From assembly GCF_027158205.1 (NCBI RefSeq), contig NZ_JAPVLU010000014.1, positions 1 to 64,000 of the forward strand: 64,000 bases of DNA, read 5' to 3'. Position numbers and translations under genes: made by a program. Positions 1-64,000 of the stretch are shown here, in pieces. The stretch comes from Streptomyces sp. H39-S7. Lineage in GTDB: Bacteria > Actinomycetota > Actinomycetes > Streptomycetales > Streptomycetaceae. Each line of letters starts with the position of its first letter. Positions within the stretch are counted from its first letter, which is position 1. A model generated the notes under the pieces. That model saw nothing but the letters and a program-made list of their open reading frames with translations, had not been told where the DNA came from and did not search any database.

Positions 1-1163
1 TCGTCGGTGCCGGTGCCGGTGCTGCCGGCCTTCTCGTACGGGTGGCCGTCGATGTCGTCCGTGCCGTCCATGCCGTCCACGTCCCGTTCGCTGGCGGAGA
101 TACCGCCCGGCTGGTCGGCACCGATCGGCGCGCCGCGGTAGGCGGCCCAGAGGGCGAGTACCGGCGCCGCCACGACGGCGGCGACGACCGTGGTGGTGAC
201 GGCGCGGTGCCGCAGTTGGGCGAGGCGGGCGGCGCGGTCCCGGTGGTCGAGGGGGAAGCCGCGGCGGTCGAAGCGCGGGGTGCCTTCGCGGCTGCGGCCG
301 GCGCCGTCGCGCAGGGAGTACATGAGGGCGGCGTACGCGGCGGACCGCGGCGCTTCGAGCATCGTGAGCACGGCGGTGGCCGCGGTGGTGGCAGCGCCCG
401 GCCAGGAGGCGCCGACGACGGCGCGCTCGGCGGTGAGCCGGCACTCCGGGCACTCGTCGACGTGCCGGACCAGCTCCCGGCGCAGGGCCGTGCCGAGCAG
501 CACCTGGGCGTCGCCGGCCAGCCGGGCGACGGTGGCGCAGGTGCCGACCTCGACGACGGCGAGCGCGGCGCGGGTGCGTTCGACCTCGCAGGCGGCGCGG
601 GCGAGGAGCGCGCGGGCAGCGTCCGCCTCGATGCCGAGGACGTGGCCGACCTCGTGCGGCGGGAGCTGGTGGCGGACCGCGAGTTCGAGCGCCTCGCGCT
701 GCTCGGGGGTGGTGCCCGCGGCCTCCGGCCAGGCGAGGGCGGCCAGCCGGCCGCGCCGCTCCTCGGCGACCGATGCCGACATGCGGGGCACCTCGGGCCG
801 GCCCCCCGCGAGGCGGCGCCGGCAGGACCAGCGGGCGAGGGCGTAGAGCCAGGGGCGGCGCAGCCCGGCGTCACGGAGCCGGCCGCGCTGCCGCTCGGCG
901 AGGGCCAGTACCTCGCCGAGCGCGGCCGCGGCCGCGTCGTGCTCGCAGAGGACGGAGAGGCAGTAGGTGAACAGCCCGTCCAGATAGGGCTCGTAGTGGG
1001 CCGGGGGCTGCATCGGCAGCGTGCCGTGCGGGCGCCGGTCCTTGCGGTCACGCTGTTCCGGACGCGCTTCGGGGCGGGTCCGCGACGCCGACCGGTGCTT
1101 GCGGTGCGTACCGGTGCGGGTGCCGGTACCGGCGTCCTGGGGGTGGATCTCCTGCCTGCTCAT
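1..1163 (-). CDS. Sigma-factor-like, zinc-finger membrane protein (3' end cut by window edge)
   Basis: No ORF closes here because the gene runs off the left edge; 387 codons are visible from the ATG at 1163. The N-terminal part resembles ECF sigma regions 2 and 4 (PWLYALARWSCRRRL; then LELAVRHQLPPHEVGHVLGI, a region-4-like helix-turn-helix). A HVDECPECRL segment matches the HxxxCxxC zinc-binding motif of zf-HC2 anti-sigma factors. Further on, a hydrophobic stretch (TVVAAVVAAPVLALW) should be a single membrane span, followed by an Asp/Gly-rich tail. This sigma-like plus anti-sigma-like plus membrane-anchor arrangement is common in Streptomyces, often annotated with a C-terminal BACON domain; that part would lie outside the window. 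It is transcribed divergently from radA. The role is not known; a membrane-bound regulatory protein is an inference. Confidence 0.75.
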   Translation of the reverse strand, partial: MSRQEIHPQDAGTGTRTGTHRKHRSASRTRPEARPEQRDRKDRRPHGTLPMQPPAHYEPYLDGLFTYCLSVLCEHDAAAAALGEVLALAERQRGRLRDAGLRRPWLYALARWSCRRRLAGGRPEVPRMSASVAEERRGRLAALAWPEAAGTTPEQREALELAVRHQLPPHEVGHVLGIEADAARALLARAACEVERTRAALAVVEVGTCATVARLAGDAQVLLGTALRRELVRHVDECPECRLTAERAVVGASWPGAATTAATAVLTMLEAPRSAAYAALMYSLRDGAGRSREGTPRFDRRGFPLDHRDRAARLAQLRHRAVTTTVVAAVVAAPVLALWAAYRGAPIGADQPGGISASERDVDGMDGTDDIDGHPYEKAGSTGTGTD

Positions 1164-1364
1164 CACCTGGCGACGGTAGGACGGCAGGAGCACCAGTCTC
1201 AGGCGTCCCGCAGGGCGTTAACCCGTATGGGTGGCGATGCCGCTCAAAAGGGGACACCCCGTTAGCTCGGACGAGTGCCGCGGGGAACGCGGGTACGGAC
1301 GGTGCGGACCTCCGGTGGGAGGGATGCGGGGGCGTTGTCGGACCCTGCCGCTACGGTGAGCCCC

Positions 1365-2750
1365 ATGCCTCCCCGCAAGACCGCTACGAAGGACCGACCG
1401 TCCTACCGCTGCACCGAGTGCGGCTGGACCACCGTGAAGTGGCTCGGCCGCTGCGGGGAGTGCCAGGCCTGGGGCACCGTCGAGGAGTTCGGCGGTGCGC
1501 CCGCTGTCAGGACCACGGCGGCCGGCCGGGTGACGACCGCGGCGAAGCCGATCGGCCAGGTGGACGTCAGCCAGGCGACGGCCCGCTCAACGGGTGTACC
1601 CGAGCTGGACCGGGTGCTCGGCGGCGGGCTGGTGCCCGGAGCCGTCGTGCTGGTCGCGGGCGAGCCGGGCGTCGGCAAGTCGACGCTGCTGCTGGACGTG
1701 GCGGCGAAGGCGGCGACCGCGCAGGGCCCGACGCTGTACATCACCGCCGAGGAGTCGGCGTCCCAGGTCCGGCTGCGCGCCGACCGGATCGGCGCGCTCT
1801 CCGACCATCTGTACCTGGCGGCCGAGACGGACCTGTCGGCGGTCCTGGGCCATCTGGACGACATCAAGCCGTCGCTGCTGATCCTGGACTCGGTGCAGAC
1901 GGTGGCGTCCCCGGAGATCGACGGCGCGCCCGGCGGTATGGCGCAGGTTCGCGAGGTCGCGGGGGCGCTGATCCGCGCCTCCAAGGCGCGCGGCATGTCG
2001 ACGCTCCTGGTCGGCCATGTCACGAAGGACGGCGCCATCGCGGGCCCCCGTCTGCTGGAGCACCTGGTCGACGTGGTGCTCAGCTTCGAGGGTGACCGAC
2101 ACGCCCGGCTGCGGCTGATCCGCGGCGTCAAGAACCGGTACGGCGCGACGGACGAGGTCGGCTGTTTCGAGCTGCACGACGAGGGCATCACGGGTCTGGC
2201 CGATCCCTCCGGACTTTTTCTGACCCGTCGCGACGAACCGGTCCCCGGCACGTGTCTGACGGTCACCCTGGAGGGCAAGCGCCCCCTGGTGGTCGAGGTC
2301 CAGGGCCTCACCGTCGACACCCAGATCCCGTCCCCGCGCCGTACGACGTCCGGGCTGGAGACGTCGCGCGTCTCGATGATGCTCGCCGTACTCGAACAGC
2401 GCGGCCGGATCCAGTCGATCGGAAAGCGCGACATCTACACGGCCACGGTGGGCGGCGTGAAGCTCACCGAGCCCGCCGCTGACCTGGCCGTGGCCCTCGC
2501 GCTGGCCAGTGCGGCGATCGACACACCGCTGCCCAAGAACCTGGTCGCGATCGGCGAGGTCGGCCTCGCGGGCGAGGTCAGACGGGTCACCGGGGTGCAG
2601 CGCAGGCTGTCCGAGGCGGCCCGGCTGGGCTTCACCCACGCCCTCGTACCGCCGGATCCCGGCAAAATCCCGCCGGGCATGAAAGTGGTCGAGGTGGCCG
2701 ACATCACGGACGCCCTGCGGGCCCTCCCGAAGCGTGGCTCACGAGGCTAG
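1365..2750 (+). CDS. radA: DNA repair protein RadA
   Basis: RadA is a RecA-like ATPase that helps process recombination intermediates and branch migration during DNA repair. The ATG at 1365 gives 461 aa, the usual length; longer in-frame extension to 1275 lacks family homology. Visible features in order: N-terminal C4 zinc finger (CTECG...CGECQ, residues about 14-34), Walker A GEPGVGKST (about residue 100), Walker B LLILDSVQT, the RadA-specific motif as KNRYG (usually KNRFG), and the C-terminal Lon-protease-like domain (GEVGLAGEVRRV). disA follows 101 bp downstream on the same strand, a conserved pairing linking DNA repair to c-di-AMP synthesis. Confidence 0.97.
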   Translation: MPPRKTATKDRPSYRCTECGWTTVKWLGRCGECQAWGTVEEFGGAPAVRTTAAGRVTTAAKPIGQVDVSQATARSTGVPELDRVLGGGLVPGAVVLVAGEPGVGKSTLLLDVAAKAATAQGPTLYITAEESASQVRLRADRIGALSDHLYLAAETDLSAVLGHLDDIKPSLLILDSVQTVASPEIDGAPGGMAQVREVAGALIRASKARGMSTLLVGHVTKDGAIAGPRLLEHLVDVVLSFEGDRHARLRLIRGVKNRYGATDEVGCFELHDEGITGLADPSGLFLTRRDEPVPGTCLTVTLEGKRPLVVEVQGLTVDTQIPSPRRTTSGLETSRVSMMLAVLEQRGRIQSIGKRDIYTATVGGVKLTEPAADLAVALALASAAIDTPLPKNLVAIGEVGLAGEVRRVTGVQRRLSEAARLGFTHALVPPDPGKIPPGMKVVEVADITDALRALPKRGSRG

Positions 2751-2851
2751 AGAGGGTCCGAACAGCGGTCGCTGGCCCATTGCGGAGAGAACGTCAGTAA
2801 ACTTTGCCCTGGTCTCGCCCTTTGGGCATCCGTAGCGACCGGAGGATTGCA

Positions 2852-3976
2852 GTGGCAGCCAACGACCGGGCAGCAGCTCCCGGCAAGTCCGGCGGGAGTT
2901 CCGCTGCTGATGCCCTGATGCGCGCTTCGCTCAGTGCGGTAGCTCCCGGCACCGGCCTGCGTGACGGACTCGAACGAATTCTGCGGGGCAATACGGGCGG
3001 GTTGCTCGTCCTCGGCATGGACAAGACCGTCGAGTCGCTCTGTACCGGCGGCTTCGTCCTCGACGTCGAGTTCACCGCGACCCGCCTGCGCGAACTGTGC
3101 AAGCTCGACGGCGCGCTGATCCTCGACAAGGACCTCACGAAGATCCTGCGGGCCGGCGTGCAGCTGGTCCCCGACTCCAACATCCCGACCGAGGAGACCG
3201 GCACCCGGCACCGCACCGCGGACCGCGTGAGCAAGCAGGTCAATTTCCCGGTCGTCTCGGTCAGCCAGTCGATGCGGCTGATCGCGCTCTACGTCGACGG
3301 GCAGCGCCGGGTCCTGGAGGACTCGGCCGCGATCCTGTCCCGGGCGAACCAGGCGCTGGCCACGCTGGAGCGCTACAAGCTGCGCCTGGACGAGGTGGCG
3401 GGCACGCTCTCCGCACTGGAGATCGAGGACCTGGTCACGGTCCGGGACGTCAGCGCGGTCTCGCAGCGGCTGGAGATGGTCCGCCGGATCGCCACCGAGA
3501 TCGCCGAGTACGTGGTCGAGCTGGGCACCGACGGCCGGCTGCTCTCCCTGCAGCTGGACGAGCTGATCGCGGGCGTCGAGCCGGAGCGCGAACTGGTCGT
3601 CAAGGACTACGTGCCCGAGCCGACCGCGAAGCGGAACCGGACCGTGCCCGAGGCGCTCGTCGAACTGGACGCGCTGCCCCACGCGGAGCTGCTCGAACTC
3701 ACCACCGTGGCCCGCGCCCTGGGCTACACCGGCTCGCCCGAGACGCTGGACTCCGCGGTCTCGCCGCGCGGCTACCGGCTGCTGGCGAAGGTGCCGCGGC
3801 TGCCGAACACGGTCATCGACCGCCTCGTCGAGCACTTCGGCGGCCTGCAGAAGCTGCTCGCCGCGAGCGTCGACGACCTGCAGACGGTGGACGGGGTCGG
3901 GGAGGCGCGAGCGCGTTCGGTGCGGGAGGGCCTGTCCAGGCTGGCCGAGTCGTCGATCCTGGAGCGGTACGTCTAG
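2852..3976 (+). CDS. disA: DNA integrity scanning diadenylate cyclase DisA
   Basis: DisA makes cyclic di-AMP from two ATP and senses branched DNA. The GTG at 2852, six bases after GGAGG (2841-2845), gives 374 aa, the expected size. The N-terminal DAC domain shows the catalytic DGA motif (LDGALILDKDL) and the RHR motif (TGTRHRTADR). A helical linker follows, and the C-terminal helix-hairpin-helix DNA-binding region carries DLQTVDGVGEARARSVREGL. In Streptomyces c-di-AMP affects osmotic and cell-wall physiology through ydaO-type riboswitches and RCK-domain proteins. A strong hairpin terminator follows immediately. Confidence 0.97.
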   Translation: MAANDRAAAPGKSGGSSAADALMRASLSAVAPGTGLRDGLERILRGNTGGLLVLGMDKTVESLCTGGFVLDVEFTATRLRELCKLDGALILDKDLTKILRAGVQLVPDSNIPTEETGTRHRTADRVSKQVNFPVVSVSQSMRLIALYVDGQRRVLEDSAAILSRANQALATLERYKLRLDEVAGTLSALEIEDLVTVRDVSAVSQRLEMVRRIATEIAEYVVELGTDGRLLSLQLDELIAGVEPERELVVKDYVPEPTAKRNRTVPEALVELDALPHAELLELTTVARALGYTGSPETLDSAVSPRGYRLLAKVPRLPNTVIDRLVEHFGGLQKLLAASVDDLQTVDGVGEARARSVREGLSRLAESSILERYV

Positions 3977-3988
3977 GACGTCTGTGCC

Positions 3989-4022
3989 GAGAGGGGCCGG
4001 GGCAGGTGCCCCGGCCCCTCTC
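3989..4022. terminator. Bidirectional hairpin terminator after disA
   Basis: A perfect 15-bp G/C-rich stem (3989-4003 with 4008-4022) and a 4-nt loop lie 13 bp past the disA stop, between two convergent genes. No U-tract is present, as is usual for Streptomyces terminators. Confidence 0.85.
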
Positions 4023-4045
4023 TCGTGCTGCCTGACTGGGTCCTG

Positions 4046-4103
4046 GTCGGCTTTGGTCGGCCTTGATCAGCCCCGCTCGGCCTTAGTCGGCCTTAGTCGG
4101 CCT
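4046..4103. repeat. Imperfect 10-bp tandem repeats at the 3' end of a secreted-protein gene
   Basis: About five imperfect copies of a 10-bp unit related to TCGGCCTTAG lie in tandem. They straddle the stop codon of the minus-strand gene ending at 4093. The last two copies are identical, consistent with slippage. Confidence 0.7.
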
Positions 4104-4917
4104 TGAGGACGAACGACGCCTGCTTCGGGGTGAAGCCCGCGATGCGTGCCTCTACGAGGTAGGTCGTTCCCACCGCTGCCGGTTGGTTCTTGGGGGTGGC
4201 GCAGGCCGGGGAGCTGGTCTGGCGGTTCCACTCGATCGTGTAGGTCGTCGCGCTGTGCGCCGGGACCTGCAGCAGGTAGGCGCCGCGGGCGGCCGGGCAG
4301 TCGTCGGTGGACCATACGTGCTTGTTGCCGGCGGTGTTGGTGACCGTGACGATGGCCGCCGTCGATCCGAAGTCGACCTTGCAGGCCGTCGCGGCGGAGT
4401 TGGCCGCGGTCAGCTCGAACTTCGGCTTCTCGTTGGGCGCGTAGACGTTCTGCGTGCTGCGCAGCGTCAACTGGACGTCGGAGACGGCGCAGTCGGCCAG
4501 GGTCGAGCCGGCCGGGAGCTGGTTGCCCGAACCGCCGGAGCCCGCTCCGCCGGACGAGGAGCCGGACGTCGCGCCGTTCGAACCGCCGCCGGACACACCG
4601 GCGTCGGTGCCGCCCGAGGGTGATCCGGAGGTGCCGCCGGACGACGAGCCGTTCGAGGGGTCGCCGCTGCCGCCGTTGTCCCGCCCACCCGGGCGTCCGG
4701 GGAGGTGCGAGCCGCTGGGGGTGGGGCCGGGCGTGATGGACGTCGCCGGGGTGCGTCCGTCGGGTCCCTTCGCGCCGGTACCGCTGCCGGAGCCGCCCGA
4801 GTTGAAGGCCCACACCGCCAGCACGGCGAGCAGGGCGGCCATGCAGAGCACAACAGCCCGCCGTCGCCAGTAGATGGACGACGGAAGAGGTCCGATCGGA
4901 TTGCGCACAGAGCCCAC
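4093..4917 (-). CDS. Membrane-anchored extracellular Cys-containing protein, unknown function
   Basis: A 274-aa protein with a short basic N-terminus, one hydrophobic segment (AVVLCMAALLAVLAVWAF, residues about 19-38), a long Gly/Ser/Pro linker (about 40-130) and a C-terminal domain of about 140 residues. The hydrophobic segment is either a membrane anchor or an uncleaved signal. The C-terminal domain has four spaced cysteines (LADCAVS, TACKVDF, TDDCPAA, SPACATP) and many beta-forming stretches, consistent with a disulphide-stabilised extracellular beta-sandwich such as a DUF4232-like fold. It is convergent with disA and divergent from mutY. I do not recognise a specific function. Confidence 0.8.
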   Translation of the reverse strand: MGSVRNPIGPLPSSIYWRRRAVVLCMAALLAVLAVWAFNSGGSGSGTGAKGPDGRTPATSITPGPTPSGSHLPGRPGGRDNGGSGDPSNGSSSGGTSGSPSGGTDAGVSGGGSNGATSGSSSGGAGSGGSGNQLPAGSTLADCAVSDVQLTLRSTQNVYAPNEKPKFELTAANSAATACKVDFGSTAAIVTVTNTAGNKHVWSTDDCPAARGAYLLQVPAHSATTYTIEWNRQTSSPACATPKNQPAAVGTTYLVEARIAGFTPKQASFVLKAD

Positions 4918-5048
4918 ACGCGAACTCTAGGGGAGATCGACCGCGCACCGTCGCAACACCCGCCGCACTGGGCGTGGTCTTTCCCGATCATCACGTTTTC
5001 CCGCCGGGTCGGTCACTGTCAGTGGCATGTGCGAGGATCGACGACGCT

Positions 5049-5945
5049 ATGAGCACTGACACCCGCGCCACCGCACATCACGATCTGCACGCCCCCGTCA
5101 TCGACTGGTTCGAGGAGCATGCCCGGGATCTCCCGTGGCGCCGCCCGGAGGCCGGAGCGTGGGGTGTGATGGTCAGCGAGTTCATGCTGCAGCAGACCCC
5201 GGTCAGCCGCGTGCTGCCGGTGTACGAGCTGTGGCTGGCGCGCTGGCCGCGCCCCGCCGACCTGGCGACCGAGCCGGCGGGCGAGGCCGTACGCGCCTGG
5301 GGGCGGCTCGGCTATCCGCGCCGCGCGCTGCGGCTGCACGCGGCGGCGACCGCGATAGCGCTCAGCCATGGCGGCGAAGTCCCCCGCGACCACGCCAAGT
5401 TGCTGGCCCTCCCCGGCGTCGGCGAGTACACCGCGGCGGCCATCGCGTCGTTCGCGTACGGGCAGCGGCACGCGGTACTGGACACCAACGTCCGCCGGGT
5501 CTTCGCCCGTGCCGTCACCGGAGTCCAGTACCCGCCGACGGCGACGACCGCCGCGGAGCGGCGTACCGCGCTGACCCTGCTGCCCGACGACAGGGCGACG
5601 GCCGCCCGCTGGGCGGCGGCCACGATGGAGCTGGGCGCGCTGGTCTGCACCGCGCGCGGGCCCGAGTGCGTCCGCTGCCCGATCGCGGCGAGCTGCGCCT
5701 GGCGGCTGGCCGGCTCCCCCGCGCACACCGGGCCGCCGCGCCGCGGGCAGACGTACGCGGGCACGGACCGCCAGGTGCGCGGAAAGCTGCTCGCCGTACT
5801 GCGGGACGCGGTCGGCCCCGTGCCGCAGTCCGCGCTGGACGCGGTGTGGCAGGAGCCGGTGCAGCGGGCCCGCGCGCTGGACGGCCTGGTGGAGGACGGT
5901 CTGGTCGAGCCGCTTGCCGACGGGGTCTACCGTCTGCCGGCCTGA
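5049..5945 (+). CDS. mutY: A/G-specific adenine glycosylase MutY
   Basis: MutY removes adenine mispaired with 8-oxoguanine in base excision repair. The ATG at 5049 gives 298 aa. Visible motifs: LPWRRPEAGAWGVMVSEFML and QQTPVSRV near the N-terminus, the HhH-GPD core (LLALPGVGEYTAAAI) with catalytic Asp in AVLDTNVRRVFAR, and the [4Fe-4S] cysteines arranged C-x6-C-x2-C-x5-C (VCTARGPECVRCPIAASCAW). The C-terminal NUDIX-like 8-oxoG-recognition domain of E. coli MutY is short or absent, as is common in actinobacteria. A 211-bp gap separates it from sigE. Confidence 0.95.
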   Translation: MSTDTRATAHHDLHAPVIDWFEEHARDLPWRRPEAGAWGVMVSEFMLQQTPVSRVLPVYELWLARWPRPADLATEPAGEAVRAWGRLGYPRRALRLHAAATAIALSHGGEVPRDHAKLLALPGVGEYTAAAIASFAYGQRHAVLDTNVRRVFARAVTGVQYPPTATTAAERRTALTLLPDDRATAARWAAATMELGALVCTARGPECVRCPIAASCAWRLAGSPAHTGPPRRGQTYAGTDRQVRGKLLAVLRDAVGPVPQSALDAVWQEPVQRARALDGLVEDGLVEPLADGVYRLPA

Positions 5946-6156
5946 ACCCGGCCCGAACTCCGCCGACTGCCGGTTTAAACCCCTTCGGGACGTTGGTCCT
6001 GAGGCTGTTACATAATCGACGGCTTCCTGTGAGCCCCCTGTGCGCCCACGGTGGCAAAAGCCCAACATCCCCTCCGTAGCGTCGTCCTCGTCGGAACGGT
6101 TGGCACATCAGCGCAACAGTCGACAGGGCGGGACAGCACGGGACGGAGGGCGACCC

Positions 6157-6687
6157 ATGGCGGCGAACGGCACGGTTCTGGAGTTCGAGGAGTACGTGAG
6201 GACGCGGCAGGACGCACTGCTGCGGAGCGCACGGCGGCTCGTGCCCGACCCGATCGACGCCCAGGACCTTGTCCAGACCGCCCTGGTGCGGACCTACCCG
6301 CGCTGGGACGGCATCGCCGACAAGACGCTCGCGGACGCCTACATGCGCCGCGTCATGATCAACACGCGGACCGAGTGGTGGCGGAACCGCAAGCTCGACG
6401 AGATCCCCACCCAGGAGCTGCCCGACGCCAGCGTCGACGACGGCGCCGACCAGCGGGCCGACCGCGAGATGCTCCGTGACGCGCTGCAGGTCCTCGCGCC
6501 CAAGCAGCGCCAAGTCGTGATGTTGCGCCACTACGGGCAGCTGTCCACGGAGGAGACCGCCCGCGCCCTCGGCATGTCGACGGGTACGGTGAAGAGCACT
6601 CTGCACCGGGCGCTGGCCCGGCTGCGCCATGAGCTGGAGCACGGCCGCTACGGCTACTCACGGATGGAGGGCGTGTGCGCCGCCTAG
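6157..6687 (+). CDS. sigE: ECF RNA polymerase sigma factor SigE
   Basis: SigE directs transcription of cell-envelope genes in response to wall damage. The ATG at 6157, preceded by GGACGGAGGG (6141-6150), gives 176 aa. The sequence closely follows S. coelicolor SigE: EFEEYVRTRQDALLRSARRL at the N-terminus, region 2 (DAQDLVQTALVRTYPRWD), and region 4 (TEETARALGMSTGTVKSTLH). The next three genes are cseA, cseB and cseC in the same order as S. coelicolor, where CseC/CseB control the sigE promoter. The stop overlaps the cseA start by 13 bp. The 211-bp upstream gap should hold the CseB-dependent promoter; I see no convincing -35/-10 pair there. Confidence 0.96.
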   Translation: MAANGTVLEFEEYVRTRQDALLRSARRLVPDPIDAQDLVQTALVRTYPRWDGIADKTLADAYMRRVMINTRTEWWRNRKLDEIPTQELPDASVDDGADQRADREMLRDALQVLAPKQRQVVMLRHYGQLSTEETARALGMSTGTVKSTLHRALARLRHELEHGRYGYSRMEGVCAA

Positions 6688-7283
6688 CAGCTCTGATCGC
6701 GGTGGCGGTGGCCATGTGCCTGCTGACCGCGCTTGCAGGCTGCAGGACCGGCACCGGGGCACGCCGTGAGGGCCCCGCACCCCTTCAGACGCTCAGGGCG
6801 GAACCCAGCCCCGCGCCGTCCATCGCCGGTGACCCGGCGGCGCTGGCGAAGCTGGTGAAGAAGGACACCCGGAACGTCAGCGCGGAGGTGCGCGAGGATC
6901 TCGCGCCCTGCGCCGGTGACGAGTACCCGGTGGACACCTCGTCCGGCGATCTCACCAGCGGCGAGGCACCCGATCTGATCGTGAACGTCGCCACCTGCGG
7001 GGACGGCATGGGGATCGCGAGCTATGTGTACCGGATGATCGACGGGCAGTACCAGAACGTCTTCGCCGACGAGCAGCCGCCGGTCTACGGCAGTGCGGAG
7101 AACGGCCGACTGGAGATCATCCGCCAGGTGTACAAGGGCGACGACCAGGTCTGCTGCCCCACCGGGCAGGAGGCCCTGACGTACGTCTGGAAGGACACCA
7201 GGTTCGTACAGGTGGAGCGCACGTACACCGACTACGGGGACGCGCTCCCCACACCTATGCCGGAAAAGAAGACGCATGGCTGA
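6675..7283 (+). CDS. cseA: Lipoprotein CseA, modulator of the SigE system
   Basis: A 202-aa predicted lipoprotein starting at GTG 6675, inside the end of sigE, with GGAGG at 6666-6670 as ribosome binding site. The signal peptide ends in a lipobox-like LTALAGC (Cys about residue 23). The mature part has two further Cys-containing segments (LAPCAGDEY, VATCGDGMG) and QVCCPTGQE. In S. coelicolor the extracytoplasmic CseA negatively modulates SigE activity. Its stop overlaps the cseB start by 8 bp, indicating translational coupling. Confidence 0.9.
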   Translation: MRRLAALIAVAVAMCLLTALAGCRTGTGARREGPAPLQTLRAEPSPAPSIAGDPAALAKLVKKDTRNVSAEVREDLAPCAGDEYPVDTSSGDLTSGEAPDLIVNVATCGDGMGIASYVYRMIDGQYQNVFADEQPPVYGSAENGRLEIIRQVYKGDDQVCCPTGQEALTYVWKDTRFVQVERTYTDYGDALPTPMPEKKTHG

Positions 7284-7959
7284 GACACACGTCCTGTTCG
7301 TCGAGGACGACGACGTCATCCGCGAGGCGACGACGCTCGCGCTGGAGCGCGACGGCTTCAAGGTGACGGCGGTCGCCGACGGACTGTCCGGGCTGGAGGC
7401 GTTCCGCGCCGAGCAGCCCGACCTCGCGCTGCTCGACGTGATGGTGCCGGGTCTCGACGGCGTCAGCCTGTGCCGGCGGATCCGGGACGAGTCGACCGTG
7501 CCGGTGATCATGCTGTCCGCGCGCGCCGACTCCATCGACATCGTGCTCGGCCTGGAGGCCGGCGCCGACGACTACGTGACGAAGCCCTTCGACGGGGCGG
7601 TGCTGGTCGCCCGGATCCGGGCGGTCCTGCGCCGTTTCGGCCACGCCTCCTCCGGTGACGAACCGGCGGAGGCTGCCCTGCTGTCCTTCGGTGACATCGA
7701 GATCGACCCCGAGGGCCTGGAGGTGACCCGCGGCGGCGAGCGGCTCGCCCTGACCCCCACCGAGATGCGGCTGCTGCTGGAGTTCTCCGCGGCACCCGGC
7801 GCCGTGCTCTCCCGCGACCGGCTGCTGGAGCGGGTCTGGGACTATGAGTGGGGTGGCGACACCCGGGTCGTGGACGTCCACGTCCAGCGGCTGCGCGTCA
7901 AGATCGGGCAGGACCGGATCGAGACGGTGCGCGGCTTCGGTTACAAGCTCAGGGCCTGA
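7276..7959 (+). CDS. cseB: OmpR-family response regulator CseB
   Basis: CseB is the response regulator that activates sigE transcription. The 227-aa protein has a receiver domain (FVEDDDVIREA acidic pocket, phospho-acceptor Asp in LALLDVMVPGLDG, Lys in YVTKPFDG) and a C-terminal winged helix (TPTEMRLLLEFS...VVDVHVQRLRVKIG...VRGFGYKL). It overlaps cseA and is 6 bp upstream of cseC. Confidence 0.95.
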   Translation: MAETHVLFVEDDDVIREATTLALERDGFKVTAVADGLSGLEAFRAEQPDLALLDVMVPGLDGVSLCRRIRDESTVPVIMLSARADSIDIVLGLEAGADDYVTKPFDGAVLVARIRAVLRRFGHASSGDEPAEAALLSFGDIEIDPEGLEVTRGGERLALTPTEMRLLLEFSAAPGAVLSRDRLLERVWDYEWGGDTRVVDVHVQRLRVKIGQDRIETVRGFGYKLRA

Positions 7960-7965
7960 CAGACC

Positions 7966-9204
7966 ATGCCGTTGTTCCCCCGCTCCAGTCTGCGCTGGAA
8001 GCTCAGCGCCGCCATCGCCTGCGTTTCGGTGCTCGTCGCCGTGGCGCTGAGCCTCGTGGTGCACAACGCCGCCCGCGTCAGCATGATCGACAACTCCCGT
8101 GACGTGCAGGACGAGCGGGTGCAGTCCGCGCTGCGGATCTACGAGGTCACCGGCAAGAAGGTCTTCTCCGCCCAGCTCGACGACCCGGCCCTGCCCAAGC
8201 CGCTCAAGGACTTCGCGGCCAGGGGCGAACGCGCCACCTACGTCCAGGACAGCGGCGGCGCGCCGATCGTGTGGGCCGAGACACCCACCAACGACGGCCG
8301 CATCCTGTCGCTGCGCACCACCTTCAAGGACCGCTACTCGGTCCTCGTCGACCTCGACCAGGCCCTGATCGTCGGCTCGCTCGCGGTGGTCGTGGGCGGC
8401 ACCGCGCTCGGCGTGCTGATCGGCGGCCGGATGTCCCGGCGGCTGCGCAAGGCGGCCGTCGCCGCCCGCAAGGTGGCCGACGGCAACCCCGAGGTGCGGG
8501 TGCGCGACGCGATCGGCGGCCGGGTCCGCGACGAGACCGACGAGCTGGCGGCAGCCGTCGACGCGATGGCGGACGCCCTCCAGGACCGGCTGGAGGCCGA
8601 GCGGCGGGTCACCGCCGACATCGCCCACGAGCTGCGCACCCCGGTGACCGGACTGGTCACCGCGGCGGAGCTGCTGCCGCCCGGCCGCCCGGCCGAGCTG
8701 GTCCGGAACCGGGCCCAGGCGCTGCGCACCCTGGTCGAGGACGTGCTGGAGGTGGCGCGGCTGGACGGGGCGGCGGAGCAGCCCGACCTCCAGGAGGTCG
8801 CGCTGGGCGACTTCGTCCGCCGGCGGGTGCTGGCGCAGGACCCCGACGCCGTGGTGACCGTGATCGAGGACGCGGTGGTGCACACCGACCCGCGCCGGCT
8901 GGAGCGCATCCTCGGCAACCTGCTGGCCAACGCGGCACGGCACGGCAATCCGCTGACCGAGGTGAGCATCAACGGGCCGTTCCTGCGGATCCGCGACCAC
9001 GGTCCCGGCTTCCCCGACGACCTGCTGCGCGAGGGCCCCAGCCGCTTCCGTACCGGCAGCTCCGACCGGGCGGGCGGCGACCACGGCCTCGGCCTCACCA
9101 TCGCCGCCGGCCAGGCCCGGGTGCTGCGCGCCCGGCTCACCTTCCGCAACGCCCCGGCCTCCGACGGCGGCGGCGCGGTCGCGCAGCTGCTGTTGCCCCG
9201 CTGA
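7966..9204 (+). CDS. cseC: Sensor histidine kinase CseC
   Basis: A 412-aa membrane kinase sensing envelope stress for CseB. It shows a first membrane segment (IACVSVLVAVALSLVV, about residues 13-32), an extracytoplasmic loop of about 100 residues, a second membrane segment (LIVGSLAVVVGGTALGVLIGG), a HAMP region, the phospho-acceptor H-box ADIAHELRTPVTG, N-box NLLANAARHGNP, and G-boxes DHGPGF and HGLGLTIAAGQ. A perfect hairpin terminator follows 12 bp after the stop and closes the sigE operon. Confidence 0.95.
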   Translation: MPLFPRSSLRWKLSAAIACVSVLVAVALSLVVHNAARVSMIDNSRDVQDERVQSALRIYEVTGKKVFSAQLDDPALPKPLKDFAARGERATYVQDSGGAPIVWAETPTNDGRILSLRTTFKDRYSVLVDLDQALIVGSLAVVVGGTALGVLIGGRMSRRLRKAAVAARKVADGNPEVRVRDAIGGRVRDETDELAAAVDAMADALQDRLEAERRVTADIAHELRTPVTGLVTAAELLPPGRPAELVRNRAQALRTLVEDVLEVARLDGAAEQPDLQEVALGDFVRRRVLAQDPDAVVTVIEDAVVHTDPRRLERILGNLLANAARHGNPLTEVSINGPFLRIRDHGPGFPDDLLREGPSRFRTGSSDRAGGDHGLGLTIAAGQARVLRARLTFRNAPASDGGGAVAQLLLPR

Positions 9205-9215
9205 ACCGCTCGTAC

Positions 9216-9254
9216 GACGACGGCCCCCGGCAGATGGTGCCGGGGGCCGTCGTC
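9216..9254. terminator. Terminator of the sigE-cseABC operon
   Basis: A perfect 16-bp stem (9216-9231 with 9239-9254) with a 7-nt loop lies between the convergent cseC and exporter genes and can serve both strands. Confidence 0.88.
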
Positions 9255-9272
9255 ATGCGTTCGGGGTCTGCG

Positions 9273-10853
9273 TCAGATCGCGTCGACCGAGTGCAGCGCC
9301 GCGTTGTCCGAGGGCTTCGCGTCCTTGTCGGCGCCGGGAGCCTGCGGAGCGCCGCGCAGCGGGATCTCCTTGACGAACCAGGCCGCCACGAAGCCGACGA
9401 TGCTGATCACCGCGCCCCACAGGAAGACGGTGTGGGTGCCGTTGGAGACCGCGTGCAGGTAGGCGTCGCGGACCTGCGCCGGCAGGGCCGCGATGCTCTT
9501 GGGGTCCAGCTGGGCCGAGCCCGCTGTCGCCTTGCTGCCGTCGCCGCCGAGCTCCGTCATGGTGTCCTGCACGTGGTGCGTGAAGAGCGCGCCGAAGAGC
9601 GAGACGCCGAACGAGCCGCCGATGGTGCGGAAGAGCGTCGCGGACGAGCTGCCGACGCCGAGGTCCTTCATCTCGACGCTGTTCTGCGCGACGAGCATGG
9701 TGATCTGCATCAGGAAGCCCATGCCCGCACCGAGCACGGCCATGAAGACGCCGGACCAGAAGCGGGTCGTGCCGGTGTCCATCGTGGACAGCAGGTACAG
9801 CCCGACGGTGATCAGGCCGCCGCCGATGATCGGAAAGACCTTGTAGCGGCCGCTCTGGGTGGTGACCCGGCCGGCGATCAGCGAGACCACCATCATCGAC
9901 AGCAGCATCGGCAGGAGCAGCAGGCCGGAGTTGGTGGCCGACGCGCCCTGGACGGTCTGCTGGTAGAGCGGCAGGAACGTCATCGCGCCGAACATCACGA
10001 AACCGACGAGGAAGCCGATCAGGGAGATCAGCGAGAAGTTGCGGTTGCGGAAGATGTGCAGCGGCATGACCGGCTCTTTGGCCTTGGTCTCGACCCAGAT
10101 GAAGGCCGCGATCGCGACGACGCCGAGGACGAGGAGACCGATGATCTGCGGGGAGGCCCAGCCGTACTGGGTGCCGCCCCAGGTGGTGAGGAGCACCAGC
10201 GCGGTGATGCCGACGGTGAGCAGTCCGGCGCCGAGGTAGTCGATGCGGGCCTGGACGCGCTTCTTCGGCAGGTGCAGGACGATGTAGATCATCGCGAGCG
10301 CCACCGCGCCGAGTGGCAGGTTGATGTAGAAGCTCCAGCGCCAGCCCCAGTTGTCGGTGATGGTGCCGCCGACGAGCGGGCCGCCGATCATCGCGAGCGC
10401 CATGACGCCGGCCATCATGCCCTGGTACTTGCCACGTTCCCGCGGCGGTATGAGGTCACCGATGATCGCCATCACACCGACGATCAGACCGCCGGCGCCG
10501 AGGCCCTGGACCGCGCGGAAGGCGATCAGCTGGTCCATCGACTGGGAGAGGCCGGAGAGTGCCGAACCGGCCAGGAAGAGCACGATCGACGTCATGAAGA
10601 TGCCCTTGCGACCGTACATGTCGCCGAGCTTTCCCCAGATGGGCGTCGAGGCGGCGGTCGCGAGCGTGTAGGCGGTGACCACCCAGGAGAGGTGGTTGAG
10701 GCCGCCGAGCTCCCCTACGATCGTCGGCATCGCGGTACCGATGATCATGTTGTCGAGCATCGCGAGCAACATCGCGATCATGAGCCCGAGCAGAACCACA
10801 CGCACACTGCGCTGAGGAGCCGCTTCGGGTGGCGTTTCTGCGGTCTGGGACAT
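9273..10853 (-). CDS. MFS multidrug exporter, DHA2 (EmrB/QacA) family, 14 TM
   Basis: A 526-aa major facilitator of the proton-driven drug/H+ antiporter 2 family. Visible: an N-terminal hydrophobic block with LDNMIIGTAMPTIVGELGG (the conserved LD..I...A.P.I start), motif A-like GKLGDMYGRKGIF, the DHA2 motif WGWRWSFYINLPLG, about 14 membrane segments in all, and a large periplasmic loop near the C-terminus (HHVQDTMTELGGDG). It is transcribed divergently from a TetR regulator over a shared 195-bp region with strong dyad symmetry, so induction by the exported compound through TetR is likely. The substrate is unknown. Confidence 0.93.
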   Translation of the reverse strand: MSQTAETPPEAAPQRSVRVVLLGLMIAMLLAMLDNMIIGTAMPTIVGELGGLNHLSWVVTAYTLATAASTPIWGKLGDMYGRKGIFMTSIVLFLAGSALSGLSQSMDQLIAFRAVQGLGAGGLIVGVMAIIGDLIPPRERGKYQGMMAGVMALAMIGGPLVGGTITDNWGWRWSFYINLPLGAVALAMIYIVLHLPKKRVQARIDYLGAGLLTVGITALVLLTTWGGTQYGWASPQIIGLLVLGVVAIAAFIWVETKAKEPVMPLHIFRNRNFSLISLIGFLVGFVMFGAMTFLPLYQQTVQGASATNSGLLLLPMLLSMMVVSLIAGRVTTQSGRYKVFPIIGGGLITVGLYLLSTMDTGTTRFWSGVFMAVLGAGMGFLMQITMLVAQNSVEMKDLGVGSSSATLFRTIGGSFGVSLFGALFTHHVQDTMTELGGDGSKATAGSAQLDPKSIAALPAQVRDAYLHAVSNGTHTVFLWGAVISIVGFVAAWFVKEIPLRGAPQAPGADKDAKPSDNAALHSVDAI

Positions 10854-10898
10854 GACCGGTGCCCTCCCCTGGATGGGGCGGCCCGCTCGTGCTTCTGG

Positions 10899-10971
10899 TA
10901 CTTACTTGCCGCCCGGCTAGTTAACTACGACACTGAAGGTAAGCCGTCACTAGCCGGTCGTCAAGTAAGTA
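10899..10971. promoter_or_regulatory. Nested dyad operator between MFS exporter and TetR regulator
   Basis: Two pairs of perfect inverted repeats share one centre at 10935: outer arms TACTTACTTG (10899-10908) with its complement at 10962-10971, inner arms CCGGCTAG (10913-10920) with CTAGCCGG (10950-10957). A separate 10-bp palindrome TAGTTAACTA occupies 10918-10927. This stretch is AT-rich for the region and lies in the divergent promoter zone, as expected for a TetR-family operator controlling both genes. Confidence 0.75.
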
Positions 10972-11048
10972 GATTACGTTTGACCAAAGCCATACCGGCC
11001 AGCGGCCACACGGCCACAACGGGCGTTCAACGCAGGAGAGCGGTAGTC

Positions 11049-11624
11049 ATGGGCACTTCGCAAGCACGTCGCGGTGACACCCGCCACCGCATCCAGGACG
11101 TCGCGCTCGAGCTCTTCGCCGAGCAGGGGTACGAGAAGACGTCGCTGCGCGAGATCGCCGAGCACCTCGACGTGACGAAGGCCGCGCTGTACTACCACTT
11201 CAAGACCAAGGAAGACATCCTCACCAGCATCGTCGCGGACATAGGCCGGCCGGTGGACGAGCTGATCACGTGGGCCGAGGCGCAGCCGCGCACGCTGGAG
11301 AACAAGCAGGAGATGCTGCGCCGCTACAGCGCGGCCCTGTGGGGCGCCTCGGCGCTCTTCCGGTTCATCCAGGAGAACCAGGCCACGATGCGCGAGCTGA
11401 GCATCGGCGAGCAGTTCAAGGGCAAGATGCTCGCCCTGCACCACCTGCTCAAGGAGCCCGAGTTCTCGATGGCGAGCCAGGTGCGCTGCATCACCGCGCT
11501 CTTCGCGATGCACGCCGGGATGTTCGCCGTGCAGAACATCGAGGGCGACCCTGAGGAGAAGCGCGAAGCCATCCTCGAGGTCGCCCTCGATCTCATCGCC
11601 CAGGCCCACCGGAACCTGGACTAG
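11049..11624 (+). CDS. TetR-family transcriptional regulator
   Basis: A 191-aa regulator from ATG 11049. The N-terminal helix-turn-helix (LREIAEHLDVTKAALYYHFK, about residues 33-52) is a typical TetR DNA-binding domain. The C-terminal ligand-binding part is all-helical and not diagnostic. It is divergent from the DHA2 exporter and is probably its repressor, binding the dyad at 10899-10971. It ends 20 bp before the end of the convergent M23 peptidase gene. Confidence 0.93.
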   Translation: MGTSQARRGDTRHRIQDVALELFAEQGYEKTSLREIAEHLDVTKAALYYHFKTKEDILTSIVADIGRPVDELITWAEAQPRTLENKQEMLRRYSAALWGASALFRFIQENQATMRELSIGEQFKGKMLALHHLLKEPEFSMASQVRCITALFAMHAGMFAVQNIEGDPEEKREAILEVALDLIAQAHRNLD

Positions 11625-11643
11625 GTGGTGCGGGGTCGCACCG

Positions 11644-12348
11644 TCACATGTTGACGCCGTGCTGGTGCAGGAACGCCAGGGGCTCCTCGCCCGAGCCGTA
11701 GACCGGCGTGGTGCGGGCCTCGAAGTGCAGGTGCGGGCCGGTCGAGTTCCCGGTGCTCCCGGACTTGCCGATCTCCTGGCTGGTGCTCACGGTCTCGCCG
11801 ACCGAGACCTCGAGCTTCGACAGGTGGCCGTACTGGGTGTACGTGCCGTTGCCGTGCTTGATCACGATGTTGTTGCCGTAGGCGCCGCCCCAGCCGGCGT
11901 CGACCACGGTGCCGCCGTGCACGGCCTTGACCTGCGTGCCCGTCGGCACCACGAAGTCCTGGCCGGAGTGCTTGTGCGACCAGTGCGAGCCGGCCTGCGC
12001 GAACGACGCGCCGATCGTGTAGCTGTCCACCGGCTTCACCCAGGCGTTCACGCGCGTCTTGCGGTCGGCGGCGGACTTCTCGGCCGCACGCTCCTTGGCG
12101 TCGGCCTTCGCGGCCGCGGCCTTGGCCCTCGCCGTCGCGGCCTTCTTCTGACCGTCGGCCTGCGTCTTCATGACGTCCGCGATGCTGTTCGCCGACGCGG
12201 AGCCGAAGAGGCCCGCGTCCTGCGAGTCGGCGGCCATGGCCGCCGTAGAGCCCAGCGCGAGTGCCACGCACACGCCGCCCGCCACCACGGCCGCACGACC
12301 ACGAAGGGCGGACTTCGGGGCGTGGTTCTTCGTCGAGTTCTTAAGCAT
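11644..12348 (-). CDS. Secreted M23-family peptidoglycan endopeptidase
   Basis: A 234-aa protein with a signal peptide (GGVCVALALGSTAAMA, cleavage likely after AMAA), an Ala/Lys-rich helical or coiled-coil region (about residues 55-100) and a C-terminal LytM/M23 domain. The zinc and catalytic residues are visible as HKHSGQDF (HxxxD) and PHLHFEAR (HxH). The fold signature GTQVKAVHGGTVVDAGWGGAYGNNIVIKH is split over the expected positions. It probably cleaves peptidoglycan cross-links during growth. The ATG at 12348 follows GAGG at 9 nt. A run of nine Cs (9 Gs on the plus strand at 12369-12377) lies just upstream. Confidence 0.93.
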   Translation of the reverse strand: MLKNSTKNHAPKSALRGRAAVVAGGVCVALALGSTAAMAADSQDAGLFGSASANSIADVMKTQADGQKKAATARAKAAAAKADAKERAAEKSAADRKTRVNAWVKPVDSYTIGASFAQAGSHWSHKHSGQDFVVPTGTQVKAVHGGTVVDAGWGGAYGNNIVIKHGNGTYTQYGHLSKLEVSVGETVSTSQEIGKSGSTGNSTGPHLHFEARTTPVYGSGEEPLAFLHQHGVNM

Positions 12349-12857
12349 GCAGGGTTACCTCACTGATTGGGGGGGGGTAGGAAGCAGAAGCGACTGCGGG
12401 CCGCTTGTGCCATTCAGTGGTAACGCGCCCTGCTGCCCTGACACAAGGCGCCTTTCTACTATCAGCGGCCGTAGCAAAAGCAGAGGCGAAACGCCTCTTG
12501 CCAGGCCGCTCGGCGGCCCAAAGGGCACCCAAATCGCCCATCGAGGCCCAAAATAGAGCCTCTGCGGCATCCGGCCTGTGCTCCACGCCACAGAATTCGC
12601 GGGTCCCTTCCCCGCAAGGAAGCGTCGACTATTCCGGCTAGTAACAGCCGAATGGCGCGTGTGCCATGTCACCAGGCAATAAGATCCATTCCCTTTCGGG
12701 CAGGACCTCGGATTAATCGCGCGGGTCGAAAGTCCTGTGGCCCCCGTCACTCGACCGACGCGATCCCGCCCGCCGCAATTCCCGGGAAACCACGGCGACG
12801 GGCGCCCGCGCTGCCCTAGCGTGGCCCCACCGGACAAGGGGTGGGGGGCACACGGCG
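12349..12857. other. 509-bp intergenic region between divergent M23 peptidase and trypco2 genes
   Basis: No protein-coding signal is seen on either strand. It holds a G9 homopolymer (12369-12377), a perfect 7-bp hairpin with a 3-nt loop (12482-12488 with 12492-12498), and several purine-rich segments, and is lower in GC than its neighbours. On the minus strand it would form a long 5' leader of the peptidase mRNA. I looked for the conserved blocks of a c-di-AMP (ydaO) riboswitch and did not find them; a structured leader remains possible. Confidence 0.5.
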
Positions 12858-13217
12858 ATGGCGGACGAGTACCTGAACGACATCGAGCTGGCGGACGCGG
12901 TCGAGGCGGTCCGCGAGGGCCTGGCCACGGCTGCCGCGCGCGGCAGCGGGAAAGCGGTCCGTTTCGAGGTCGGCGACATCCACATGGAGTTCACCGTGGA
13001 GATCCGCCGCGACGTGACGGGCAAGGCGGGCGTCAAAGCCTGGGTCGTGGACGCGGGAGTGGAAGGCACGCGGTCGCGCGGCCGCACCCACACGGTCTCC
13101 TTCACCCTCAAGCCGAAGAACGCCGCCACCGGCGGCCACGTGGACGTCCGGATGCACGACGAGGGCGACAGCAGCCACTTCACCGACGCCGGCAGCGGCA
13201 GCGGCAGCGGCAGCTGA
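12858..13217 (+). CDS. Stand-alone trypco2 (trypsin-co-occurring domain 2)-type protein
   Basis: A small acidic protein of 119 aa. The pattern IELADAVEAVREGLATA, then RFEVGDIHMEFTVEI, then VKAWVVDAGVEGTRSRGRTH and VSFTLKPK matches the trypco2 family: an N-terminal helix followed by beta strands. These domains were described by comparative genomics as partners of trypsin-like peptidases and other effectors in bacterial conflict systems. The last residues are a Gly-Ser repeat (GSGSGSGS). No protease is adjacent; the nearest neighbours are an M23 peptidase and an RsbW-like ATPase. The function is unknown; family assignment is from memory of the pattern. Confidence 0.7.
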   Translation: MADEYLNDIELADAVEAVREGLATAAARGSGKAVRFEVGDIHMEFTVEIRRDVTGKAGVKAWVVDAGVEGTRSRGRTHTVSFTLKPKNAATGGHVDVRMHDEGDSSHFTDAGSGSGSGS

Positions 13218-13279
13218 CGGCGGTGCCCATCGGACGGCCGCCGCCGTCCTCAACGCCGACGCGATCCCGGCGGCCACGG

Positions 13280-13717
13280 TCACGCCCCGCCCACGCCCCC
13301 GGGACTGGTCCCCCGCCCGAGCGTGAACCACACCCCCGTCCCCGGCCGGGCCGCCGTGACCCCGCACCCGTCGGCCAGCGCCGTCACGAGAAACAACCCG
13401 CGCCCGCCGAGCTCCCCCACCCCCGCCCGCCGCGGAACCGGCCGCCCCGAGCCACCACCGCCGTCGTACACGGCGACCCGCACCTCTTCCCGCTCCACCG
13501 CGAGCCGCAGATGCACTTCCCCGCCAACGTGCAGGTGCACGTTGGTCACCAACTCCGACGTGCAGACGGCCGCGGTATCAGCCAGCCGCCCCAGCCCCTC
13601 CGCGCCCAGCGCGGACCGAACGAAGTCCCGGCAGACCTTGGGGGCGGTCGCCGTGCCGGGGGTGAACAGGGTGTACGTGTGCGGCAGTTGCTCGTCATCA
13701 GGCGGCTTGTGATCCAC
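13280..13717 (-). CDS. RsbW-like ATP-binding (HATPase_c) protein, putative anti-sigma kinase
   Basis: A 145-aa single-domain GHKL ATPase. The GTG at 13717, preceded by GGGAG at suitable spacing, is chosen over the 45-residue upstream extension, which is basic and unrelated. N-box SELVTNVHLHV, G1 box VAVYDGGGG and G2 box LGGRGLFLV are visible. Such proteins are very abundant in Streptomyces and are commonly found beside XRE/DUF397 pairs, as here, where the XRE gene is divergent. Whether it phosphorylates an anti-sigma antagonist is not shown. Confidence 0.88.
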   Translation of the reverse strand: MDHKPPDDEQLPHTYTLFTPGTATAPKVCRDFVRSALGAEGLGRLADTAAVCTSELVTNVHLHVGGEVHLRLAVEREEVRVAVYDGGGGSGRPVPRRAGVGELGGRGLFLVTALADGCGVTAARPGTGVWFTLGRGTSPGGVGGA

Positions 13718-13966
13718 GGGGGCTCCCTTGCGCTGGCGTGGGTTGAGTACGCAGTGGCATGCCGGTCGCCGTGGCCGTGACGAGTCGGTGCGCTTCCGCG
13801 TGGAACGCGGGCATGGCGGCAACAAGGCCACCAACTCCGCTTCGTGAGGCATGCATTACTCACGGTAGATGAAAATGGCGCAGTACTGCAACCTATTCCC
13901 TTGAGGGAGTGGACCGCCGTTGCGCACCAGGGCAAACTGAGCGTCAGACCCGGAGGAGTGTTCCCC

Positions 13967-14854
13967 TTGCCGCTTCGCACGACCATCACCGAAAGGCAGC
14001 GCCGCCTCGGCGCAGAACTGCGGGAACTCCGCGAGCGCAGCGGCCTTTCGCTCGCCGAAGCCGGTGCGGCCGTTGGCATGGGCGGCCCCCACCTCAGCCA
14101 CGTGGAGGCCGGACGAACTGCTGTCGCGACGGAACGACTGGTGGCCCTCTGTCGCACATATGGCTGCAGTAATGCGCCGTATATCGAGGCTCTGACGTCC
14201 ATGGCCGAGAGCAAAGGCAAGGGCTGGTGGTCGCAGTACCGGAAGACGGCTTCGCAGCTGATGCTCGACTTGGCAGAGCTGGAGGCTCGCGCCACCGGCA
14301 TCCGCACTCACGAAACGCTGCTCGTGCCCGGCCTCCTGCAGACGGAGTCGTACATGCGGGCCCTGTTCCGCAGTGCGCTGCCGACGGCTTCCTCCGGCGA
14401 GATCGACACCCTCGTACGATTCCGTCGGGCCCGTCAGGAGATCCTGGATGCCGAGTCGGCGGTGACACTGCACGCCGTCATCCACGAAGCCGCCCTGCGC
14501 ATCGCTGTGGGCGGCTCGGACGTGATGCGAGGGCAACTCACCCACCTCATCCACATGTCCGGCCGCCCCAACGTCACCATCCAGGTGCTGCCCTTCGAAG
14601 CAGGGGCTCGCGCCTGGTTCGGCAATCCGTTCCTCATCCTGAGCGCCGGAGTATGCGGCCTGGAGACGGTCCTCGTAGAACATCCGGCGGAGCCGTTGCG
14701 TCTTGGTGACGACGAGTCGATCGCCCGTTACGAGGCTGCGTTCGCCGGCTTGAGCCAGAGCGCCCTACCCGAGGTGATCACAGACGCGGGCCCGGACCAT
14801 CACGAGAAGCGGGACTCCTGGGGCCTCATCCAGCACATCCTCTACACCCACTAG
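13967..14854 (+). CDS. XRE-family (HTH_31 plus DUF5753) transcriptional regulator
   Basis: I chose TTG 13967, ten bases after GGAGG (13952-13956), giving 295 aa, typical of the family; GTG 13958 touches the ribosome binding site. An in-frame extension back to 13844 is open but would add 41 atypical residues and a TTA codon. The N-terminal helix-turn-helix is RRLGAELRELRERSGLSLAE...GPHLSHVEAGR. The C-terminal DUF5753 region contains LLVPGLLQTESYMRALF and NVTIQVLPFEAG. Such regulators pair with a small DUF397 protein, here directly downstream. In S. coelicolor BldB/WhiJ-type systems use the same pairing. Confidence 0.88.
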   Translation: MPLRTTITERQRRLGAELRELRERSGLSLAEAGAAVGMGGPHLSHVEAGRTAVATERLVALCRTYGCSNAPYIEALTSMAESKGKGWWSQYRKTASQLMLDLAELEARATGIRTHETLLVPGLLQTESYMRALFRSALPTASSGEIDTLVRFRRARQEILDAESAVTLHAVIHEAALRIAVGGSDVMRGQLTHLIHMSGRPNVTIQVLPFEAGARAWFGNPFLILSAGVCGLETVLVEHPAEPLRLGDDESIARYEAAFAGLSQSALPEVITDAGPDHHEKRDSWGLIQHILYTH

Positions 14855-14865
14855 TGAAGGTCCAC

Positions 14866-15066
14866 ATGCCGCAACTCAATTGGCAGAAGTCCTCGTTCAG
14901 CGACGGCGCGGGCGCCAACTGCCTGGAACTCGCCATATCCCCCGCAGACGTAACGATCCTCCTCCGCGAAAGCGACGCCCCCGGCGTCATCCTCACCACC
15001 ACCCGCACCCGCCTCGCGGACCTGCTCACGCGCATCAAAGCCGACGAGATCACCCTCGTCCTTTGA
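14866..15066 (+). CDS. DUF397 small protein, partner of the XRE regulator
   Basis: A 66-aa protein with the DUF397 signature: LNWQKSSFSDGAGANCLELA at the start and a ...VILLRES...PG core. ATG 14866 follows GAAGG by 5 nt; a GTG at 14854 overlapping the upstream stop by one base is an alternative adding four residues. DUF397 proteins are thought to antagonise the cognate XRE regulator, as in WhiJ-like systems. A perfect hairpin terminator follows at 15110. Confidence 0.88.
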   Translation: MPQLNWQKSSFSDGAGANCLELAISPADVTILLRESDAPGVILTTTRTRLADLLTRIKADEITLVL

Positions 15067-15109
15067 TTCGCTCGTACGGCGGATACACGGGCCGGACCTG
15101 CCCTAGCGC

Positions 15110-15138
15110 CAATTGTGCAGCAGCCCGCTGCACAATTG
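15110..15138. terminator. Hairpin terminator after the XRE/DUF397 pair
   Basis: A perfect 12-bp stem (15110-15121 with 15127-15138) with a 5-nt loop lies 44 bp after the DUF397 stop. The arms are less GC-rich than the surrounding sequence. Confidence 0.75.
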
Positions 15139-15235
15139 CCGTGAGGACATATCGCCCCACCCCCGTCCGTACGAATGCCGCTCCGCCCCCGCAGGGCGCG
15201 GCCCCGCGGGCCTGCGGCGGCCCCCAGGGACGCCA

Positions 15236-15277
15236 AAGGGGCGGGCCCGGAACCTGAAGGTTCCGGGCCCGCCCCTT
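15236..15277. terminator. Strong hairpin terminator downstream of clpC
   Basis: A perfect 19-bp stem (15236-15254 with 15259-15277) with a TGAA tetraloop lies 26 bp past the clpC stop. It is the natural terminator of clpC and may act on both strands. Confidence 0.88.
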
Positions 15278-15303
15278 GTCACTGCGAGCCGAGCGGCAGG
15301 CGC

Positions 15304-17838
<2,535 letters not shown>

Positions 17839-18042
17839 CGTTAATCGCTCCTCAGAGCGGTCGGGCAGTTAGGGGGCGGTCCCCTCCCTGTCCTTCCGCA
17901 TGCTAGTCCCGACAGCGGGGCAGCTCACTTCAACCGTAGACACCCACCTGGGCCCTTTAGTCCCACGCAGCCGACAACAGCTCCAACCTGATGGTGCGAG
18001 ACGATGTTCCCGCAGGCCAGGTGAATAGACCTTTATCGAGTA

Positions 18043-18056
18043 CGCCGATGGCGAAC
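18043..18056 (-). promoter_or_regulatory. ClgR-type operator upstream of clpC
   Basis: On the minus strand this reads GTTCGC-CATCG-GCG, exactly the GTTCGC-N5-GCG motif reported for ClgR in Streptomyces. It lies about 205 bp upstream of the clpC start, in the 429-bp divergent region (17839-18267), which otherwise shows no gene. Confidence 0.65.
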
Positions 18057-18267
18057 GCGCGCCCATCCGCCGCGGACGTCGCCCCGTCCCACTAGGTCTT
18101 TCTTACCCGCTGGCACCGACATTCCATGCGGCACGCGGCCATCGGGTGCGCTACGGGCGAACAACCTTGCGCTCATCGGCCCCATGCCGCTCCCCCATGG
18201 CGGGTACGGAGTGTGTCCATACCACCACCTTTCGTAACCCTTGCGCTTCGCGGGAGTTGCATACGGC

Positions 18268-18849
18268 ATGGGCTGGTACGAGCACGAGCTGGGTTGGCCG
18301 ATCGCCGGTACGACGCCTCCGCACCTGGTCACCGGTGCGCGCTTCGACGCGCTGCGGGTTCCCGCCAAGGTGGGCTTCGCCGCACTGACGCGCTTTCCGC
18401 GGCCGGGTGAGCTGGGCCCCGTCGCGCTGGACGGGCGGCAGGTCCTGCTGCTGGTGGCGGCGGGTACGGCGGAAGAGCTGCCGGGGCTGCTGGAATGGCT
18501 GGAATGGAGCGGGATCCCGCTCGATCTGACCGCCCTGGGCGCGGGCGATCTGATGCGGGCGCCGGCCCATCCCGAATGGGGACGCCGGGAGGCCGCCTAC
18601 GACCGAACGGCTCCGGTCTGGCTGCGGCCTCCCCAACCGGGCTGCGAGGTGGAACCCACGTTGCCCGCGATGTGTTTCGCGGGCCGTGCCGGTACCGATG
18701 GCGCGGGGGAGCCCATCGGTCTGGTGGCGCTGGTCTCCGCTCTCGCGACGGCCTGCCACCGGCTCCGGCTGCTGGAGAATCAGCCGTGTTCCTTCTCGTA
18801 CGCCTCGCGAATGGACGCGGGAACACGGCCGCGGTCATTGACCTCGTAG
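18268..18849 (+). CDS. SCO3374-like hypothetical protein
   Basis: A 193-aa protein from ATG 18268, preceded by GGGAG at about 11 nt. Its position between clpC and lsr2 matches S. coelicolor SCO3374. Early conserved-looking segments are GWYEHELGWPI and RFDALRVPAKVGFAAL, which resemble the N-terminal part of bifunctional primase/polymerase-like proteins seen in actinobacteria (infer only). The last 20 or so codons lie antisense to the end of lsr2 (70-bp tail-to-tail overlap), so the natural C-terminus may have been extended. No function is known. Confidence 0.8.
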   Translation: MGWYEHELGWPIAGTTPPHLVTGARFDALRVPAKVGFAALTRFPRPGELGPVALDGRQVLLLVAAGTAEELPGLLEWLEWSGIPLDLTALGAGDLMRAPAHPEWGRREAAYDRTAPVWLRPPQPGCEVEPTLPAMCFAGRAGTDGAGEPIGLVALVSALATACHRLRLLENQPCSFSYASRMDAGTRPRSLTS

Positions 18850-19118
18850 CCCTTGTCCTTGGCCCATGCGCGAATCTTCGCGGTGTCCTGGCTCGCCGAG
18901 CCGCCGCGCACAACCTTGGGACCGCGACCGCGTCCGACCCGTCCACCGGTCCTGCGACCGCTGTCCAGGTAGGGCGTGAGCAGCCCGCGAAGCTTGTCCG
19001 CATTGGCAGTGGTGAGGTCGATCTCGTACGTCACTCCATCGAGTGCGAACGTGACGGTCTCATCCGCCTCGCCGCCGTCGAGGTCGTCAACAAGAAGGAC
19101 CTGAACCTTCTGTGCCAC
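18780..19118 (-). CDS. lsr2: Nucleoid-associated xenogeneic silencer Lsr2
   Basis: Lsr2 binds AT-rich DNA, bridges it and silences horizontally acquired and specialised-metabolite genes. The GTG at 19118 gives 112 aa, matching the 111-aa S. coelicolor protein almost residue for residue: AQKVQVLLVDDLDGGEADET (dimerisation domain), a basic Gly/Arg-rich linker (GRRTGGRVGRGRG), and the DNA-binding domain IRAWAKDKGYEVNDRGRVPA, whose RGR AT-hook-like motif inserts in the minor groove. The DNA just upstream is unusually AT-rich, suiting autoregulation. It overlaps the convergent SCO3374-like gene by 70 bp. Confidence 0.97.
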   Translation of the reverse strand: MAQKVQVLLVDDLDGGEADETVTFALDGVTYEIDLTTANADKLRGLLTPYLDSGRRTGGRVGRGRGPKVVRGGSASQDTAKIRAWAKDKGYEVNDRGRVPASIREAYEKEHG

Positions 19119-19240
19119 CGGCTTCCCTTTCATCGAAAACGGATTAACGGTAAAAGCAAAGCGCCTTTTAGGGAAAAACACAAACCCCTTGCGCGATGCG
19201 GCACAGGAGCCCGGTGCGCGTACCGGACATACCGGGACCC

Positions 19241-19759
19241 TCAGAGTTGCAGCAGCATGCGGCTGTTGCCCAAGGTGTTCGGTTTCACCCGCTCCAGGTC
19301 GAGGAACTCGGCCACTCCCTCGTCATTGGAACGCAGCAGCTCGCCGAAGACATCACCGTCGACCGGTGTCTCACCGATCTCGACGAAGCCGTGCTTCGCG
19401 AAGAAGTCGACTTCGAAGGTGAGACAGAAAATCCGGCGGACTCCGAGCCAGCGCGCGGTCTGCAAGAGCTTGGCCAGGACTTGATGTCCTACGCCCTTCC
19501 CCCGTTGTCCCGGATGAACCGCCAGCGTGCGGACCTCCGCGAGGTCCTCCCACATCACGTGAAGTGCGCCGCAGGCCACGACGGCGGCGTCCTCGTCGCG
19601 TTCGGCCACCCAGAACTCCTGGATGTCCTCATAAAGAGTCACCGTGGGCTTGTCCAGCAGGATGCGATCGCGGACATATGAGTCCAGCAGGCCGCGGACA
19701 GCCGCCACATCACTCGTCCTGGCCCGGCGGATGGTGACGTCATTTGATACGAAGGGCAT
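19241..19759 (-). CDS. GNAT-family N-acetyltransferase (amino-acid N-acetyltransferase-like)
   Basis: A 172-aa GNAT enzyme. The acetyl-CoA-binding motif is VHPGQRGKGVGHQVL (motif A, R/Q-x-x-G-x-G), preceded by a strand EVRTLAV. The family is usually annotated as amino-acid N-acetyltransferase (N-acetylglutamate synthase-type) in actinobacteria, which would feed arginine synthesis, but the sequence alone does not fix the substrate. It lies between lsr2 and the BlaI-type regulator on the same strand. Confidence 0.85.
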   Translation of the reverse strand: MPFVSNDVTIRRARTSDVAAVRGLLDSYVRDRILLDKPTVTLYEDIQEFWVAERDEDAAVVACGALHVMWEDLAEVRTLAVHPGQRGKGVGHQVLAKLLQTARWLGVRRIFCLTFEVDFFAKHGFVEIGETPVDGDVFGELLRSNDEGVAEFLDLERVKPNTLGNSRMLLQL

Positions 19760-19768
19760 GGCCGGACG

Positions 19769-20164
19769 CTATCGTTCGTCGGGCTCGGGAGCGGCAGAGG
19801 GGTCCACCGAGCGGACTACGCGCATTGCGTCCCTGAGTGCTTCGCGCTGTTCCGGCGACATCATGCCGAAGAAGTGCACGAGGGCGGCGGCCGGGTTGTC
19901 GCTCGCCGCCCAAGCTTCGTTCATCAGTGCGGCCGAGTAAGCGGCTCTCGTCGATACCGCTTCATAGAGATAGGCACGGCCTTCCGCCTCGCGGCGGAGC
20001 CAGCCCTTCTGGTGCAGGTTGTCCATTACGGTCATGACCGTCGTGTACGCGATCGACCGGTCCTGCTGCAGGTCTTCCAGCACTTCGCGAACGGTGACCG
20101 GGCGATTCCACTGCCACACCCTGGTCATCACTGCGTCTTCGAGGTCTCCCAATGGACGGGGCAC
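19769..20164 (-). CDS. BlaI/MecI/CopY-family transcriptional regulator
   Basis: A 131-aa protein from GTG 20164. PLGDLEDAVMTRVWQWNRPV and TVREVLEDLQQDRSIAYTTV form the winged-helix start typical of BlaI/MecI repressors, followed by MTVMDNLHQKGWLRREAEGRAYLYEA. No BlaR-type membrane peptidase partner is adjacent. It ends 9 bp before the GNAT gene and is probably co-transcribed. The target is unknown. Confidence 0.9.
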   Translation of the reverse strand: MPRPLGDLEDAVMTRVWQWNRPVTVREVLEDLQQDRSIAYTTVMTVMDNLHQKGWLRREAEGRAYLYEAVSTRAAYSAALMNEAWAASDNPAAALVHFFGMMSPEQREALRDAMRVVRSVDPSAAPEPDER

Positions 20165-20203
20165 TCTCGAATACTAGTGACATTTGCCGGAAATGCCGCT
20201 TAT

Positions 20204-20383
20204 TTAGCGAACGTCGTCGGTTCCGGCCTGCCGGACCGCCTCGGCGTTGGCGAACGCGGCGTCGACCGCCGCGTCCTCCTTGGCCTTGTTGGCCCCGCCC
20301 TGGTTCTTGATGATCGTCACGACGAGGCCGATGAAGAAGACCGCCATCACGAACGGCGGCACGAGCGCGGATACGTAGTCCAT
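20204..20383 (-). CDS. Small single-span membrane protein
   Basis: A 59-aa protein too short for most ORF callers: ATG 20383, stop TAA 20204. It begins MDYVSALVPPFVMAVFFIGL and continues VVTIIKNQG, one membrane helix (residues about 7-26) followed by an acidic/alanine-rich cytoplasmic tail (KEDAAVDAAFANAEAV). Codon use is fully Streptomyces-like. The position upstream of the BlaI-type regulator is clean. No function is known. Confidence 0.8.
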   Translation of the reverse strand: MDYVSALVPPFVMAVFFIGLVVTIIKNQGGANKAKEDAAVDAAFANAEAVRQAGTDDVR

Positions 20384-20397
20384 GCCGTCCAGCGTAG

Positions 20398-21126
20398 TCA
20401 GGCCGTGCGGTGTTCCTCGTCCGGGGGCGTGGCGCGGTGTCCCGGCGGGAACACCTCGGCGGGCGTGGGCACCCGGCGGCCGGGGTCGGGGGCCGAGGGA
20501 CCCCTGGACGGTGCGGGAGCCGGTGCGGGCACCTGGGAGGGCCGTGCGGGCTTCTCCGACGGCTTGCCCGGCGTGTCCGCGCCATGGGGCGCGGAGCCGA
20601 CCAGGACGGCCGGCACGGGCGATTCCCTACGGCCGCCGGGCAGCGACAGCAGGTGTCCGCGGTCGGCGATCGTGGAGCGTCGGCGCGACGTGGGCATGTG
20701 GGCCTCCAGGCGGGCTCGTAGATCGTTTTCGGCCAGGTCCTCGCAGCGCCGCAGCAGCACGGTGCGGCGGCGGTGCTCCACCGCGCCGCAGGGGTGTCCG
20801 CGCAGCCGCCGCAGCGCCGCGAGGTCGTCGGGGCCCGGCAGATAGCCGGTGTCGAGGGCGTCCCGCAGCCGCGCGAGGTAGCCGGTGGCGCTGCCCGGGA
20901 GTGCCTCCCGGTAGCGGGCCAGCTCGGCGAGGAGGAACGTCCGGAGCCGTCCGCCCTCGCTGACCGCTTCGTCCAGGGCCTCGGCGAGCCGGAGGTACTC
21001 CTGGAGGTCGTCGGGGACGGGTGTCGTGGTGTCGGGTCGGAGGGCCGCTGCGAGGGCGCGCCGGAACACACGCAGTTCGTCCGCGCTGAACGCCATGCCG
21101 CCCCGGGAGCCGTGTGGCGTGGGCAT
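20398..21126 (-). CDS. Hypothetical protein with Pro-rich C-terminal half
   Basis: A 242-aa protein. The N-terminal 140 residues are helical and Arg/Leu/Glu-rich (ELRVFRRALAAALRPDT, RLAEALDEAVSEGGRLRTFL, YLARLRDALDTGYLPGPDDL). The rest is Pro/Ala/Arg-rich and probably disordered. No membrane segment is seen. ATG 21126 is used; ATG 21096 is an alternative. I do not recognise the family. It lies between coaX and the small membrane protein on the same strand. Confidence 0.75.
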   Translation of the reverse strand: MPTPHGSRGGMAFSADELRVFRRALAAALRPDTTTPVPDDLQEYLRLAEALDEAVSEGGRLRTFLLAELARYREALPGSATGYLARLRDALDTGYLPGPDDLAALRRLRGHPCGAVEHRRRTVLLRRCEDLAENDLRARLEAHMPTSRRRSTIADRGHLLSLPGGRRESPVPAVLVGSAPHGADTPGKPSEKPARPSQVPAPAPAPSRGPSAPDPGRRVPTPAEVFPPGHRATPPDEEHRTA

Positions 21127-21284
21127 GGGACGACTTTAAGTGCTAAACGGACAAAATTCCCGTAACGACATGGCCGGATTCAGCGCGCGGAACCAGCGCA
21201 GGAACGGCACGGGAACCAACACAGGAACCAGCGCGGGATCCGACCCCCTCGCCGGGCCGGATCCCGTTACCGGCGCGGCGCCGG

Positions 21285-22082
21285 CTAGTTCGTCGAGATG
21301 TTCCGCTCGTAGACCAGCCGCAGCCCGATCAGCGTCAGCCACGGCTCGTGCACGTCGATGATCGACGCCTCGCCGAGGACGAGCGGCGCGAGACCGCCGG
21401 TGGCGATCACCGTGACGTCGTCCGGGTCGTCGGCGAGTTCGCGGGCCATGCGCTCCGCGACCCCGTCGACCTGGCCGGCGAAGCCGTACAGGATGCCGGA
21501 CTGCATCGCCTCGATGGTGTTCTTGCCGATGACGCTGCGCGGGCGGGCCAGCTCGATCTTGCGCAGCTGCGCGCCGCGCACCCCGAGGGCGTCCACCGAG
21601 ATCTCGATGCCGGGGGCGATGGCGCCGCCCATGTACTCACCGCGCTTGGAGACCGCGTCGAAGGTCGTGGCCGTACCGAAGTCCACGACGATGCACGGAC
21701 CCTTGTACAGGTGCATGGCCGCGAGGGAGTTGACGATCCGGTCGGAGCCGACCTCCTTCGGGTGGTCCACCAGGATCGGCACGCCCGTCTTGATGCCCGG
21801 CTCGACGAGGACCGACGGGACGTCGCCGTAGTAGCGCCTGGTGACCTCCCGCAGCTCGTGCAGGACCGCGGGCACCGTCGAGCAGATCGAGATGCCGTCG
21901 ATGCCGTCGCCCAGCTCCATGCCGAGCAGCGGGTGCATGCCCATCAGGCCCTGCAGCAGGACCGCCCACTCGTCGGCGGTACGGCGCGAATCGGTGGAGA
22001 TCCGCCAGTGCTCGACGATCTCCTCCGCGTCGAAGAGGCCGAGGACGGTGTGCGTGTTGCCGACGTCGATGGTGAGCAGCAT
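21285..22082 (-). CDS. coaX: Type III pantothenate kinase CoaX
   Basis: CoaX phosphorylates pantothenate, the first step of CoA synthesis, and unlike type I enzymes resists CoA feedback. The ATG at 22082 gives 265 aa. The ASKHA-fold phosphate motif LLTIDVGNTHTVLGLFD is at the N-terminus, the second phosphate loop is IVVDFGTATTFDAV, and GAIAPGIEISVDAL and ATGGLAPLVL follow. It is the last gene of a minus-strand operon with panC, so pantothenate synthesis and use are co-located. Confidence 0.97.
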   Translation of the reverse strand: MLLTIDVGNTHTVLGLFDAEEIVEHWRISTDSRRTADEWAVLLQGLMGMHPLLGMELGDGIDGISICSTVPAVLHELREVTRRYYGDVPSVLVEPGIKTGVPILVDHPKEVGSDRIVNSLAAMHLYKGPCIVVDFGTATTFDAVSKRGEYMGGAIAPGIEISVDALGVRGAQLRKIELARPRSVIGKNTIEAMQSGILYGFAGQVDGVAERMARELADDPDDVTVIATGGLAPLVLGEASIIDVHEPWLTLIGLRLVYERNISTN

Positions 22083-22090
22083 GGCGGGTC

Positions 22091-23143
22091 TCAGACCCCC
22101 GTGTGGAGGGGCAGCGGGCGGAGGTCGAGCCCGATGTCCAGGATCGGCGAGGAGTGCGTGAGCGCGCCCACCGCCAGGTAGTCCACGCCGGTCTCGGCGT
22201 AGGCGCGGGCGGTGTCGAGGGAGAGCCGGCCCGAGGACTCCAGGACGGCGCGGCCCGCGACGTACGTGACGGCCTCGGCGGTCTGCTCCGGGGTGAAGTT
22301 GTCGAGCAGGATCAGGTCGGCGCCCGCCGCGAGGACCTCGCGCACCTGGTCCATGGTGTCGACCTCGACCTCGATGGCCAGCTCGGGGAACTCGTCGCGG
22401 ACCAGCTTGAAGGCCTGCGCGACCCCGCCGGCCGCGATCACGTGGTTGTCCTTGACCAGCGCCGCGTCCGACAGCGACATCCGGTGGTTGACGCCGCCGC
22501 CGCAGCGCACCGCGTACTTCTCCAGGGCGCGCAGCCCCGGCGTGGTCTTGCGGGTGTCGCGGACCTCGGCCTTGGTGCCCTCCAGCACGTCCGACCAGGC
22601 GCGGGTGGCGGTCGCGATGCCGGACAGCCGGCACAGCAGGTTGAGCGCGCTGCGCTCGCCCGTCAGCAGGTCACGGGTACGGGTGCGGACCGTCAGCAGC
22701 ACCTGGCCGGCCTCGACGCGGTCGCCGTCCTCGACGTGCCGCTCGACCTCGAACTCGTCGGTGCAGACGACGGAGAGGACCGCCTCGGCGACCCGCAGGC
22801 CCGCGACGGTGCCGGCCTCGCGGGCGGTGAAGTCACCGGTGGCGAAGGCGTCCTCGGGGACGGTCGCGACGGTGGTGACGTCCACACCCTGGTCGAGGTC
22901 CTCCTCGATCGCGATGTGCGCGATGTCCTCGACCTGGACGGGGTCGAGGCCCGCGTCGACCAGCAGCTGCGCCAGGTCGGCGTCCAGGCCGCACTCCAGC
23001 GGGTCGTGCTCGTACGTCTCCTCGCCGCCACCGCAGCCGCACGCGTCACCGCAGCCGCCCGCCTCCTCACCGGACTGGCTGGTGGGCAGGCCGAACTGCG
23101 GCAGCGGGAGAAGGACGGGCTGAGGGCGGTCCGGGGTACTCAC
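22091..23143 (-). CDS. nadC: Nicotinate-nucleotide pyrophosphorylase (carboxylating) NadC
   Basis: NadC converts quinolinate and PRPP to nicotinate mononucleotide in de novo NAD synthesis. The 350-aa protein is longer than most (about 280-300 aa) because of a 50-residue N-terminal extension holding C31, C35 and C37 in GGCGDACGCGGG. The catalytic core shows RKTTPGLRALEKYAVRCGGG (with the conserved R/H set), HRMSLSDAALVKDNH and EVEVDTMDQVREV. ATG 23143 overlaps the nadB stop by 4 bp. nadA is not in the window. Confidence 0.97.
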   Translation of the reverse strand: MSTPDRPQPVLLPLPQFGLPTSQSGEEAGGCGDACGCGGGEETYEHDPLECGLDADLAQLLVDAGLDPVQVEDIAHIAIEEDLDQGVDVTTVATVPEDAFATGDFTAREAGTVAGLRVAEAVLSVVCTDEFEVERHVEDGDRVEAGQVLLTVRTRTRDLLTGERSALNLLCRLSGIATATRAWSDVLEGTKAEVRDTRKTTPGLRALEKYAVRCGGGVNHRMSLSDAALVKDNHVIAAGGVAQAFKLVRDEFPELAIEVEVDTMDQVREVLAAGADLILLDNFTPEQTAEAVTYVAGRAVLESSGRLSLDTARAYAETGVDYLAVGALTHSSPILDIGLDLRPLPLHTGV

Positions 23144-24903
23144 GAGGGCTCCTTGAGGGCTGCGAGGGTCGTCCCCCGCGGGGTTTCTGCGGTCGCCGGC
23201 AGACCGTCCGACGGCGCCGGTTCACTGCGCACCGGCGGAAAGTCGGCCGTGTCGGTGGTGTGCACGGCCAGGGTGCCGTTGGGCGTCAGGCGGACGATCA
23301 GGTGCCGGCGCCACTGGGCATCGTCCCGGTCCGGCCGGTCCTCGCGCCAGTGGCAGCCACGAGTCTCCTCCCGGCGGCGGGCGGCCGCGACCAGGACCCG
23401 GGCGACCAGGCTCAAATTGGACGCTTCCCACGTCTCGACGCAGGGCTCGGCGGTCTTGCCGTCGCGCTCCAGATCGTCGACGGAGGCGGCGTGGATGCGC
23501 TCCAGCCCGGTGGCCGCGCCCGCCAGGCTGGCGGCGCTGCGCAGCACGCCCGCGCCCGCCGTCATGATCCGCTGGATCTCGAAGCGGGTCTCGGAGGCCA
23601 GCAGCGGGGTGCCGGCCGGGGCGGGGACGACGGGGGCGCCCGGCGCGGTCGGGTCGGCGATGATGTCGGCCGCGATGCGCTCGGCGAAGACCAGCCCCTC
23701 CAGCAGCGAGTTGGAGGCGAGCCGGTTGGCGCCGTGCACACCCGTGCAGGCGACCTCACCGCACGCGTACAGGCCCGGCACGGTCGTCCGGCCCCGCAGG
23801 TCCGTCCGGACGCCGCCGGACGCGTAGTGGGCCGCGGGGGCGACCGGGATCGGCTCGGTGACCGGGTCGATGCCGTGCGAACGGCAGGCGGCGAGGATCG
23901 TCGGGAAGCGCTCGGCCCACATCTTCGCGCCGAAGTGCCGGGCGTCGAGGAACATGTGCTCGGCGCCGGTCTCCTGCATGCGCCGCGTGATGCCCTTGGC
24001 GACGATGTCGCGCGGCGCCAGCTCGGCCAGCTCGTGCTGGCCGGTCATGAACCGGATGCCCTCGGCGTCGACCAGGTACGCGCCCTCGCCGCGGACCGCC
24101 TCGGACACCAGCGGCTGCTGGCCCTCGGCGTCCGGGCCCAGCCACAGCACGGTCGGATGGAACTGCACGAACTCCAGGTCGCTGACCTCGGCGCCGGCCC
24201 GCAGCGCGAGCGCCACGCCGTCGCCGGTCGACACGGCGGGGTTCGTCGTCGCGGAGAACACCTGGCCCATGCCGCCGGTCGCGAGCACCACGGCCTTGGC
24301 GTGCACGGCACCGACGCCGTCGCGCTGGCCCTCGCCCATGACGTGCAGCGTGACGCCCGCGGTGCGGCCGGCCTCGTCGGTGAGCAGGTCCAGGACGAGC
24401 GCGTTCTCCACGGTCTCGATGCCGGCGTCGCGGACCGCGTCCACCAGCGCGCGGGAGATCTCCGCGCCCGTCGCGTCGCCGCCCGCGTGCGCGATCCGGC
24501 GGCGGTGGTGGCCGCCCTCGCGGGTCAGCAGGATCTCGCCGGTCTCGTCCGACGTGTCGAACCGCGCGCCGGTGGAGATGAGCCGGCGCACCGCGTCCGG
24601 GCCCTCGGTGACCAGCGCCCGCACGGCCGGCTCGTCGCACAGCCCGGCGCCCGCGACCAGGGTGTCGTCCAGGTGCTGCTCCGGGGTGTCGCCCTCGCCG
24701 AGCGCGGCGGCGATGCCGCCCTGCGCCCAGCGCGTGGAGCCGTTGTCCATCTGCGCCTTCGTCACGACGACGACCTTCGCGCCGGCGGCGGCGCACCGCA
24801 GCGCGGTCGTCAGGCCGGCGACGCCGGATCCGACGACGATCACGTCGGCGCTGATGGCCCAGCCGGGGGCGGGGGCGGCCAGCCGTATGCCGGTTCCGTT
24901 CAT
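23140..24903 (-). CDS. nadB: L-aspartate oxidase NadB
   Basis: NadB oxidises L-aspartate to iminoaspartate, the substrate NadA uses to make quinolinate. The 587-aa flavoprotein has the FAD dinucleotide-binding [14 protein letters not shown] near residue 26, substrate-loop features [16 protein letters not shown], the [19 protein letters not shown] segment and the second FAD region [20 protein letters not shown]. Start ATG 24903 overlaps the panC stop by 4 bp, and its own stop overlaps nadC, so the three are translationally coupled. Confidence 0.97.
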
Positions 24904-25763
24904 CGGGCGGCTCCGAATTCCAGGGGGATGTTGTCGATCAGACGGGTCGTGCCGACCTTGGCGGCGACGGCGAGGATCGCCGGCCCGGTGTGGCCGGGCG
25001 GCGCCTCGGTGAAGTCTGCGGGGTCGACGAGGGCCAGGTAGTCGACGGCCGGGCCGCCGTCCCCCGCGCGCTCCAGCACTGTGCGCGCCGCCGCTCGTAC
25101 GGCGTCGGGGCCCGCCTGGACCGCGTCCCGGCCCGCGAACAGCGCGCGGGACAGTTCCAGCGCCGACGCCCGGTCGGCGTCCGAGAGGTACCGGTTGCGG
25201 CTGGAGAGCGCCAGGCCGTCGCCCTCGCGGACCGTGGGGACGCCGACGATCTCCGCCGGGAAGTTGAGGTCCGTCGCCATCCGGCGGATCAGCGCGAGCT
25301 GCTGGGCGTCCTTCTGCCCGAAGAACGCGGCGTCCGGGGCGGTGAGGTGGAGCAGCTTCGCGACGACGGTGAGCATGCCGTCGAAGTGGCCGGGGCGGGA
25401 GGCGCCCTCGTAGCGCTCCCCCATCGGTCCCGCCGTGATCCGCACCTGCGGTGCGCCGCCGGGGTAGACCTCGTCGACGGAGGGCGCCAGGACGAAGTCG
25501 GCGCCGGCCCCGTCCGCGATCTTCACATCGGCGTCCAAGGTGCGCGGGTAGCGGTCCAGGTCCTCACCGGGGCCGAACTGCAGGGGGTTGACGAAGACGG
25601 TGACGACCACCTCGCCGTCCGCCCCCACGTGCTCGCGCGCGGTGCGGATGAGCGCCGCGTGCCCTTCGTGCAGGGCGCCCATCGTCATCACCACGGCGCG
25701 CGTGCGGCCGTCCCGGGCGGCCGCCCGCAGCTCCGCGGCCGTCTCCAGCAGGTGCGTGGTCAT
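24900..25763 (-). CDS. panC: Pantothenate synthetase PanC
   Basis: PanC joins pantoate and beta-alanine with ATP to form pantothenate. The 287-aa protein shows the ATP-binding [17 protein letters not shown] (HxGH signature), [35 protein letters not shown] and [16 protein letters not shown], all diagnostic. It overlaps the DUF2520 gene upstream and nadB downstream by 4 bp each. Confidence 0.97.
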
Positions 25764-26686
25764 CGGGTTCCCCCGTCCGCGAGGACTTCGAGCAGTGCCT
25801 CGGCGAGTTCCGGCTTGAGCATTCCGTTGGCGATCGCGCGGTCCGCGGTGGCCCGCGCCATCGCCAGATAGGAGGCGACGGCCTGCGGGGAGTGCTTGCG
25901 CAGCTCCGCCAGGTGGGCGGTGACGGTGCCCGCGTCGCCGCGCGCGACCGGGCCGGTGAGGGCGCCGTCGCCGGCCCGCAGGGCGTTGTCGAGGGCGGCG
26001 CCGAGCAGCGGGCCGAGCATCCGGCCCGGCTCCGAGACACCGGCCGCGCTCAGCAGCTCCATGGACTGGGCGACCAGGGTGACCAGGTGGTTCGCACCGA
26101 TCGCGAGGCCCGCGTGGTAGAGCGGGCGGGCTTCCTCGTCAATCCATTCGGGCTCGCCGCCCATCTCGATGACGAGGGCCTCGGCGGCCATCCGCAACTG
26201 CCCCGGAGCGGTGACGCCGAAGGAGCAGCCGGCCAGCCGCTGCACGTCCACGGCGGTGCCGGTGAAGGTCATCGCGGGGTGCAGCGCGAGCGGCAGGGCG
26301 CCGGCCCGCAGCGCCGGTTCGAGCACGCCGGTGCCGTAGCGGCCCGAGGTGTGCACGATCAGCTGGCCGGGGCGTACGGCGCCGGTCTCGGCGAGGCCCG
26401 CGACCAGGCCGGGCAGCGCGTCGTCGGGGACCGTCAGCAGGACGAGGTCCGCGCGCGCGAGCACTTCCTCCGGCTCGACCAGCGGCACGTCGGGGAGCAG
26501 GGCCGCCGCGCGGCGGCGGGAGAGTTCGGAGACCCCCGAGGCGGCGACCGGCCGGTGGCCGGCGAGCTTGAGGGCGGCGGCGAGCGCCGGTCCGACCCGG
26601 CCGGCGCCGACGACGCCGACGGTGAGGCGGGCGGGGCGCGCCTCGGCTTCTGAGGGCGTGGGGCCCGGGGTGTGCGATGCGTTCAC
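25760..26686 (-). CDS. Rossmann-fold DUF2520 protein (possible ketopantoate reductase-like)
   Basis: A 308-aa protein starting at GTG 26686. The N-terminal Rossmann motif is [20 protein letters not shown]; the middle contains [20 protein letters not shown] and HTSGRYG; the C-terminal DUF2520 region follows ([19 protein letters not shown]). This family is conserved next to panC in many actinobacteria and has been suggested to act as an alternative ketopantoate reductase or in a related step. That role is inference from context; it heads the coaX-nad-panC operon. Confidence 0.88.
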
Positions 26687-26868
26687 GCTGCGCTGGCCTT
26701 CCGTTCCAGTCCTGAGCGGTACCGGACGTTCTCGTCAATGCTACGCGAATGCTTCCCGGGGTCCTCGGGGGTCCGGGGGGCGGACGCCCGGGGACGCCGG
26801 GAATCCCGCCCGGCCCGCCCGGGAATCCCCCTCGGCAGAAGGCGTCCGCGTGGGGCAGGATCGGGGCC

Positions 26869-28005
26869 ATGGGCAATCCGATCAACGACGAGAAGGCAGC
26901 ACGCCTGGCGGCTGTGCGCGCATGTGACCGGGTGCTGTCCAGCGGCAAAAGGCCACTGATGCGCGAACGGCTGGAGCGGCTGGTGGCCGAGGGCGCGGCC
27001 GCGTACGACCTGGACGTCCCGCTGGACATGTACGGCGACGGAATCGTCGACACGCTGGAGCAGCGGGTGGCGGAGCTGCTGGGCCTGGAGGCCGCGGCGT
27101 TCTTCCCGACCGGGACGATGGCGCAGCAGGTGGCCCTGCGGTGCTGGGCGGGCCGGACGGGAAACCCGACGGTCGCGCTGCACCCGCTGGCCCATCCGGA
27201 GGTGCACGAGCGCGGCGCCCTCTCGGCGGTGGGCGGGCTGCGCACCGTCCACCCGACGACCGCGCCCCGGCTGCCGACCGCGCAGGAGGTCCGCGACCTC
27301 GACGAGCCGTTCGGCACGCTGATGCTGGAACTGCCCCTGCGCGACGCGGGGTTCCAGCTGCCCACCTGGGAGGAGCTGACCGCGACGGTGGCGGCGGCAC
27401 GCGACCGGGACGCCGTCGTGCACTTCGACGGGGCCCGGCTGTGGGAGTGCACGCCGCACTTCGGACGCTCCCTCGCCGAGATCGCGGACCTCGCGGACAG
27501 CGTCTACGTGTCGTTCTACAAGTCGCTCGACGGCATCTCCGGCGCGGTGCTCGCCGGCCCGGCCGACCTGATCGCGGAGGCCAAGGCCTGGCGGCACCGG
27601 TACGGCGGGCTGGCGTTCGCGCAGTTCCCGACGGTGCTCACCGCGCTGGCCGGGCTGGAGAACGAGCTGCCGCGGCTGCCCTCGTACGTGGCGCACGCGA
27701 AGAACGTCGTGGAGGGGCTGCGGGACGGGCTCGAGGGCGCGGTGCCGTTCTTCCGCATCAACCCGCCGGTGCCCTTCACCCACCAGTTCCAGGTGTGGCT
27801 GCCGTATCCGGCCTCGGTGCTGGACGCGGCCGGGCTGCGGCAGGCGCTGGAGACGAAGTCCGCCGTGTTCGGCAAGTGGTTCGACAGCGAGGTGCCGGGG
27901 ATGTCGGTCACCGAGGTGACGGTGGCCGCGTCGGCGCTTGAGTGGACGGTGGACGACGTCGCGGAGGCGGTGCGCGCGTTCCTGGAGCGCCTGCCGCACG
28001 ACTGA
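26869..28005 (+). CDS. Threonine aldolase/beta-eliminating lyase family PLP enzyme
   Basis: A 378-aa fold-type I PLP enzyme from ATG 26869. Features: VPLDMYGDGIVDTLEQRVAE near the N-terminus, FFPTGTMAQQVAL (substrate/PLP phosphate loop), DAVVHFDGARLWEC (PLP-ring Asp), and the Schiff-base lysine in DSVYVSFYKSLDGISGAVL. These fit the aromatic amino acid beta-eliminating lyase/threonine aldolase family (low-specificity L-threonine aldolase or related). The substrate is not determined. It is divergent from the DUF2520 gene over 182 bp. Confidence 0.88.
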   Translation: MGNPINDEKAARLAAVRACDRVLSSGKRPLMRERLERLVAEGAAAYDLDVPLDMYGDGIVDTLEQRVAELLGLEAAAFFPTGTMAQQVALRCWAGRTGNPTVALHPLAHPEVHERGALSAVGGLRTVHPTTAPRLPTAQEVRDLDEPFGTLMLELPLRDAGFQLPTWEELTATVAAARDRDAVVHFDGARLWECTPHFGRSLAEIADLADSVYVSFYKSLDGISGAVLAGPADLIAEAKAWRHRYGGLAFAQFPTVLTALAGLENELPRLPSYVAHAKNVVEGLRDGLEGAVPFFRINPPVPFTHQFQVWLPYPASVLDAAGLRQALETKSAVFGKWFDSEVPGMSVTEVTVAASALEWTVDDVAEAVRAFLERLPHD

Positions 28006-28059
28006 GGTCCACCGCTCGCCCGACCGAGACCCCCGCGCCGCGCGCCGGCGGCTGCCGCG

Positions 28060-29040
28060 TCACTCCCCGGCGACGCGCAGCAGCAGCTTGCCGGTGGTGG
28101 CGCGGGTGTCCATGAGGCGGTGCGCCTCGGCGGCCTCCGCCAGCGGGAACTCGGCGGTGATCGGCAGCTCGACCTTGCCGCCGGCGACGAGCTGGAAGGA
28201 CTTGCCGGCGATTGCGCGCAGCGTCCGCGGCTCGTTCTCGGCGAGGGTGAGGATCGAGAAGCCGGCGACCGACAGACCGCGCGGGTACAGCTCGGGCTGG
28301 CCGAGCTGCCAGGCGGCGCCGCCGCCGGCGTTGCCGAAGGAGACGAGCCGGCCGAAGAGCGCGAGGGAGTCCAGGCTGCGGCGGAGTGTGTCGCCACCCA
28401 CCGGGTCGAGCGCGAGATCGACGCCGCGGCCGCCGGTGGCCCGCTGGACCCCGGCGGCGAATTCGTCGCCGAGGAAGACCTCGTCGTAGCCGTACTTGAG
28501 CGCTTCCGCGACCTTCTCCGGCCGCGACACGACGCCGTAGACGGCGCCCGCCCCGCCGAGCCGGGCGACCGGCCCGGCGACGGTGCCGACCCCGCCGGCC
28601 GCGCCCTGGACCAGTACGGTCTCGCCCGCCCGCAGCCGGCCGACCTCGTGCAGCAGGGCCTGGACGGTGGGCAGCACGGTCGGCAGGGTGGCGCCGACCC
28701 GCAGGGAGACTCCCGCCGGGAGGGCGAAGACGGTGGCGGCAGGGGCCGTGACGACCTCCGCGTAGCCGCTGTGCGGGGTCAGCGCGGCGACCTGCTCGCC
28801 GACGGCCAGGCCCTCGACGCCGTCGCCGACGGCGCGGATCCGGCCGGACACCTCCAGACCGGGGCGGAAGGGCAGCGCGGGGACCCGGTAGCCGGCGGAA
28901 CGGGCCTTGGTGTCGGCGAAGTTCACGCCGGCGTAGGCCACGTCGATGGTCACCTCACCGGGGCCGGGCTCCGGGACCGGAGCCTCGGTCACCCGCAGGA
29001 CGTCGGGTCCACCCAACTCCCCGAATTCGACTGCACGCAT
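28060..29040 (-). CDS. Zinc-type/quinone oxidoreductase (MDR family), ArsR-linked
   Basis: A 326-aa medium-chain dehydrogenase/reductase. The ATG at 29040 follows GAGGGGT by 8 nt and gives the family start MRAVEFGELGGPDVLRV. Conserved parts are VAYAGVNFADTKARSAGY, the NADPH-binding VQGAAGGVGTVAGPVARLGG and DLALDPVGGDTLRRSLDSL. No structural zinc cysteine cluster is visible, so it is of the quinone-oxidoreductase (QOR/crotonase-independent) type. A small ArsR-like regulator is divergent and shares an operator region with repeated CGAACACTC blocks. Confidence 0.9.
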   Translation of the reverse strand: MRAVEFGELGGPDVLRVTEAPVPEPGPGEVTIDVAYAGVNFADTKARSAGYRVPALPFRPGLEVSGRIRAVGDGVEGLAVGEQVAALTPHSGYAEVVTAPAATVFALPAGVSLRVGATLPTVLPTVQALLHEVGRLRAGETVLVQGAAGGVGTVAGPVARLGGAGAVYGVVSRPEKVAEALKYGYDEVFLGDEFAAGVQRATGGRGVDLALDPVGGDTLRRSLDSLALFGRLVSFGNAGGGAAWQLGQPELYPRGLSVAGFSILTLAENEPRTLRAIAGKSFQLVAGGKVELPITAEFPLAEAAEAHRLMDTRATTGKLLLRVAGE

Positions 29041-29074
29041 GACGGCCACCCCTCGCAAGCTGTTCAGTGAAAAG

Positions 29075-29110
29075 CGAACACTCGGAGTGTATGGTTTTCA
29101 TCGAACACTC
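29075..29110. promoter_or_regulatory. Candidate shared operator for oxidoreductase and ArsR-like regulator
   Basis: CGAACACTC occurs twice, at 29075-29083 and 29102-29110, and the first copy forms the palindrome CACTCGGAGTG (29079-29089). The block sits between the divergent start codons at 29040 and 29146, so it is well placed to bind the ArsR-like regulator. The centre is AT-rich (TATGGTTTTC), giving a likely promoter element. Confidence 0.6.
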
Positions 29111-29145
29111 CGCAAGGGTGAACAGGACGAGCAAGAGGACACCCG

Positions 29146-29463
29146 ATGGGCCACCGGACCGAACCCGAGCACACCCACCCGGAGGACGTACCCGTCCTGG
29201 CGGCCCTCGCCGCCCTCGCCGATCCCGTACGCCTCCAGCTGGTGCGCGAACTCGCCGGATCCGGCGACTGGGAGCGGTCCTGCGGCACCTTCGACGTGCC
29301 CGTCGGCAAGGCCGCCCTCAGCCACCACTTCGCGGTGCTGCGCACGGCCGGGCTGATCGAGCAGCGGGACCAGGGACCCAAGCGCGTCAACCGGCTGCGC
29401 CGCGCGGAGTTCGACCAGCGCTTCCCGGGCCTGCTGGACCTGGTCCTGCGCGACGACCACTGA
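29146..29463 (+). CDS. ArsR/SmtB-type winged-helix regulator
   Basis: A 105-aa single-domain regulator. LADPVRLQLVRELAG, then VGKAALSHHFAVLRTAGLIE and QGPKRVNRLRRAEFD, form the ArsR winged helix. The metal-binding ELCVCD motif is absent, so it is not a classical arsenic/zinc sensor; such proteins often sense redox or organic ligands. It is divergent from the quinone oxidoreductase and probably represses it and itself. Confidence 0.9.
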   Translation: MGHRTEPEHTHPEDVPVLAALAALADPVRLQLVRELAGSGDWERSCGTFDVPVGKAALSHHFAVLRTAGLIEQRDQGPKRVNRLRRAEFDQRFPGLLDLVLRDDH

Positions 29464-29517
29464 CGCGGCCCGCCCAGCGGCCCACCCAGTGGGGCGGGGC
29501 TGCCTGCGGGGCGGGGG

Positions 29518-30207
29518 CTACCGGCCGCCGTTGGTGCCGGCCCGTACCAGGCCCGTCTCGTAGGCCAGCACGACCGCCTGAACGCGGTCGCGCAGGTCGA
29601 GCTTGGTGAGGATCCGGCCGACGTGCGTCTTCACCGTCGCCTCGGACAGCACCAGCTTCCGGGCGATCTCGCCGTTCGACAGCCCCTGGGCGACGAGCAG
29701 CAGCACCTCGCGCTCGCGCTCGGTCAGCCGGTTCACGGCGGTGTTGTCCGGCGCACCCGAGCTGGGCAGCATCGGCGTGAAGCGGTCCAGCAGCCGGCGC
29801 GTGGTGCTCGGGGCGACGACCGCGTCGCCGCTGTGCACGGAACGGATCGCGGCCAGCAGCTCGTCCGGCGGCACGTCCTTGAGCATGAAGCCGCTGGCTC
29901 CCGCCTTCAGCGCCGAGAACGCGTACTCGTCCAGGTCGAAGGTGGTGAGGATCAGCACCCGCGGGCCGCCGTCGTCCGGCTTGCGGTCCCCGCCGCAGAT
30001 CTGCCGGGTCGCCTCGACTCCGTCCAGGCGCGGCATCCGGACGTCCATCAGCACCACGTCCACCTTGGTGGAGCGCAGGACTTCGACCGCCTCCGCGCCG
30101 TCGCCCGCCTCCGCGACGACCTCCATGTCGGGCTGGGCCTGCAGCACCATGCGGAAACCGGTGCGCAACAGCACCTGGTCGTCGACGAGCATCACGCGGA
30201 TCGCCAT
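29518..30207 (-). CDS. NarL/FixJ-type response regulator
   Basis: A 229-aa regulator with receiver domain (MLVDDQVLLRTGFRMVLQ, phospho-acceptor Asp in DVVLMDVRMPRLDGVE, Lys in GFMLKDVPPDELL) and LuxR-type helix-turn-helix (LTEREREVLLLVAQGLSNGE, then TVKTHVGRILTKL). It is the partner of the kinase gene immediately upstream (30309-31511), separated by 101 bp that contain short GGTTCTGC and GGTCGGC-type tandem repeats. Regulated genes are unknown. Confidence 0.93.
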   Translation of the reverse strand: MAIRVMLVDDQVLLRTGFRMVLQAQPDMEVVAEAGDGAEAVEVLRSTKVDVVLMDVRMPRLDGVEATRQICGGDRKPDDGGPRVLILTTFDLDEYAFSALKAGASGFMLKDVPPDELLAAIRSVHSGDAVVAPSTTRRLLDRFTPMLPSSGAPDNTAVNRLTEREREVLLLVAQGLSNGEIARKLVLSEATVKTHVGRILTKLDLRDRVQAVVLAYETGLVRAGTNGGR

Positions 30208-30222
30208 CGTGTTCTGGTCCTC

Positions 30223-30297
30223 TTCTGCTGGTTCTGCCGGAAGTCTGGTTCTGCTGGAAGTCGGCGGGTCGGTGGGTCGGCGGATCGGCAGGTCGGA
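30223..30297. repeat. Short tandem repeats between histidine kinase and response regulator genes
   Basis: Two degenerate arrays lie side by side: GGTTCTGCxGGAAGTC-type units (about 30228-30262) and TCGGCGGG/TCGGTGGG-type 7-9-bp units (about 30261-30297). They fill most of the 101-bp gap between the coupled genes. Confidence 0.55.
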
Positions 30298-30308
30298 GTG
30301 TCCGGGAT

Positions 30309-31511
30309 TCAGCGTCCCGTCTTGAGGGGCAGCACGGCGCTGATCCGGAAGCCGCCGCCGGGCCGCGGGCCGGCCTCCAACGTGCCGCCGATCATGGCGA
30401 TGCGCTCCCGCATCCCGACCAGCCCCTGCCCGAGGCCGTCCCGCCCGCCGTCCTGGTACAGCTCGTGCTGCGCACCCCGCCCGTCGTCCTCGACGAGCAG
30501 GTCCAGTTCGGCGTCCGCGAAGACGAGCTGGACGGTGGCGGTCGCGTCCATGCCGCCGTGCTTGCGGGTGTTCGTCAGCGCCTCCTGGACGATGCGGTAC
30601 GCGGTCAGCTCCACGCCGCTGGAGAGCGGGCGGACCTCCCCCGTCACCTCGAAGCGCACGGGCAGCCCCGCGCCGCGCACCTGCTCGACGAGCTCGGAAA
30701 GCTGGTCGACCCCGGGCTGCGGCACGTACTCGCCGCCGCTGTCGTCGCCCGCCCGCAACAGGCCGAGCAGCCGGCGCATCTCGGCGAGCGCCTGCCGGCC
30801 GGTGCTGGAGATCGTCGCCAGCGCCTGCTTGGCCTGCTCCGGCGAGGCGTCCAGCACGTAGGCGGCGCCGTCCGCCTGCACCACCATCACCGACACGTTG
30901 TGCGCCACCACGTCATGCAGCTCACGGGCTATGCGGGCCCGCTCGGCGGCGACCGCGGCCTTGGACTGCGCCTCGCGCTCCCGCTGGAGCCGGGCGGCGC
31001 GCTCCTCCAGCTGGAGGTAGTAGGCACGGCGGGTGCGGAGGCTGTCGCCGATGACCCAGGCGAGCGCGAACGGGACGGACAGGAAGATCACTTGGACGAT
31101 GCCGACCCAGGTGCTGGGCGGTGGGTCCTCCTCGTGCCAGCGCAGCGTCGAGATCGGCGAGGCGCTCAGACCGCCGACGAGCGCGAGCCGCGAGGCCCAG
31201 CGGGAGCCGTTGGCGGCGGCGGTGTAGACGGCGACCAGCATCGCGAAGTCACCGGGATTGACCTTGACGTTCAGCACCATCTGGGCGATGCCGAGGGCGA
31301 TGACCAGCAGCAGCGTCTTCTCCGGCGACCGGCGGCGCAGCGCCACGACGGCGGCCAGCCCGATCGAGATCGGAACCGCGGCCATCCGCGAGAACTCCGA
31401 AGGGAAGTCGTCTTCCAGCACCCACACCGCGTTGATCCCGAGCAGGACGAGAGCCCAGAAGCTGTCGACCCACGTCGGGTGTCTGCGGAGGAAGGAGTAG
31501 AGGCGCTGCAC
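30309..31511 (-). CDS. Sensor histidine kinase (HisKA_3 type)
   Basis: A 400-aa NarL-type kinase from GTG 31511. Five or so membrane segments fill the N-terminal 165 residues (FWALVLLGINAVWVL, ISIGLAAVVALRR, VIFLSVPFALAWVIG). A coiled-coil segment (QLEERAARLQREREAQSKA) leads to the phospho-acceptor motif RIARELHDVVAHNVSVMVVQ. The HATPase core shows EALTNTRKHGG and VEDDGRG. It pairs with the response regulator downstream. The signal is unknown. Confidence 0.93.
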   Translation of the reverse strand: MQRLYSFLRRHPTWVDSFWALVLLGINAVWVLEDDFPSEFSRMAAVPISIGLAAVVALRRRSPEKTLLLVIALGIAQMVLNVKVNPGDFAMLVAVYTAAANGSRWASRLALVGGLSASPISTLRWHEEDPPPSTWVGIVQVIFLSVPFALAWVIGDSLRTRRAYYLQLEERAARLQREREAQSKAAVAAERARIARELHDVVAHNVSVMVVQADGAAYVLDASPEQAKQALATISSTGRQALAEMRRLLGLLRAGDDSGGEYVPQPGVDQLSELVEQVRGAGLPVRFEVTGEVRPLSSGVELTAYRIVQEALTNTRKHGGMDATATVQLVFADAELDLLVEDDGRGAQHELYQDGGRDGLGQGLVGMRERIAMIGGTLEAGPRPGGGFRISAVLPLKTGR

Positions 31512-31740
31512 ATTACCCAGCGTATGCAGGGGAATGGCGGTCCGGGGTCAACCGGCAGATCGATCTCGGGTACTCCGCAAGGTGGAGGGAACCCCCTTGA
31601 ACCTGGCATTGGACCCGTTCCGGCCCGGCTTTGATCCCGTTTCGGTCTGTTTTCGCCCCTCAAGAGACTCAGGGGGCACGATCCGGTCACAGGGGAGCGC
31701 CCGCTTCCACCCCTGCGAGTCGGCCGCACGGCCTCGCGGG

Positions 31741-33372
31741 TCAGCCCGCGCGGCGGTGGTTGCGCGTGCGGGAGCGCTTCTCGATGTACATGCGCTGGTC
31801 CGCGGAGTGCAGGATCTCGTCGGCGGTCATGCCGCAGCCGGCCCAGCCGATACCGAAGCTGGCCCCGACGCGTACCGCCCGCCCGTCGACCCGGATCGGC
31901 GGGATGATCGCGTTGCGCAGCCGCACCGAGAGGTCCTGCGCGTCGGCGGGGCCCAGGCCGTCGGCGAGGACGACGAACTCGTCGCCGCCGAGCCGGGCGA
32001 CGGTGTCGCCGTCACGGACCACGCTGGCCAGCCGGCGGGCCACCTCGATCAGGACGGCGTCCCCCGTGTGGTGGCCGAACCGGTCGTTGATCGACTTGAA
32101 GCCGTCCAGGTCGCAGAAGAGCACGGCCAGGCCCTTGCTGCCCGAGTCCTCGCTCTCGTCCGGCGCGATGGTGTGGGTGTGCAGGTCGTAGCCGCCGACC
32201 GCCCCCATGGGGCTGGCCATGTCGTCGGGGCCGAAGCCGTAGCTGAACGCGAACTCGTCGGGCGCCGCGTCGGAGACCGCGTCGTCGGGCCGTTGACAGA
32301 GGCGGCTGGAGAGCCGGGCGCGCAGCTCCGCGCTGTTCGGCAGTCCGGTGAGCGAGTCGTGGCTGGCGCGGTGTGCGAGCTGCATCTCGCGGCCCTTGCG
32401 CTCCTCGATGTCCTCGACGTGGGTCAGCAGGAAGCGCGGCCCGTCCGCCGTGTCCGCGACGACGGAGTTGCGCAGCGAGACCCACACATAGGTGCCGTCG
32501 CGGCGGGCCAGGCGCAGTTCGGCCCTGCCGCCCTCGGCGGAGGTCCGCAGCAGCAGGCCGACGTCCTCGGGGTGGACGAGGTCGGAGAAGGAGTAGCGGC
32601 GCATCACGGAGGCGGGGCGGCCCAGCAGCCGGCACAGCGCGTCGTTGGCGCGCAGCAGTTTGCCGTGCTGGTCGCCGCCCATCTCGGCGATGGCCATACC
32701 GCTGGGCGCGTACTCGAACGCCTGCCGGAAGCTCTCCTCGCTGGCGCGCAGCGCCTGCTGGTCGCGCTCCAGCCGGACCAGCGCCCGCTGCATGTTGGCC
32801 CGCAGCCGGGCGTTGCTGATGGCGATGGCGGCCTGGAAGGCGTACATCTGCAGCGCCTCGCACCCCCACGGTCCCGGGTGCCGGCCGTTGGTGGGCTTGT
32901 CGACGGAGATGACGCCGATCAGTTCGCCGCCGATGTTCGCGGAGGCGTACATGGGGGCGTAGAGGCGGTCGTTGGGGTGCCACTCGTCGGGGAAGCGGGG
33001 CGGCGGGCCGTCGGTGTGCCACTGCGGGACGTCGTCGTCGACCAGGACCCAGCCCTCGGTGTGCGGTATGAACCGCAGCATCCCCCAGCGCTCGCCCATG
33101 TTCAGCCGGCGCTCCCACGAGGCGCGGGATCCGACCCGGCCGGCGAGCAGTGACTCGGCGGCGGCACTACCGGCGAAGGCGGCGACGACCAGGTCGCCGT
33201 CGGGTCGCACCAGGTTCACGGCGCACAGTTCGTAGCCCAGCCCGTTGACCACCCCGTCGGCCACGGCCTGCAGAGTGTCGGCGAGACTTCGTGCCGTATT
33301 GAGGTCTGCGACGACCTGGTGCAGCTGACGCAGGGTCGCGAGACGGACATACGGCTCCGACTCGGTGTCCAT
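31741..33372 (-). CDS. cdgB: GAF-PAS-GGDEF diguanylate cyclase, CdgB-like
   Basis: A 543-aa cytoplasmic protein from ATG 33372 (GAGAGAG upstream); the 42-residue extension to 33498 looks non-coding. In order: GAF domain (about residues 20-210, TARSLADTLQAVADGVVNGL, GGELIGVISVDK), PAS/PAC (about 225-350, EYAPSGMAIAEMGG, FLLTHVEDIEERKGRE), and GGDEF domain (about 360-535) with active-site RLGGDEFVVLADGL and phosphate-loop LDGFKSINDRFGHHTGD. It should make c-di-GMP, the BldD ligand controlling Streptomyces development. The domain order matches S. coelicolor CdgB, a BldD target. A dyad upstream resembles half-site geometry of a BldD box. Confidence 0.85.
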   Translation of the reverse strand: MDTESEPYVRLATLRQLHQVVADLNTARSLADTLQAVADGVVNGLGYELCAVNLVRPDGDLVVAAFAGSAAAESLLAGRVGSRASWERRLNMGERWGMLRFIPHTEGWVLVDDDVPQWHTDGPPPRFPDEWHPNDRLYAPMYASANIGGELIGVISVDKPTNGRHPGPWGCEALQMYAFQAAIAISNARLRANMQRALVRLERDQQALRASEESFRQAFEYAPSGMAIAEMGGDQHGKLLRANDALCRLLGRPASVMRRYSFSDLVHPEDVGLLLRTSAEGGRAELRLARRDGTYVWVSLRNSVVADTADGPRFLLTHVEDIEERKGREMQLAHRASHDSLTGLPNSAELRARLSSRLCQRPDDAVSDAAPDEFAFSYGFGPDDMASPMGAVGGYDLHTHTIAPDESEDSGSKGLAVLFCDLDGFKSINDRFGHHTGDAVLIEVARRLASVVRDGDTVARLGGDEFVVLADGLGPADAQDLSVRLRNAIIPPIRVDGRAVRVGASFGIGWAGCGMTADEILHSADQRMYIEKRSRTRNHRRAG

Positions 33373-33488
33373 GCCTCTCTCCGAGCCCTCGACAGCAACT
33401 CCTGGGATTTCTTGTCGTCCGATTGCCACGGCAACTGAATCACAGGGAGCAGTTCGCCCGGTACACAGGGTCAACAATTCCTGCCCCT

Positions 33489-33504
33489 TGTGACTCAAGT
33501 CACA
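33489..33504. promoter_or_regulatory. BldD-box-like dyad upstream of cdgB
   Basis: TGTGACT-CA-AGTCACA is a perfect 7-bp inverted repeat with a 2-nt centre, about 117 bp upstream of the cdgB start. The half-sites (TnAC...GTnA) agree with the reported BldD consensus, but the centre is one base shorter than the 15-bp pseudopalindrome. The 33373-33691 divergent region otherwise shows no gene. Confidence 0.45.
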
Positions 33505-33691
33505 GGAGTTTGTCCCGGCTTGACCACGGAGCGTATGGCTTTGGGCCGAGGCTCCGGCTAGTACCGGCCTAGGACTTCCGGAGGCCCCTACCCGGATGGG
33601 TCCTGGTCCCGAAGCCCGATGCGCGCGGCCAGGACAGGGACGTACCGTCCTTGGTGTGCTTCAGACATCCGCTGTCCCCCATCCTGGGATC

Positions 33692-34195
33692 ATGGCCCAC
33701 CCCGACGACTTCCGAGCCGCGATGGCCCGCCTCGCGGCCGGCGTCGTTCTCGTCACCGCCCACGACCCCGAGGACGGGCCCAGGGGCGAGGACGTCGGCA
33801 TGACGGCCACCGCGTTCCTGTCCGTCTCGCTCGAACCGCCGATGGTACTGGTGAGCGTCCGTGCGGACTCGCGAATGGACGATCTGCTGGAGCGGCAGCC
33901 GCTGTGGGCGGCGTCCGTGCTCAGCGAGAGCCAGCGACACATCGCCGGGCGCTTCGCGATGCGCGGGCGGATCAGCGACCGGCTGCTCTTCGAGGACGTG
34001 TCCTACTACCGCGGCCCCAGGTCCGGCGCCCCGATACTCGGCGGCGCGCTCTCGGTGCTGGAGTGCGAAACGGAACAGCGGGTCACGGCCGGGGACCACA
34101 CCCTGGTCATCGGACGGGTGCTCGCCGCGAAGACGCCGAGCGCCGACGGCTCACCCCTCGTCTACTTCAAGGGCCGCTACCGGCAGCTCGACTAG
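33692..34195 (+). CDS. Flavin reductase-family protein
   Basis: A 167-aa FMN-binding split-barrel protein from ATG 33692. [19 protein letters not shown] is the start of the flavin reductase domain, followed by [20 protein letters not shown] (FMN phosphate contact region) and [14 protein letters not shown]. The usual HV.G motif is replaced by [10 protein letters not shown]. Such proteins supply reduced flavin to two-component monooxygenases or act as general flavin reductases. No monooxygenase partner is adjacent. It is convergent with arfB. Confidence 0.88.
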
Positions 34196-34242
34196 GCCCT
34201 GTCCGACGGATCCCGCCCGGCCCGGCCTCCCAGCGGCCGGGA

Positions 34243-34671
34243 TCAGTCCCAGGAGCGCTGGTCGCGGCCGCGCTTGGTATCGCCGCGCTGCTTCTTGTGC
34301 CGCAGCCGCCGCTCGTTGATGCCGCGCGGGATCTTCGTCGGGCGGCGCGGCTTGGGGGGCGGGGCGGTCGCCGTCGCCAGCACCGACGCCAGCCGGGCGA
34401 GCGCCGTCTCCCGGTTGCGCCACTGCGAGCGGTGCTCGGAGGCTTTGACCGCCAGGACACCGGAGACGAGCTTGCCCGCGAGGCGCTCCAGCGCCCGGTC
34501 CTTCCAGACCGGCGGCAGGCACTCCGTACCGGCGAGGTCGAAGCGCAGCTCGACCTGGCTGTCGCTGGTGTTCACATGCTGCCCGCCCGGCCCCGACGAC
34601 CTGGAGAAACGCCACAGGAGCTCGGCCTCCGGAACGGAGACGGAGCCGCGAATGACAAGGGGACCGGACAT
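34243..34671 (-). CDS. arfB: Alternative ribosome-rescue factor ArfB (peptidyl-tRNA hydrolase)
   Basis: ArfB (YaeJ) releases peptides from ribosomes stalled without a stop codon. The 142-aa protein has the class I release-factor catalytic motif in [19 protein letters not shown] (GGQ) and a basic C-terminal tail ([20 protein letters not shown]) that in known ArfB enters the empty mRNA channel. The length matches the family. Confidence 0.95.
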
Positions 34672-34857
34672 GCGTCCTATGATCCCGTGTTCCGGCGGCT
34701 CCCGTCACAGGGTTTTCCACGGGGTTCTCCCTGGCTGTTCGAGCCGCCGCGGCCGATCCGGAATCCTTCGAAGGGAACCAGACCGTCCTCTGACGGCGTT
34801 GTGACGGGTGACGGTAGCTTCGTCGGCAACAACCCATCTCCATGGAGGGGACTCCCA

Positions 34858-35433
34858 ATGGCTGTAAGCCTGTCCAAGGGCGGCAACGTCTCGCTGACCA
34901 AAGAGGCGCCTGGCCTGACGGCTGTCACGGTCGGTCTCGGCTGGGACGTCCGTACCACTACCGGTACCGACTTCGACCTCGACGCGAGCGCCATCGCAGT
35001 GAACACCACCGGCAAGGTCTACTCGGACGGCCACTTCGTCTTCTTCAACAACAAGGCGACGCCGGACCAGTCCATCGTCCACACCGGCGACAACAAGACC
35101 GGTGAGGGCGAGGGCGACGACGAGCAGATCAAGGTCAACCTGGCGGCCCTCCCGGCCGACATCGACAAGATCGTCTTCCCGGTCTCGATCTACGACGCCG
35201 AGACCCGGAGCCAGAACTTCGGCCAGGTCCGCAACGCGTACATCCGTATCGTCAACCAGGCCGGCGAGGCGGAGATCGCCCGTTACGACCTGAGCGAGGA
35301 CTCGGCCACCGAGACCGCGATGGTCTTCGGCGAGCTGTACCGCAACGGCGCGGAGTGGAAGTTCCGCGCGGTGGGCCAGGGCTACGCCTCCGGCCTCGTG
35401 GGTATCGCCACGGACTTCGGCGTCAACCTCTGA
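34858..35433 (+). CDS. TerD-family calcium-binding stress protein
   Basis: A 191-aa TerD/CABP-type protein. ATG 34858 follows GGAGGGG (34844-34850). [40 protein letters not shown], then [13 protein letters not shown] and [20 protein letters not shown] are diagnostic; the Asp-rich loops bind Ca2+ in the family. Several TerD paralogues exist in Streptomyces and influence differentiation and stress resistance. A perfect 18-bp hairpin terminator follows. Confidence 0.96.
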
Positions 35434-35442
35434 CACCGCCTC

Positions 35443-35482
35443 CCGACGGCCCCCGGATCGCTCTCGATCCGGGGGCCGTCGG
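35443..35482. terminator. Terminator between terD-family gene and hbpS
   Basis: A perfect 18-bp stem (35443-35460 with 35465-35482) and a CTCT loop lie 10 bp after the terD-type stop and 37 bp before the convergent hbpS stop. It can act for both. Confidence 0.9.
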
Positions 35483-35518
35483 CGTTCGCGCGGGGCTGTC
35501 CGAGGCCGAGGGCCGGCG

Positions 35519-36055
35519 TCACTTCGCGAGGGCGGCCACACCGGCTCGCGCGAACTGCTCGTCCAGGTCACCGCTGGGGGCGCCGGCGACACCGATGGCC
35601 GCGATCGGCGCGGACCCGGAGGTGACGGGGGTCGCGCCGGCCAGGAAGAGGGTGCCGGGGATGTCCTTGAGGTTCGGGGCCTGGGCGAGCCGCTTGGCCA
35701 GCTCCGAGGTGGGGGCGTTCCAGGAGACCGCGGTGTACGCCTTGCGCTCGGCGGACTCGTAGGACTGCGGACCGGCGCCGTCGCCGCGCAGGGTGACGAT
35801 GGTGTTCCCGTCACGGTCGACGACCGCGACGGTGACGTGCTGGCCGGCCTTCTCGGCGGCGTCCAGGGCCGCGTGCGCGCCCTTGGCGGCGGCGTCGACC
35901 GACAGATGCGTCGTCCCGACGGTCTGCGACGCCCGGACGTCGGCGGCCTTCGCGGCGGGCGCCGGGGCGGCGGACGCCGACACGCTGCCGAAGACGCCGG
36001 CGCCGAGAGCGGCGGCGGCGAGGGACCCGGCCAGCACACGATGGGAAATCTTCAC
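35519..36055 (-). CDS. hbpS: Secreted haem-binding sensor protein HbpS
   Basis: HbpS is an extracellular octameric haem/iron-binding protein that controls the SenS/SenR two-component system in S. reticuli. GTG 36055, after GAGGAG, gives 178 aa. A signal peptide (VLAGSLAAAALGAGVFG...SASA) precedes a GlcG/HbpS domain: GAHAALDAAEKAGQHVTVAV, VDRDGNTIVTLRGDGAGPQS, then SYESAERKAYTAVSW, which contains an ExxE motif of the type reported to bind iron in HbpS, and PIAAIGVAGAPSGDLDEQFA at the end. The divergent senS-senR genes support the name. Confidence 0.9.
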   Translation of the reverse strand: MKISHRVLAGSLAAAALGAGVFGSVSASAAPAPAAKAADVRASQTVGTTHLSVDAAAKGAHAALDAAEKAGQHVTVAVVDRDGNTIVTLRGDGAGPQSYESAERKAYTAVSWNAPTSELAKRLAQAPNLKDIPGTLFLAGATPVTSGSAPIAAIGVAGAPSGDLDEQFARAGVAALAK

Positions 36056-36167
36056 GGTCACTCCTCGTTGGATCGGTGCGGCCCGCACCGGGCCTGCCCT
36101 TCGATCCTCATCCCGGCCGGGGCCGACCGGGGTCGACGTTCCAGCCCCTCCCCGCGGGCATGATGGA

Positions 36168-36181
36168 TGACAGGGCTGTCA
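36168..36181. promoter_or_regulatory. Inverted repeat between hbpS and senS
   Basis: TGACAG-GG-CTGTCA is a perfect 6-bp inverted repeat in the 225-bp divergent region. It is placed where SenR, known to bind upstream of hbpS in S. reticuli, could act. I cannot confirm identity with the published site. Confidence 0.4.
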
Positions 36182-36280
36182 ACCGATCGGATGATGCGGG
36201 GCGGGCGACGCCGGGCGATAAAGGGAGACGGGGGTACCGGAACCCGGCCCGGGGCCGCAGCAGCCGACGAGGAGATCCAC

Positions 36281-37573
36281 GTGCGCACCACCCCGCGACC
36301 GGCGGAGGAGACCGCGGCCCTCGACGAGGGCCGGCTCACCCTCGTCATGCACCTGGCGTTCGTCCTGCTGCTGGGTGCTTCGCTGACGCGCTTCGTGGTC
36401 CACCATCCGGGCGCCGCCAGGGTGCCGTGGGTGATCGGTCTGAGCGTCGTGCTCGCCGTCCTGTACGCGCTGGGCCCGGCCTTCCGCCCCACCGACGTAT
36501 GGACCGTGCGCCGGCACCGCCTGTGGCTGGCGGCCGTCGTCGTCACGTGGGTGGTGGTCGTGCTGCTCGCGCCGAGCTTCGCCTGGTGCGCGATCCCGCT
36601 GTTCTACACCGGGCTGCGGACCCTCCCGGCACCCGCCGCCATCACCCTGGTAGCGGCTCTCACCGTCCTGGTCGTCATCTCCCAGCTCCGGCTGGCGAAG
36701 GACTTCGACCCCAACCTCCTCCTGCTCCCGCCCGCCGTTGCGGGCCTCGCCACCGCCGTCTTCCTGCACATGCAGCGGCAGGCCGCCCGCCAGCGCGCGC
36801 TCATCGACGACCTCGTCCGCACCCGGCGCGAGCTCGCGGCGACCGAGCGGCGCGCGGGCGCCCTCGCCGAGCGGCAGCGGCTGGCGATGGAGATCCACGA
36901 CAGCCTGGCGCAGGGCCTGTCCAGCCAGCAGATGCTGCTGCAGGCCGCCGCACGCACCTGGGACACCGACCCGGCCACCGCCAGGACGCACGTCACCACC
37001 GCGACCTCGATCGTCGCCCGCAACCTCGCCGAGGCCCGCGCCTTCGTGCACGACCTCGCGCCCGCCGACCTCGCCGACGGCGGCACCCTTCACGACGCGC
37101 TGCGGGCGCTGGCCGAACGCGAGTCGGCGGAGAGCGGCCTGCCGGTCCGCTTCCACCTGGACGGGAGCCCCGGCGGTTCCCCGGATGGTTCCCCGGGCGG
37201 GCTGTCGGGCGGGCTGTCGGCCGGGCTGTCGGCCGCCGCGCAGGCCGCGCTGATGCGGATCGCGCAGGGCGCGCTGGCCAACGTGCGCGAGCATGCCGGT
37301 GCCTCGGCCGCCGTGATCACCCTGTCGTACCTCGGCGACCAGGCCGTCCTCGACATCGCGGACGACGGCCGCGGCTTCGACCCGGCCGGACCGTCATCCT
37401 CGGCCGGACCGTCACCCTCGGCCGGGCCGTCGACCGCGGGCAGCGCGGGCCGCGGCCACGGCCTGCCGGCGATGCGCGCCCGGCTGCGCCAGTTCGGCGG
37501 CACCCTGACCGTGGAGAGCGGCGCGGGCGAAGGCACCGTCGTCACCGCCACCGTCCCCCTGGAGACCCCATGA
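36281..37573 (+). CDS. senS: Sensor histidine kinase SenS
   Basis: GTG 36281, seven bases after GAGGAG, gives 430 aa; the longer frame to 36167 overlaps the putative operator. The N-terminal half has about five membrane segments (LAFVLLLGASLTRFVV, VIGLSVVLAVLYALG, LAAVVVTWVVVVLLAP). The HisKA_3 phospho-acceptor is H206 in RLAMEIHDSLAQGLSSQQM. The HATPase part shows GALANVREHAGAS and DIADDGRGFDPAG. Two low-complexity insertions interrupt it, Gly/Ser/Pro-rich at about 295-318 and Ala/Ser/Gly/Pro-rich at about 367-387, encoded by tandem DNA repeats. It is the HbpS-controlled redox/haem-sensing kinase and is translationally coupled to senR. Confidence 0.88.
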   Translation: MRTTPRPAEETAALDEGRLTLVMHLAFVLLLGASLTRFVVHHPGAARVPWVIGLSVVLAVLYALGPAFRPTDVWTVRRHRLWLAAVVVTWVVVVLLAPSFAWCAIPLFYTGLRTLPAPAAITLVAALTVLVVISQLRLAKDFDPNLLLLPPAVAGLATAVFLHMQRQAARQRALIDDLVRTRRELAATERRAGALAERQRLAMEIHDSLAQGLSSQQMLLQAAARTWDTDPATARTHVTTATSIVARNLAEARAFVHDLAPADLADGGTLHDALRALAERESAESGLPVRFHLDGSPGGSPDGSPGGLSGGLSAGLSAAAQAALMRIAQGALANVREHAGASAAVITLSYLGDQAVLDIADDGRGFDPAGPSSSAGPSPSAGPSTAGSAGRGHGLPAMRARLRQFGGTLTVESGAGEGTVVTATVPLETP

Positions 37574-38241
37574 CCACCCCCGGAACCGCACCCGCGCCCA
37601 CCGCCGCCCCGGTCCGGCTGCTGGTCTGCGACGACCACGCCGTCGTGCGCGCCGGGCTCCTCGCGCTGCTCGCCAGTGCGGGCGACATCGAGGTGATCGC
37701 CGAGGCCGGAACGGGCGAGGAGGCGGTCGTCCTGGCCGCCCGGCTGCGCCCGCAGGTCGTCCTGATGGATCTCCAGCTGGGGAACGGGATCGACGGCGTC
37801 GAGGCCACCCGGCGGATCACCGCGGCCGTCGAGGCCCCCGACGCCGCCCCGCACGTCCTGGTGCTGACCACGTACGACACCGACGCCGACATCACCCGCG
37901 CCATCGAGGCCGGCGCGACCGGCTACCTGCTCAAGGCGGAGCGGCCCGAGGAGCTGTTCGCCGCGATCCACGCGGCGGCGCAGGGCCGCACCACGCTCTC
38001 GCCGCCGGTCGCCAGCCGCGTCATGGCGCGGATGCGCGCCCCGCGGCCCCACCTCACCGAACGCGAGCTGGACATCCTCGCCCAGCTCGCGCAGGGCCTG
38101 GGCAACCGCGACATCGCCCGCGCGCTGTTCATCAGCGAGGCGACCGTCAAGACGCACCTGGGCAGGATCTACGACAAGCTCGGCGTCGACACCCGGTCGG
38201 GAGCGGTCTCGGTGGCCAAGGAGCAGCGACTGCTGCGCTGA
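37570..38241 (+). CDS. senR: Response regulator SenR
   Basis: A 223-aa NarL-type regulator whose ATG overlaps the senS stop (ATGA). Receiver residues: LLVCDDHAVVRAGLLALL, Asp in QVVLMDLQLGNGIDGVE, Lys in GYLLKAERPEELF. The LuxR-type helix-turn-helix is LTERELDILAQLAQGLGNRD and ATVKTHLGRIYDKLGV. In S. reticuli SenR activates hbpS and the furS-cpeB redox genes. Confidence 0.9.
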   Translation: MTTPGTAPAPTAAPVRLLVCDDHAVVRAGLLALLASAGDIEVIAEAGTGEEAVVLAARLRPQVVLMDLQLGNGIDGVEATRRITAAVEAPDAAPHVLVLTTYDTDADITRAIEAGATGYLLKAERPEELFAAIHAAAQGRTTLSPPVASRVMARMRAPRPHLTERELDILAQLAQGLGNRDIARALFISEATVKTHLGRIYDKLGVDTRSGAVSVAKEQRLLR

Positions 38242-38274
38242 GCCGAGCCGCCGGCCGGGGAGCCGTCGCGCACG

Positions 38275-38802
38275 ATGCGGGGAGCGCTCGTACCCCGTGC
38301 GACGATCGACCGTGTGATCGACCTCGGCTACGCCCTCTCCCGCCGCTTCCCCGACCCCCCGCAGACGGACTACCGCAGCGCGACCGTCCAATCCCTGCGC
38401 CACGACCTGTTCTGCGGCGACGTGTACCTCGCGAAGGGTGAGCGCGAACTGTCCACAGCCTGGGGATGGGTTCCGGTGCTCGACTTCGCGTGGGCGATGT
38501 GCGACATCGTCGAGCGGCTGGACGAGGACCCGCGCGGCAGCCGCGCCTCGCGCACGCAGTACGCCGAGTTCGACTTCACCGAGTCCTCGGACCGGCTGCG
38601 CTTCGCGCGCCGCTTCGGCTACGTGGACGTCGTCGCCGACTGGGCCGAGGACGAGCCCCCGCTGTCCCTGCACCACACGACGTTCCGCCGCGAGGCGCGC
38701 GACTTCCTGCACGACCTGATCGCGGACCTGACCGACATGCACGACGGCCTCGGCGACAACCCGGCCGTCTGGGACCTGCGGGCCCGCTACCCGCGCGTGT
38801 GA
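38275..38802 (+). CDS. Hypothetical protein, acidic, Streptomyces-conserved type
   Basis: Up to 175 aa from ATG 38275; a GTG at 38314 (giving VIDLGYALSRRF...) is an equally possible start because neither has a clear ribosome binding site. The sequence is rich in Asp/Arg/Trp (AWGWVPVLDFAWAMCDIVER, FDFTESSDRLRFARRFGYVD, FRREARDFLHDLIADLTDMH). It has no signal or membrane segment. I do not recognise it. It lies between senR and a small membrane protein gene. Confidence 0.75.
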   Translation: MRGALVPRATIDRVIDLGYALSRRFPDPPQTDYRSATVQSLRHDLFCGDVYLAKGERELSTAWGWVPVLDFAWAMCDIVERLDEDPRGSRASRTQYAEFDFTESSDRLRFARRFGYVDVVADWAEDEPPLSLHHTTFRREARDFLHDLIADLTDMHDGLGDNPAVWDLRARYPRV

Positions 38803-38869
38803 CCCATCGGGTCACCCGCATGGGGCAACCCCGGATGCGCCAGCTCTGACCAGGGGTTCTCCTGCAGTT

Positions 38870-39283
38870 ATGGACAACTACCCGATGCTCGACCTGTTCT
38901 GGACGATGCTCCTGATCTTTTGCTGGGTGCTGTGGTTCTTCCTGCTGTTCCGGATCATCAGTGACCTGTTCCGTGACCACGAGCTCAACGGCTGGGCCAA
39001 GGCGGGCTGGATGATCCTGGTCATCGTGCTGCCGTTCCTGGGCGTGCTGGCCTACGTCATCGTGCGCGGCCGCGGCATGAGCCATCGCGAGGCCAAGCAG
39101 GCGGAGGCACAGCAGACCGCCTTCAAGCAGTACGTGCGCGAAGCGGCGGGAACGCCGGACGGCACGAACACCGCGGACAACAGCGTGGACCAGCTCCACA
39201 AGCTGTCCGAGCTGAAGAGCCGCGGGGACCTCACCGAGGCGGAGTACGCACAGGCCAAGGCGCGGGTCCTCGCCAGGTCGTGA
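38870..39283 (+). CDS. Small membrane protein with PLDc_N and SHOCT-like domains
   Basis: A 137-aa protein. Two membrane helices (FWTMLLIFCWVLWFFLLFRI and AGWMILVIVLPFLGVLAYVI) flank the PLDc_N-type DLFRDHELNGW. After a polar linker comes a C-terminal SHOCT-like helix (VDQLHKLSELKSRGDLTEAE, YAQAKARVL). SHOCT tails are short oligomerisation modules found on many bacterial membrane proteins. The function is unknown. Confidence 0.85.
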   Translation: MDNYPMLDLFWTMLLIFCWVLWFFLLFRIISDLFRDHELNGWAKAGWMILVIVLPFLGVLAYVIVRGRGMSHREAKQAEAQQTAFKQYVREAAGTPDGTNTADNSVDQLHKLSELKSRGDLTEAEYAQAKARVLARS

Positions 39284-39325
39284 CACGGGCTCCCCGGCGG
39301 TCCCGTTCTCCGGGTCTCCGGCCTT

Positions 39326-39347
39326 GACCTGAACCTAGGTTCAGGTC
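39326..39347. promoter_or_regulatory. SoxR-type palindromic operator
   Basis: A perfect 22-bp palindrome with core ACCTGAACCTAGGTTCAGGT. It sits between TTGACC (39324-39329, a -35) and AAGGAT (39349-39354, a possible -10) with a 19-bp spacer, the unusually long spacing of MerR-family promoters. The half-site ACCT.AA agrees with SoxR boxes. In S. coelicolor SoxR controls a quinone oxidoreductase gene of exactly this type (SCO4266). Confidence 0.75.
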
Positions 39348-39407
39348 GAAGGATGGGCGGCGCGGCGCCAGCAGGCGCCGCGCCGACAGAAGATCCGGAG
39401 AATCGCC

Positions 39408-40397
39408 ATGCGCGCCGCCCGTCTGCACGCCTTCGGCCCCGCGGAGAACCTGACCTACGAGCAGACCGAGACCCCGGTGCCGGGTCCGGGGCAGGTGCGG
39501 ATCGCCGTCGGCGCGGCCGGGGTCCACATGATCGACACCGTCTTCCGCCGCGGCGACCCGACGAGCCCGTACCCGCTGCCCGAACTGCCGACGATTCCCG
39601 GCCGCGAGGTCGCCGGCACCGTCGACGCGCTCGGCGAGGGCACCGACCCGCGCTGGCTCGGCCGCCGGGTCGCCGCGCACCTGGGCATGGTGCCCGGCGG
39701 CTACGCCGAGACCGCCGTCACCGACGCGGGAAAGCTGCACGAACTTCCCGAGAACCTGGACTTCGCCCAGGCCATCGCCATGATCGGCACCGGCCGCACC
39801 ACCCTCGGCATCCTGCGGTTCGCCGACCTGACCGACCAGGACGTGGTGATCGTCACCGCCGCGGCCGGCGGCATCGGCACGCTCCTCGTCCAGCACGCCA
39901 AGAACCTCGGCGCGACCGTCGTCGGAGCGGCGGGCGGCCCCGACAAGGTCGAGCGGGTCCGCGGTCTGGGCGCGGACGTGGCCGTCGACTACAACGCCGA
40001 CAGCTGGACCGACCAGGTGCGCACCGCCCTCGGCGGCAGGTCCGCGACCGTCGTCTTCGACGCCGTCAGCGGCCCGCTCGGCCGCGCCGCCGTCGACCTG
40101 CTCGGCAAGGGCGGCAAGCACCTCGTCTACGGCTGGTCCGCCGGCGGTCCGCTGGGACTCGGCGAGGAGGAACTGGCCACGCGCGGGATCACGTCGCAGA
40201 CCGTCGTCGGCCCCGCGATGATGAAGGCGATCGGCGGCCCCGAGGGCCTGCGCGCCCTGGAGGAGGCGGCTCTCGCGGAAGCCGCGGCGGGCCGCCTCGT
40301 GCCGGCGGTGCAGCGTTTCCCGCTGGCGGAGGCCGCCGCGGCACACCGGGCGCTGGAGACGCGCGGCACGATGGGCAAGGTCGTCCTGATGCCGTAG
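39408..40397 (+). CDS. SoxR-regulated quinone oxidoreductase (MDR family)
   Basis: A 329-aa NADPH-dependent medium-chain reductase. MRAARLHAFGPAENLTYEQT starts the family; GVHMIDTVFRRGD, NADPH motif VTAAAGGIGTLLVQHAKNLG and VVFDAVSGPLGRAAVDLLGK follow. No zinc-site cysteines are present. The promoter carries a SoxR-type operator, which in Streptomyces responds to redox-active metabolites such as actinorhodin or phenazines. The protein is probably the reductive detoxification enzyme of that response. soxR is not in the window. Confidence 0.9.
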   Translation: MRAARLHAFGPAENLTYEQTETPVPGPGQVRIAVGAAGVHMIDTVFRRGDPTSPYPLPELPTIPGREVAGTVDALGEGTDPRWLGRRVAAHLGMVPGGYAETAVTDAGKLHELPENLDFAQAIAMIGTGRTTLGILRFADLTDQDVVIVTAAAGGIGTLLVQHAKNLGATVVGAAGGPDKVERVRGLGADVAVDYNADSWTDQVRTALGGRSATVVFDAVSGPLGRAAVDLLGKGGKHLVYGWSAGGPLGLGEEELATRGITSQTVVGPAMMKAIGGPEGLRALEEAALAEAAAGRLVPAVQRFPLAEAAAAHRALETRGTMGKVVLMP

Positions 40398-40536
40398 CGG
40401 CCGGGCCCTCGCGGCGCATCGTCGCAGCTTGCGGGGGCCGTCCGGGGGATGCCGGGGAACTTGACGGGGCCCCTGGGGAGTTCCCTGGGCGAGATACGAA
40501 GAGATACGAGAGTCAACGCGTCGAGGAGACACCACC

Positions 40537-40992
40537 ATGGCCCTGTGGAACCGCTTCAAGGAGTCCGCGCAGACCATGCAGACCCAGCTCACCGCCAAGA
40601 AGAACGACCTCAAGAGCGGGGCGTTCCGCGACGCGAGCATGGCGATGTGCGCATTGGTCGCCGCCGCCGACGGTCAGATCGACCCGTCCGAGCGGCAGCG
40701 CGTGGCGTCGCTGATCGCGGGCAACGACGTACTGCAGAACTTCCCGGCCGAGGACCTGCAGCGCCGGTTCAACGACTACCTGGGCAAGCTGACCGCCGAC
40801 TTCGACTTCGGCAAGGTCGGGATCCTGCAGGAGATCGGCAAGGTCCAGAAGAAGCCGACCGAGGCCCGCGCCGTCATCCAGATCGGCATCGTCATCGGCG
40901 GCGCCGACGGTGACTTCGACAAGACCGAGCAGGGTGTCGTCCGCGAGGCGTGCTTCGCCGTGGGCATCGACCCCAAGGAGTTCGACCTGTAG
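40537..40992 (+). CDS. TerB-family tellurite-resistance-like protein
   Basis: A 151-aa cytoplasmic helical protein. ALWNRFKESAQTMQTQLTAK leads to the TerB domain with two acidic metal-binding loops, ALVAAADGQIDPSERQRV and VIGGADGDFDKTEQGVVREA. The family accompanies TerD/TerZ proteins in stress-linked modules. It is about 5 kb from the TerD-type gene and not in an operon with it. It ends 43 bp from the end of the convergent histidine kinase. Confidence 0.93.
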   Translation: MALWNRFKESAQTMQTQLTAKKNDLKSGAFRDASMAMCALVAAADGQIDPSERQRVASLIAGNDVLQNFPAEDLQRRFNDYLGKLTADFDFGKVGILQEIGKVQKKPTEARAVIQIGIVIGGADGDFDKTEQGVVREACFAVGIDPKEFDL

Positions 40993-41003
40993 GTCCTGTC
41001 TGC

Positions 41004-41067
41004 TCAGGCCGGCGTCCAGCCGGTCACGCGGACGGTCAGGCCGGCGTCCAGCCGGTCACGCGGACGG
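41004..41067. repeat. Exact 32-bp tandem duplication over the kinase stop codon
   Basis: Bases 41004-41035 and 41036-41067 are identical. The unit covers the last codons and the TGA of the minus-strand kinase gene, so the extra copy lies just downstream of the working stop and does not change the protein. Confidence 0.9.
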
Positions 41068-42256
41068 TCAGACCGCCGCCGGGGTTCACCTCGGCGGCGG
41101 CCTCGGCGCCGTGTGCGCGGGCGATCGAGGCGACGATGGACAGGCCCAGCCCCGCCCCCTCCCCCGGCCCGTGCCGCCTGGCCTGTACCCGGCGGAAGGG
41201 CTCGAAGAGCTCGGGCACCGCTTCGGGCGGCACTTCGGGGCCGGTGTTGGAGACCTCGAGACCGTCCGCGCCCACCCGGATCCACACCCGCCCGCCCGGG
41301 TGGTTGTAGCGGATCGCGTTGCTCACCAGGTTGTGCACCAGGTGCCCGAGCAGCACGGCCTCGCCCCGCACGGTCAGCGGCCGCAGCTCGATCCTGACGG
41401 CGACCCCGTGCTCGCCCGCCTGGTCCGCGAGCGCCCTCGCCACGCTCTCCGCGGTCGCGTCGAGTGCGATCGGCCCGACGCGCTCCAGTCCTTGGTCGCT
41501 CGCCGAGAGCAGCAGCAGTCCGTCGATCAGCTTCTCGCTGTCGTCGGCGACGTCGATGAGCTTGCGGCGGAGCCGCGCGAGCCGTTCCGGATCCAGGTCC
41601 GGGTCGGCCAGCCCGATCTCGGCCGCGGCGCGCTGCACGGCCAGCGGCGTCCGCAGCTCGTGAGCCGCGTTGGCGACGAACCGCTGCTGGGCGGAGACCA
41701 GCCGCTCTATCCGGTCGAGCATGGTGTCGAACGTGTCGGCGAGCTGCTTCAGCTCGCCGGGCGGCGCCTTCAGCTTGATGCGCTCGTGCAGGTTCTCACC
41801 GGACAGCCGCTGGGCGGTGGACGTGATGACGCCCACCGGGCGCAGCACCCGCCCCGCCATCCACCAGGCCAGCGCCACCGAGAGCACGGCGAAGGCGGCG
41901 AGCGAGATGAGCGAGACCGTCAGCAGTTTGCTGAGCGCGGCGCTCTCCGCCGCCGTCGTGATCACCTTCGTCGCGGCGCGCACATTGGAGGGGTCGAACG
42001 TCATCCCCTCCATCGGAAGGGCGGGCTGCGCCTTGACGAACCGCTCGCTCGGCAGGGCGTACGGGGGTTGCACACGGTCTATGGGGACCGCGGTGGTGAC
42101 GGCGAGGCTGATGGTGGAGTAGAGGCCGCTCCGCACCAGCGCGTACACCAGGGCGATCAGCACGCCGCCGGCCAGCACCAGCAGCCCGCCGTACAGACTC
42201 GTCAGCCGGGCGCGTTCACTGCTGAGCCGCCACAGGCGCAGACGCAGCCGGCTCAT
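41036..42256 (-). CDS. Sensor histidine kinase (HAMP-HisKA-HATPase)
   Basis: A 406-aa membrane kinase from ATG 42256, which overlaps the regulator stop by 4 bp. Two membrane segments (LTSLYGGLLVLAGGVLIALV and LTVSLISLAAFAVLSVALAW) enclose an extracytoplasmic loop of about 70 residues, then a HAMP domain (AQRLSGENLHERIKLKAPPG), the phospho-acceptor FVANAAHELRTPLAVQRAAA, N-box NLVSNAIRYNHPG and G-box GAGLGLSIVASIARAHG. With the upstream OmpR-type regulator it probably controls the divergent ABC export operon. The 3' end carries the 32-bp duplication. Confidence 0.93.
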   Translation of the reverse strand: MSRLRLRLWRLSSERARLTSLYGGLLVLAGGVLIALVYALVRSGLYSTISLAVTTAVPIDRVQPPYALPSERFVKAQPALPMEGMTFDPSNVRAATKVITTAAESAALSKLLTVSLISLAAFAVLSVALAWWMAGRVLRPVGVITSTAQRLSGENLHERIKLKAPPGELKQLADTFDTMLDRIERLVSAQQRFVANAAHELRTPLAVQRAAAEIGLADPDLDPERLARLRRKLIDVADDSEKLIDGLLLLSASDQGLERVGPIALDATAESVARALADQAGEHGVAVRIELRPLTVRGEAVLLGHLVHNLVSNAIRYNHPGGRVWIRVGADGLEVSNTGPEVPPEAVPELFEPFRRVQARRHGPGEGAGLGLSIVASIARAHGAEAAAEVNPGGGLTVRVTGWTPA

Positions 42257-42981
42257 GCCCGCTCCCCGGGGGCGGAGTTCGGGCTCCGGCGCTTGCTGTC
42301 GTCCACGCCGTCTTCCATGCTGTCCGCCACCATCCGGTAGCCGACGCCCGGCACCGTCTCCACCACCTGCGGTTCGCCGAGCTTGGTGCGCAGCTTGCTG
42401 AGCGTCACCCGCACCGCGTTCGTCCGGTAGCTGGTGTCCTCCTCCCACACCTGCTCGATCAGGTCCTCGCCACTGACGACCGCGCCGTCCGCGCGCATCA
42501 GAACCTCCAGCACCGCGAACTCCTTCCGGGACAGGCTCAGATACCGGCCGTCACGGCTGGCCTGCCGGCGAGCGCCGTCCATGACGAGTCCGGCGCGTTC
42601 GATCACCGGCGGCAGCGCGGGGTGCGCGCGGCGGCCCAGGGCCAGGACGCGGGCGAGCAGCTCGTCGTAGGCGAACGGCTTGGTCAGATAGTCGTCGGCG
42701 CCCAGGCCCAGCCCGGCCACCCGGTCGCGGACCGTGCCGGAGGCGGTGAGCATCAGGACCCGGGTGAGCAGCCGCTGCTCCACGACCCGGCGGCAGACCT
42801 CGTCGCCGTGGATGCCGGGCAGATCGCGGTCCAGGACGAGCACGTCATAGGCGCCGAGTTGGAGCTTCCGCAGTCCTTCGGCGCCGTCGGAAGCGACGTC
42901 CACCGCGATGGCCGCACGGCGCAGCCCGTCGGCCACCATTTCGGCCAGGAATTCCTCGTCCTCCACCACCAGAACACGCAT
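42253..42981 (-). CDS. OmpR-family response regulator
   Basis: A 242-aa regulator. Receiver: VLVVEDEEFLAEMVADGL, phospho-acceptor Asp in DVLVLDRDLPGIHGDE, Lys in YLTKPFAYDELLARV. Winged helix: LSRKEFAVLEVLMRADGAVV and VRVTLSKLRTKLGEP...VPGVGYRMV. It is transcribed divergently from the lipoprotein-adaptor-ABC cluster. Two copies of AGAGTCCGA (43043-43051, 43084-43092), 41 bp apart, lie in the shared promoter region. Confidence 0.94.
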   Translation of the reverse strand: MRVLVVEDEEFLAEMVADGLRRAAIAVDVASDGAEGLRKLQLGAYDVLVLDRDLPGIHGDEVCRRVVEQRLLTRVLMLTASGTVRDRVAGLGLGADDYLTKPFAYDELLARVLALGRRAHPALPPVIERAGLVMDGARRQASRDGRYLSLSRKEFAVLEVLMRADGAVVSGEDLIEQVWEEDTSYRTNAVRVTLSKLRTKLGEPQVVETVPGVGYRMVADSMEDGVDDSKRRSPNSAPGERA

Positions 42982-43105
42982 GGGGTCCTGTTTACCCGAT
43001 GCGGACCTTTCGTCGTTGTAAAGGAGGCCGGTTAGAGAAACGAGAGTCCGACGGCTGCCAATCTCCTCCTGTCACTGTCCCGAAGAGTCCGAGAGTGAGA
43101 ATCCC

Positions 43106-43594
43106 ATGAGAAATCGTCACCGCATTTCCGGCGGCGCAGCGGCATTGGCCGCTCTCGCCCTGTTCGCCACCGCCTGTTCGGGCTCCGCATCGGATTCCGC
43201 CGCGAAGGGGTCGAGCGGGAAGAGCTCGGCCGACACCGCCGCGGACAAGGCGCTCAAGTTCCGCAAGTGCCTCCGCGAGCAGGGCCTGGACGTGCCCGAA
43301 CCCAAGCCTGGCGAGGATTCGCGGGGCCTGACGATCGGCAACAACGGCGGCGAGGCGGCCATGAAGAAGGCGATGGACGCCTGCAGGCAGTTCAGCTCGA
43401 ACCCGTCGGGCGAGATATCCCAGGCGGACAAGGACAAGGCCCTCAAGTTCGCGCAGTGCATGCGCAAGAACGGCGTCGACATGCCCGATCCGAACTTCGG
43501 CGGCGGTGGCGGACCGCAGAAGGCGATGCCGATGCCGCAGGGCGCGGCGAAGGAGAAGTTCGACAAGGCCAACAAGCTCTGCTCCGTCGACTGA
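43106..43594 (+). CDS. Lipoprotein with two internal Cys repeats
   Basis: A 162-aa predicted lipoprotein: signal peptide with lipobox FATACSGS (Cys about residue 24). The mature part holds two related repeats, KFRKCLREQGLDVPEP and KFAQCMRKNGVDMPDP, each followed by a second Cys (ACRQF, LCSVD), implying two disulphides. Similar proteins precede adaptor-ABC exporter operons in actinobacteria. The precise function is unknown; it is the first gene of the operon. Confidence 0.85.
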   Translation: MRNRHRISGGAAALAALALFATACSGSASDSAAKGSSGKSSADTAADKALKFRKCLREQGLDVPEPKPGEDSRGLTIGNNGGEAAMKKAMDACRQFSSNPSGEISQADKDKALKFAQCMRKNGVDMPDPNFGGGGGPQKAMPMPQGAAKEKFDKANKLCSVD

Positions 43595-43629
43595 CGAACA
43601 GTACGGAGAGGATGGACGGGAATACGTCG

Positions 43630-44694
43630 ATGAAGCGCAAGAGAATCATTCTGGCCGCTGTGGCGGTGGTCGTGGTCACCGTCGGAGGCGGCGTGGCCGT
43701 CACCCTGCCGGCCGCCTCCGACAAGGGGGTGGGCCGGCAGAGTTCCGGCCTTCCGCCGGCGACCGCCCCGATCGAGCGCGGCGATCTCAGCGACAGCACC
43801 CAGAAGCAGGGCACGCTCGGGTACTCGAAGGAGCGCAAGATCAACGCGGGCGCCATGGGCACCATCACCTGGGTCCCCGGCGCCGGCTCCTCCGTCGCCC
43901 GCGACGGCAGGCTCTACGAGGTCGACGGCAAGCCCGTCCGGCTGATGTACGGCACGACCCCCATGTACCGGATGCTCAAGACCGGTGACAAGGGCGACGA
44001 CGTCCGGCAGTTGAAGGAGAACCTGCGCGCCCTCGGTTTCGGCCCGGGCCTGGCGGCGGACGACAAGTTCACCGCCGGCACCGCCGATGCCGTCAAGCGC
44101 TGGCAGAAGGACCACGACCTGCCGCGGACCGGCACGATCGGCCCCGACCAGGTCGCGTTCTCCGCCGGCCCGGTGCGGATCAAGTCGGCGGACTCCACCG
44201 TCGGCGACCAGGCCGGCCCCGGCAAGCCGGTGCTGACCACGACCAGCTCGGAGCGGATCGTCGAGTTCAAGCTGGAGGTCGCCGACGGGCAGCTGGCACG
44301 GACCGGCACCGAGGTCACCGTCGACCTGCCGGGCGGCGGGACCGCGCGGGGCAAGGTCTCCTCCGTCGGCAAGACCGTCGAGGAGGGCGAGGACCCGCAG
44401 GACAAGACACCCAGGATCACCGTCACGGTCACCTTCGACGACCCGTCCAAGGTGGGCGGCCTCGACCGGTCCCCGGTGACGGTGAACCTGACCGGCCGGA
44501 CCCACAAGGGCGTCCTGTCCGTCCCCGTCAACGCCCTGCTGGCGCTGCCCAGCGGCGGTTTCGGCGTCCAGGTCGTGGAGAACGGCAGGGCGCGCGACGT
44601 CGCGGTCGAGCTCGGGATGTTCGGCCAGGGGCGCGTCGAGGTCAGCGGCGGCGGGCTGCGCGAAGGCATGAAGGTCGGGGTGCCGTCGCTGTGA
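43630..44694 (+). CDS. Peptidoglycan-binding-like membrane-fusion/adaptor protein of ABC exporter
   Basis: 354 aa from ATG 43630; an ATG at 43612 is a rival but abuts the GGAGAGG ribosome binding site. One N-terminal membrane helix (RIILAAVAVVVVTVGGGVAV), then a barrel-sandwich start (APIERGDLSDSTQKQGTLGY), an inserted PG_binding_1 domain (TGDKGDDVRQLKENLRALGF, then AVKRWQKDHDLPRTGTI) and beta-rich C-terminal parts (VTVTFDDPSKVGG, LSVPVNALLALPSGGFGVQV) as in periplasmic adaptors of MacA type. It links the exporter to the cell wall. The next start (GTG 44691) overlaps its stop. Confidence 0.88.
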   Translation: MKRKRIILAAVAVVVVTVGGGVAVTLPAASDKGVGRQSSGLPPATAPIERGDLSDSTQKQGTLGYSKERKINAGAMGTITWVPGAGSSVARDGRLYEVDGKPVRLMYGTTPMYRMLKTGDKGDDVRQLKENLRALGFGPGLAADDKFTAGTADAVKRWQKDHDLPRTGTIGPDQVAFSAGPVRIKSADSTVGDQAGPGKPVLTTTSSERIVEFKLEVADGQLARTGTEVTVDLPGGGTARGKVSSVGKTVEEGEDPQDKTPRITVTVTFDDPSKVGGLDRSPVTVNLTGRTHKGVLSVPVNALLALPSGGFGVQVVENGRARDVAVELGMFGQGRVEVSGGGLREGMKVGVPSL

Positions 44695-45470
44695 CCATGT
44701 CCACCTCCATGTCCTCTTCCTCTCCTCCTTCCTCTCCAATCCCTTCTTCCTCTCCTTCGACCGCTGTGGTGGAACTCGTCGGCGTCGGAAAGGAGTACCC
44801 GGGCGACGTCGCGGCACTGCGCGGCGTGGACCTGACGATCGACGACGGCGAACTGCTCGCCATCGTCGGCCCGTCCGGCTCCGGCAAGTCCACCCTGCTG
44901 CACATCATCGGCACCCTGGACCGGCCGTCCTCCGGCTCGGTCGCCATCGCGGGCCACGACGTCGCCGCGCTGTCCGACCGCCGGCTCTCCGCGCTCCGCG
45001 CTCAGCACGTCGGATTCGTCTTCCAGGCGTTCCACCTCGTGCCCGGCATCAGCGCCCAGGACAACGTGGCCGAGGGGCTCCTCTACTCGGGGCAGCCGCG
45101 CGCCGAGCGCCGCCGCCGGGCCGCCGCCGCGCTGGAGCGCGTCGGCCTCGCGGACCGGATGGACCACAAGCCGCACCAGCTGTCCGGCGGGCAGAAGCAG
45201 CGCGTCGCCATCGCGCGGGCCGTCGTCGGCGAGCCCGACCTGCTGCTCGCCGACGAGCCCACGGGCGCCCTGGACTCTGCCTCGGGCGAGGCGGTCATGG
45301 AGCTGCTGCACGACCTCAACAGGGAAGGCGCCACCATCGCCGTGATCACGCACGACGGCGAGATCGCCGACCGGCTGCCCCGCCAGGTGCGGATCCGTGA
45401 CGGCCGGGTCGTGGCGGACACCAAGCCGCCCCGCCCCCCGCATGCCGGCCCCGGAGGGGTCGCCCTATGA
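44691..45470 (+). CDS. ABC transporter ATP-binding protein (MacB/LolD type)
   Basis: A 259-aa ATPase from GTG 44691, coupled to the adaptor gene. After an odd Ser/Pro-rich N-terminus (residues about 3-24) come Walker A GPSGSGKSTLLHI, Q-loop VFQAFHLVPGISA, signature HQLSGGQKQRVAIARA, Walker B LLLADEPTGALDS and the H-loop VITHDGE. The Ser/Pro segment is encoded by an almost pure pyrimidine tract with TCT/CCT codons that are rare in Streptomyces. It powers the FtsX-like permease downstream. Confidence 0.94.
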   Translation: MTMSTSMSSSSPPSSPIPSSSPSTAVVELVGVGKEYPGDVAALRGVDLTIDDGELLAIVGPSGSGKSTLLHIIGTLDRPSSGSVAIAGHDVAALSDRRLSALRAQHVGFVFQAFHLVPGISAQDNVAEGLLYSGQPRAERRRRAAAALERVGLADRMDHKPHQLSGGQKQRVAIARAVVGEPDLLLADEPTGALDSASGEAVMELLHDLNREGATIAVITHDGEIADRLPRQVRIRDGRVVADTKPPRPPHAGPGGVAL

Positions 45471-46666
45471 GGCGCACTTCCCTGTCCCCCGCCCGGCTCA
45501 GCGCCCGCGACCTGTTCCACGTCGGATCCGCCGGGCTGCGCGGCCGCCCCCTGCGCGTCGTCCTGTCCGCCCTGGGCATCGCACTCGGCATCGCGACGAT
45601 GATCGCGGTGGTCGGCATCTCGTCCTCCAGCAAGGCGCAACTCATGCGGGAGCTGGACCGGTTGGGCACCAACCTGCTCGTCGTGACCCCCGGGGACGCG
45701 CTGTTCAGCGGCCAGGACGCCCGGCTGCCGAAGGAGTCCCCCGGCATGATCGGCCGGATCGACGGCGTCGAGCAGGTCGGTGCGACCGGGGACGTCAAGC
45801 AGTCGGTACGCCGCTCCGAGAAGATCTCCGAGGACGACACCGGCGGCATCGCCGTCAAGGCGACCACCGAGGAACTGCTGCGCACCCTGCGCGGCTCGGT
45901 GCGCAGCGGCAGCTGGCTCAACAAGGCGACCGGCAGGTACCCGTCCGCCGTGCTCGGCAGCGTCGCCGCCGACCGCCTCGGCATCACCGCCCCTGGGCAG
46001 CAGGTGTGCATCGGCGGCCGGTACTTCACCGTCACCGGCATCCTGGACCCGCTGCCGCTCGCCCCCGAGATCGAGCGCTCCGCCCTCGTCGGCTGGGACG
46101 CGGCGACACGGCTGCTGGGCTTCGACGGCCATCCGACGTCGGTCTACGAGCGCTCCACCGACGCCGCGGTCGCCGCCGTACGCGACCTGATCCCCCGCAC
46201 GGCAAATCCGCAGAACCCGCAGGTCGTGAAGGTCACCGACCCCTCGGCCGCGCTCCAGGCGAAGGCCGCCACGGACGGCGCGTTCACCCATCTGCTGCTC
46301 GGCCTCGGCGGGGTCGCCCTGCTGGTCGGCGGCGTCGGAGTCGCCAACACCATGATCATCTCGGTGCTGGAACGCCGCTACGAGATCGGCCTGCGCCGCT
46401 CCCTGGGCGCCACCAGGGGCCAGATCCGCATCCAGTTCGTCACCGAGTCCCTCATGCTCTCGGGACTCGGCGGCCTCGCGGGCCTCGCCCTCGGCTCCCT
46501 CGCCACCTTCGTCTACGCCACCGCCGGCGGCCTCCCCTGGGTGGTGCCGCCGTGGGCCGTCAGCGGCGGCTTCGGCGCCACGCTCGTCATCGGCACCATC
46601 GCCGGCCTCTACCCGGCACGCCGCGCAGCCCGCCTCTCCCCGACCCTGGCCCTGCACGCGGCGTAG
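45467..46666 (+). CDS. ABC transporter permease (MacB/FtsX family)
   Basis: A 399-aa permease overlapping the ATPase stop by 4 bp. It has an N-terminal membrane segment (LRVVLSALGIALGIATMIAV), a large extracytoplasmic MacB_PCD domain (about residues 45-270) and a C-terminal FtsX domain with three more membrane segments (LLLGLGGVALLVGGVGVANT, then LMLSGLGGLAGLALGSLATF, GGFGATLVIGTIAGLYPA). The conserved RRYEIGLRRSLGATRGQIRI lies between them. With the adaptor it likely exports a peptide or small molecule; the substrate is unknown. Confidence 0.94.
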   Translation: MRRTSLSPARLSARDLFHVGSAGLRGRPLRVVLSALGIALGIATMIAVVGISSSSKAQLMRELDRLGTNLLVVTPGDALFSGQDARLPKESPGMIGRIDGVEQVGATGDVKQSVRRSEKISEDDTGGIAVKATTEELLRTLRGSVRSGSWLNKATGRYPSAVLGSVAADRLGITAPGQQVCIGGRYFTVTGILDPLPLAPEIERSALVGWDAATRLLGFDGHPTSVYERSTDAAVAAVRDLIPRTANPQNPQVVKVTDPSAALQAKAATDGAFTHLLLGLGGVALLVGGVGVANTMIISVLERRYEIGLRRSLGATRGQIRIQFVTESLMLSGLGGLAGLALGSLATFVYATAGGLPWVVPPWAVSGGFGATLVIGTIAGLYPARRAARLSPTLALHAA

Positions 46667-46687
46667 CGCCCCTCGGAAGGAACCCCC

Positions 46688-47068
46688 GTGCCCCCGGACC
46701 CCCCTTTCGCCGTCCACATCCGCACCCGCGGCACGGTCCCGATCGTCGAACTGCACGGCGAGATCGACCTCATGGCCGTGCCGTACATCAGCCTTCGGCT
46801 GGACGGCCTCGCCCACCGGGAGCGCGGGGGCCACCCCCAGGACCTCGTCATCGACCTCACCGCCGTCACGTTCATGGACTGCCGCGGCCTGTCCGTCCTC
46901 GTCCACGCCCGCGCCCTCACCACCGCGCGCCACGGCCAACTGCACCTCACCAACGTCCCCGCACCCGTCCGCAGACTCCTGCACCTCACGGGCCTGGAAA
47001 GTGCCTTCCCCTCCAGGACGCCCGCGTCGGCGGCGTATCAGCCCCCTGTCGGTGACGCGGTCCAGTGA
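46688..47068 (+). CDS. STAS-domain anti-sigma-factor-antagonist-like protein
   Basis: A 126-aa single STAS domain from GTG 46688 (GGAAGG 7 nt upstream). IVELHGEIDLMAVPYIS and LVIDLTAVTFMDCRGLSVLV are the family core. The phosphorylatable serine of SpoIIAA-type proteins (DSSG) is replaced: here it reads DCRG, so regulation by serine phosphorylation looks lost. It may be a non-switching antagonist or structural relative. It ends at the boundary with the accessory region; the next gene starts 122 bp on. Confidence 0.9.
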   Translation: MPPDPPFAVHIRTRGTVPIVELHGEIDLMAVPYISLRLDGLAHRERGGHPQDLVIDLTAVTFMDCRGLSVLVHARALTTARHGQLHLTNVPAPVRRLLHLTGLESAFPSRTPASAAYQPPVGDAVQ

Positions 47069-47190
47069 GGTCGTCGCCCGCTCGCGGTCCGGCCGCTGCG
47101 CCTGAACCACGCATTCCTCATATCTGGTACTGCGGCCACGACTACGATGTGATCTGTCCGTTCGCGGCGCGGTGGGGGAAGAGGTCGGCG

Positions 47191-47688
47191 ATGGCGCACG
47201 ACGATGCGGTAGCGACGGCATGGCGATTACATGCCTCACTCGCCGACTGGACCGGTCGGATCGACGCAAAGGCGTCATTCGCTCTGACCATTGAATCGGC
47301 CCTGCTCGCCGGGATCGGCGCCTCGGTCGGCACCAGTCACGGATTCGGCGGGATCTCCGCGTCATGGGCGCAGGGTGCCCTGTGGGCCGGTGCGGGAATG
47401 TTGGTGCTTGCCGCGTTCGCTGCGGTCTCGGTGGTGCTACCGAGGGCGGGGACACGGCCGAACGGCCCTCCAGGGCTTGACGATTACCTGTTCTACGGCC
47501 ATTTGCGTCTCTGGGCGCCGCAGGAACTGGCCGATCGGCTCACCACGGCTGATCCGTTGCCGGCGCTGACCGGCCAGCTCGTGGCCATGAGCGGCATCGC
47601 CTGGGCCAAGCACCGCCGGGTACGGCAGTCGCTGATCCTGGCAGTGGCCGGCCTGGTCCTGCTCTCCCTGGCTGTAGTGACCGGTTGA
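47191..47688 (+). CDS. Pycsar-type (DUF5706) membrane effector protein
   Basis: 165 aa from ATG 47191, about 6 nt after GGAAGAGG; the frame is open back to GTG 47065. The sequence WTGRIDAKASFALTIESALL with a first hydrophobic segment, two or three further membrane segments (ALWAGAGMLVLAAFAAVSVV, SLILAVAGLVLLSLAVV) and the intervening YLFYGHLRLWAPQELADRL fit the DUF5706 Pycsar effector (PycTM) family, which damages the membrane when its cyclic pyrimidine nucleotide is made. Leu13 is a TTA codon, so translation should depend on the developmental tRNA bldA. A Crp/Fnr gene follows 2 bp after the stop. The assignment is by pattern; activation by a nucleotide is inference. Confidence 0.7.
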   Translation: MAHDDAVATAWRLHASLADWTGRIDAKASFALTIESALLAGIGASVGTSHGFGGISASWAQGALWAGAGMLVLAAFAAVSVVLPRAGTRPNGPPGLDDYLFYGHLRLWAPQELADRLTTADPLPALTGQLVAMSGIAWAKHRRVRQSLILAVAGLVLLSLAVVTG

Positions 47689-47690
47689 AT

Positions 47691-48494
47691 ATGAACCCCG
47701 ACAACGAGCACGAGTCGCTGAACGAACGGCGGCCCGAGAGGGAGACGTTCTGGTCCCTCCTCGACGGGACCGCCCGGGAACGCCTCGTGTCCGCAGGCCA
47801 CGTACACACGTACTCCGCGAGATCGCACCTGCTGAGACAGGACGAGTTCTCCGATCACGTCCTTGTCCTGCGCACCGGTTGCGTGAAGGTATACGCCGAG
47901 TCAGGGACGGGCTACCAGGTCGTGCTGGCGCTGCGCAACGGCGGTGACCTGCTCGGCGAGCAGGCCGGCCTGGACCGGCAGCCGCGCTCGGCGTCGATCT
48001 ACGCGCTGACGGACACCGAGGCACTGGTCGTCCCCGCCAGCCGGTTCGCGGCTCTCCTCTGGTCGCAACCCACGATGGGCGCAGCAGTGCAGCAGGTACT
48101 GTCACGCCGGTTGCGCGAGGCCGACCGGCACCGGGCCGCGATCGGCTCGGTGCCGGTCGAAGCGCGGCTGGCCGCCCTGGTTCTGGACCTCGGGGAACGC
48201 TACGGCAGGCGCACCACCGACGGCTCGTTGCGGATCGACCTGCCGCTGTCACAGGACGACCTGGCCGGTCTGGTAGTCAGCTCGCGCCGGACGATCAGCC
48301 GGATCCTGGAGGAGTGGCGCCGGGAGAAGCTGCTCACCACCGGGCGCCAGGCGCTGGAGTTGGCCGGGCTGCACGCGCTGCGCCACCGAGCCGAGGACCC
48401 TGGTGCGGTGCCGGGCTGGATCGCGCCGCGCGGGGAGGGCCACGCACCGGGGCGCAGCGCCGGACAGGAGCCTCACACGTTGTCCCACGAGTAA
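47691..48494 (+). CDS. Crp/Fnr-family cyclic-nucleotide-binding regulator
   Basis: 267 aa from ATG 47691. N-terminal beta-barrel sensor domain: HVHTYSARSHLLRQDEFSDH and a phosphate-binding-cassette-like GGDLLGEQAGLDRQPRSASI, where GE and RSA keep the positions that contact cAMP in CRP. The C-terminal winged helix is LSQDDLAGLVVSSRRTISRI. No Fe-S cysteine pattern is present. The pairing with a Pycsar-like effector and the presence of a nucleotide cyclase in the facing operon suggest nucleotide sensing. Its end overlaps the kinase gene end by 22 bp, tail to tail. Confidence 0.88.
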   Translation: MNPDNEHESLNERRPERETFWSLLDGTARERLVSAGHVHTYSARSHLLRQDEFSDHVLVLRTGCVKVYAESGTGYQVVLALRNGGDLLGEQAGLDRQPRSASIYALTDTEALVVPASRFAALLWSQPTMGAAVQQVLSRRLREADRHRAAIGSVPVEARLAALVLDLGERYGRRTTDGSLRIDLPLSQDDLAGLVVSSRRTISRILEEWRREKLLTTGRQALELAGLHALRHRAEDPGAVPGWIAPRGEGHAPGRSAGQEPHTLSHE

Positions 48495-50161
48495 CGGGTC
48501 AGCCCGTACCGGTCCGCGATGTCGTTCCACTCCCCGACGAACGTCTTCTTCGCCTCGGTGGCCCGGCCGCTTGCCTCGGCAGCGTCCTGGAACTCTGGCG
48601 CGTCCCCCGTGTGGTCCGGCGAGCAACCCCCCGAGTTCAGGCTCACGGCCCATCGGCGATAGGCGTCGTCGGCCTCCGCCGATGCCGACCAGGCAGTCCG
48701 CAGATCGGTGACTGCCTGATCGCCGCCGGACAGACCACCGACGTCCAGATGGTCCAGCCGGGCCAGCAGATCCCGGCGAGCAGTGGCCGCACGCGAGAAG
48801 ACGTCGGCGTCGTTCGACAGCGTGTCGCAGCGCTGCACGGACGCGACCGCGGCGCCGACTCCGCTGCGTGTGCCTGCGTTCTCCTGCAGCAACGCGTCCA
48901 CCGCGGCGGCTTGGTCACGGGCCGCGGAACCGGTGCCGTCTGCCGGGGTCTGTCCCTCGCCGCCCGATCCGCCGGTGCCGGTGGAAGCCGCCTCGCTGCC
49001 CGCGGGCGCCGAGCCGTCGCCGGAGCGCACGAGATGGGTGCCGAAGCCGATGAAGAGCAGGGCCGCGAGCACCGCTGCCACGATGGCGGCTCCCCTCGCC
49101 GGCGACATCGGACTCCGGGGCTGCTGAGGCATCGGCCGCTGACCGGTCCAGGTAGGGCCCGCGGCCTGCGGCATGTACTGCACGCGCGGTGGAGGCGATG
49201 TGCGCGGGGGAGCCGTCGCGAAGGGAGGTCTCCTTGGCACGGTCGGCGGTGCCTGCGCGGGGGCGGTCGGCGGTGACGCCGGAACCCTGCGTAGCGGCCG
49301 GTGCCGTTGCGGGTCGGCGATCGCCCGCTCCAATGCCCCGCCCCAGTCCTGCATACTGGGCCGTTCCTTGGGGTTCGCCGAGAGGCCCCACCCGGCCAGT
49401 ACAGCCAACTCGTTCGACACCTGCGCCAGTTGAGCAGTATCGGTGCCCTCCTGCTCACCGAGGAAGAGCCGGATCGCCAGCAGGGTGAACTTGTACCGGT
49501 CACCCTCCGCAGTCGCCAGCGGTTCCCCGTCCGGGACCTTCCAGCCCGGGGTCTCCGCCTGCTCCAGCACGCTGCGCCCCCGCAGTCGCATGGCGTCGCA
49601 GTCGATGAAGAAGCAAGCCGGACGCGGAGCCAGGGTGAACAGGAGATTCCTCGCCGACAGGTCCCCGACAGCCACGTCGAGTTTATGCAGTCGACCGAGC
49701 AGATCCGCCAGGTCCTTGAGCAGCAGTAGGCGCTGCCGGTCGCTGATCGTGATGCCGATCCGCTCGATGTACTGCTGATCGTTCAGCAGGAACTGAAGAT
49801 CGGCGATCCGCCGGCGCCCCGGAGCGGTGGCCAATTCGGTCGTGAAGTCGTCCGGCACCTGACGCATCAGAAATCCGCGGGACCGCCCCGCCTGATCGAC
49901 GATCGCCACGGGCCACGCGCTGCGCTCCGCCAGCCAGCGGCCCACGGCTGCGTCGAGCGACGGAATGAACTCGACCATCGCCTCCAGCGCCGCGAAGTCG
50001 GCTTCGCGAAGCGAAGTATCCGAGTACTCCTTGTAGGCGATCGGCCACTCCTTGTTGATCTTCCTTTCCTTGATCGCCCACACCTCTCCCTGGCCGCCCT
50101 TGCCGAGGTGTCGCTCCTTGACGAGCGAGTCGAGGTCGACGTGCGGAGCACGCCCGGTCAT
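48473..50161 (-). CDS. Membrane-anchored Ser/Thr kinase-like protein
   Basis: A 562-aa protein. Kinase domain (about 1-280): Gly-rich loop HLGKGGQGEVWAI, Lys44 in IAYKEYSD, catalytic-loop VAVGDLSARNLLF (HRD changed to VGD, catalytic Asp and Asn kept), and FFIDCDAMR where DFG is changed to DCD. Then a Pro-rich linker (about 285-350), one membrane helix (GAAIVAAVLAALLFIGFGTH) and a Ser/Gly then helical extracytoplasmic domain with two Cys (VQRCDTLSN, SGGCSPDH). The Asp of the DFG position is kept, so activity is possible. It overlaps the PP2C stop by 4 bp and is the last gene of the operon. Confidence 0.85.
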   Translation of the reverse strand: MTGRAPHVDLDSLVKERHLGKGGQGEVWAIKERKINKEWPIAYKEYSDTSLREADFAALEAMVEFIPSLDAAVGRWLAERSAWPVAIVDQAGRSRGFLMRQVPDDFTTELATAPGRRRIADLQFLLNDQQYIERIGITISDRQRLLLLKDLADLLGRLHKLDVAVGDLSARNLLFTLAPRPACFFIDCDAMRLRGRSVLEQAETPGWKVPDGEPLATAEGDRYKFTLLAIRLFLGEQEGTDTAQLAQVSNELAVLAGWGLSANPKERPSMQDWGGALERAIADPQRHRPLRRVPASPPTAPAQAPPTVPRRPPFATAPPRTSPPPRVQYMPQAAGPTWTGQRPMPQQPRSPMSPARGAAIVAAVLAALLFIGFGTHLVRSGDGSAPAGSEAASTGTGGSGGEGQTPADGTGSAARDQAAAVDALLQENAGTRSGVGAAVASVQRCDTLSNDADVFSRAATARRDLLARLDHLDVGGLSGGDQAVTDLRTAWSASAEADDAYRRWAVSLNSGGCSPDHTGDAPEFQDAAEASGRATEAKKTFVGEWNDIADRYGLTRYSWDNV

Positions 50162-51294
50162 CTCCGGGCCTCCTGCAGCAGGTGTCTCGGCCAGATGGCG
50201 AGCAGCGTGCGGTCGTCGTCGAAGGTCTCCCGGGAGAAGTCCAACAGGTGGGCGAGCCCGCGAGCGGGTACCGGAGTGCGCAGGTGCCGGTGGAACAGTT
50301 CCCCAACGGCACCCGTGCCGTCACCCAGCGCGTCCCCGAAACCGTCGGTGCCGACGAGGAGAACGGATGCGGGACCGAGTACCGTCCGCTGGACCGGGAG
50401 GGGCGAAGGAACCCGGGGCAGCGGCGTCACCGCCGAGGACAGCACCTCAGTTCCGTACGAGTCCTTCGTCGTCAGGAGACGCTGATAGCCGCCCCCGCTC
50501 CTGTCGAGCAACCAGGCGCCGGAGTCACCGACCTGGACGAGGCTGACCTCCGGTACCCCGGACTCGTCGATCCGCACGACACCGGTCACCAGGGTCGTCG
50601 CGTACTTGCGCTCGGCCTCTTCGCTGTAGGCCCCTTCGGGCTCACGCCCAGCCGCCGCCCGGGCGACGAGTTGCCAGGCAGCCGACCGCACCACATGGGG
50701 CCAGTCCACGGTGGGGGCCCCTGAGTCCAGTTGCTGCAGCAAATTACTGACCGCCCCCCGGCACGCCAGGGCCGAGCCGATCGAGGACTGCTCGGCCGAG
50801 GACACACCGTCCGCAACGGCGAACACCACGCTCTGGGTGGGCTCGTGCACGGAGACCGCCACGTCGTCCTCGCGTGGCCGGCCCGCGTAGCGGTGGGCGT
50901 ACCCGCGCACGGACGCCAAGCGCACCGTCACGAGATCCGTGGACCACCCGTCGTAAACGGTGTCCGGGCGGTACGACGGCGCTGCGGGCGGCCTGGGTTC
51001 GAATCGGTACCCCGGCTCCCCAACGGTGATCGCCTCCCAGTCCGCAGGCGAGTACGGCTCCGGTTGAGCCGTCGCGGGCGGCGGGGCGGGTAAGGCTGCA
51101 GCCGGCGGCCTGACGGAGGGCGGTGCTGCCGCCGGATGCGCGACGCCGGGACGAGCGCTGGGCGGACGTTCGGGCGGCGGATGAAACAGCGGCACAGGAG
51201 GCTGGTCGAAGTCCCCGCGCCACCCGTCCGATCGTACGTAGTCGTCGATCCCGGCGCCCTCGCCCGCCCGGCCGGCGGAATTCGGCCTGTCCAT
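50158..51294 (-). CDS. PP2C-family protein phosphatase
   Basis: 378 aa from ATG 51294 (GAGG 7 nt upstream, one base after the vWA stop). A Pro-rich N-terminal region (about 25-95) precedes the PP2C domain. Metal-binding motifs are visible: HRYAGRPREDDVAVSVHEP (first Asp pair), VVFAVADGVSSAEQSSIGS (DG), VSLVQVGDSGAWLL, LLVGTDGFGDAL (DG) and ETFDDDRTLLAIW (DD). It is thus likely active and would remove phosphates placed by the adjacent kinase on the vWA or NTPase proteins. Confidence 0.9.
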   Translation of the reverse strand: MDRPNSAGRAGEGAGIDDYVRSDGWRGDFDQPPVPLFHPPPERPPSARPGVAHPAAAPPSVRPPAAALPAPPPATAQPEPYSPADWEAITVGEPGYRFEPRPPAAPSYRPDTVYDGWSTDLVTVRLASVRGYAHRYAGRPREDDVAVSVHEPTQSVVFAVADGVSSAEQSSIGSALACRGAVSNLLQQLDSGAPTVDWPHVVRSAAWQLVARAAAGREPEGAYSEEAERKYATTLVTGVVRIDESGVPEVSLVQVGDSGAWLLDRSGGGYQRLLTTKDSYGTEVLSSAVTPLPRVPSPLPVQRTVLGPASVLLVGTDGFGDALGDGTGAVGELFHRHLRTPVPARGLAHLLDFSRETFDDDRTLLAIWPRHLLQEARR

Positions 51295-51295
51295 T

Positions 51296-51973
51296 TCAGA
51301 CCTCGTCAATTGCCATGTGGAAACCCTCGGGCTTCGTGACGATCAACTCGGCATTGCCGTTCGCCAAGCTGCGGCCGGACTCCACCATGCTCTGGGTGAG
51401 GGCCAGGAAGAACGAGGAGATGGCCGTGCCCAGATCGGCACCTGCCACTGCCACCAGGGCGAACTCCTGTTTCGTTGCCACCTCCAGCATCATCGCCGGA
51501 GCGGCCTGGCCGATACCGCAGGCAACGACGTTCGGCGCCGCGGGCGTCACACCCCGGTCGGTCAGTCGCCGATGCGGGGTCTTCCAGTCCTCACCGGAGT
51601 TGGGCATGCCATCGCTGAGGAAGAACACCGCCGGGCGGTGAACCTTGTACCCCTCGGACTTCAACCGGTTGATGTCGTGCGGCAGCCGGTTCAGCAGCGC
51701 GGTGAACACCGCTTCGTAACTGGTGGTGCCCCGGGTGACCAGCTCAGGCAGCTGGGTCTCCCTGCGCAGATCGGCGAGTTCCACCCGCGTCACGACGTCG
51801 TCGGAGAAGCCCAGGACCGAGAAGCGCACTTTCGCCGCGGCCATCGGTTCGCCCAGCAGGGTGTTGTGCAACGACTGAAGGCCCTGATTCAGTTCGCCAA
51901 GGTGTTTGGTCATCGACCCGGACTCGTCGGCTAGTACGTAGACAGGCAGTAGAGAGCCACGGTTATCGGACAC
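51296..51973 (-). CDS. von Willebrand factor A (TerY-like) protein
   Basis: 225 aa from GTG 51973 (AAGGA upstream), a single vWA domain. The MIDAS metal site is complete: VYVLADESGSM (DxSxS), TRGTTSYEAVF (Thr) and FFLSDGMPNSGEDW (Asp). Closest in style to TerY-type vWA proteins found beside kinases and PP2C phosphatases in stress/conflict modules. It lies 61 bp after the SPFH-vWA gene and 1 bp before PP2C. Confidence 0.9.
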   Translation of the reverse strand: MSDNRGSLLPVYVLADESGSMTKHLGELNQGLQSLHNTLLGEPMAAAKVRFSVLGFSDDVVTRVELADLRRETQLPELVTRGTTSYEAVFTALLNRLPHDINRLKSEGYKVHRPAVFFLSDGMPNSGEDWKTPHRRLTDRGVTPAAPNVVACGIGQAAPAMMLEVATKQEFALVAVAGADLGTAISSFFLALTQSMVESGRSLANGNAELIVTKPEGFHMAIDEV

Positions 51974-52034
51974 TGCGGTGTTCCTTCTTCTGTGGGTGGC
52001 TGTCGGGCGGTGCAATTGCGGGAACTGTCATGGC

Positions 52035-53738
52035 TCACCCCACCGTCGCGGCGGGCAGCAACCCCTTCGGACACTCGGCGATCAGGTCCGGGCGCCCGGC
52101 GAGCACGCCACGGCCCAGATGCAGCAAGGTGTTCTGCAGCAAAGCGGAGAACAGGGCCGTCTGGTCCGCCGCGGGAACCGCGGGGTCCGCGACGAAGGCC
52201 AGCTCAGGACTGGAGGCGATCCGCAGCACACCGCGGGATTCTGCTGTGCCCAGACCGCAGGCGACGATGGTGGGGGCGTAACGGTGTGCCGCGAGGCTCT
52301 GCCGGGCGTCGGGCCATTTCACGTTGTCCTGCGGAGGGGCGGTGGTCACCAGGAACACCACGGGACGGTGGACCCGGCCACCGCCGTGCTTGAGACGGTC
52401 AACATCTCCGGGCAGCAGGTCGAGCAGCCCGTCGAAGGCCGCGGCGAGGTGCAGGCCGCCGCCGGCCGAGAGATGGGGCACATCCGTGCCCCAGTCGACC
52501 CGTGTCAACGGCATCCTCATGTCCGGGCGTTCGGCGAAGCCGATCACGGACAGCCGCAGGCCTGCCGCCACGTCGGGGCTCTGGGTCAGTGCGGTGTGGA
52601 GCGAACGCAGCGCGTCGTTGAAGCCCGCGGTGAACGGCGCGGCCGACTGCGAGGCGTCGAGCACCACGTAGACCGGCATCGTCGCCCCGGCGCCCGCCGG
52701 GGCCGCACCGGCCGGCGCCCCTGGTGCCGGGCCCGCGACCGCGGCCGCGCCGCCCCACATCACCGGGGCGGTGGCGGCCGGCCCCACGGCGGGCGGTGGC
52801 GGCCCCCCGACCTGCGGGCCGTACATCGGGAGCGCGCCTACTGCCGGACCACCGTAGGACGACATCAGGTCCGGAGCCCGGAAGAAGTCCTTCTCGACCA
52901 TGAACTTGAACATCTCGTCGCTGCGCTGGGTGCCCAGCTCCCAGCGCATGGCCTGAGTGCTCTCCCACTCGAGACGCAGTTGCAGCGCACGCTCCGTGTC
53001 CTCGGGATGCTTGACGAGATGCTGCCGGATGAGCCCCTCGATGTCCCAGCTCATCCCGGCAAGGGCAGCACCACGGCGCTTCTCGCGATCCAGTTCTCCG
53101 GTGAGCCTGAGGTTCTCGACGGCCTCGTCCGACGTGACCTCCGCCACCCGCTTCTCGTGTTGCCGCTGCCCCAGAGTCCCGTCCCGGCGCGCCCGGGTCA
53201 GCGCCTTGATGTACTGCCTCGCGTCGTCGTCCGGCTCGATATGGACCCGGCACAGGTAGATCGTCAGACCTTCAGGGAGCCGGACCGGCTGCTGGAACGC
53301 CCTGTTCACCTCCTCCTCCGCCCGGTCGGCCTCATCGATCGCGTAGCGGCGCGCGGTCGTGCGCAGAAGGTGGATGACGTGTCCGTACACAATGGGCAGC
53401 GCGTCGGGAACACTGCGGCGCACCACCTGCTCCGGGTCCTCGACCCGGAAGCCGACATCCAGCGTGGCCTCGAAACGATGCGCCTGGTCGCTGCACGGCA
53501 GCGGGGTGCTGCGCACTGCCGCCTGCCGTCGATGGTCGCCGAGGTCGACCGCCAGCCGGGTACCGCTCCTGCCGAGCACCTTCGCCCAGAAATTCGGGGT
53601 CGCACTCGTGCCGACGGTGAGCTTGCCGTCGGAGGCGATATGAACGATGGCCACGTTACGGTGCCGGTCCCACCAATCCTTGTGCTGATCGCTCGGCATC
53701 GAGTCCACGCTGGTGATCAGGGGCAGCGTCGCAGCCAT
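52035..53738 (-). CDS. SPFH/band-7-like plus vWA fusion protein
   Basis: A 567-aa protein. The N-terminal 230 residues resemble an SPFH/band-7 domain: AHRFEATLDVGFRVEDPEQV, then LLRTTARRYAIDEADRAEEE, VRLPEGLTIYLCRVHIEPDD, then long charged helices (about 190-300). A Gly/Pro/Ala linker (about 305-365) leads to a C-terminal vWA with complete DxSxS (YVVLDASQSAAPF) but with LVTTAPPQDN where the third MIDAS Asp is expected. SPFH proteins form membrane-associated rings; fusion to vWA is unusual. No transmembrane helix is seen. It starts 1 bp after the NTPase stop. Confidence 0.75.
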   Translation of the reverse strand: MAATLPLITSVDSMPSDQHKDWWDRHRNVAIVHIASDGKLTVGTSATPNFWAKVLGRSGTRLAVDLGDHRRQAAVRSTPLPCSDQAHRFEATLDVGFRVEDPEQVVRRSVPDALPIVYGHVIHLLRTTARRYAIDEADRAEEEVNRAFQQPVRLPEGLTIYLCRVHIEPDDDARQYIKALTRARRDGTLGQRQHEKRVAEVTSDEAVENLRLTGELDREKRRGAALAGMSWDIEGLIRQHLVKHPEDTERALQLRLEWESTQAMRWELGTQRSDEMFKFMVEKDFFRAPDLMSSYGGPAVGALPMYGPQVGGPPPPAVGPAATAPVMWGGAAAVAGPAPGAPAGAAPAGAGATMPVYVVLDASQSAAPFTAGFNDALRSLHTALTQSPDVAAGLRLSVIGFAERPDMRMPLTRVDWGTDVPHLSAGGGLHLAAAFDGLLDLLPGDVDRLKHGGGRVHRPVVFLVTTAPPQDNVKWPDARQSLAAHRYAPTIVACGLGTAESRGVLRIASSPELAFVADPAVPAADQTALFSALLQNTLLHLGRGVLAGRPDLIAECPKGLLPAATVG

Positions 53739-53739
53739 G

Positions 53740-55992
53740 TCATTCCTTCTCTCGGTCGAGCACTCTGTTCACGGCCCACGCAGTGAGCGGCAGCGGGGCG
53801 AGTTCGTCACGATCGGTCCATTCGGCGGCGTACCGGCGGATGATGCGGCCCGAGCGGCCATCACCGTGCACTAGGGCTCCCAGCATGTTCAGAAAGGTCT
53901 CCCGCAGCCGGGAGTCCGTCTCGGCGAGCGCCGCCCAGTTCCGCAGCGTCTGTTGTGCCTGCCGATGGGAGATGGGCTGGCCCAGCGCCTCACGCCACAG
54001 CAGCACCAGCGGATCGCGTACCTCGGCCCGGACTTCGCTCAGGAAGAGCAGCGCCGGCCATCCGTCATAGCCCTCGAATTCCGGTTGCGTGCCGTCGATG
54101 ACGAGGCCGGTCGCCATGATCAGAAAGGCCAGCAGGCAAGTGGGGCGGGTCTGCGGCGGCGCCAGGCCGGTCCGCAGCGCACCCAGCACCAAAGGTGCCC
54201 GTGTGTAGTCGTCCGCCAGGAGGTCGGTGTAAGCGTTGCCGATGGCCACCGCGACCTTGATGCTGTCCACAGCCGACAGCCGGGCCAGCCGCGTGATGTT
54301 CTGCTCCGCGTCGCCGGAGGCCGACAGCAGGCCGTACACCCGTGCGGCCGTGGCCTGGCCGAGCGGACGGCTCCGATCGGCGAACCATTCGGCGACCAGC
54401 ACGTCGATCTGTGGGCGTAGTTCCGGATCGCCGGCCCCGATCGACAGCGCGTAGGCGACCGCCTCACGAAACCGCTCGTCCTGATGGAACGCCCAACCGG
54501 CCAGCACGCGCCGGTTCAGGTACGGAAACGCCGTCGGCAGCAGTCCGCCGAGAGCCACCGCCGCGTACACCCGCACCTCGTCGGAGCGGTCCGTGACCAA
54601 CTCGCCCAGCCAGCCGAGCAGCAGCTCCTGAATCGGGTACTCCGACCAGGCGTGCGCGAGCACCTGCCGCGGATAGTCCGGATCCTGGTACTCCAAACAG
54701 CATCCCGTGCCGGGCGCGTCGACCCGGCCGGCGCGCAGCCGGGCCAGCAGCTTCCGCATCGGCAGAGCCAGGGGGTCGTGTGCTGGCAATGGCTGGTAAC
54801 GGACCGCCGGATCCTGCGATCCGGTGTGAACGCGAACTGCGTCCAGCCGACGTTCCAGCATGCGCGCGGCGTCGGTGATGTCCTCCTGCGGCAGGCCGTT
54901 GAGCACGGCCAGCGCCAGTGAGAAGCAGCGGGTGAAGGTCTCCGTCAGACTGCCGGCCCAGATCGCGAAGGTCTCGACGCCCTTACGAGCCATCCGGTCA
55001 CGGATCCGGTGCAGGTCAGGCTCGCCGGACTGATACTCGTCATGCAGCGCGGTGGCGAGATCCGCGGCGCTGCCGCAGGTCGCGTTGGCGTCCAGGTGCT
55101 CGGCGAGCAACGCCTCCACCTCGGCGTCGGCGAGCATCCGCTCCGCCTCCCGCACGCCGAACCGCCAGCGAAGGTAGCGCCTGACGATGCCGCGGAGCAC
55201 CGGTGGCCGGGTCAGGTCCACCACTCCGGTCAGCAGCTCGCTGTCCGCCACGTCGGTATCGGCGATGGTGACGACCATGACGGCGTTCGCGTCCAGAAGG
55301 GCGGTCTGCAACCGGTCGAATATCTCGCCACGCAGATTCGCCGCGTCCGCCGGCCGGTCCAGCAGGAAGCCGGCACCGGCTTCGATGCCCATACCGGAAC
55401 CGTCGGCTGCCGAGGTGTCCAGGCGGTCGGCCAGCGACGCGAAGTCCACCCCGCTGTCGAGGTGGTAGACCGGTCCGCGGCATGGCAAGAGGAGCCGTAC
55501 GGCGGTGGCGGCTTTGCCCAGGCCGTCGGCACCGCGCAGGATGGCCATGCCCTGCTTGGCCAGCGCCACGCGCGCCTCGTCGTACCCCGGTGCCTCCTCG
55601 TACGCGTTCTGAATTCGTTCACGCAGCACCGGTGACAACGGCCGCAGTCGTTCGCGCGCCCCACCGAGCAGGAAAACGTACTTGTCGCGGCCGACAGCAT
55701 CGCCGTCCACGTTGGCGAAGGCGTTGCGCAGGTGGCCGTGCCGTTGGGATCCCGCTCCGAAGCGGCCGGTGGCGGCGTCTTCCCCGCCCGTGCCGATCCG
55801 GTCGTCGTCATGCGCAGCAGGGTCGGGGCCGTGACCGGAGCCCGACGCCGCTTCCGGGGTACCCCCTCCCGGCACGCCATCGGCCCCGCCCGCAGGCGGG
55901 GCCGTGGCCGGTGCCGGTTCGGAAGCTCCCCCAACCGCTCCCGAACCGGCAGCTCCTCCCCCCGCGCCCCCCAGCGGTATGGGCTGATTCAC
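53740..55992 (-). CDS. P-loop NTPase-like protein with HEAT-like repeats and glycine-rich N-terminal motif
   Basis: A 750-aa protein, translation-coupled to the cyclase (4-bp overlap). A low-complexity Gly/Ala/Pro N-terminus (1-90) ends in NVDGDAVGRDKYV (94-106). A P-loop follows (AILRGADGLGKAATAVRLL, about 150-168): the Lys is kept but the following Ser/Thr is Ala. The Walker B equivalent (AVMVVTIADTD) is weak, so it may be an inactive or atypical STAND/AAA-type ATPase. The C-terminal half (about 420-740) is helical with repeated units such as DEVRVYAAVALGGLLP and ERFREAVAYALSIGAGD, like HEAT repeats. It probably acts as a sensor/scaffold. No known family name fits securely. Confidence 0.75.
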   Translation of the reverse strand: MNQPIPLGGAGGGAAGSGAVGGASEPAPATAPPAGGADGVPGGGTPEAASGSGHGPDPAAHDDDRIGTGGEDAATGRFGAGSQRHGHLRNAFANVDGDAVGRDKYVFLLGGARERLRPLSPVLRERIQNAYEEAPGYDEARVALAKQGMAILRGADGLGKAATAVRLLLPCRGPVYHLDSGVDFASLADRLDTSAADGSGMGIEAGAGFLLDRPADAANLRGEIFDRLQTALLDANAVMVVTIADTDVADSELLTGVVDLTRPPVLRGIVRRYLRWRFGVREAERMLADAEVEALLAEHLDANATCGSAADLATALHDEYQSGEPDLHRIRDRMARKGVETFAIWAGSLTETFTRCFSLALAVLNGLPQEDITDAARMLERRLDAVRVHTGSQDPAVRYQPLPAHDPLALPMRKLLARLRAGRVDAPGTGCCLEYQDPDYPRQVLAHAWSEYPIQELLLGWLGELVTDRSDEVRVYAAVALGGLLPTAFPYLNRRVLAGWAFHQDERFREAVAYALSIGAGDPELRPQIDVLVAEWFADRSRPLGQATAARVYGLLSASGDAEQNITRLARLSAVDSIKVAVAIGNAYTDLLADDYTRAPLVLGALRTGLAPPQTRPTCLLAFLIMATGLVIDGTQPEFEGYDGWPALLFLSEVRAEVRDPLVLLWREALGQPISHRQAQQTLRNWAALAETDSRLRETFLNMLGALVHGDGRSGRIIRRYAAEWTDRDELAPLPLTAWAVNRVLDREKE

Positions 55993-56789
55993 CAGCGGAC
56001 CGGTCCTTGCTGGTGAACGACCTTGTCCCGGCCGACGACGTCACCGTGGACGACACCAACCTGGATGGCGCTCCCGCCGACCGCGCCGTCCTGCGCGCGG
56101 GCGCCATCTCCGTTATCCGGCTGGGCGCCTCCAGAGGCCGCGAAAGGCGACAGCGCAGCCGGCTTCGGCTCTGCGGCAGCTTTCGGCCGCGGCGGCAGTC
56201 CCGGCGGCGCGCTGAACCCCGGCACAGTGATCCAACTCTCGACCACCTCACCGTGTTTGGTGGTGAACTGCAGCGGGAGATACGCGGCGGGGTCGATCCC
56301 CCGATGGGCGTGCCGAACGACACCGTCGTACACCTGCCCCGAGACGATGAACGCCAGATGAGCGGATTCGGCAGCTTCCAGCACGTCACGCAGCGGCTGC
56401 GCATCCACCAGGCGGCACGCCATGTTCACCGCGTCCCCGGACCACCCGTGCCGGTCCTTCGTGACCAGCCCCTGGTGGAGGGCCAGTCGCATGCGCAGGG
56501 AGTGTGCTGAGCTGAAGACCTGAGCCTTCTCACGCAGTCCGTCATCGAGCGCACGCACCAACGGCCCCGCCAGCCGTACCGGCGAGATCGTGGGCGGCAC
56601 CAACATCAGAATGCCGTCCCCGCGATCCTCGGCAACGACCACCCCACGGTCGATGCCCACCTGCGCGAAGGCGCTCTCCACCACCTTGTACATCGCGTCG
56701 CGCATGGACCGCTGAATGAGGTCGGACCTCGTGCTGAAACTCTCCAAGTCCAAGACCAGGATCCAGTAGTGCAGCGCTTCGGATGTCAT
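55989..56789 (-). CDS. Class III nucleotide cyclase with C-terminal GD-x-VGRDK motif
   Basis: 266 aa from ATG 56789 (GAGAGGGG 5 nt upstream). The cyclase domain (1-180) keeps both metal Asps (D14 in LVLDLESFS, D58 in EDRGDGIL) and the transition-state Asn and Arg (N122, R126 in GDAVNMACRLVD). The base-specifying positions are E54 and about G115, unlike the K/D pair of adenylate cyclases, so the product may not be cAMP; cGMP or a pyrimidine is possible. A Pro/Ala-rich linker leads to QVGVVHGDVVGRDKVV (about 244-258), matching a motif in the next protein. It heads the six-gene operon. Confidence 0.85.
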   Translation of the reverse strand: MTSEALHYWILVLDLESFSTRSDLIQRSMRDAMYKVVESAFAQVGIDRGVVVAEDRGDGILMLVPPTISPVRLAGPLVRALDDGLREKAQVFSSAHSLRMRLALHQGLVTKDRHGWSGDAVNMACRLVDAQPLRDVLEAAESAHLAFIVSGQVYDGVVRHAHRGIDPAAYLPLQFTTKHGEVVESWITVPGFSAPPGLPPRPKAAAEPKPAALSPFAASGGAQPDNGDGARAQDGAVGGSAIQVGVVHGDVVGRDKVVHQQGPVRW

Positions 56790-56954
56790 CGAACCCCTCT
56801 CGCGGAACCGGTCACTTCCCGGCTCCTCATGTCCTACGGCACGGCTCAGCGTCCGTCTACGCCATATGGCGCACAACGGCTCAGACCGGCTTCTGGGTGC
56901 GGGGTGAGGCGACCCATCGAAGACCGGCAGACAACCGCCCTGCCGACTACCGGG

Positions 56955-57632
56955 TCAGCGACGCAGTTGATCTGGCGGAGCTTGGGGATCGGTGAAGACG
57001 GCCAGATACTGGAATTCGCCCCGAAGCCCATCTTGGCGCGAGTATGGCTGCCAGTTGAGGCGGTACCTGCCGCGCAGCGTCCGGGTGTTCGGTTCGTAGT
57101 CGCCGCCGCCCCAGAGCAGGTTCCCCGTGAGCGTGCGCCCTTCGTGGATGCGGAAGTCCTGGTCCCGAGTGGACTTGCGGCCCTGCTTCGGCGGTGTCCA
57201 CAACCCGGCTTCGTTGGTGACGAGGAGCGCCAGACCGTTCTGGTCAGGTCGATTACTGAAGCGCTCCAGCCTGGCGATGTCGGAGACGAAGCCGAGCCGG
57301 GCCAAGTCAGCAGCGGAGTGCGCCTTCAGCGCGTACTGCTCAGGGACGTGCCCAGCCGTACCGATCCGTTCCGCGGTGCGGTACTTGAACTCGATGGCCG
57401 TGCGGGTCGAAGGACCGATGCACATCAGGTCGAGGTACTCGGCGGGCGCCGTAGTCGCTTGGTGCTGACGCACCTCCAGCCTGGATCGGATCGAGGGGGC
57501 CAGTTCCCACAATGCCCGCGCGAAGCTGTGTTGAAGATCCGCCTCGGAGTGGAATACCGGCCACTCCAGCCGGAGCCGGGCCATGACGTCCTGAAGAGGC
57601 ACCTCTCCGGCGATAAGTGGTTCGGGCGTCAT
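56955..57632 (-). CDS. PD-(D/E)XK-like nuclease-fold protein
   Basis: A 225-aa protein from ATG 57632. EYLDLMCIG followed by STRTAIEFKYRTAE gives the D...E-x-K arrangement of restriction-endonuclease-like folds, with an upstream Glu in FHSEADLQHSFARALWEL. The C-terminal part is not recognised. It may be a stand-alone nuclease or the inactive partner of one. It lies between the nuclease-helicase and the cyclase operon on the same strand, 165 bp from the cyclase start. Confidence 0.65.
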   Translation of the reverse strand: MTPEPLIAGEVPLQDVMARLRLEWPVFHSEADLQHSFARALWELAPSIRSRLEVRQHQATTAPAEYLDLMCIGPSTRTAIEFKYRTAERIGTAGHVPEQYALKAHSAADLARLGFVSDIARLERFSNRPDQNGLALLVTNEAGLWTPPKQGRKSTRDQDFRIHEGRTLTGNLLWGGGDYEPNTRTLRGRYRLNWQPYSRQDGLRGEFQYLAVFTDPQAPPDQLRR

Positions 57633-57872
57633 CGCGGAGCCCGGTTACCGCGCGGCAAGCGGCGCTGTTGTTTCCCTCTCACACTTCCCCCACATGTGCG
57701 GAGATTCCCTCGGGAGTGACCGTAGCTACGTTGCACGGGCCGAATCAGTTGTTTCTCACAACCCCTGCAGCTACTACGGCGAGAAGAGTAGGGCCGACGC
57801 TGGCAGCCGGGTCTGCAGCGGATCCTATGACCGACAAGCCGTCCAATTGTCCTGGCGGTCGGAGAAGAGCCG

Positions 57873-59723
57873 TCAGACGGAAACGGCGATCCGCTGACCC
57901 TCGACCAACTCGCGCAGCCTGTCCTGGCTCTCCGGGTCCGTCGAGTACACCACCGTGCCGACCATGCCGCGCGTCAGCAGGACCTTGTAGGTATTGCGAA
58001 TCAGGCGGTCCACGTCGGCGTCCGGCGTGGACTTCTTGAAGACCGGGTCCTTGGACTTCGTACGGTCGGTGACCCAGCGGTCGCCACGCCAGACCAGGTC
58101 CGGGCCGATGATGACTCCGGACCAGTCGTACTCGAACCCCTGCGCGGTGTAGACGCAGCCGATCTGTCCGAAGCCGGCCGGGTCGGTCGCCCACAAGGCG
58201 GACGGAGGTGCTCCGGAGATCGCACGATCGCCGCGCAGGTTCCACGGGCGCGTCCAGTCGCCGATCACGACATCCGCCGGAAGCGGGTCTCCGGGCCTGG
58301 GCTCCGGTGACCAGGGCCAGCAATAGCCGGCGGACATCCGCGCACTCGCGTGGTCCTCGGCGCGGCGAGCCTCGAGGAACGTCTCCATCTCCCGCGGGCT
58401 TCGCGCAACCTGGAGGTGCATACGGTCGTCGGGTTCCCACGAGACCGGGCCTCCCGGCTCCAGGCCGAGGAACCGTATTACCCATCTCAGATAGGCGTCG
58501 CTGCCGCCGCAACGGAACTGGCTGTCCAGCGACACAACACGGCAGTCGATTCCCTTGCGGGTCGCAGCCGCCTCGATTTCAGCCACCGTCCCCATCTCGC
58601 CGGGGCGCACGACCTGGTGCTCGTCGAGGAGGAAGACAGGAACGCGGGCAACGTCGATGAGTTCGTCGATCTGCGGCCTGCCCGTACGGTGGGCTGCCGA
58701 GGTGTAGCGGTTGGCGGAGGTTTCCCGGATGCGGTGGGCTTCGTCGCAGATCACGACGTCGAGGGTGTTCTTCTCGGCCGTCATGAAGCTGTTGAAGTAC
58801 TTGAAGAGATCCTGCACTTCACGCTTGCGGGCGCCGGCCACCTTGCGCATGGTCTTGGTGAACGACTGGGATCCGGTGGCGTGCAAAGCCGGGACGCCTT
58901 GGCGATACAGCTCACCGAGAACCGACAACGCGATGACGCTCTTGCCGGTCCCAGGACCACCCGTGACGACCACGACCGTCTTGTGGTCGGACTGTTTGGC
59001 GTCGCGGACGGCATTGAGCACCGTCCGGTAGGCGACCTGCTGCTGGTCCAGCAGAACGAACTGTTCGCGCTCGCGCACCTCCTGTGCCGCTAGCGCCATC
59101 AGCTGCTGGGACGGCACGGTCTTGCCGGCCAGGAGCTCGTCGGCTGCCCCAGCCCCCGGATGCTTGTCGGACAGCTTGGCGCGGAGGTAGTCGAGGAATG
59201 CTCCCCTGCCTTCGGCGGTGAACAATTGCCCCCGGTCGTCGAGTTCCACCTCCCGCAGACCATTCACGCCGTACTCGGTGGCGTTGTGGAGGTACGCAAC
59301 GCCACCGACCCGCTTCGGATGCCCGGCAAGGGCGCCATTGAAGTTGACCAAGTACTCGCAGTACCGACGTACCTGCTCGATCGGGTTGAGGACCGGATGC
59401 GCGTAGGCATCTACAAGGCAGAGCTCGGGGTCGTCGTCGTGCGGGCTGGCCTGGCTCCACTGCTTCAGCTCGACAACGACATAGGACGGCTCGCCGCTGA
59501 CCGGATGCACGCCGGCGAGCACGGCGTCGGCTCGCTTGCTGTTCAGCGGCAATGCGTACTCCAGCATCACCTCCACGTCACCGAGACCGGCGTCGTTCAG
59601 CGCCGCGGCCAGCAGCGGAATGCTGCGCTCCCACGAGCGGACCTCGGAGGATCCGGGCCGGTACCCGTGCATGTGGACGAACTGCTCGGTGAGGCGGAGC
59701 GGAAGCGAGCCGTCAAGGGCCAT
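57873..59723 (-). CDS. Nuclease-helicase (DUF2075, Schlafen-like/SF1 ATPase)
   Basis: 616 aa from ATG 59723; the frame is open to 59822. The N-terminal ~150 residues contain RADAVLAG and YVVVELKQW, a PD-(D/E)XK core. The ATPase follows: Walker A VVTGGPGTGKSVIALS, Walker B/DEAD-like VVICDEAHRIRE, motif III-like VFLLDEHQVVRPGE, motif IV-VI regions LDSQFRCGGSDAYLRW, YTAQGFEYDW and LLTRGMVGTVV. DUF2075 proteins with a nuclease domain occur in anti-phage contexts. Substrate and trigger are unknown. It is 240 bp upstream of the small nuclease on the same strand. Confidence 0.85.
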   Translation of the reverse strand: MALDGSLPLRLTEQFVHMHGYRPGSSEVRSWERSIPLLAAALNDAGLGDVEVMLEYALPLNSKRADAVLAGVHPVSGEPSYVVVELKQWSQASPHDDDPELCLVDAYAHPVLNPIEQVRRYCEYLVNFNGALAGHPKRVGGVAYLHNATEYGVNGLREVELDDRGQLFTAEGRGAFLDYLRAKLSDKHPGAGAADELLAGKTVPSQQLMALAAQEVREREQFVLLDQQQVAYRTVLNAVRDAKQSDHKTVVVVTGGPGTGKSVIALSVLGELYRQGVPALHATGSQSFTKTMRKVAGARKREVQDLFKYFNSFMTAEKNTLDVVICDEAHRIRETSANRYTSAAHRTGRPQIDELIDVARVPVFLLDEHQVVRPGEMGTVAEIEAAATRKGIDCRVVSLDSQFRCGGSDAYLRWVIRFLGLEPGGPVSWEPDDRMHLQVARSPREMETFLEARRAEDHASARMSAGYCWPWSPEPRPGDPLPADVVIGDWTRPWNLRGDRAISGAPPSALWATDPAGFGQIGCVYTAQGFEYDWSGVIIGPDLVWRGDRWVTDRTKSKDPVFKKSTPDADVDRLIRNTYKVLLTRGMVGTVVYSTDPESQDRLRELVEGQRIAVSV

Positions 59724-60348
59724 GACGGCAACCGTCCTGGCTGACGCGCGGAGCAGCAAGGAGTTCCCCCAGGCAGCACGAAGTGACTCGTGCGGGTGGG
59801 GGCATGTCCTTCGAAACTCCACTGAGGTGGAGCGGAAGCCCGTCGGGCCGCGATGACTGGATCAAGGGTACTCAGACGTCAGATGGGCCGGAGGATCTTT
59901 CGCTCACACGGCGCGCGAAAGCCTCGTCATCAGGACGACCAGAGCCCAGATCTGCTGGGCAGTATCACTGAACCCTTTCAATGTGGTCACCGATCGAGTG
60001 ACGGCGGTGAGGGGGACCAGAACGCAACACACGAGGCTCCCGAACCGTTGAGGGAGGTGTTCGACGTCTTAACCCAGCGGCGTAGAAGCCTCGTTGGACT
60101 TCTACACCAGCGCGCTCGACCTGCCGCACGCTGTGGTCGAGTGGGTCACGATGCTCATCGTCACGCGCGAGAGTGACCTGCGGTGCAAGTTCCCGCCGCA
60201 CGGGCCTGCTGAAGACCCTGCGCGAGCGGGCCCCCGCCTGGGAGGACTGGGGAACTGCCCCTCGCGGTCCAGACTCGGTGTCGCCGTGGGGCAAGCGGCT
60301 GGAAGCCGCCGGAGTAGTGCGCCCGTAGTCGAAGCGGCGGGCGGCGAC
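59724..60348. other. 625-bp region without intact genes between helicase and integrase remnant
   Basis: No ORF with convincing codon use. It contains a 7-bp stem hairpin (60082-60088 with 60099-60105) and a mixture of frames that read short pieces resembling integrase DNA but with stops, consistent with decayed mobile-element sequence. Confidence 0.5.
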
Positions 60349-60534
60349 ATGAAGGACATCCAGGAGACACTGGGCCACTCGTCCCTCACCGTCAGCGCGG
60401 ACGTCTACACCAGCCTGCTGCCGGAATTCGACCGGGCCATCGCCGAGCGCGCGGCGCTCCTCGTACCCCGCGCCAGCAGGGCGAACGGGCCGAACGGTGC
60501 TCCCCCGTCCGAGGCACTCGCAGAACCGGTTGGG

Positions 60535-60561
60535 CCGTCCGCTCACGCATCGCTCACGCAA
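60535..60561. repeat. 27-bp direct repeat, left copy
   Basis: Identical to 60796-60822. The repeated sequence contains CTCACGCATCGCTCACGC. The two copies, 261 bp apart, bracket the tRNA-like fragment. Confidence 0.85.
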
Positions 60562-60642
60562 GCGGCCCCGGACGCAGAGTCCGAGGCCGTTGATGACGCT
60601 CCTAGACGACCAAAACTGCAGGTCATCCAGGGTGGGAATGAG

Positions 60643-60685
60643 AGCCCCCTGTCGGATTCGAACCGACGACCTTCGCTTTACAAGC
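60643..60685 (-). other. tRNA 3'-end fragment (tRNA-Thr-like), probable attachment site
   Basis: On the minus strand this reads as the anticodon loop and 3' half of a tRNA: TTGTAAAG, then the T-arm GTCGGTTCGAATCCGAC and the acceptor strand AGGGGGCT. The TGT anticodon suggests Thr. No 5' half (acceptor, D-arm) is found to the right. Such truncated tRNA ends are typical attachment sites of integrative elements, here next to an integrase remnant. Confidence 0.7.
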
Positions 60686-60795
60686 GCCGCTGGGATCGTG
60701 ATCGTGAGTGACGAACCGCGCCGCACGGTGCTGTTCCTGCTGGTCAGCGCCGCGCGACATGTTTCACTGTCCGTGATGGGTTGGCCCTTTCCAGC

Positions 60796-60822
60796 CCGTC
60801 CGCTCACGCATCGCTCACGCAA
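60796..60822. repeat. 27-bp direct repeat, right copy
   Basis: Identical to 60535-60561. It lies at the edge where RHS-like fragments begin. Confidence 0.85.
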
Positions 60823-61130
60823 ATCTCCCACCAAGTGCCGGCCGGGTGGTGGTTCTGGTGTCGGTCATTCACGGTGATCTGACGGCCGCACAGGTCGTAG
60901 CCATAGGTCCAGATGTTCTTTGCCGTGACGTCGGTGCGCGGCGCCGGCTTGCCGGCCGGAGTGTGGGTGTAACTGGCGACATCGGCACGACTTGCGTGCC
61001 CCGTGACCCGGGGCTGCGGTAGTGCCACAGCTGGCTGGCCAAGCCCCGCGCATCAGTGAAGGTGGTAGCGGGAGCGCAACCGCTGGGGTGTCACATCGGT
61101 CGCGTCCACGCCGGGGACGGCCCATAGTGG
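60804..61130 (-). pseudogene. Frameshifted RHS-repeat fragment
   Basis: Read on the minus strand, RHS-type repeat motifs appear in different frames: TDVTPQRLRSRYHL and FTDARGLASQLWHYRSPG in others, then ASYTHTPAGKPAPRTDVTAK and NIWTYGYDLCGRQITVND after a frameshift. YD..GR is the RHS repeat hallmark. The piece has no start or complete repeat unit, so it is an orphan remnant of an RHS/polymorphic-toxin gene lying downstream of the intact locus. Confidence 0.7.
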
Positions 61131-61261
61131 TGCGCCACTGATCAGTGCCCTTCGCGCTGAAGATCCAGGCGGCGACTTGCCCTGCCAGCCAAAGACGGTG
61201 CTGATCTCGGAATTGATCTCACCATCCGAAAACACTAGCCAACCATGGCACGCAATGTTCA

Positions 61262-61870
61262 TTACAGCCGGGGTCTGATACTCAACCACGCCTCAACCTC
61301 GGCATGAAGTTCCTCATCCACGAGTGAATTCTCCACCCATTCGAGCGCGGATAGAATTCGCTCAACATCTTGCAGCTTGCTGATATGCGGGTCAGGTTCC
61401 TCCCAGAGCGGCGCCCCTACGCCCACTGGGGCATAGAAGCCATCATCGGCACGTTGATGGGCAGCGGCACGCTCTTCTGCATACTCCACTACCTCCTCGC
61501 GGGATATCGGCATAATACTGAGCGCCCATTTGGCTGCCCCTTCTGGAGTAATCAGCTCAGGCAACCCGGCGATCTTCGGACTAGATTTCAGCGCTAGGGC
61601 CGAAAGACGAAGAAACCAATAGGCCGCCAAGGCGGGCGAAACCTCTCCTCGCTCGCTGGCCACTCCAATCAATTGGCCACCTAGTCCGAAAATATCTCGC
61701 CTCCGGCCAGTTGGGATATCACGAAATTGATTCCCACCAGGTTCGATCTCCTCAAATATTGCCCCCCACCACTGCACAGGTGCTGACGCAGGAAACCGAG
61801 CATCGAGCCAGGAAGCAAGCTGTTCGTGCGAGAGTTGCTGAATCTGTCGAAAGTCTTCGCGAATTCCCAT
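61262..61870 (-). CDS. Candidate immunity protein for the RHS toxin
   Basis: 202 aa; ATG 61870 overlaps the RHS stop by one base (TGATG), with a TTG one codon earlier as alternative. The protein is acidic-to-neutral and helical, with no signal or membrane segment (IREDFRQIQQLSHEQLASWL, VSPALAAYWFLRLSALALKS, DVERILSALEWVENSLVDEE). No family is recognised. Its position directly after a polymorphic toxin and its GC content, visibly lower than the flanking core genes, make it the cognate immunity candidate. Confidence 0.75.
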   Translation of the reverse strand: MGIREDFRQIQQLSHEQLASWLDARFPASAPVQWWGAIFEEIEPGGNQFRDIPTGRRRDIFGLGGQLIGVASERGEVSPALAAYWFLRLSALALKSSPKIAGLPELITPEGAAKWALSIMPISREEVVEYAEERAAAHQRADDGFYAPVGVGAPLWEEPDPHISKLQDVERILSALEWVENSLVDEELHAEVEAWLSIRPRL

Positions 61871-64000
61871 CAAGGAGCCATTCCGCCGTAGTCTCTGATT
61901 GCTGACAATGGAACCCTAACCCCTGCACTCGCAAACGCATCAACGCCTCTCTGGTTAAACACGCAGGAACATTCAGGCGTCGGCGTGTAGTGGCCAGTGA
62001 GGTTGTCGAATGATGTCACGCGACCACTACTTCCAAATGTCACCTGCCCAGCAGCCATTACCGGATCTCCTCCAGAAGCAATGGTGTGATGTATACCCGG
62101 CAAAGCACGCACCATATTGAGATCACCACCCTCACCCACCGTCCATAGGTAGCTTCCACCGTCCGCAACCGCCTGCGTGAACTCTGGCGTTCCCGAGGTG
62201 ATTCTGGTCACCCCGTCAAACTCTGCCGCGAGCTGTTCGAAGGTGAGATCTTCAGGCTTGCTATTAGCAACGGGCCCGCAGCCACCCGTATTGTGGACCA
62301 GGACGGGCGTCGACCCGGCCAATACATAGTACGTGTGTATGGATTCGACAGTGAGGTCGTATGTCCGCTGCGCCTTGCGGAAATGACGGACTGCCACCAC
62401 CGGGACGGATGAACCATCTTTGGTGCGCAGCGTCATGCCCTGCACGAGGTTGCCGGCGTCGACCCAGCTGCCCTTGTCGGCCACCCAGAAGGGGTGGGTG
62501 TCCGTCGCAATGATCGTGGCCGGCGCTCCACCATCCTTGATCGTAAGTTCCGTGAAATCCTTGTCGTGGTCGGTGATGATATCTGCGACGACAGGCCTAG
62601 CTTCGGTCTTTCCAGTATCGGGGTCGGTGGCGAGGACCTGCTCGCCCGGTTTCACATCCTGGATACTCTTGTGGATCCCATCCGCCATTTCAACTTCCGT
62701 GTTGGCAACGAAGCTATGGCAAGGACCTTCGCCCACAAGCCCTTTCATTCCCCTTGGGTTCATTCCCAAGTATTCGAGCGTTCCGGATCTTCCGCCAATT
62801 GCCATCGGCGCCATCGCCATCATGGTCAGCACCGAGAAGACGCTCTTCGGGCAATTTCCCATCTCTCCGCAGATTTTGAACTTCCAGAGAGCGATCTGCG
62901 CCGCAACAATAGGATTTGCCGCATCCATCATTGAATCTGGATTTGATCCTATTCTGCCATTTTCATAAAAATCATTGAACCTTCTTTCGAATTCGTCGCC
63001 ACCTTTCCAGTCGGCAGGGACGAATACGTGGGGAAATACCATGCGGGCGTTTGTTCCGCTGACTGTGACTCTGCCGTGCTTGTCCGTATCAAGGGGCAGG
63101 CTTGGGAGCGGTTGATACACGGAGCTGGAGGGGTCGACAGGAGTGACTTCGCCGTGGGTAGCACCCCCCTTGCCTTCGCCGCCGCCGCACAGGTCCACGG
63201 GGCACAGGCCAGAGGGATCGGAGAGATTGACGGGGTTGTTGTTGGCGTAGGCGTAGCCGTTCCATTGCTGGGGGTTTGCGGCGTCGAGGAGGGGGTCGGG
63301 GTTGAGGAAGCGACCTGTGGCGGGTTGGTATTCGCGGGCGCCGAGGTTGGTGAGGCCGGTAGTGGGGTCTTGGGTGCCACCGACGAAGCCCTTGTCTCCG
63401 GTCCAGGTGGCGGGTTGGGTGCCGCGGGGGTTGCCGAAGGGGTCGAGGGGGCGGCGGGATTCGGCGAGGGTGGTGGCGTCGAGGGCGAGGGTGGCGGTGC
63501 CGTGACCGTCGCTGACCTGGATGGTGCGGGTCGTGCCCTGGCGGACGATGGTCAGGCCGTTGGGCTGGGGGTAGTAGCGGGTGTTGGCCAGAGTTTTGGT
63601 GGCGGTGGTGTAGGTGAGTTCGTCGCCGCCCAGGTTGAGGGTGGTCTTGCCTGGGTCGCGGCGGATGAGTTGGTTGCCGTCGGCGTCGTACAGGTAGGTG
63701 GTGGTGCCCGCGCTGTTGACGAGGGAGTCGAGTTTGTCCTCGCCGTTCCAGGTCAGGGTGGTGCTGGCGCCGGCTGTGGTGACCTTGGTGGTGTTGCCCA
63801 CCGCGTCGTATTGGTAGGCCGAGGTGCCCGGGTTGTTGGGGCCGGTGCTCGTTGTTGCGGCGAGGCTGTGGGGGCCGCCGGTGCCGCCTCCGGTGCCGAC
63901 CGCGGTGGTGGGCTGGTTCATCTGGCCGGCTGGGGCGAAGGTCTGGGTGGTGGTGACGTCGTTGGCAGTGATACCGGCGGTGTTGTGCTGGGTGAGTGCG
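61870..64000 (-). CDS. RHS-repeat protein with Hint domain and C-terminal toxin (5' end beyond window)
   Basis: The frame is open to the right edge; 710 codons are visible. RHS core: LNLGGDELTY, GFVGGTQDPTTGLTNLGARE, YQPATGRFLNPDPL, YAYANNNPVNLSDPSGL. Hint/pretoxin domain: GPCHSFVANTEVEMADG (splice-type Cys), EQVLATDPDTGKTEARPVVA, TDTHPFWVADKG and STPVLVHNTGG (C-terminal His-Asn cleavage site). The last ~140 residues, after VHN, form the toxin: SYLWTVGEGGDLNMVRALPG, HHTIASGGDPVM, VTSFDNLTGHYTPTPECSCV. I cannot assign its activity; GHYTP-type motifs occur in several polymorphic toxins. DNA encoding the toxin and part of Hint is lower in GC than the RHS core. Confidence 0.88.
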   Translation of the reverse strand, partial: ALTQHNTAGITANDVTTTQTFAPAGQMNQPTTAVGTGGGTGGPHSLAATTSTGPNNPGTSAYQYDAVGNTTKVTTAGASTTLTWNGEDKLDSLVNSAGTTTYLYDADGNQLIRRDPGKTTLNLGGDELTYTTATKTLANTRYYPQPNGLTIVRQGTTRTIQVSDGHGTATLALDATTLAESRRPLDPFGNPRGTQPATWTGDKGFVGGTQDPTTGLTNLGAREYQPATGRFLNPDPLLDAANPQQWNGYAYANNNPVNLSDPSGLCPVDLCGGGEGKGGATHGEVTPVDPSSSVYQPLPSLPLDTDKHGRVTVSGTNARMVFPHVFVPADWKGGDEFERRFNDFYENGRIGSNPDSMMDAANPIVAAQIALWKFKICGEMGNCPKSVFSVLTMMAMAPMAIGGRSGTLEYLGMNPRGMKGLVGEGPCHSFVANTEVEMADGIHKSIQDVKPGEQVLATDPDTGKTEARPVVADIITDHDKDFTELTIKDGGAPATIIATDTHPFWVADKGSWVDAGNLVQGMTLRTKDGSSVPVVAVRHFRKAQRTYDLTVESIHTYYVLAGSTPVLVHNTGGCGPVANSKPEDLTFEQLAAEFDGVTRITSGTPEFTQAVADGGSYLWTVGEGGDLNMVRALPGIHHTIASGGDPVMAAGQVTFGSSGRVTSFDNLTGHYTPTPECSCVFNQRGVDAFASAGVRVPLSAIRDYGGMAP

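What the first reader, a model, noticed from the sequence alone, without database searches (positions are those of the whole stretch)
53740..56789. Cyclase and NTPase share a glycine-rich 'GD-x-VGRDK' motif
QVGVVHGDVVGRDKVV near the C-terminus of the cyclase and NVDGDAVGRDKYV near the N-terminus of the NTPase share GD-x-VGRDK-x-V, each attached through a Gly/Pro/Ala-rich linker to the main domain. Paired short Gly-rich motifs at the ends of adjacent effector and NTPase proteins recall bacterial amyloid-signalling (BASS) motifs linking NLR-like proteins to partner effectors. The match is two sequences only; amyloid behaviour is inference.
Basis: partly seen in the sequence, partly recalled or inferred. 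Interest (0 to 1): 0.72.

Follow-up and report, generated by a model that had tools for sequence, protein, structure and literature searches.

The report
Matched tags link cyclase to NLR-like sensor
Two neighbouring bacterial proteins, an enzyme that makes a signalling nucleotide and an immune-receptor-like ATPase, carry the same short tag, and across many soil actinobacteria the two tags change together, which suggests that the tags act as a plug and socket that lets the receptor switch the enzyme on.

Summary
The class III cyclase tail (GDVVGRDK, 56022-56045) and the NTPase N-terminal region (GDAVGRDK, 55681-55704) share the motif. In this pair alone the match is only modestly unlikely (1 of 200 shuffles). 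Comparison makes it compelling. 118 NTPase hits gave 96 adjacent pairs. In 28 representatives (clusters at 35% NTPase identity) cognate tails match the NTPase N-window at mean score 56.7 against 27.0 for non-cognate ones (0 of 100000 permutations); five control windows show no or weak signal. Many pairs share quite different motifs; 17 of 96 match poorly. Effectors: 84 cyclase, 8 TIR, 4 other. The gene upstream of the cyclase is a Crp-type cyclic-nucleotide receptor in 35 of 84 loci and a Pycsar membrane effector in 2; none of 8 TIR loci has either. The NTPase models as AAA plus HEAT-like repeats, NLR-like. I read this as BASS-style homotypic signalling rewired to cyclic-nucleotide synthesis, with a vWA/PP2C/kinase-like module in the window's clade. 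Amyloid formation and membership of BASS1-10 are untested.

The parts
55989..56789 (-). Effector: class III nucleotide cyclase (266 aa) with a disordered linker and a C-terminal motif
   Evidence: AF2 mean pLDDT 85; Foldseek PDB best hits are class III cyclases, best E 8e-9; D14, D58, N122 invariant and R126 at least 90% in the 32-sequence alignment. No Pfam hit.
56004..56066 (-). Effector-side motif IQVGVVHGDVVGRDKVVHQQG; core GDVVGRDK at 56022-56045
   Evidence: E 1e-5
53740..55992 (-). NLR-like NTPase (750 aa): Gly/Pro/Ala-rich N-terminus, short helix, motif, AAA domain (about 112-338), HEAT-like repeats (about 339-750). The GTG start overlaps the cyclase stop (GTGA).
   Evidence: (HEAT_2 2.6e-5 and nSTAND3 0.012, both below the curated cut-off)
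55663..55728 (-). NTPase-side motif RNAFANVDGDAVGRDKYVFLLG; core GDAVGRDK at 55681-55704
   Evidence: E 7e-8
52035..53738 (-). Long protein with C-terminal vWA domain (567 aa)
   Evidence: VWA_2 E 0.025, below cut-off; relatives follow the NTPase in the window's clade
51296..52015 (-). Stand-alone vWA protein, TerY-like (label by analogy)
   Evidence: VWA E 4e-6
50158..51309 (-). PP2C-type protein phosphatase
   Evidence: PP2C_2 E 2e-21
48473..50161 (-). Protein-kinase-like protein with a probable membrane helix (both by eye)
   Evidence: No Pfam hit; weak MkoA 2e-6 and LanKC 7e-4, far below its cut-off; relatives stand next to PP2C

Best explanation
The shared motif is a homotypic recruitment tag of BASS type. 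The NLR-like NTPase senses a trigger, probably through its HEAT-like repeats and/or the vWA/PP2C/kinase-like module, and oligomerises. Its clustered N-terminal motifs then template or capture the matching motif on the disordered tail of the effector, probably as a cross-beta (amyloid-like) stack. This crowds cyclase domains into active dimers that make a cyclic nucleotide, read by a Crp-type regulator or a Pycsar membrane effector where one is encoded beside the cyclase. In sister loci the same tag logic recruits TIR or BTAD-type effectors. Shown here: matched motifs that co-vary by pair, effector swaps, a receiver gene that goes with the effector type, domain folds by model. Inferred: oligomerisation, direct motif-motif binding, cross-beta structure, proximity activation, the trigger, and a role in defence.
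For: Co-variation: 28 representatives (clusters at 35% NTPase identity), cognate mean 56.7 against 27.0 (sd 7.3), 0 of 100000 permutations; the cognate NTPase is best for 19 of 28 effectors, and for 35 of 69 when clustered at 60%. Partial Mantel controlling for NTPase identity r 0.225, 0 of 2000. Four control windows show no signal (4962 to 13367 of 20000 permutations reach the observed value) and the effector linker a weak one (647 of 20000). Divergent matched pairs: L046 GPTSFGGHAAGRDV/GPVSFGGHAAGRDV; L151 GKGANANVSGRDQTINQ/GKGGNANVSGGDQTINQ; L175 DGAQSAFGNTV in both; L145 IGGASHRA...GRDQ in both. Effectors among 96 pairs: 84 cyclase (by a profile built from 9 of them), 8 TIR, 4 other; all 8 TIR pass Pfam TIR_2, and 6 of the 8 TIR pairs score 50 or more. 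Two of the 4 others are BTAD, with weaker matches (32 and 41). Receivers: Crp-type gene immediately upstream in 35 of 84 cyclase loci, PycTM in 2 of 84, neither in 8 TIR loci (Pfam). L080: cyclase, TIR and NTPase of one locus all carry a related motif. Seven genomes with two systems, listed by hand: cognate score exceeds cross score in 13 of 14 comparisons, one of the 13 (L045) resting on a spurious upstream call. NLR-like model hits: NLRP7, Avs4, NOD2.
Against: No amyloid or binding data. Foldseek TM-scores by query length are low (0.13-0.27 in the 50 rows shown), and FtsH, karyopherins and CAND1 appear beside NLRs, so 'NLR' rests on AAA plus repeats. 17 of 96 cognate pairs score under 35, two of them false effectors (L045, L133); several higher-scoring alignments also run into Gly/Ala-rich linker. 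The scan for concerted motif replacement between close relatives found 0 cases. At the window the gene upstream of the cyclase is neither Crp nor PycTM. The residue after the Walker A lysine is Ala in the window, not Ser/Thr.
Confidence: 0.62

Rival explanations
1. The motifs pair homotypically but not as amyloid: a short beta-hairpin or beta-strand exchange gives a soluble, stoichiometric NTPase-effector complex.
For: Co-variation needs pairing, not fibrils. The GDK class is short (about 12-22 residues). AF2 gives the motif low confidence and no fold in either monomer.
Against: Position at effector C-terminus and NTPase N-terminus, Gly/Asn/Gln/Val-rich make-up (by eye) and many unlike matched families recall described amyloid signalling motifs (passages of PMC7889193, PMC8086366). 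No tool here separates the two.
Confidence: 0.22
2. Both motifs bind a common third partner (a vWA protein, kinase/phosphatase or nucleic acid), and that partner drives the co-variation.
For: In the window's clade the pair is embedded with vWA/PP2C/kinase-like genes (37 of 110 loci hold all four).
Against: In 40 of 84 cyclase loci no PP2C plus kinase pair was found in the sequence held (some contigs end early), and strongly matched pairs such as L046, L151 and L175 are among loci without it. The effector tail does not match the next gene's N-terminus.
Confidence: 0.09
3. An ancestral motif duplicated between the two genes is simply inherited; there is no functional pairing.
For: Close orthologues share one motif class, and effector-side and NTPase-side similarity correlate strongly before relatedness is controlled (r 0.62, falling to 0.22 after).
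Against: Independent drift after an old duplication would not make cognate partners more alike than non-cognate ones between clusters separated at 35% identity. Codons of matched residues agree at 0.581 against 0.495 expected from pooled usage: a small excess, so mostly not recent copying, although L149, L151 and L175, of the 12 loci printed, stand clearly above expectation.
Confidence: 0.05
4. Chance or low-complexity match.
For: The window pair alone is 8 of 11 residues, 1 of 200 shuffles; Gly-rich linkers inflate scores.
Against: Permutation and window controls; no unrelated hit at E<=0.01 with the motif profile in 61 genomes.
Confidence: 0.02

Closest known systems
Bacterial amyloid signalling sequences (BASS) in NLR/Bell pairs (Dyrka et al. 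2020; seen only through passages of PMC7889193, PMC8086366 and PMC12261475)
   Same: Adjacent genes; motif at effector C-terminus and NLR N-terminus; motif matched within the pair; several unlike motif families; filamentous bacteria; TIR among effectors.
   Different: Main effector is a class III cyclase, not a Bell domain; cyclic-nucleotide receivers in sister loci; vWA/PP2C/kinase-like module; NTPase with only sub-threshold Pfam hits. BASS1-10 membership and amyloid not tested.
RHIM / BASS3 / fungal PP motif
   Same: The window's cyclase tail holds I-Q-V-G
   Different: Tetrad not conserved in most orthologues, absent from the window's NTPase-side motif
Pycsar (cyclase plus PycTM)
   Same: Class III cyclase fold; PycTM beside the cyclase in L039 and L043
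   Different: No PADLOC hit for the window cyclase or for the four sister cyclases tested; no PycTM among the 8 window proteins scanned; here the cyclase is tied to an NLR-like NTPase
TerY-P triad (described in a passage of PMC11090510)
   Same: vWA, PP2C and kinase-like genes in a row
   Different: Kinase assignment weak, no zinc ribbon seen, extra vWA protein and NLR-like NTPase/effector pair in the operon
iSTAND and VMAP ternary systems (passages of PMC7159879; iSTAND2 in PMC8195603)
   Same: vWA plus NTPase plus swappable cyclase/TIR effectors in multicellular bacteria
   Different: No MoxR among the 8 window proteins scanned; the adaptor is a short motif, not a folded EAD

Membership tests
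BASS-type NLR signalosome | Short motif at effector C-terminus and NLR N-terminus of adjacent genes | tested here: met
BASS-type NLR signalosome | Motif matched within the cognate pair | tested here: met
   17 of 96 pairs match poorly
BASS-type NLR signalosome | Receptor is a STAND/NLR protein | tested here: inconclusive
   AAA plus HEAT-like repeats by model; NLRP7/NOD2/Avs4 among top Foldseek hits but low TM; Pfam nSTAND3 below cut-off
BASS-type NLR signalosome | Effector is Bell (usual) or TIR/CHAT (less frequent), as described in PMC7889193 | tested here: not met
   The window effector is a class III cyclase; TIR is met only in sister loci L041, L044, L080, L163, L170, L176, L177, L179, L180
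BASS-type NLR signalosome | Match to a BASS1-10 profile | not testable with these tools
   profiles not held; founding paper not in the library
BASS-type NLR signalosome | Motif forms amyloid | not testable with these tools
   needs peptide biophysics
RHIM superfamily | Conserved I/V-Q-I/V-G core (recalled) in both partners | tested here: not met
Pycsar | Pycsar cyclase family | tested here: inconclusive
   no PADLOC hit for the window cyclase or L039, L043, L046, L050; whether the library's cyclase models cover such sequences was not checked
Pycsar | cNMP-gated membrane effector beside the cyclase | tested here: not met
   no PycTM among the 8 window proteins scanned; PycTM in 2 of 84 cyclase loci
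TerY-P triad | vWA plus PP2C plus Ser/Thr kinase in one operon | tested here: inconclusive
   vWA and PP2C by Pfam; kinase only by weak PADLOC/NCBIfam hits
iSTAND ternary system | MoxR AAA+ partner | tested here: not met
   none among the 8 window proteins scanned around the NTPase; the rest of the window was not scanned for it

The most novel reading that the evidence does not exclude
A previously undescribed, widespread actinobacterial class of inflammasome-like signalosomes in which an NLR-like NTPase switches on second-messenger synthesis by prion-like templating. Many mutually unlike, co-evolving motif pairs act as an insulated wiring code that lets cyclase, TIR and transcription-factor effectors be exchanged behind one receptor design.
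Probability: 0.45. Interest if true: 0.88.

Novelty: new variant of a known kind. Interest (0 to 1): 0.76.

Why it matters
Described bacterial amyloid-type NLR signalling mostly drives putative membrane-targeting Bell effectors. Here the same logic appears to feed cyclic-nucleotide synthesis, with Crp or Pycsar receivers beside the cyclase in sister loci, offering an answer to how such cyclases could be switched on. The many matched motif pairs are a natural data set for learning the specificity code of signalling motifs, and the two-gene pair is small enough to rebuild and test in a laboratory strain.

Tried and rejected
RHIM membership: rejected, tetrad not conserved. iSTAND/VMAP: no MoxR among the 8 window proteins scanned. 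Gene conversion as main cause: codon agreement only slightly above expectation, though some loci exceed it. Concerted motif replacement among close relatives: 0 cases at my thresholds. Plasmid search for the NTPase: 1 weak hit (7e-6), a Nonomuraea record of 11.9 Mb with no annotated genes in the stretch. NTPase profile against PDB sequences: only weak helical-repeat hits. The second structural look listed AAA and HEAT-repeat proteins but no NLR among its 50 rows; that is no evidence against. PADLOC and NCBIfam gave no hit at E<=0.001 for the window cyclase, NTPase or either vWA protein. tRNA scan: none in the window. L144 resembles the published description of Bell (small helical domain with a hydrophobic helix) by eye only, gave no Pfam hit and does not align to L155; dropped as evidence. 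Searches for prior description, open library only; none of the titles and abstract starts listed showed a cyclase/NTPase pair with matched terminal motifs, but the founding BASS paper is not held.

Rows dropped before the pair count: 118 NTPase hits, minus 8 duplicates, 7 without an upstream gene held, 2 with the core start lost, 5 with a gap over 400 bases (one, L041, is a true TIR pair whose NTPase start was called late by my gene caller), leaving 96. Kept although not true effectors: L045 (spurious upstream call; the cyclase lies one gene further) and L133 (a methyltransferase-like neighbour, by eye).
Full report
CHECKING THE OBSERVATION. The two motifs are present as described: GDVVGRDK at 56022-56045 near the cyclase C-terminus and GDAVGRDK at 55681-55704 in the NTPase N-terminal region, both on the minus strand; VGRDK is found nowhere else in six frames of the window. 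One detail differs: in the NTPase the Gly/Pro/Ala-rich stretch is N-terminal to the motif, not between motif and AAA domain. For this pair alone the best ungapped 11-mer has 8 identities, reached by 1 of 200 double shuffles. That is suggestive, not decisive.

THE PROTEINS. The 266-aa cyclase has no Pfam hit but models well (mean pLDDT 85). Its closest solved structures are class III cyclases (Cya2, CyaC, OaPAC; E about 1e-8). In a 32-sequence alignment D14, D58 and N122 are invariant and R126 is at least 90% conserved; I take these as the metal-binding and transition-state residues (recalled class III scheme). Residues 226-261, holding linker and motif, have pLDDT under 50. The 750-aa NTPase (mean pLDDT 82) models as a AAA domain (about 112-338) and HEAT-like repeats (ranges). 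Foldseek's top PDB hits include NLRP7, Avs4 and NOD2, but also FtsH and karyopherins, at low TM. Its motif region (98-114) is also under pLDDT 50.

THE LOCUS. Downstream genes are a long vWA protein, a stand-alone vWA protein, PP2C and a kinase-like protein. Of 110 distinct NTPase loci, 66 have the long vWA gene, 53 the stand-alone vWA, 53 PP2C, 52 the kinase-like gene, and 37 all four; some contigs end early. The vWA/PP2C/kinase part resembles the TerY-P triad as described in passages of PMC11090510, and the kinase/PP2C/vWA theme mentioned in passages of PMC7159879. NTPase homologues were found in 25 of 61 genomes of the window and its relatives (E<=1e-5), 58 of 394 sampled over the class (E<=1e-8) and 6 of 296 over the phylum (E<=1e-10); the window's own genome is counted in each. 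40 named loci came from one pattern-limited scan, mostly Streptomyces and other mycelial actinomycetes.

CO-VARIATION. 118 NTPase hits were reduced to 96 pairs by rules blind to the motif (the dropped rows are listed under Tried and rejected). Scoring the last 60 effector residues against the 60 residues before the NTPase core, with one representative per cluster at 35% NTPase identity (28 clusters), cognate pairs average 56.7 and non-cognate pairs 27.0 (sd 7.3); 0 of 100000 permutations reach this, and the cognate NTPase is the best match for 19 of 28 effectors (35 of 69 when clustered at 60%). The same tail against the NTPase C-terminus, the P-loop window or the next gene, and the cyclase body against the NTPase N-window, give no signal (4962 to 13367 of 20000 permutations reach the observed value); the effector linker gives a weak one (647 of 20000). 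With NTPase identity controlled, effector-side and NTPase-side similarity still correlate (partial Mantel r 0.225, 0 of 2000; 0.62 uncontrolled). A simple GD-x-V-type pattern is in both partners of 28 pairs, in the effector only in 4, in the NTPase only in 7, in neither in 57. Many of those 57 have other, mutually unlike, matched motifs, e.g. L046, L049, L145, L149, L151, L158, L175. If both motifs had merely drifted since an old duplication, cognate partners would not be more alike than non-cognate ones. Codon agreement at matched residues is 0.581 against 0.495 expected, so recent copying is not the main cause, though of the 12 loci printed L149, L151 and L175 stand clearly above expectation. 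Counter-results: 17 of 96 pairs score under 35, near the non-cognate level, L050 matches another system's NTPase in its genome better than its own (39 against 32), and no concerted replacement between close relatives was caught.

MODULARITY. The effector is a cyclase in 84 of 96 pairs, TIR in 8, other in 4 (cyclases by a profile built from 9 of them, all 8 TIR confirmed by Pfam). Two of the four others hold a BTAD domain, L155 and L167 (Pfam 6e-20 and 1e-16), with weaker tag matches (32 and 41); the other two are not true effectors (L045, L133). 6 of the 8 TIR pairs score 50 or more; L170 (16) and L179 (36) do not. L041, excluded by the gap rule, is a ninth TIR, carrying GDVVGRDK like its NTPase's GDAVGRDK. 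TIR loci fall in 4 of 28 NTPase clusters. In L080 a cyclase and a TIR stand in tandem; the cyclase tail VNHGNVVQARDIHGGVVMGDR, the TIR tail VNHGRAVLARDIYGDVILGDR and the NTPase ARNIYGDHVAGHK are related. A motif profile over 61 genomes gave 20 hits at E<=0.01; 19 are in these pairs and one is in an apparently frameshifted cyclase remnant in a genome with no NTPase hit.

OUTPUT. The gene immediately upstream of the cyclase, on the same strand, matches a Crp-type profile in 35 of 84 cyclase loci (32 of the 40 in which no PP2C plus kinase pair was found, 3 of the 44 with), spread over 19 of 28 NTPase clusters; four of these proteins tested against Pfam have cNMP_binding and HTH_Crp domains. In L039 and L043 it is PycTM, the Pycsar membrane effector (4e-14 and 2e-10). 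None of the 8 TIR loci has either (Fisher p 0.02 overall, 1e-4 within loci without PP2C/kinase; related loci are not independent). So the receiver goes with the enzyme, which argues that the cyclase is active and its product is read. The window has no such gene directly upstream (the 225-aa protein there has no Pfam hit), so its receiver is unknown.

MECHANISM. Best reading: a homotypic, BASS-style tag. Ligand-driven NTPase assembly would cluster the motifs and recruit cyclase tails. Class III cyclases form their active sites at a dimer interface, and TIR domains act as oligomers (established knowledge, recalled), so one proximity mechanism would serve both. Cross-beta structure is the likely but unproven form of pairing. 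The vWA/PP2C/kinase-like module is probably a regulatory input; order and trigger are unknown, and defence is inferred only from the company these domains keep.

COMPARISON. It works like the NLR/effector pairs of the BASS literature (passages of PMC7889193, PMC8086366 and PMC12261475; the founding paper is not held). It differs in effector, receiver and accessory genes. Membership of BASS1-10 and amyloid formation could not be tested. It is not RHIM, not iSTAND as far as scanned, and lacks the Pycsar membrane effector at the window. I file it as a new variant of a known kind: like BASS in working, not a proven member.

Noticed in passing
57873-59822 (-) and 56955-57632 (-): Schlafen-group-3-type helicase protein (Pfam 2e-94; PADLOC PDC-S41 3e-21) and an unassigned 225-aa protein beside it; both hold an E-x-K-like stretch by eye. 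Not labelled as part of the conserved operon in sister loci.
   Followed up: partly
60094-60711 (+) and 60001-64000: Frame with a tyrosine-recombinase-like C-terminus by eye (ETLGHSSLTVSADVYTS), in a stretch where G+C falls to 0.62; possible remnant of a mobile element next to the helicase genes.
   Followed up: no
L187 (G008): Apparently decayed copy of the cyclase: cyclase frame runs into another frame that carries the GDVVGGDK tail, in a genome with no NTPase hit; fits loss of the system.
   Followed up: partly
L080:4852-9004 (Dactylosporangium sucinum): Cyclase and TIR in tandem, both with the same tail motif, before one NTPase: apparently two effectors on one receptor.
   Followed up: partly
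L144:11472-12095 (-): Effector-position protein with a hydrophobic helix and helical domain, tail NVFNEKVQISGDW and NTPase LALFNDTVRFGGGF; resembles the description of Bell (by eye).
   Followed up: partly
L044, L170, L176, L177, L179, L180: TIR loci share a related gene of about 340-445 aa upstream in place of Crp; HTH-like N-terminus by eye in L044; no Pfam hit for the called part in L180.
   Followed up: partly
L031:6432-7298 (+): Imm49 immunity-protein gene (Pfam 2e-62) just upstream of the closest orthologous cyclase.
   Followed up: no
L132 and L134: These loci have very large same-strand genes (about 760-860 and 1140-1205 aa) downstream of the NTPase and vWA genes, unassigned; L131 likewise.
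   Followed up: no
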